Made by a program: the position numbers and the translations under genes. Under the pieces are notes generated by a model. It saw nothing but the letters and a program-made list of their open reading frames with translations, did not search any database and was not told the DNA's origin. Of a DNA stretch of 22,799 nt, positions 1-22,799 are shown piece after piece (the first letter of the stretch is position 1; each line of letters begins with the position of its first letter). The stretch comes from Gracilaria domingensis (Eukaryota > Rhodophyta > Florideophyceae > Gracilariales > Gracilariaceae): assembly GCA_022539475.1 (NCBI GenBank), contig VCMS01000498.1, positions 1 through 22,799 on the forward strand. Reading direction: 5' to 3'.

Positions 1-550
1 ACCTACTGTATCGGAAGCTACGTATCTTACCATACTACTCGCCCATCTGAAAATGACCACGACGCCACAAGACGACCCCACACGTTGGGACTGGCAAAAG
101 TGCACGAAATCATCGCCCGACAAATGCGAGCTCACACTAAAGCCCCATAAGTTGCTCTGGAAGATCCAATTCTTTGTCTTTGGATTTTCTAGCCGCTTGC
201 GTAGCGGAAGCGGAGTGACTGTCGGAATAGATGAGCAACAGGTCTACATCGCGCTGCCGCTTACTTTTTTGACCGGGTGTTAGCCGAAGATCAATTCAAT
301 GCAGTTCTGGGGTCTGTGAAGAGGAGTTACCGTGCATGGCCGGAAGCGGGTACATATCTCCTGCGCTCTTACGCGACAGGCACACGCGGATTACAAGCTG
401 CGGTTTATACTCGCGCTACGAAGAACACGAAAGCAAGGAAGCCGAAGAGTCGGAAACCGTGCTAATTCGACCCGCCTCAATAAAGAGCTTTCCACACGAT
501 CTGGCCCAACGTTTCTCCGCAGACACGAGCGGTGTACGAGTTTGTGATGA
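1..550 (+). pseudogene. Gag N-terminal region of element 1, frame-broken
   Basis: No single frame is open here. Coding-like segments follow one another in three frames: frame 2 to about 283, ending in a stretch containing YIALPLTFLTG; frame 1 from about 284, containing EDQFNAVLGSVKRSYRAWPE; then frame 3 to about 550, containing SRYEEHESKEAEESET. Each step is a -1 shift, which would follow from loss of single bases. Position upstream of the nucleocapsid-like ORF, and the general look of a capsid helix region, suggest gag, but I see no diagnostic motif. The window starts inside the element, so its true start is unknown. A mini-hairpin of the element-wide family lies at 441-454, and a longer version at 192-208. 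Confidence 0.45.
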
Positions 551-1231
551 CTGACCGATCAACCGGACGTTGTAGCCCCATGTATCGGAGAACAAACGCA
601 ATTACCTATTCAATTTGCCCAAGCGGAGAGAGATGCAGCTCGAGCACGCACTGGTATCAAGACGCGCACGCGCCTACTCCTTCATGTAGAAGGCCGAGAC
701 TCCTCACTGCCTCACTCGCGAGGTTCTGTTCAAGGGGGTTATGATAACCTACACCTGTTACAGGACGATGGTTCAATGCCGAGTTCGGAATTGCTGTCGA
801 CGACGGAGCAGTCTACAGTGGACGCGGACCCCGCTCTGTACGCCGGACTTCAAGTCCCGGCATTGCCCGTGCCGCACTCTGGCGGATATCGAAGCCAACG
901 ACCCGGATGGAGGGACCCGTATCCTCCTCGACAGGAGCGCCGGCGGCCCAACGCGGATCTTCTTCGTCATCTTATTTGTCATACCTGTTACAGGCCAGGG
1001 CTCATCGCTCCGAATTGCTTAATGCCCATACGGGATATGGCGAAGATCGTGCCTCAATATGAGTCGTTGACGCCCGCCGAGCGGGAACGTGTTCCCGACA
1101 AATCGTACCTTCGTGCGAAGGCGGAGACTCAGCCTGGAAACCAGGAAACGGTGCCATCAAATGGTGGAACTGTAGCCACTCCTGTGGAATTGCAACCTCC
1201 GCAGATTGGCGGCGAAGCTCAGAAAAACTGA
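551..1231 (+). CDS. gag: Gag C-terminal / nucleocapsid region of element 1 (partial)
   Basis: This frame is open from 551, just after an in-frame TGA, to the TGA at 1229-1231. Its first ATG is at 776, but the reading frame continues upstream and probably joins the broken gag. The middle is rich in Pro and Arg. A zinc-knuckle-like motif, CHTCYRPGLIAPNC, lies at 977-1018. It has the C-x2-C-x4-x-x4-C spacing of retroviral CCHC knuckles, but the histidine is replaced by leucine (codon CTC, 1001-1003). Gag nucleocapsid binds genomic RNA in related elements. The pol frame is open from 1063 and overlaps this ORF by 169 nt in the -1 frame. GAAAAAC lies at 1222-1228, directly before the stop, and is a weak candidate slip site. 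Confidence 0.7.
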   Translation: MTDQPDVVAPCIGEQTQLPIQFAQAERDAARARTGIKTRTRLLLHVEGRDSSLPHSRGSVQGGYDNLHLLQDDGSMPSSELLSTTEQSTVDADPALYAGLQVPALPVPHSGGYRSQRPGWRDPYPPRQERRRPNADLLRHLICHTCYRPGLIAPNCLMPIRDMAKIVPQYESLTPAERERVPDKSYLRAKAETQPGNQETVPSNGGTVATPVELQPPQIGGEAQKN

Positions 1232-1233
1232 GC

Positions 1234-4200
1234 ATGGGAGCCTCCAGCAATGGAGAGGCGCCCCCAGCGACGGGGTTTAGTGCGCCTGAGGCTGAGAAGC
1301 CTCGCTCCCCGGTCACAATCCTTTCGAGGAAAATGGCCACTACAGACGTGAACTCTGAGCACCTTGGTGTCTTGCGACGCCCGTGGATACGGTCTAAGAA
1401 CAGCCGGTTCCCGGATAGAGTCCTGGTCATGGCGAAACGTAACTACAAAGTTTACGCCGACCTAGGTGTTTCCGACCAGTATATGGTTCGGCAGTTGTCC
1501 GTGCTCGATACAGGAGCTGGGCCAAACTTTTTGGTTGAGTCTATGATTCCGCCGCACTTGCGGTTTCGCGTTCGTGCAGCGCCGCAGATTGATATAGCGG
1601 ATGCGAACAATCGGCCACTTTCGACTGTGGGAGTGATAGACCTGCTTGTCAGGCTTGGCCGCTACGTGGCGAAGCTCGATTTCTTGGTTTGCAAGCAGCT
1701 AGCCGCGCCGGTTATTCTCGGATGCGACTTCTGTGACCGCTTCGTCGATGCAATTCGACCGCGGCAGCGAACCATCGAAATGGAAGATGGGACTACTGTA
1801 CCGATCGTTCGGCGTCCCCTTCGACGGGCTTTGAAGAAGCAAGTTCCTTTGCCTGCTGCGCAGGAGCCTACAGCCGATGAACGGAAGTCTACGAAGCTCC
1901 GAGTCGCTCGGTCTATTTGCATCCCGCCTGAATCACAGGTCTGGGTTACTGTGACGTCCCCACAATGTGGCTTACAAACGGTACAACCGTTGCCTGCGTT
2001 ACAGGAGAAGCATCAGCTTGCCCTTGCTAATGGGATTGTTTTTGTTGAACCCGAGAAGCCTTTTCAGGTGTTGGTTGCGAACTTCAGCCGTTTTCCTCAA
2101 CGGTTGGTCAGAAGCCAAGTTATTGGTTCATTGCTTCCGCACCCTGCGGCTATAGTGCCTACTCAGGTTTCTATTGCCGAAGTTCTCGGAATCCTCGAAG
2201 CTGAGGAGGGGGAGGCGGAACGGACCAATTCCGAACCGAATACCGGACCGAACAGTTCGTCGGGAGATGCTACGCCGACTTCGTCGGATGCGAACAACCG
2301 CAGCCTGTCGAAGGAAGCAATGCCGACCTCGTCGGACAATAATGATAAGGACCTGAGTGCTGCTGACACGAAGGATAAGGCAGTACAGGAGCTTGAGTCT
2401 CTGGACTTCAGTCATGTTCCAGAGACTCACCGCGATAAATTGCGGCATATGCTCAAAGAGTTCACGCCCATGTGGGATGGTTCCCTCGGGAAGATTGGTA
2501 TTACCGAACATCGGATTGATTTGCTGCCAAATACTCGACCCATTTCACAGCACCCTTACAGGGCAGGACCGACAGCTCGGCAGGAGGAGAAAGCTCAAGT
2601 TGAGAAGATGCTCCGCGCTGGAGTTATCGAGCCGGCTCAGTCACCTTGGGCATCGCCGGTGGTGCTCGCGCCCAAAGCTGATGGGTCTTGGCGATTTTGC
2701 ATCGATTACCGCAAGCTAAACGCGGCTACAGGCAAGGATGTATATCCTATCCCACGAATGGATGAATGCATCGATTCGTTGGGCGACGCGAAAGTGTTCA
2801 CAACCCTAGATGCGAATTGGGGCTATTGGCAAGTTCCCGTAAGGGCTGAAGATCGTGACAAGACAGCCTTCGTTTGTCATGAAGGATTGTACCGATTCAA
2901 TCGGATGCCCTTTGGGTTAACGAACGCGCCAGCCACATTTCAACGTGCAGTGGACATTTTGCTTGCCCGCTTCAAGTGGAAGACTTGCCTGGTTTACCTG
3001 GATGACATCATTGTCTACTCCAGCAACCTGGACGAGCACTTGACCCATGTACGGGATGTGATGCGAGTCCTACGCGATGCAGGCATTACACTTAAGCTGA
3101 AGAAGTGCGAGTTCTTTACCGAAACCGTGAGGTATCTCGGCCATGTCATCCGTCCTGGACGGCTATCTATTGACGAAGCACGCGTGAAGTGCCTCAAAGA
3201 GGCTAAGCCTCCGCGGACGCAGACTGAACTCCGATCTTTTCTCGGCTTGTGCAATGTGTATCGCCGCTTCATTCCGAACTTTGCGGATATCGCGGCACCT
3301 CTAAACGAGCTTCTTTGCAAAGGACAGCCAGTCAAACTGGAAGCGTTCGACGACCGCACATCCGCGGCTTTTTCGTCGCTCGTTGACGCGATGACATCGC
3401 CACCGGTCTTATCCCTGCCTAGGGCTGGTTTGCCATATGCAGTAGATACGGATGCGAGCGACTACCAAGTCGGCTGTGCCCTATTCCAGACCACCAATGA
3501 TGGCGAGCGATTGCCAATTGGGTATTGGTCAAGGAGCCTCAACGTTCACGAGAGGAATTACTCGGTATCCGAGAAGGAGTGCTTGGCAGTTGTCTGGGCA
3601 TTACAGACACTGCGGCCCTATCTTATGGGGACCCGCTTCATTGTTCATACCGATCATTCGGTATTACGCTGGCTACTCTCTATAGCAGAGCCATCTGGCC
3701 GCTTGATGCGGTGGAGACTTCGCTTGTCGGAATTCGACTTCGAAATCCGTTACAAGAAAGGACTCCTGAACACTCAGGTTGATGCACTGTCCCGCTTGGA
3801 AACAGCGGCTGAAGCTGCGCCAGTCGATGATCTGGAGATACCGTGCTTCCTCGTGGAAGACGGCTCGAGCGATGCCGATGAAGAATCGGAAGGATGGGAC
3901 ATCTACGATGCTGTTTTAGCCGTGTCAGACACGCAACCCGAACCGGGCTCTTTCGTACCGATCAAGCCGGAGGAACTCATCCGGGAGCAGCACACCGACC
4001 GTTTTTGTACGGAGATTCGTAGTCGTCTAAACGGTGGAGCACAGTTGCCTTTCGTCGAGAACGACCAAGGATTTCTAATCCGAACTGTCGGAAACTGGCC
4101 ACAGATTGTGGTTCCGCACTCACTTCACTCACGAGTACTGCATTTGTCGCACTATGCGAAGTTGTCAGCCCACCCTGGTGGCAGGAAGTTGTACTACACC

Positions 4201-6783
4201 TTACGGAAGGACTTTTACTGGCCAGAAATGGCTTTCGACGCGTATGCCACTGTTCGTGGATGTTCTGACTGCGCGAAGAACCGCGTCAAGCTGCATAAGT
4301 ATTCCAAGAAGTTGGTACTATTCCCTGCTAGGGCTCCACTGGAGCTTGTGGCGATCGATCTACTCGATGAGTTTATTCGCACCCGCCGGGGAAACCGGTT
4401 TTTGCTTGTTATCACCGACCGCTTTTCTAAGCTGGTACGGACTGTGCCTTTAAAGAAGGTTACTGCTAGTGCGGTCGCCCAAGCTTTCGTTACTCACTGG
4501 GTTTTTGTCTACGGACCGCCGATTGACTTACTATCGGATAATGGACCGCAGTTCACGGCTAAGTTCTTTCAGGACGTATGCCGCATCTTGCGGATCCAAA
4601 ACTGGTTTACGACAACATATCATCCCCAGAGTAATGGGCAGGTTGAGCGTTTTAACCGCACGATGCTCAACGCATTGCGGACGTTTGTTGCCGAGCACCC
4701 GTCGGAATGGGATCAGTACACCGATGCGGTGACCTATGCCTACAATACGCAGGTTCATCGCACGACTCAGATCTCGCCGTTCGAGCTTGTGCTATCACGC
4801 GTCCCACCTTCGGTGGCTATCGAGTCACAGCCAACTTTGGATAAGTTCCCGTCGCCCCGTCTACACAGAGACGCCTGGAAGGACTGGCTTAAGAATATTA
4901 TCCCTACAGTTGGGCAGAATATCGCTAAGGCCCAGGCCGCATACAAGCGGAATTTCGACGCTAGAGTGCGTAAGAATGCCCCTCAGATCAGGGAAGGTAG
5001 CTTTGCCTTCGTACGGAAGGAGTACTACAACCCTGAAAAGGAGAAGCGCCACAAGCTTTCTCCTATCGCGGACGGCCCGTTCCGGGTTATTGCTGTCACC
5101 GACACAACGGTTGTCCTTGATATCAAGGGAGAGCACGAGCGTTTCTCGCTAGATCGCATATCGCCTGCGCCAAAGCCTGTTTCGCAGGATTCGCTACCGT
5201 CATCGTCGGCCCCTATCGCACCCACTGTGGAAACAGCCGTCGAAACGGAAACAGGCGCCGCGGCGGGTACTCGCACTCAACCGTCTGTGTTGCCGCATCC
5301 GGATCGCGGACTTGCTCATTTGCCTGCTAAGCCGGAATCTGACCGGTCGGTCTCCAATGCCGCACATGTGCACACGCGGATAAGGGCCCCTATGGGGATA
5401 CTCGCCGCCACCCCCGACACTCCCACTGAGGAGGGGGAGGAGGCAGGTCGTTCTTTTTCGTTGTCGCCGTCGTCGACGGAGTCGCCTTCGCAGGCCTCTG
5501 CATCGCACGCAAGTCGTGATGAATGCACGTCAACGCGCGACACACAGCCGGAGAGCCGGAAAGAAGAGAACGACGCGCAGCTACCGCGGAAGCCTCAAGA
5601 AGAGGAAGATCACTCCCGCTCACCACCGCCGTCGCGAACGGAGTTACGTTTGCAGGCCCAAGAACGGGAACACAGTACCGATGTGGTACGTGATTTGCAG
5701 CCGGAAAGCCGGAGGGATCGCACAGTTTCGCGGAGGCCTTCTGAGAAGGACGCCACCTCGGTGACGATTGCAGCCGGAAGACCGGAAGAGAAGGACGCGC
5801 CGTTACCACGGAAGGCTGAGGTGGAAGGCACCACTATGGTGAATAGCAAAGCCGGAAGTCCGGAGAAAGAAGAGTTAGTTCGAAAAAAACGTGCTGTTAC
5901 GGCAGACCCAACTTCGGGAGATTTTGGTGCAGCACCGAGTGCCAAAGCCGTCAAAAAGACGGAACCAACCACCAGTGTGGCGAACAGTCAAGCCACAGCA
6001 AGTGGGCAGCACTCAAGCACTGACGACGCGTGCACGTCGCGCCAAGTGTCGAGCTCCGTGGGAGATCCGCCTCCAACCGAGGATTACAGTGCGCAAGCCG
6101 GGCACGTGCCAGCCACAGACCTGGCGCCGTCTAAAAACGGTTCAAAAAATTCCGAATTTGAATCGGCTCTTGACAGCCATGCAAAGGCGCAGGTGTCACA
6201 AACCGCAGCACGCGGCGAACCGCCGCCACGGCACGTGCCAGAACACCACTCGCTGGCTCACCGCTCTGCGGACCGTTCACCGTCGCAACGGGAGATTGTG
6301 CCGGAACGCCGGAAGCTCGCTATTCGAGAAGACCGAAGCACGGTCACAGCCCAGCAGCATGGGGAGAAGAACCAGGAATCTGGAAGCATGATGGTCAGGA
6401 AAGTACCATGGTCACGGAGACCAAAGCCTGGCGTACAGGATGTACTGCCGTCAGGACGGAAGCCGATCACGAACGACGATGCCCACGACGGGAGAAGCGA
6501 CGACTACGCCTCGAAAGAGGATTCTTCAAGCAAGCCGCACACAGAGCGGAGTGTTCTCGATGAGGAATATGTCATTGACCGTCTGGTAAGTCACGGCTAC
6601 GCCCCTGACGGGAACTACTGTATCGAGTCCGTTGGTACGGCTACGCCTCTTCAGAGGATACGCACGAGCCCATTGAGCACTTGCCTCGCTCGAAGGTCTT
6701 GCAGTACCACCGTCGCACACGGACACCGATACCGGCCACGCTGGACAAGGCCCAAGTGGGTTGACCACCCACGTCTCTATTGA
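1234..6783 (+). CDS. pol: Pol polyprotein of element 1 (protease, RT, RNase H, integrase, long tail)
   Basis: This 1849-residue ORF begins at ATG 1234, but the frame is open from 1063, so pol may be made by a -1 shift from gag. Domains in order are: aspartic protease (DTGA at residues 92-95, ILGCD near 161-165); reverse transcriptase (MPFGLTNAPATF from 558, catalytic YLDD at 588-591); RNase H (DTDAS from 738); integrase with an HHCC finger (H973, H980, C1010, C1013) and a DDE triad D1042, D1102, E1138 with 59 and 35 residues between; and a GPF module (DGPFRVI, 1280-1286). About 480 low-complexity, charged residues follow, much longer than usual for Ty3 elements. The end (from about 1778) begins a chromodomain but leaves its frame near 6615. 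The product copies element RNA to DNA and integrates it. Confidence 0.95.
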   Translation: MGASSNGEAPPATGFSAPEAEKPRSPVTILSRKMATTDVNSEHLGVLRRPWIRSKNSRFPDRVLVMAKRNYKVYADLGVSDQYMVRQLSVLDTGAGPNFLVESMIPPHLRFRVRAAPQIDIADANNRPLSTVGVIDLLVRLGRYVAKLDFLVCKQLAAPVILGCDFCDRFVDAIRPRQRTIEMEDGTTVPIVRRPLRRALKKQVPLPAAQEPTADERKSTKLRVARSICIPPESQVWVTVTSPQCGLQTVQPLPALQEKHQLALANGIVFVEPEKPFQVLVANFSRFPQRLVRSQVIGSLLPHPAAIVPTQVSIAEVLGILEAEEGEAERTNSEPNTGPNSSSGDATPTSSDANNRSLSKEAMPTSSDNNDKDLSAADTKDKAVQELESLDFSHVPETHRDKLRHMLKEFTPMWDGSLGKIGITEHRIDLLPNTRPISQHPYRAGPTARQEEKAQVEKMLRAGVIEPAQSPWASPVVLAPKADGSWRFCIDYRKLNAATGKDVYPIPRMDECIDSLGDAKVFTTLDANWGYWQVPVRAEDRDKTAFVCHEGLYRFNRMPFGLTNAPATFQRAVDILLARFKWKTCLVYLDDIIVYSSNLDEHLTHVRDVMRVLRDAGITLKLKKCEFFTETVRYLGHVIRPGRLSIDEARVKCLKEAKPPRTQTELRSFLGLCNVYRRFIPNFADIAAPLNELLCKGQPVKLEAFDDRTSAAFSSLVDAMTSPPVLSLPRAGLPYAVDTDASDYQVGCALFQTTNDGERLPIGYWSRSLNVHERNYSVSEKECLAVVWALQTLRPYLMGTRFIVHTDHSVLRWLLSIAEPSGRLMRWRLRLSEFDFEIRYKKGLLNTQVDALSRLETAAEAAPVDDLEIPCFLVEDGSSDADEESEGWDIYDAVLAVSDTQPEPGSFVPIKPEELIREQHTDRFCTEIRSRLNGGAQLPFVENDQGFLIRTVGNWPQIVVPHSLHSRVLHLSHYAKLSAHPGGRKLYYTLRKDFYWPEMAFDAYATVRGCSDCAKNRVKLHKYSKKLVLFPARAPLELVAIDLLDEFIRTRRGNRFLLVITDRFSKLVRTVPLKKVTASAVAQAFVTHWVFVYGPPIDLLSDNGPQFTAKFFQDVCRILRIQNWFTTTYHPQSNGQVERFNRTMLNALRTFVAEHPSEWDQYTDAVTYAYNTQVHRTTQISPFELVLSRVPPSVAIESQPTLDKFPSPRLHRDAWKDWLKNIIPTVGQNIAKAQAAYKRNFDARVRKNAPQIREGSFAFVRKEYYNPEKEKRHKLSPIADGPFRVIAVTDTTVVLDIKGEHERFSLDRISPAPKPVSQDSLPSSSAPIAPTVETAVETETGAAAGTRTQPSVLPHPDRGLAHLPAKPESDRSVSNAAHVHTRIRAPMGILAATPDTPTEEGEEAGRSFSLSPSSTESPSQASASHASRDECTSTRDTQPESRKEENDAQLPRKPQEEEDHSRSPPPSRTELRLQAQEREHSTDVVRDLQPESRRDRTVSRRPSEKDATSVTIAAGRPEEKDAPLPRKAEVEGTTMVNSKAGSPEKEELVRKKRAVTADPTSGDFGAAPSAKAVKKTEPTTSVANSQATASGQHSSTDDACTSRQVSSSVGDPPPTEDYSAQAGHVPATDLAPSKNGSKNSEFESALDSHAKAQVSQTAARGEPPPRHVPEHHSLAHRSADRSPSQREIVPERRKLAIREDRSTVTAQQHGEKNQESGSMMVRKVPWSRRPKPGVQDVLPSGRKPITNDDAHDGRSDDYASKEDSSSKPHTERSVLDEEYVIDRLVSHGYAPDGNYCIESVGTATPLQRIRTSPLSTCLARRSCSTTVAHGHRYRPRWTRPKWVDHPRLY
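6621..6764 (+). pseudogene. Second half of the pol chromodomain, in the -1 frame
   Basis: The pol frame enters a chromodomain-like segment (EEYVIDRLVSHGY) at about 6565-6603. The rest of the fold is in a different frame: from 6621 the reading contains RVRWYGYASSEDTHEPIEHL, which matches the chromodomain pattern of a [VY][KR]W.GY core, an E.T.EP stretch and a following helix. That frame ends at TGA 6762-6764, close to the end of the current pol ORF. One missing base near 6615-6620, for example in the C before TG, would account for the break. Chromodomains of Ty3 integrases bind histone marks and guide integration into heterochromatin, so the family would be a chromovirus. The 63 or so residues that the pol ORF reads after the break are out of frame. 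Confidence 0.85.
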
Positions 6784-7272
6784 GCACAGCCGTCTCAGAC
6801 GGAATATGCCGCCTCATGCGGACAGTATTGCATTACGCAAGAATATGCCGCGTCAAGCGGATACAACTAGGTTAACTTGAGATCACTTAGCCGCCTCAGG
6901 CGGACCAGGCCGCTCTAAGCGGACAGCTTTTTGCTGAACAAACATGCCGCGAAATGCGGAAGCCACTTACAGTGTAGAAGAAGATAAGGAAGAAAGAAGC
7001 CTAAAAAGAAGGAGAAGAAGCCAGGACACTGGAAGGAAGACTAAGAAGTTTTATCGCTACAGCCGCTTGTGCGGAAAAGTTACCCCTCTCTTGTGGGCCA
7101 TTCGCAACAGCCTCAAACGAGGTATTGCTCACTGAGAAGGGGGAGAAAGAGACGAAGAGCTTGAGCCAAGCCAGAACGGCTGGAGAAGTTTACCTCTAAC
7201 TATTGAGTCGCCCGTCATCATCGGGGTCTATCGCGGACTACCGTAGCCCGTCAGGGATCGCGAGCCGGGGAA
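6784..7272 (+). other. Non-coding stretch between pol and the antisense ORF
   Basis: No credible gene lies in these 489 bases. The first part (6789-6960) holds six near-regular hairpins, five of them with the stem GCCGC/GCGGA and one with GCCGT/ACGGA. After that comes a purine-rich segment (about 6975-7050) with a hairpin at 7062-7075, a relaxed hairpin at 7111-7122, the internal polypurine tract at 7134-7146, and another hairpin at 7170-7184. The segment 7206-7300 contains further short GC-rich inverted repeats. Confidence 0.8.
7134..7146 (+). other. Internal polypurine tract, identical to the 3' tract
   Basis: GAGAAGGGGGAGA here is identical to the tract directly before the 3' LTR at 9113-9125; the identity extends to 15 bases (CTGAGAAGGGGGAGA, 7132-7146 and 9111-9125). 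The two copies bracket the antisense ORF. It could act as a second plus-strand primer site, like a central polypurine tract, or mark where the antisense module was inserted. Confidence 0.75.
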
Positions 7273-9072
7273 TTACGGGCCGGACGGTCCAGCACCTGGG
7301 GTGCCCCCACTACCGGGAGCCCCGGAGAAGCGCTGTGCCGCTTTCGCTTGCAACTCCGACTCGTCGGTCACCGTATCGGGAACGGCCACTCCCACGCCTC
7401 GAAGGAGGTCGCGAATGACCGCCGCTCGCGGAGTGAGAGAAGAACTGCCGCCCACGGCGGATGCTACATCCTGAGCCCACGGGCCGGTCGGAGCGGGAGC
7501 CGCTACAGCGGGTGGATCAACAATCACGACTTCGTCGTCATCTCCCGTAGCTTCGGGCTCCGAGGCAACCCCCACTGGGCTCCCCTGATCCATGGGACTT
7601 CCTCCCTCTGCAGGGTCATCACCGTCATCGTCGACGTATACGAACCCACGCGGGTGCCCTTCCGGGATATATCGCTCCTCTCGGCGGCGACCAGCCGCCT
7701 CAGCGGGACCAATTACCTCCCAAATCCATGGGTCAAAGTAGACGAAGTCGCCGGCGTTGACGTTCCGCCCGGGAGAACGGTCCGACTGCCGACGGACCCC
7801 GTCGGAAACCTGACTAGCAGGCACTTCATTCCAGTCAATCTGGTCAATGACGTCCACCAACGCGGTGGCTTCGCGCGCATTACGGACCGAGCCGAGCACT
7901 TCGGAGAGATCCAACGCTCGGATCGCTTGCCGGATGAGCTCCGGGATGAACCAACCTCGGTACGAATCATATGCCTCGATGAGGAGGAAAACCGCAACGC
8001 GGACGGTCCATTCTGTTGCCAGGATGCTCCACAGGCCGCGAGGCGGATCGTTCATGAAGTACGAGCCTATGTAAGTTAGGCAGGGCAGTAGTTCTACGTG
8101 ACACCCTCGTGGGACTTCGACCGCAGGCCAGAATGACGGCAGCGGCAGGTATCGCCCAGTATGGGAGTGACGCGCAATGCGTTCCACCTCCGTGCACTGG
8201 TACGGCACCAGTACCCCGAAGCGGGAACGCCATTTCCTCTCGAATCGGAGGCCTTCATGAAATTGCAACCGTCCAGGACGGCGAAGGAACCGGTACTCGG
8301 CGCGAAGGATCGGCCGCGCCCACAGGATCAACTCCTGCTGCGGCTGAACGGTGTCCGAGTATCGGTCAATTTCGTCCAACGCGTTGGCTAGATGGTCGCC
8401 GTAGCCGACCTCGCCGAAAGTTCGGTAACGTGCTACATCGTACTGGTACTGTGCCGGCACCGGATGTTCGTTCGGAGCTCGGAAGTGTCGCGCGTACCCA
8501 ATGCGGGCCATCTCATTGCGAGCGAATTGCCTCGTCTCGTTTCGACCTACAAAGAGGCAGCTCGGTATAACCGCAACGCGGGCGATCCAGTCCCATGAAC
8601 GGGTAACGTCAGCAGGAAGCCCACCAGGGAGTTGACCGTCGACAGCGTACGAGTCGACGAGCTCGGTATCCCGAACGGCTTCGGCGTCAAACCAGGGAGC
8701 CTGGGCAAAAAGGAAACTGTGCCGGTGCGGATCCCGGATGCGTAACGCGCCTGCGGTAGGCCATCCACCCAGCGTAGCTGGCATCTCGGCGTTGAACCAA
8801 TCCCATACGGGCGCGGGACCAGCCTGAGCTGGACCGTGATCTTGTCCGGAAGAACCCGGCTGGGAGGCAGCCGCCGACTGCGGGAGAGGTACAGACCGGA
8901 ACGGCGGGTTGGACACTTGCATGCGTGCCGTCGAGGACGGAGGGCCGTTCGGTGCGTTGGACATCGCGGAAGGGCTCGAGGTGACGAGATTCGCTGCTGA
9001 CGCCGGAGGTGTTGGTGGCTCCGAACAGTTCTCGGCAGACCCGTCTTGGGAGACTTCCTTATATACCTCCAT
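7273..9072 (-). CDS. Antisense accessory ORF of element 1, unknown function
   Basis: This intact 599-residue ORF runs opposite to pol, between pol and the 3' LTR. I do not recognise the protein. Residues 1 to about 90 are Pro/Ser/Ala-rich and look disordered. The middle (about 90-450) is rich in Trp, Tyr, Arg and Phe and looks folded. The last part is acidic and Gly/Pro-rich, with YVDDDGDDP and GDDDEVVIVD. I see no signal peptide, clear membrane segment, zinc motif or retroelement enzyme motif. The ATG at 9072 overlaps a TATATAAG on the same strand (9065-9058), so a transcript from that box would more likely start translation at Met37 (8964). Antisense extra ORFs between pol and LTR are known in some plant Ty3 elements; homology to those is not implied. 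Confidence 0.7.
   Translation of the reverse strand: MEVYKEVSQDGSAENCSEPPTPPASAANLVTSSPSAMSNAPNGPPSSTARMQVSNPPFRSVPLPQSAAASQPGSSGQDHGPAQAGPAPVWDWFNAEMPATLGGWPTAGALRIRDPHRHSFLFAQAPWFDAEAVRDTELVDSYAVDGQLPGGLPADVTRSWDWIARVAVIPSCLFVGRNETRQFARNEMARIGYARHFRAPNEHPVPAQYQYDVARYRTFGEVGYGDHLANALDEIDRYSDTVQPQQELILWARPILRAEYRFLRRPGRLQFHEGLRFERKWRSRFGVLVPYQCTEVERIARHSHTGRYLPLPSFWPAVEVPRGCHVELLPCLTYIGSYFMNDPPRGLWSILATEWTVRVAVFLLIEAYDSYRGWFIPELIRQAIRALDLSEVLGSVRNAREATALVDVIDQIDWNEVPASQVSDGVRRQSDRSPGRNVNAGDFVYFDPWIWEVIGPAEAAGRRREERYIPEGHPRGFVYVDDDGDDPAEGGSPMDQGSPVGVASEPEATGDDDEVVIVDPPAVAAPAPTGPWAQDVASAVGGSSSLTPRAAVIRDLLRGVGVAVPDTVTDESELQAKAAQRFSGAPGSGGTPGAGPSGP
9058..9065 (-). promoter_or_regulatory. TATA-like box for the antisense ORF
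   Basis: TATATAAG lies on the - strand about 95 nt upstream of Met37 of the antisense ORF. It sits within the first codons counted from the first ATG (9072). The motif is a good match to a TATA box, but promoter use is inference. Confidence 0.35.
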
Positions 9073-9112
9073 CGCGAGGCGTATCGAGCCGACGGAGTCG
9101 GTGTCTCAGCCT

Positions 9113-9125
9113 GAGAAGGGGGAGA
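9113..9125 (+). other. 3' polypurine tract of element 1
   Basis: GAGAAGGGGGAGA is followed directly by TG at 9126. In LTR retrotransposons this RNase H-resistant tract primes plus-strand DNA synthesis and marks the LTR start. Its position 54 bp past the start codon of the antisense ORF leaves no gene between them. Confidence 0.85.
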
Positions 9126-9271
9126 TGTAGAGCAAAACGCCCTTTGTGGGGATGCACCGAAGTGCTTTTCATAGTTTGTTGATCCGTTACCGGCTTCGAC
9201 ACCTCAGGTTATGAGAGGCTACTGGGGTAGTGCCCCTATTTTGGGGTATGCCTAGGAAGGGTAGTATTTCT

Positions 9272-9327
9272 GCACACGTGTGCCAAGTTGGCCCGACCGC
9301 GCGGGCGCCGTGGCAAGTCTGCCACGG
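9272..9327. repeat. U3 palindromes of element 1
   Basis: GCACACGTGTGC at 9272-9283 is a perfect 12-bp palindrome with a CACGTG core, an E-box type site. CCGTGGCA (9308-9315) and TGCCACGG (9320-9327) form a perfect 8-bp stem with loop AGTC. A member of the mini-hairpin family follows at 9349-9363. These lie just upstream of the TATA box and may be transcription-factor sites. Confidence 0.6.
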
Positions 9328-9398
9328 GGGCACACCTGTAGTGTATTGGCCGGCAGCGCCGGATAGTTAGATATTTTAATTGACATTTTCAAGTGCCG

Positions 9399-9426
9399 TA
9401 TATAAGTGGCGGCACTTGCCGCCACT
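9399..9426 (+). promoter_or_regulatory. LTR core promoter: TATA box plus palindrome
   Basis: TATATAA lies at 9399-9405. Directly downstream is a perfect inverted repeat, arms 9405-9414 and 9417-9426 (AGTGGCGGCA / TGCCGCCACT) with a 2-nt spacer, so the box abuts a 10-bp stem. The arms also pair in part with AAGTGCCG at 9391-9398. Transcription of element 1 RNA would begin about 25-35 bases past the box, around the end of this palindrome. The start site itself is inferred. Confidence 0.6.
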
Positions 9427-10510
9427 GTACGGGAAGTAAACCTCAACGAGGCCTTTGGCTCTGATCTTCTTGCCGCTTGTGCACGGTCACAAGCCCCACC
9501 CTGGGGAATACCGCCGCAATTCCGGGCTGATCAACCAACCTCCGTCCCTGAGGAGTACTAATCCGTCGTCACGGCACTTTTCTTATCTATTTTATTGTTT
9601 TCATTTCCGTCTTACGGCTTTCGCTACTCTGCCCTACATTGTAGGTTTGTCCCATTTTGCCTCGGGAGTTTTCCAGCCTATCGCGAGTCAGTGCTCCGCA
9701 GTGCGGCTCGTTTGTTGATCTTTTGTCGTCCCATACCGTTTGGCTGGATACCCCCACTCGCTGTGGCTCGCCGGAACCACCCGGATACCTACGCCGATTC
9801 TACCCCTTCTACCTCCGACTGCACGCCCAGATCGGGGCCACCCGGATTTACACCCGGCTCGTGTTGGCCCTATCGGAGGGTTCTGCCGCTCGACTGCCCT
9901 TCACAGGGAGCAGGGCCTGAACACCCTGAGGTGCTCGTCCGCGACGCGGCTTGTTGTTTTCCCGTCGAGGGTTTTGCACCACACTTTGTCGTCTCAACCT
10001 TCTTCCCCCCCATCCCCAACCTCTCTCCATCTCCCCCTTTGGCGGCTTGGTCTCACCGCCCACAACGTCCCCTGCTACTCACACAGCCCCTCCTCTGGGC
10101 TCGTCTCGTGTGAGTGGGCAAAGCGTCCTCACTACCCGACCGTTGGGTTAGCCTTGTGCGAGCTAGCCTCTCTCTCCCGAAGTCCGTTCTTCTTGGTTTC
10201 CCGTCCCTCCTTCTTCTCCGTGGTGATTCTCTTTAATGTCGTTGTTCTCGTCATCGTTCTTTCCCGTTTCCATACCCCACGGTTGTCTTTGTTGTTGCTT
10301 CCCTTCGTTCCTTCGTCCTTGTGCCGGCCTCCCCTGCCTGCATCTGTTCCCTTGCTTCTCTTGTCGGCCTTGGAATCTGGTGTCGCTGGTTCTTTCGCGT
10401 TGCGATTCCGTTTCTCACATAGTGTTGCTTTGCATCTGTTGTTGCTAGACACACTGTATGATACGGCGTAAGGTTCCTATTAACCTACGGCCCTGAGGCA
10501 ATCGTTCAAG
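9427..10510 (+). other. Pyrimidine-rich LTR leader, no credible gene
   Basis: This region is probably transcribed. It is strongly C/T-rich, especially 9580-10440. Open frames across it translate to Leu/Ser/Pro/Phe-rich strings that follow from the base bias. From 9984 on it is homologous to element 2 LTRs, but more diverged from them than the downstream zinc-finger ORF is. The segment before 9984 is specific to element 1. Confidence 0.6.
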
Positions 10511-10511
10511 A

Positions 10512-10580
10512 GTAAGTTGTTCTCAGCTGCTCTTTTGGCATTTTGTGTGACTACTAACTTCTTGTTTGTTTCACATCAAG
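10512..10580 (+). other. Predicted 69-nt spliceosomal intron in the LTR (element 1 copy)
   Basis: The donor GTAAGT is at 10512-10517, an exact TACTAAC branch point at 10552-10558, then a T-rich stretch and the acceptor CAAG ending at 10580. Exon 1 ends in A (10511) and exon 2 begins TG (10581-10582), so splicing creates an ATG in frame with the zinc-finger ORF. The same signals occur in both other copies. Confidence 0.7.
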
Positions 10581-11011
10581 TGCCAACGTCTTTCGTTTCA
10601 TCCAGCGAGTATTCGTCGGTGGTTGACCCGGACGAGCGTCTAGAAGAAGTCTCCAACCCCGTTCTGCAGATAAAAATGTCGGCTGTGCAGCCTCTTGACG
10701 GGCCACGCGAGCGCCATATCTTTCGCGTAGCCACTCAGAAGGAGAAGCGCCGTCGTAACTCTCCGCCGCGTAAGCGAATCTTCAAACACTGTCGTGTCTG
10801 GGACATCAAGTTCCAGAGCCAGCGTCAGCTTGAAGTCCATCAAGCCGGCCGTCGCCATCGCAGAGCTTTGCGCCGTGCAAACTACACCGAGCTGGACATT
10901 CACTGCAAGGCTTGCGACATCCGGTTCTCTGAAGCCCACGATCTGCGCGTCCACTACAGGAGCCGCCGTCATCGTGCGACACTTAGAAAGAAGAACAATA
11001 CTATCTTTTAG
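10581..11011 (+). CDS. LTR-encoded two-finger U1/JAZ-type C2H2 protein, copy 1
   Basis: If the intron is removed, translation starts at an ATG made of A10511 and TG 10581-10582, giving 143 residues and ending at TAG 11009-11011. Without splicing the first in-frame ATG is 10676 (111 residues, context AAAAATGTC). A basic stretch (KEKRRRN, PPRKRIFK) precedes two fingers of the C-x2-C-x12-H-x5-H type with the HxxGRRHRRAL ending typical of U1-C/JAZ fingers, which commonly bind RNA, often double-stranded. In this copy the second Cys of finger 1 is Trp (TGG, 10799-10801), so that finger is probably broken. Finger 2 (CKACDIRFSEAHDLRVHYRS, then RRH) is intact. The gene lies wholly inside the LTR, so it would be carried at both element ends and transcribed before gag. 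RNA binding or regulation of the element is inference. Confidence 0.75.
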
Positions 11012-11309
11012 AGCACAGGTCTCTCCTTTCATTGTCCAGTTGTGACACATTTCTATTCATATCTCATTACATATATTATCCCTGTTTGTTCTTCTTTATC
11101 TTCTTGTCTATCGTTTGGTATCCCTTCTCTGTTCTTGTGTTCGTGCTTGTGTTGTTTGGCTTCTGCTGCACTCTATCTACGTAAGCTTATATTTGGCTAG
11201 TGCTTCTTCATCCGATTGGACTGGTACTCTACGAGAGCAAACTTTATTCTTATTGTTTTTGCCCGCTTTGGCTGTAACCGCCGACGCCCTCACCAAAATG
11301 GCGTTTTCA

Positions 11310-11444
11310 GATATAACGTGCTTATCGCACGGTTGGACGCCGGAGAGTTCCTGAATTGCATGCCAGAAATGGAACGCACTGTATGCGGACGTGATGTGCA
11401 CAACGTACGAAGTCCGCAGAATTTTAAGTAAATTTCTAGGTTCT
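11310..11444. other. 135-bp spacer between the two LTR tips
   Basis: This is the only part of the window between the ends of the two elements, so it is probably host DNA or a remnant of an older insertion. I see no gene or motif in it. Target-site duplications cannot be confirmed because the far end of element 1 is outside the window and element 2 runs into a tandem copy. Confidence 0.6.
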
Positions 11445-11741
11445 TGAAAACGCCATTTTGGTGATGGCGTCGGCGGTTACAGCCAAAGGGGGCAAAAATG
11501 ATAAAAATAGAGTTTGCTCTCGTAGAGTACCAGTCCAATCGGACGAAGAAGCACTAGCCAAATATAAGCTTACGTAGATAGAGTGCGGCAGAAGCCAAAC
11601 AACAAAGCACGAACACATGAACAGAAGAGAGATACCAAACGATAGACAAGAAGATAAAGAAGAACAAACAGGGATAATATATGTAATGAGATATGAATAG
11701 AAATGTGTCACAACTGGACAATGAAAGGAGAGACCTGTGCT

Positions 11742-12172
11742 CTAAAAGATAGTATTGTTCTTCTTTCTAAGTGTCGCACGATGACGGCGGCTCCTGTAGT
11801 GGACGCGCAGATCGTGGGCTTCAGAGAACCGGATGTCGCAAGCCTTGCAGTGAATGTCCAGCTCAGTGTAGTTTGCACGGCGCAAAGCTCTGCGATGGCG
11901 ACGGCCGGCTTGATGGACTTCGAGCTGACGCTGGCTCAGGACCTTGATGTCACAGACACGACAGCGTTTGAAGATTCGCTTACGCGGCGGAGGGTTACGA
12001 CGGCGCTTCTCCTTCTGAGTGGCTACGCGAAAGATATGGCGCTCGCGTGGCCCGTCAAGAGGCTGCACAGCCGACATTTTTATCTGCAGAACGGGATCTG
12101 GGACTTCTTCTAGACGCTCGTCCGGGTCAACCACCGACTAATACTCGCTGGATGAAACGAAAGACGTTGGCA
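11742..12172 (-). pseudogene. LTR-encoded zinc-finger ORF, copy 2, with early stop
   Basis: This is the same gene as at 10581-11011. Both fingers keep all ligands (CRVCDIK... and CKACDIR..., each C-x2-C-x12-H-x5-H). However, the frame that would start at the splice-made ATG (A12242 joined to TG 12172-12171) meets TAG at 12140-12138, where copies 1 and 3 have TCG. Translation could still begin at the internal ATG 12077, giving 111 residues with both fingers intact and ending at 11742. The gene is inside the 3' LTR of element 2, ending 297 bases from the LTR tip. Confidence 0.75.
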
Positions 12173-12241
12173 CTTGATGTGAAACAAACAAGAAGTTAGT
12201 AGTCACACAAAATGCCAAAAGAGCAGCTGAGAACAACTTAC
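12173..12241 (-). other. Predicted 69-nt intron, copy 2
   Basis: GTAAGT at 12241-12236, TACTAAC, and CAAG ending at 12173 are conserved with the element 1 copy, same length. Confidence 0.65.
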
Positions 12242-13395
12242 TCTTGAACGATTGCCTCAGGGCCGTAGGTTAATAGGAACCTTACGCCGTATCACACAGT
12301 GTGTCTAGCAACAACAGGTGCAAAGCAACACTATGTGAGGAACGGAATCGCAACGCGAAAGAACCAGCAAACCCAGGGTCCAAGGTCGACAAGAGAAGCA
12401 AGGGAACAGATGCAGGCAGAGAAGGCCCGCACAACGATGGAGGAACGGAAAGGGACAACAACAAAGACAACCGCGGCGGGTAAAAACGGGAAACAAGGGT
12501 AACGAGAACAACGACAACAAAGAGAATCACCACGGAGAAGAGGGAGAGACGGGGAACCAAGAAGAACAGACTTCGGGAGAGAGATGCACGCCCGCAGAAG
12601 GCTAACCCAACGGTAGGGTAGTGCGAACGCTTTTGCCGACTCACACGAGACGAGCCCAGAGGAGGGGCTGTGTGAGTAGCAGGGAACGTTGTGGGCGGTG
12701 AGACCAAGCCGCCAAAGGGGGAGAGTGAGACAGGTTGGGGATGGGGGGGAAGAAGGTTGAGACGACAAAGGGGGAAAGAGAAGAGGAGTGGGGGTGGGGG
12801 GAGGTCGTCGAAGGGGAAGTGGTCTGGCCGGAGTTGAGTCGGAGGCGACTGCTCCGGCTCTTTTATGCACAACCGCACCGTCGATTCCAGGCGGGAATCG
12901 ACGGTACGGTTGGCTTGGCCAATGGATGCGTTGTATCTACCGTACTAGCCTATAAGAGGCGTAGGTGGTAGATACTTTAAGCGCATATGCCGCCACAGGG
13001 GGCGCCTACGCAACGCAGTACACAGCGTGGAATGCACGTGTACTTGCGCAAGCGCAGGCGCCTCCCGTGGGTGACCACGAATTTGGCAATTGACAGCCGA
13101 TGAGGTCTGGTGGTCAGCATCGGAGCGCTCTCTGCCACTTAAGTAGACAATCTCATGTCACCCTGCTTGTAGTGCGGCGCCTCCTGGCCACACGCAAGGT
13201 AAATTCTGCGTAGAAAACTAACTAAACCTAAGATAGGATTAACTACAATAAAGCATTTTTAAACTATATTCTGTATTCTCGCTGCGTTGGGCACAACGCA
13301 GCAGTGTAGACACGTACGCCTGTCACGTGTACCGTTTGACGGGCCACACACCACCAAACCCAAACGACGCTACGCCGGGCGTCGAAAGTACTGGG
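12242..13395 (-). other. LTR leader and U3 of element 2, no gene
   Basis: From 12242 to about 12840 lies a leader that is C/T-rich on the - strand, with Leu/Ser/Pro-rich spurious frames. U3 runs from about 12870 to 13395 and is full of inverted repeats: 12877-12905 (12-bp arms); GCTGCGTT/AACGCAGC at 13281-13302; and GTATCTACC/GGTAGATAC around 12935-12975. AATAAA at 13247-13252 is on the + strand and so does not serve this element. Confidence 0.6.
12860..12905 (-). promoter_or_regulatory. Element 2 LTR promoter: TATA-like box with upstream hairpin
   Basis: CATAAAAG lies on the - strand at 12867-12860. Just upstream is a perfect 12-bp stem, ACCGTCGATTCC (12877-12888) and GGAATCGACGGT (12894-12905), loop 5. 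The module shared with element 1 starts about 90 nt downstream at 12771, so only the transcribed part is shared. The box is a fair, not perfect, TATA match. An identical arrangement is at 20965-21010. Confidence 0.5.
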
Positions 13396-16300
13396 CTAAT
13401 CCTCCGTGGTATAGTGGAAGAGAAAGGAGACTGCTAGCTTCTCTGGGTGGGGGATGTAGCTGAGTATCCGAGCGATTCCTGTGCGAGTATAGTGCGACAT
13501 ATGGTCCTGAGTCTCTTGTATGTAGAGTTGTGACTCTGGGAGATGCCCATGCAAGGAGACTGCATGGTGGTAAAGATATACCACGAATTCCGGCGCGATG
13601 TTACTTCCGTAGTTCTGGCGCACACGTCGAAATAATGCTCTTAAGATAGATCCTCCTCTACGACTCAAGAACGGGCCTGAGATTGAGAACAGGGCGAGTG
13701 AGGCATGCGTCAGCGTCCAGGTAACCCTTTCAACCTCTGGGATAGAGACGTTCAAAGGGCTAAGCCATGAATGTATGCTTTTCCCTCCAATAATAAAGTG
13801 ACACGAGAGATGGGGTGCAGTGAGGATATTGTAGTCAACGCGGAGTGGCATTACAGTGATCTGAGTGGGATATGGGGCTGGGGTGTCTTCGCCTTCCGTA
13901 ATAGTGGCTACCACCTCGTCCTGCAGATGAACTGGTCGGCGGTGATACCGCTTGAGCCGGCGGGCGTGGACTGCTTCTTTTGTGTAGCGATTATGAGGGG
14001 ACACTAGGACATATCGGGGGTGCCTGGCTTTAACCACTTTACAGGGTCCGTAGAATTTTGACTGAAAGGCAGGCCACTTCACGTTGGGGTTTAGAGCCTT
14101 CCCATGTATCACCAAGACCTCATCACCGACGTTGAACCGGTGCCCAGACTTGGGGTCGTCTTGTCGATTGGGTTGAGATAGAACTCTGGAAGCTCTGCCT
14201 GCGGAATTTGACAGTAGTTCATGATGACGATTAGTGGGGGTTGGATCTATGATGAGCGGGGGTAGGTCGTCTGAGCTCATCCATGGGACTGTGCCATACA
14301 TGAGCTCAAAAGGAGAAAACCCGCCACCCAGCCGGCGCCTCCTGTATCCGTAAAGTATTTGCTCGAGGGCTTCATCCCATTCTTGTCCCTTATTGAAGAT
14401 TGTCTTGGCAATCGATTTCTTGATGGTTCCAACCATTCTTTCAGCCCGGCCATTAGACATAGGGGCATAGGCCATGGTGGGCTTGAGGGATATCTTCTTA
14501 CTTTCCATGTATGCCTCGACTGCCTTGGCTTTGAAGGAACTGAAGTTGTCGGACACGATCGTCAGCGGGGGACCAAACGGGGAAACGATCTGAGATCGAA
14601 CAAAGTGAATGACGGTGGTAGAGGTCTGATTACCGTAGGCCGCGGCAATAGGCCATCCTGTTATGTGTTCTACACCAATCAGAGCAAAACGGTTGCCATT
14701 CCTGGTAGCCGGAAGAGGACCGGCGAAGTCCACAGAGAATGTATGAAATAGGCCAGTCAATGGGGCTCTTTGTCCTGGCCGGTACTTAAGCAGAGGTGTT
14801 GTGAACTGACACCCATCACAACTGCGAACATATGAAAAGATGTCGGAGTACATTCCAGGCCACCAGAATCGGAACTGGACCAGATCTTTAGTAGCCTCCA
14901 AGTCCCAATGTCCTATGTCATCATGAAAGGATGAGAGGATGCCACGGCGCTTGCTTACAGAGGGTACCACTCTTAATCCTTTCTTGGTACGGCGATAGAG
15001 GAGACCTTCCCAAAGGAAGAACTTCTTCGCATTCCTCTTAATCAAAGCGCGGATCTTAGGGTTTTCTTCAGGAAAAGAAAAGGCGGCAAGGTACAACTTG
15101 ATGTGCGCGCAGAAGGGCTCCAAGTCATAGACTTCGTCCGTCGCATTCAGTACAACAGACACGTCATCATCCGGCTCCGGTGGATCCCAAACGGCAAAGC
15201 GAGAGAGATAGTCGGCAGCCCGATTCTTGTCGCCAGATCTATAGACTATAACGAACTCGTATTCCGCTAGAAGGTCCATCCATCGGGCTAGGCGCCCGTG
15301 AATGTCCTTCTTTTGGAATGCATACTTTAGAGCTTCGTGGTCCGTAACAAGCTCAAAGAGGAGACCTCCGAGTAGATACATGCGAAACTTCTTCAAAGCA
15401 AAGACCACGGCTAGGGCCTCCTTTTCGCAAGTAGAATACTTTCGCTCGGCGGCATTAAGCGTTCGACTGGCAAATTGAATTGGGTGATACATTCCGTCCC
15501 CTTTCTTTTGTGACAGAACGGCACCAAGCGCGACTGAAGAAGCATCGGTTTCAACTCTAAAAAGCTTCTCAAAGTCGGGAAATGCTAAGACCGGCGGGGA
15601 TACTAACTTTCTCTTCAGATCCTCAAACGCGGTCTTCATCTCAGCGGTGAAGTTCAGCTTTCCCTTCCCTGTAGTGGCAGCATGCAATACTGTTGACGTA
15701 TCCACGAAATCCTTTATGAACCTTCGATAATAACTGGCTAGACCGAGAAAACTTCGGAGCTCGGTCACCGTCGAGGGTTCGGGGGCTTTTTGGATGACGT
15801 CGATCTTGTCTTGATCAACCGAAGTGCCTTCCTTGTTGATGACGTGACCAAGCAGTTTGATACGGGGCTGTGCGAAATCACACTTGGATATTTTTATCTT
15901 CAGACCGTGACTTGCAAGGATCTCGAGCACCCTGGTTAGGTGGTACAAATGTTCTTCCAGGCTTCTCGAGAAGATGACAACGTCGTCTATATAGACGCGA
16001 GCAAACTCTACCCCATGAAGGACCGCGTCCATCATCCTTTGAAACGTGGCTGGGGCATTCATGAGACCAAAAGGCATGACTTCAAACTGGAAGGTTCCCT
16101 GGCGACAAACAAAAGTCGTCATTTCTTTGCAGTCAGGAGCCATGCGCACCTGCCAGTATCCGGAGAAAAGGTCTAGGGTCGTGAAGAACGAACAATCACC
16201 CAAATCGTCAAAGATCTGTTCCATGTTTGGTAGGGGCCACCTGTCGGGCGTCATGACCTGGTTCAGACCCCGATAGTCGACACAGAACCGGGGCTTTCCA

Positions 16301-16596
16301 TCCTTCTTATGTGCGATGACAACTGGGAAGGACCAAGGAGAGGTGGACGGCTTGATGATCCCGGCGGACAACATTTTGTCAACCTCTTTCCGAACAACGT
16401 CGTCATGCTTTGGGGGTAGCCTTCGGACCTTCGAATGAATTGGGGTCTCGACACTGAGGTCAAACCTGTGCGTTACCGGCACGTCAGAGCGCCTAAGATC
16501 ATACAAGGACCATGCTATGACATTTAAGTTATCCAGAACAGCGAGGAGGTCCACCTGTCTATCTCTTGGGAGATGAGAGATCCGTTCTAGAATCAC
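13396..16596 (-). CDS. pol: Pol of element 2 (RT, RNase H, integrase)
   Basis: 1066 residues are read from GTG 16596, which is unlikely to be the true start. The frame is open from 16623 and overlaps the protease ORF in the -1 frame. Numbering from 16596: RT contains MPFGLMNAPATFQRMMD and catalytic YIDD (202-205), with Ile where YLDD or YVDD is usual; RNase H has ETDAS (349-353); the integrase finger is H558, H563, C593, C596; the DDE triad is D623, D683, E719 (59 and 35 residues between). A GPY-like module (YGPCKVV) is at 849-855. About 200 further residues have no motif I recognise; they end at TAG 13398-13396. There is no chromodomain. The 3' part is duplicated at 21501-22112, identical over 202 residues. 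Confidence 0.95.
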   Translation of the reverse strand: MILERISHLPRDRQVDLLAVLDNLNVIAWSLYDLRRSDVPVTHRFDLSVETPIHSKVRRLPPKHDDVVRKEVDKMLSAGIIKPSTSPWSFPVVIAHKKDGKPRFCVDYRGLNQVMTPDRWPLPNMEQIFDDLGDCSFFTTLDLFSGYWQVRMAPDCKEMTTFVCRQGTFQFEVMPFGLMNAPATFQRMMDAVLHGVEFARVYIDDVVIFSRSLEEHLYHLTRVLEILASHGLKIKISKCDFAQPRIKLLGHVINKEGTSVDQDKIDVIQKAPEPSTVTELRSFLGLASYYRRFIKDFVDTSTVLHAATTGKGKLNFTAEMKTAFEDLKRKLVSPPVLAFPDFEKLFRVETDASSVALGAVLSQKKGDGMYHPIQFASRTLNAAERKYSTCEKEALAVVFALKKFRMYLLGGLLFELVTDHEALKYAFQKKDIHGRLARWMDLLAEYEFVIVYRSGDKNRAADYLSRFAVWDPPEPDDDVSVVLNATDEVYDLEPFCAHIKLYLAAFSFPEENPKIRALIKRNAKKFFLWEGLLYRRTKKGLRVVPSVSKRRGILSSFHDDIGHWDLEATKDLVQFRFWWPGMYSDIFSYVRSCDGCQFTTPLLKYRPGQRAPLTGLFHTFSVDFAGPLPATRNGNRFALIGVEHITGWPIAAAYGNQTSTTVIHFVRSQIVSPFGPPLTIVSDNFSSFKAKAVEAYMESKKISLKPTMAYAPMSNGRAERMVGTIKKSIAKTIFNKGQEWDEALEQILYGYRRRRLGGGFSPFELMYGTVPWMSSDDLPPLIIDPTPTNRHHELLSNSAGRASRVLSQPNRQDDPKSGHRFNVGDEVLVIHGKALNPNVKWPAFQSKFYGPCKVVKARHPRYVLVSPHNRYTKEAVHARRLKRYHRRPVHLQDEVVATITEGEDTPAPYPTQITVMPLRVDYNILTAPHLSCHFIIGGKSIHSWLSPLNVSIPEVERVTWTLTHASLALFSISGPFLSRRGGSILRALFRRVRQNYGSNIAPEFVVYLYHHAVSLHGHLPESQLYIQETQDHMSHYTRTGIARILSYIPHPEKLAVSFLFHYTTED

Positions 16597-18911
16597 CTCC
16601 TCCTTGTTCGTGTCGGGGGGTAGTCACGTCGGTCGAGTGTGCGACCAATTGAATCTTGTGCAATTGGATCTTGCAGGGAATACTCAATGTCCTGTGCTGG
16701 GCACGTAGGCTCAGCTACAACTTCTTCGTCGCAGCTTGGGTCTTGTGATTGTTCATCATCTCCCGGGATCTGGGTGTCGATTTCGTCCGGAGGTAGTTCT
16801 TCTTCAAATGCTATGACAAAACCGCCGGAGTCGTCGTCCTCCAGCATTCCTACGCGGTTGAGCGGTACTTTCTGTGCTTCTAGATGAGGGGGATGCGCGG
16901 GTGACGGTACTGGATGTCGCAATTGAACCCGCACGTCCAAGAAGTCAGGAACTGACTGGCCTTCGGCTAAAGGAAGCAGAACTACTTCGTCTCTGATCGG
17001 GATAGTAAGGACAGGGTCGCCGTAGAGTGGTGAGCCAATGAGGTCTACTTCCTCCGGTGAGGAGTCGTCCTCATCGTCACTACCGTCTGGGAACTCCGCC
17101 GGGATTTCACCTACGGGCCCATCGTCAGGAGGCCGGACTTCACTGTCCTCGCTGGCGTTATTAGCTCTGGGTGCAATACTTGTAGGAATCACGACATTCA
17201 CATCTTCTGGCTGTACGCTGGTATCCGTAGACTCGCTCTGGAAGGAGGAGGGATTGGGTCCGGACCTTTCTTCGACAGGGGGATCTGCCTGCACTTCTTC
17301 CTCCGCGTCTTCGAATCGTCGATCCTCGTCATCATCATACTGGGAGATCAGTTGGGATTGCTGACGGGGTGCTGGTCCGACTGCCACCCTTTCTCCCTCT
17401 GGAGGAATTTGTGGGCCATCAGGTCCGGCAATATGCACATTATTTGCATGAGGGTTCTCCCCACGCTCCGCGGTCAAACTATCCAGATGGATCTGAGTCC
17501 CGATGGTACGCCAGGTGAAGTTAGGGCCGTTGGAATCTTCAGCCTGAGTCGGTCGACGGGCTTGGTCAGATACTTGAGGTCCTTCGGACGGCCCGGCTCG
17601 GGTGGGCTGCGCTGTCACATTGGCCGGTTCTTCCTCACCATCGTTCTCCTCTTCGCCATCCTGGGATCCTGCGTCCCCATCCCTTTCCATTACTGCCACT
17701 AAGGTCACTTCGGCGCCACCAGGGGTTCGCTGCTTTGGAAGGGGGAGGTTAGCAAAGTCCTCCGACTCATCTTCAGAGTCAGACGGGATAGCATCAGAGT
17801 CTGACGTGAAATCTTCGCTATCTGTCTCAGACAACGGGACAAATGCTTCTAATCCGGAACGATCGGAGTCGAGTCCTATAACGACGTGCTTCTTGTTGTA
17901 ACTCTTGGTGACTTCTTGTGTACCAAGATCGATACAGGCATGCAGCTTTTTTAGCGTGGGGTTCCCGATGATTACATCGAAGGGGGGCTTCTCGATAACA
18001 AGAAACTCGAGGGATACTCGGAGGTCATCGAACCTTACAGGAACGCCCCCTAGAGTACCATAAATGCGGGCAACATTGCCATCAGCTACTTTAATCGTCC
18101 TTTCAGTGGGGTTCGGTGTCAGTAGCAGATGGTCCGCTAGTTCTGCTGACATTAGATTCGGGACAGCGCCAGAGTCCAAAAGGGCTTGGGTCATGGTCCC
18201 ATAGACTGTAATAGGCACGACCTTAAGACGAGAGTTTTCACGCTCGACCTGGGTCGCATTGACCTTTCTGGTCGTTGAACGGCCAGAGATGATTCGACGC
18301 AGATCTTTCTTGGCCGCATCGGCGTCCCCGCGAATGAGTTGACCGAATGTGAGCCCGGTCGGGGCATTCGCGAGCTCCTCCATTACGTTATACTTTCCGG
18401 CGTGCTCCTGGAGCATTGACTTGCCAGAGAGCTTCTTTGTGGAGGCCTTCTTAGGCTTCCCGGATCGATTACGCGTAGCTGAGCGAATCAAGCCAAATGG
18501 GGTGTCGCTTGCTGGGTTCAGAAGCTCCTTGACACCAACCCGATGTTCCAGGCGGGCCTGCTTTGGCAATGGGGCGCCATCAGCGGCTCGTTTGGCCATC
18601 GCTACAGTTTCGCGATCCTGAAGGTCATCCTCGGTGACTACAGAAACTTGGTTGGGTCTGGGAACTTCCGGGATTTCTTTCTGATTTTCGGCATCGAAAC
18701 GGACCTTCTTTTCCGAATGGCGCTTCCAACACGTTGCGATGGAATGCCCCATCTTTCCACAGCCCCCACAACGCGTATCGCGATGCGGATTCTGTGGACA
18801 GCGAGTAGAAAAGTGACCAGGCTTCTGACAGTAGCCACAAACTTGCTCTTCATCAGCCTTCGGGGTGGTCCTGACTTCTTCTTCATCAGGAGAGTGAGTT
18901 CTGCCAGCTGA
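16593..18911 (-). CDS. Nucleocapsid-protease ORF of element 2
   Basis: The first ATG is 18752 (719 residues), but the frame is open from 18911 and the extension matters. It contains two tandem CCHC zinc knuckles, CGYCQKPGHFSTRC (18839-18798) and CGGCGKMGHSIATC (18770-18729), the second running through the ATG. Numbered from 18752, FGQLIRGDA (136-144) precedes an aspartic protease with DSGA at 193-196 and IIGNP at 261-265. From about 310 to 690 the chain is acidic, Ser/Pro/Glu-rich and probably disordered, an unusually long spacer before RT. The frame is -1 relative to gag. The switch must fall between 18911 and 18839, where I see no canonical slippery heptamer, so a one-base loss in the sequence is as likely as programmed shifting. 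Confidence 0.85.
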   Translation of the reverse strand, partial: SAGRTHSPDEEEVRTTPKADEEQVCGYCQKPGHFSTRCPQNPHRDTRCGGCGKMGHSIATCWKRHSEKKVRFDAENQKEIPEVPRPNQVSVVTEDDLQDRETVAMAKRAADGAPLPKQARLEHRVGVKELLNPASDTPFGLIRSATRNRSGKPKKASTKKLSGKSMLQEHAGKYNVMEELANAPTGLTFGQLIRGDADAAKKDLRRIISGRSTTRKVNATQVERENSRLKVVPITVYGTMTQALLDSGAVPNLMSAELADHLLLTPNPTERTIKVADGNVARIYGTLGGVPVRFDDLRVSLEFLVIEKPPFDVIIGNPTLKKLHACIDLGTQEVTKSYNKKHVVIGLDSDRSGLEAFVPLSETDSEDFTSDSDAIPSDSEDESEDFANLPLPKQRTPGGAEVTLVAVMERDGDAGSQDGEEENDGEEEPANVTAQPTRAGPSEGPQVSDQARRPTQAEDSNGPNFTWRTIGTQIHLDSLTAERGENPHANNVHIAGPDGPQIPPEGERVAVGPAPRQQSQLISQYDDDEDRRFEDAEEEVQADPPVEERSGPNPSSFQSESTDTSVQPEDVNVVIPTSIAPRANNASEDSEVRPPDDGPVGEIPAEFPDGSDDEDDSSPEEVDLIGSPLYGDPVLTIPIRDEVVLLPLAEGQSVPDFLDVRVQLRHPVPSPAHPPHLEAQKVPLNRVGMLEDDDSGGFVIAFEEELPPDEIDTQIPGDDEQSQDPSCDEEVVAEPTCPAQDIEYSLQDPIAQDSIGRTLDRRDYPPTRTRRR
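16614..16620 (-). promoter_or_regulatory. Candidate -1 frameshift site (C CCC CCG)
   Basis: The pol frame is closed by TGA at 16626-16624 and the protease frame ends at TGA 16595-16593, so any shift must occur in about 30 nt. Inside that window is C CCC CCG in protease phase, the X XXY YYZ layout for a -1 slip. A seventh C, if lost in sequencing, would equally put both ORFs in one frame. Confidence 0.5.
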
Positions 18912-19540
18912 CTAGCTAGCTGATCCAACTTGTCTGCAGTGGGATCCCTATCAGAAGGGTCGACGGGCTTCCTTTGTAACACTTTCTTCGGAGGAGGCAT
19001 AAACGCCAGTGAACCGCCTGCTCCGAGGGCCTTCTTGCCGGCCACAAAGGACTTGATGAGATCTTTCAGCGACTTATAGTCGCTTGCTCCGCGGAATATC
19101 ACAAACTGAGCTAAGTCTGCGTACTCCATAACTGCTTTACGGAGAAGGCCGAACTTGGCCTTCGCGTTGAACTCGGCCTTGTCGAAGCAAGCGTCCATGC
19201 GCTGGAGGGAACCAAGGAGATCACCGTAGTCCAAACGGGCAGTCACAGCTTCTCGGATATACTCCTCGGGTTCCTCAGCAGCGCCAAAGCGATCGAGCAA
19301 GGACTTCTTAACTGATATGTAGTTGGCCGCGTTCGGGGTGAGCACGCCGTCTACAGAGAAATTATTATAATAATGATCGAAGGCGTCACCACTTAGGAAG
19401 CCCAAGATTTCGGAGGAACGCTCCTCATCAGACTTTCCACGGGTAGCAACGTTCTCGAAGAAAAAGAGAAATCGACGAACATCGGAATTGTATCCGTCGA
19501 AGAGAGGAGTCGGTGTCCATAGTATCGGGGCCGAGGGCAC
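18638..19540 (-). CDS. gag: Gag (capsid region) of element 2
   Basis: 300 residues from a GTG at 19540; the frame is open from 19588 but has no ATG near the start. A well-placed ATG lies at 19568 (AAAATGGCG, at the LTR tip), but it is one base out of phase. Content such as FLFFFENVATRGKSDEERSS and FLSGDAFDHYYNNF is typical of the helical capsid of Ty3 Gag. The last 70 or so residues, past about 18840, are read out of frame: the zinc knuckles that should follow are in the -1 frame. Gag forms the particle that packages element RNA. How translation starts is unresolved. Confidence 0.8.
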   Translation of the reverse strand: MPSAPILWTPTPLFDGYNSDVRRFLFFFENVATRGKSDEERSSEILGFLSGDAFDHYYNNFSVDGVLTPNAANYISVKKSLLDRFGAAEEPEEYIREAVTARLDYGDLLGSLQRMDACFDKAEFNAKAKFGLLRKAVMEYADLAQFVIFRGASDYKSLKDLIKSFVAGKKALGAGGSLAFMPPPKKVLQRKPVDPSDRDPTADKLDQLASQLAELTLLMKKKSGPPRRLMKSKFVATVRSLVTFLLAVHRIRIAIRVVGAVERWGIPSQRVGSAIRKRRSVSMPKIRKKSRKFPDPTKFL

Positions 19541-19556
19541 CTCGGCGAGAGTACCA
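19540..19556 (-). other. Primer binding site of element 2
   Basis: Directly after the LTR end (CA at 19558-19557) the - strand reads TGGTACTCTCGCCGAGG. It begins with TGG, as expected for pairing with a tRNA 3' CCA end. I cannot name the tRNA. Its first 9 bases recur inside the LTR at 19643-19635. Confidence 0.65.
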
Positions 19557-19852
19557 TGAAAACGCCATTTTGGTGATGGCGTCGGCGGTTACAGCCAAAG
19601 GGGCAAAAACGATAAAAATAGAGTTTGCTCTCGTAGAGTACCAGTCCAATCGGACGAAGAAGCACTAGCCAAATATAAGCTTACGTAGATAGAGTGCGGC
19701 AGAAGCCAAACAACGAAGCACGAACACATGAACAGAAAAGGGATACCAAACGATAGACAAGAAGATAAAGAAGAACAAACAGGGATAATATATGTAATGA
19801 GATATGAATAGAAATGTGTCACAACTGGACAATGAAAGGAGAGACCTGTGCT

Positions 19853-20283
19853 CTAAAAGATAGTATTGTTCTTCTTTCTAAGTGTCGCACGATGACGGCG
19901 GCTCCTGTAGTAGACGCGCAGATCGTGGGCTTCAGAGAACCGGATGTCGCAAGCCTTGCAGTGAATGTCCAGCTCGGTGTAGTTTGCACGGCGCAAAGCT
20001 CTGCGATGGCGACGGCCGGCTTGATGGACTTCGAGCTGACGCTGGCTCTGGACCTTGATGTCACAGACACGACAGCGTTTGAAGATTCGCTTACGCGGCG
20101 GAGGGTTACGACGGCGCTTCTCCTTCTGAGTGGCTACGCGAAAGATATGGCGCTCGCGTGGCCCGTCAAGAGGCTGCACAGCCGACATTTTTATCTGCAG
20201 AACGGGATCGGGGACTTCTTCTAGACGCTCGTCCGGGTCAACCACGGACGAATACTCGCTGGATGAAACGAAAGACGTTGGCA
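19853..20283 (-). CDS. LTR-encoded zinc-finger protein, copy 3
   Basis: The open frame has no stop from the splice-made ATG (A20353 joined to TG 20283-20282) to TAG at 19853; the internal ATG is at 20188. Finger 1 (CRVCDIKVQSQRQLEVHQAG, then RRH) has all ligands. In finger 2 the first zinc-binding His is Tyr (TAC, 19912-19910; CAC in copies 1 and 2), so it is probably impaired. Downstream of it the LTR continues 296 bases to its tip and then gag, so this gene would be the first one on the element 2 RNA. Confidence 0.75.
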
Positions 20284-20352
20284 CTTGATGTGAAACAAAC
20301 AAGAAGTTAGTAGTCACACAAAATGCCAAAAGAGCAGCTGAGAACAACTTAC
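20284..20352 (-). other. Predicted 69-nt intron, copy 3
   Basis: GTAAGT at 20352-20347, TACTAAC and CAAG ending at 20284 are the same as in copies 1 and 2. Confidence 0.65.
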
Positions 20353-21500
20353 TCTTGAACGATTGCCTCAGGGCCGTAGGTTAATAGGAACCTTACGCCG
20401 TATCACACAGTGTGTCTAGCAACAACAGGTGCAAAGCAACACTATGTGAGGAACGGAATCGCAACGCGAAAAAACCAGCAAACCCAGGGTCCAAGGTCGA
20501 CAAGAGAAGCAAGGGAACAGATGCAGGCAGAGAAGGCCCGCACAACGATGGAGGAACGGAAAGGGACAACAACAAAGACAACCGCGGCGGGTAGAAACGG
20601 GAAACAAGGGTAATGAGAACAACGACAACAAAGAGAATCACCACGGAGAAGAGGGAGAGACGGGGAACCAAGAAGAACAGACTTCGGGAGAGAGAGACGC
20701 CCGCACAAGGCTGACCCAACGGTAGGGTAGTGCGAACGCTTTTGCCGACTCACACGAGACAAGCCCAGAAAAGAGGCTGTGTGAGTAGCAGGGAACGTTG
20801 TGGGCGTGAGACCAAGCCGCCAAAGGGGGAGAGTGAGACAGGTTGGGATGGGGGGAAGAAGGTTGAGACGACAAAGGGGGAAAGAGAAGAGGAGTGGGGG
20901 TGGGGGAGGTCGTCGAAGGGGAAGTGGTCTGGCCGGAGTTGAGTCGGAGGCGACTGCTCCGGCTCTTTTATGCACAACCGCACCGTCGATTCCAGGCGGG
21001 AATCGACGGTACGGTTGGCTTGGCCAATGGATGCGTTGTATCTACCGTACTAGCCTATAAGAGGCGTAGGTGGTAGATACTTTAAGCGCATATGCCGCCA
21101 CAGGGGGCGCCTACGCAACGCAGTACACAGCGTGGAATGCACGTGTACTTGCGCAAGCGCAGGCGCCTCCCGTGGGTGACCACGAATTTGGCAATTGACA
21201 GCCGATGAGGTCTGGTGGTCAGCATCGGAGCGCTTTCTGCCACTTAAGTAGACAATCTCATGTCACCCTGCTTGTAGTGCGGCGCCTCCTGGCCACACGC
21301 AAGGTAAATTCTGCGTAGAAAACTAACTAAACCTAAGATAGGATTAACTACAATAAAGCATTTTTAAACTATATTCTGTATTCTCGCTGCGTTGGGCACA
21401 ACGCAGCAGTGTAGACACGTACGCCTGTCACGTGTACCGTTTGACGGGCCACACACCACCAAACCCAAACGACGCTACGCCGGGCGTCGAAAGTACTGGG
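20353..21500 (-). other. Leader and U3 of the right-hand LTR, no gene
   Basis: This is the same content as 12242-13395: a C/T-rich leader on the - strand, a TATA-like CATAAAAG at 20972-20965, the 12-bp hairpin at 20982-21010, and further U3 inverted repeats. I see no coding region. Confidence 0.6.
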
Positions 21501-22112
21501 CTAATCCTCCGTGGTATAGTGGAAGAGAAAGGAGACTGCTAGCTTCTCTGGGTGGGGGATGTAGCTGAGTATCCGAGCGATTCCTGTGCGAGTATAGTGC
21601 GACATATGGTCCTGAGTCTCTTGTATGTAGAGTTGTGACTCTGGGAGATGCCCATGCAAGGAGACTGCATGGTGGTAAAGATATACCACGAATTCCGGCG
21701 CGATGTTACTTCCGTAGTTCTGGCGCACACGTCGAAATAATGCTCTTAAGATAGATCCTCCTCTACGACTCAAGAACGGGCCTGAGATTGAGAACAGGGC
21801 GAGTGAGGCATGCGTCAGCGTCCAGGTAACCCTTTCAACCTCTGGGATAGAGACGTTCAAAGGGCTAAGCCATGAATGTATGCTTTTCCCTCCAATAATA
21901 AAGTGACACGAGAGATGGGGTGCAGTGAGGATATTGTAGTCAACGCGGAGTGGCATTACAGTGATCTGAGTGGGATATGGGGCTGGGGTGTCTTCGCCTT
22001 CCGTAATAGTGGCTACCACCTCGTCCTGCAGATGAACTGGTCGGCGGTGATACCGCTTGAGCCGGCGGGCGTGGACTGCTTCTTTTGTGTAGCGATTATG
22101 AGGGGACACTAG
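21501..22112 (-). CDS. pol: Pol C-terminal part of a tandem element 2 copy
   Basis: It encodes the last 202 residues of pol with the same stop and is identical to 13396-14007 at protein level, and as far as I can see at base level. It covers the stretch after the GPY-like module. Upstream coding (to the right) is broken by many small indels from 22113 onward. Confidence 0.85.
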   Translation of the reverse strand, partial: LVSPHNRYTKEAVHARRLKRYHRRPVHLQDEVVATITEGEDTPAPYPTQITVMPLRVDYNILTAPHLSCHFIIGGKSIHSWLSPLNVSIPEVERVTWTLTHASLALFSISGPFLSRRGGSILRALFRRVRQNYGSNIAPEFVVYLYHHAVSLHGHLPESQLYIQETQDHMSHYTRTGIARILSYIPHPEKLAVSFLFHYTTED

Positions 22113-22799
22113 GACATATCGGGGGTGCCTGGCTTTTTAACACCACTTACAGTGGTCCGTTAGAATTTTGACTGAAAGGCCAGGCCACTTCACGTCTGGG
22201 GTTTAGAGCCTTCCCATGTAATCCACCCAAGACCTTCATTCACCGACGTTTGAAACCGAGTGCCCAGACTTGGGTCTCCTTGTCGATTGGTTGAGATAGA
22301 ACTCATGAAGCTCTGCCTGCGGAATTGACCAGTAGTTCATTGATGACCCGATTATAGGGTTGGATCTATGATGGAGCCCGCGGGGTTAGGTCGTCTGAGC
22401 TCATCACTGGGACTGTTGCGCATCACATGAGCTCAACCCCACCCAAGCCGCGGCCCGCCTCCGTGGTATCCCGTAAAGTATTTGTTGCCTCCAGAGAGGC
22501 TTCATCCCATTCTTGTTCCCGTAAATGAAAGATTGTCTTGGCAATCGATTTCTTATGCGGGTTTCCAACCATTTCTTTTCAGCCCCGGCCCATTAGACAT
22601 AGGGGCAAATTAAGGCCCATTGGTGGCTGACGGGATATCTTCTTACTTCCATGTATGCCTCGACTGCCCCTTGGCCTTTTGAAGGAACATGATTGTGGGA
22701 CACCGTATCCGTTCAGCGGGGACCCAAACCGGCGGGAAACCGATCCTGAGATCGAACCAAGGGTGAATGAACGGTGGTAGAGGTCTGATTACCGTAGGC
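22113..22799 (-). pseudogene. Indel-ridden copy of pol integrase region (probable raw-read sequence)
   Basis: This segment is a copy of 14008-14640, both ending in ACCGTAGGC, but is 687 bases long against 633. Differences are mostly one- to three-base insertions, often lengthening runs, spread evenly with no open frame left. The change from near-perfect identity to dense errors is abrupt at 22113. Technical error at a sequence end is more likely than biological decay. Confidence 0.8.

Follow-up and report, generated by a model that had tools for sequence, protein, structure and literature searches.

Protein genes in LTRs and regulators made from spliced RNA

Rev, Rex and Rem, the small regulators of complex retroviruses, are made only from spliced RNA, and an intron in the 5′ leader is known in other retroelements. 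The superantigen gene (sag) of MMTV lies in the U3 region of the 3′ LTR, begins with an ordinary ATG and is expressed through spliced RNA. As for zinc fingers that act on RNA, those of the U1-C type bind the duplex formed by U1 and the 5′ splice site. A title cited in PMC2661877 presents the MMTV superantigen as a protein encoded within a retroviral LTR, and the paper itself describes Rem as the product of a doubly spliced RNA. Protein genes in LTRs and regulators restricted to spliced RNA are both established; we found no precedent for splicing that creates the start codon of an LTR gene. The literature searched, most of it outside subscription journals, contains no report of an LTR zinc-finger gene of the kind described here or of a split start codon in a retroelement. 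Yeast GCR1 is not a case of a split start (PMC7826247).

Here, we describe a two-finger gene in the LTRs of Ty3-type elements of the red alga Gracilaria domingensis. The window, i.e. the whole stretch of DNA analysed, is contig C498 with a length of 22,799 nt; the genome searched for further copies comprises 77.9 Mb on 680 contigs. The element is like other Ty3/gypsy (Metaviridae-like) elements in its TG...CA LTRs, in the primer-binding-site-like stretch beside the LTR and in the order of protease, then RT–RNase H–integrase. It is unlike them in that its LTR holds a zinc-finger gene under selection with a predicted divided start codon. Unlike MMTV sag, the algal gene lies on the 3′ side of the putative promoter, and its ATG would be made by splicing. 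With Rev, Rex and Rem it shares the features of a small basic protein for which spliced RNA is the only predicted source and of an unspliced RNA that would serve as genome and gag-pol template; however, the algal protein carries zinc fingers where the retroviral regulators are arginine-rich export proteins, and the likeness is at most an analogy. The fingers themselves follow the C-x2-C-x12-H-x5-H pattern of the JAZ, ZFa and zf-met (U1-like) proteins and pass the respective Pfam cut-offs, RNA binding being putative in the present case.

The zinc-finger gene in the LTR is very probably real. The best explanation of the observations set out below, and one that we consider likely, is that a spliceosomal intron divides the start codon of a two-finger LTR gene, the protein being made from spliced RNA.

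The Ty3-type element and its LTRs

The Ty3-type element that carries the gene lies on the minus strand, with a 5′ LTR at ~21453–19557, internal ORFs and a 3′ LTR at ~13348–11445. Comparison of the two LTRs, together with a reading of the TG start, places the 5′ LTR (hereafter copy 3) at 19557–21453 (minus strand; TGTGG...TTTTCA, ~1.9 kb), and the same comparison places the 3′ LTR (copy 2) at 11445–13348 (minus strand). Consistent with the limits of copy 3, similarity stops at 19557 in 44 of the 88 matched loci and starts at 21453 in 8 of them. At 11 loci each, similarity begins at 20971 (the TATA-like site) or at 21148; it seems that sequence ahead of the transcribed part has been swapped between subfamilies. 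A third copy (copy 1; 9984–11309, plus strand) is a fragment of an LTR of the same family in the opposite orientation. It is truncated at its 5′ side rather than a whole LTR: similarity begins at ~9984, downstream of the TATA-like site, so that the upstream part and the TATA-like site itself are missing.

Pfam matches assign an aspartic protease to the internal ORF at 16593–18752 and RT, RNase H and integrase, in the Ty3 order, to the ORF at 13396–16374 (both minus strand). For the integrase, Integrase_H2C2 scored 58.4 bits, above its cut-off of 25.5, and rve scored 28.8 bits, below its cut-off of 32.6. Some metagenome contigs carry a pol that is ~57% identical. Direct LTRs with TG...CA ends, a protease upstream of RT–RNase H and an integrase after RNase H place the element in the Ty3/gypsy group. 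Directly after the 5′ LTR follows TGGTACTCTCGCC, a primer-binding-site-like stretch; Rfam and tRNA scans of the window returned no matches. A TATA-like CATAAAAG at 20965–20972 (minus strand) is, by sequence only, the putative promoter, and the RNA would start ~30 nt downstream of it. The last ATG of the LTR (19566–19568, minus strand; AAAATGGCG) stands just ahead of the primer-binding-site-like stretch and could be the start of gag, reading across that stretch.

The surroundings are rich in related sequence. In the window, the 5′ LTR is preceded (21453–22799) by the end of pol from a further copy of this element (ORF 21501–21956), indicating that elements share LTRs in tandem, and tandem runs of three elements at a spacing of ~8–9 kb are present on other contigs (C92, C526). 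A second Ty3-type element occupies 1234–6783 on the plus strand as one ORF of 1849 codons that encodes RT, RNase H and integrase, followed by a long C-terminal extension to which no Pfam family matches. The 599-codon ORF at 7273–9072 (minus strand), which has no Pfam match at E ≤ 1, is possibly the gag of another element.

A predicted intron that divides the start codon

The first-pass annotation had proposed that a 69-nt intron in copy 1 is flanked by the two parts of a start codon. Inspection of the sequence bears this out: the interval 10512–10580 (plus strand) begins with GTAAGT, contains TACTAAC and ends with CATCAAG, and its removal would join A10511 to TG10581–10582, yielding an ATG in frame with the ORF that ends at 11011. 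The 69-nt interval is letter-identical in copy 2 (12241–12173) and copy 3 (20352–20284), where the predicted introns run at 12173–12241 (minus strand; A12242/TG12172–12171) and at 20284–20352 (minus strand; 69 nt, GTAAGT...TACTAAC...CATCAAG), respectively. In copy 3, the putative exon 1 (20353–20942, minus strand) comprises ~590 nt devoid of ATG, and its last base, A20353, would be the first base of the start codon. The coding part of exon 2 (19853–20283, minus strand) would supply the TG of the start (20283–20282), followed by 142 codons and a stop, and encodes finger 1 at 20006–20074 and finger 2 at 19892–19960 (both minus strand, C-x2-C-x12-H-x5-H, one His being changed in finger 2).

The further claim that all three LTR copies keep this arrangement is right for the splice signals and the identical 69-nt interval but does not extend to the protein, which no copy encodes undamaged. 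Exon 2 of copy 1 (10581–11011, plus strand) has lost a zinc-binding Cys, with Trp replacing the second Cys of finger 1; exon 2 of copy 2 (11742–12172, minus strand) contains a TAG stop at codon 12 (12140–12138); and in copy 3 a Tyr stands in place of the first zinc-binding His of finger 2. Three damaged copies could be called a dead gene, which is why the rest of the genome was needed. The ATG at codon 33 (10676) that the ORF finder had used is present in the window copies and absent from 25 of the 30 best-scoring copies.

A donor, a branch site and an acceptor at the first AG after the branch, as expected of a spliceosomal intron, occur together above chance when measured against shuffled sequences (see below), and from these signals we infer that the interval is removed from the RNA. 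The host seems intron-poor: nine of the chaperonin matches span almost the entire family profile in a single frame, and one chaperonin gene is interrupted by a GTAAGT...TTAG intron deduced from its frame. Contig C680 (179,836 bp) carries rbcL and a chaperonin gene that we take to be groEL. The best matches of the rbcL product are the chains 8bdb, 1bwv and 4f0h, which are of the red type, the latter two from Galdieria. For gamma-tubulin, full-length hits reach 94% identity; the highest-scoring of those that carry an organism name is from the red alga Rhodosorus marinus (77%), the glaucophyte Cyanoptyche scoring lower at the same 77%, and the top-ranked entry, labelled Camelus ferus, covers 87% at 71%. 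These matches point to a host that is probably a red alga.

Selection on the gene across the genome

A protein search of the genome returned 264 candidates, 150 of which were scored, all of them at E ≤ 0.001. We read 90 loci, namely the 30 best and 60 picked for spread and divergence, which do not constitute a random sample. The reference was matched by 88 of these, of which 80 were near full length; they represent 68 unique sequences, of which 42 have an intact exon 2 and 26 a broken one.

The broken copies (26 of 68), together with the lack of any undamaged one among the three in the window, are what one would see if a captured host gene had left the ORF as an untranslated fossil, its frame being open by chance or through recent amplification. 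The distribution of substitutions speaks against this. Across the 68 unique copies, pN/pS is 1.19 for changes found in one copy versus 0.24 for changes found in at least four; in the 42 intact copies, the corresponding values are 1.26 and 0.11. The control frames +1 and +2 gave 1.02 and 1.77 for shared changes, and the antisense frames gave 1.06, 0.48 and 1.47, the value of 0.48 being taken as a shadow of the sense codons. An antisense ORF of 136 aa over the same bases was considered as well and set aside, its copy-3 version having no Pfam match. One-copy changes are taken to have arisen mostly after insertion, and the low ratio for shared changes next to a nearly neutral one for private changes argues for a gene that is selected in replicating lineages and decays once inserted. 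Moreover, six relatives keep the zinc ligands, except for the one His that is altered in the window copy chosen. Given this selection test, the fossil explanation is very unlikely. The first-pass annotation had suggested a genome search for intact copies combined with a selection test, and had named random indels and a dN/dS near 1 as the outcome that would speak against a gene; the ratio of 0.11–0.24 for shared changes instead points to purifying selection and supports a zinc-finger gene inside a Ty3-type LTR.

The predicted junction is well kept among the 42 intact unique copies, with A in 41, GT in 41, AG in 40, TG in 40 and all four in 37. In-frame ATGs are absent from the whole of exon 2 in 37 of the 42, and each of the eight zinc ligands is retained in 39–42 of them. 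Even among the broken unique copies, 20 of 26 keep A, GT, AG and TG. Conservation of the TACTAAC motif was dropped as evidence: in the window family 59 of 68 copies retain it, which is on a par with other 7-mers of the intron (median 56).

Copies that have lost the intron were not found among the loci read, 85 of 90 of which aligned across it, and within the intron each of the 68 unique copies shows at most one gap position. When intronless copies were sought with the 16-base junction, 66 matches were obtained versus 32 for a control pattern, and the ten loci extracted included none of the window family. The absence of intronless copies is neutral, since it is also expected if unspliced RNA is the genome.

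A different reading of the same locus is that the protein is made from unspliced RNA through a non-ATG start, the 23 codons of the intron being open and the frame extending to 175 codons with a hydrophobic beginning. In the window family the in-frame reading of the intron indeed contains no stop, and many copies list an open frame of 175 aa. Yet seven intron positions have a variant in at least 20 copies, and these fall on all three codon positions, with only two of the seven at the third, in contrast to the strong selection on exon 2. The related families, described next, bear on this reading as well.

Related families with the same gene

An alignment of six proteins shows that relatives of the window sequence differ considerably in their distance from it, with identities of 42% for L041, 39% for L107, 37% for L042, 32% for L101 and 18% for L130. 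In this alignment, all but one of the eight zinc ligands are invariant, the exception being the His that is changed in the window copy used, and L041, L042, L101, L107 and L130 each pass the Pfam cut-off of zf-met or jaz. Four families besides that of the window keep the predicted A/TG junction, with introns of 67, 72, 74 and 142 nt. The predicted junctions read AAGAAA/GTAAGT and CCCACAG/TG in L041 (67 nt), AAAGA/GTAAGT and ATACAG/TG in L107 (72 nt; L108 is alike), AAAA/GTACGT and CATTCAG/TG in L106 (74 nt), and CGCAA/GTAAGT and TTTCCAG/TG in L101 and its relatives (142 nt). L042, a relative of L106 and the only unbroken copy of that family, has a GC donor, not GT.

Read from the junction, the frame is open through the fingers in the window family (L003), L101 and L042; it stops after 27 codons in L041, 76 in L107, 46 in L108 and 32 in L106, and every copy of the L041 and L107 types that was read is frame-broken before the fingers. 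Since these four are broken early, their frame was judged by the likeness of the first residues rather than by an intact gene: these residues resemble each other and those of L042, with a shared VLDLE/VLELE stretch. To gauge chance, one copy per family was subjected to 2000 dinucleotide shuffles of the 400 nt before the junction (211 nt for L107) and the 60 nt after it, a success being an A/GT...branch...AG/TG intron in the same frame that is open to the end of the stretch. Such an arrangement arose twice in L003, never in L041 or L107, once in L106 and twice in L101. As the families are homologous, what they share is the conservation of one arrangement and not five independent inventions. The arrangement is not universal either: a sixth relative, L130 (C75:108900–110450), has a 333-codon open frame and an acceptor-like CAG followed by TA, which would give ATA instead of ATG.

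These families weigh further against translation from a non-ATG start. Intron lengths of 67, 69, 72, 74 and 142 nt do not keep the frame, three of the five (67, 74 and 142) not being a multiple of three. In the L101 family, an in-frame stop lies inside the intron and the open frame begins there, making the non-ATG reading impossible in this family and leaving it possible in that of the window. Altogether, we regard this reading as improbable and favour a start codon assembled by splicing.

The L101 type is a second abundant family, with at least 40 matches (40 scored of 144 candidates) at 94–100% identity. On contig C441, two direct copies lie 6.8 kb apart with a Ty3-type pol between them (protease, RT, RNase H and integrase), an arrangement from which we infer that they are LTRs; this pol is 42% identical to that of the window over 369 residues. 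Among the 16 copies read, pN/pS is 0.72 for single changes versus 0.24 for changes shared by at least three, and the other frames gave 2.17 and 1.44. An acceptor could be found at 13 of 19 loci, none of which has a Met after the start; nine of the 13 readings run for 204–207 codons, and the remaining four stop at 7, 95, 135 and 168. The acceptor AG has been lost in two of 16 copies (L116 and L125). Within the first 45 nt of the intron, a nearer TAG/TG would give a different ORF of 25 codons, possibly through an alternative splice form.

A leader poor in ATG

The unspliced leader of copy 3 contains a single ATG up to the end of the ORF versus 6.6 expected (500 shuffles, a fraction of 0.006 being as low). 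Its exon 1 alone (590 nt, counted from a point 30 nt downstream of the TATA-like site) has none versus 2.3 expected, a difference that is not significant (0.064). The same scarcity is seen in the L101 ORF, with one ATG versus 6.0 expected (0.004). A filter for clean junctions was passed by 46 of the 90 loci read; exon 1 (560 nt) is free of ATG in 40 of these and exon 2 (430 nt) in 33. ATGs do occur in other parts: the upstream piece of L101 has seven, about as many as expected, the 269 nt adjoining the donor being free of them; the exon-1 part of copy 1 has two; and copy 3 has three between the end of the ORF and the gag region. An ATG-poor leader suggests that unspliced RNA could be scanned toward gag with few false starts, the ATG of the zinc-finger gene appearing only upon splicing.

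A leader of this length, like the leader introns of other retroelements, would also suit an intron that is real but regulates gag only, in that splicing makes the leader shorter, with the two-finger ORF playing the part of a minor upstream ORF. Such a role for the intron leaves unexplained why the protein is under strong selection and why an A precedes the TG at the junction in five families, and we consider this explanation unlikely.

The protein

The predicted protein of ~143 residues has an acidic start, a very basic stretch and two C-x2-C-x12-H-x5-H fingers, a pattern that the initial reading of the sequence had assigned to the U1-C/JAZ type. In the profile search that had been proposed along with it, copy 2 scored 39.5 bits for zf-C2H2_jaz (cut-off 22.6) and 37.0 for zf-met (cut-off 21.2). 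In the L101 type, where one finger matches, zf-met is passed (34.6, cut-off 21.2) and jaz is not (19.4, cut-off 22.6). The best match by sequence in the PDB is the RNA-binding protein ZFa (E 0.0045). A fold search with a predicted model (mean pLDDT 78, pTM 0.35) returned nothing at E ≤ 0.001, most of the weak hits being fingers that bind DNA; RNA binding, to which the Pfam and ZFa matches point, is therefore a lead, not a result. Homologues of the whole protein were not found at E ≤ 0.01 in a database of 5.8 billion proteins (70 candidates scored, with exon 2 of copy 1 as the query), and the viral contigs searched gave no match.

Proposed mechanism and outlook

The explanation that we favour starts from a conserved two-finger gene of the JAZ/zf-met type that sits between the putative promoter and the primer-binding site. 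A short, predicted spliceosomal intron would divide its start codon such that exon 1 ends with A and exon 2 begins with TG, an arrangement that recurs in five families and is accompanied by selection on the gene, few other in-frame ATGs and the ATG-poor leader. The unspliced RNA, in which ATGs are almost absent as far as the ORF end, would act as the genome and as the template for gag-pol, and most intact copies could not start the zinc-finger protein at an ATG from it. The spliced RNA would gain an ATG, the first on the message, and give rise to the basic zinc-finger protein. The choice between spliced and unspliced RNA would thereby decide whether the protein is made. Splicing itself, the start site of the RNA and the division of labour between the two RNAs are the deduced steps of this scheme, and the least certain part is that the protein may bind RNA, perhaps the element's own leader.

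A more far-reaching version, which we regard as possible but doubtful, is that the splice-gated start codon constitutes a life-cycle switch with a Rev-like feedback that originated independently in an algal Ty3 lineage and is present in at least five LTR families. Here, the ATG of a regulatory RNA-binding protein would be hidden behind an intron, and a leader of more than 1 kb would be kept nearly free of ATGs for the benefit of gag. An early spliced message would yield the protein, which may then bind the element's RNA or the duplex of U1 and the 5′ splice site and so favour unspliced RNA.

If the favoured explanation is true, splicing would create an initiation codon, going beyond the choice of a reading frame. 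Elements present in many copies, in which mutation and selection are open to counting, would have preserved such a splice-made start through long evolutionary times. A protein gene under selection would reside within the leader portion of a Ty3 LTR, and because of this position a solo LTR with its promoter could in principle express the gene. The divided start may also have its reason in this position, as it would allow a gene to sit in a long leader without halting the ribosomes bound for gag.
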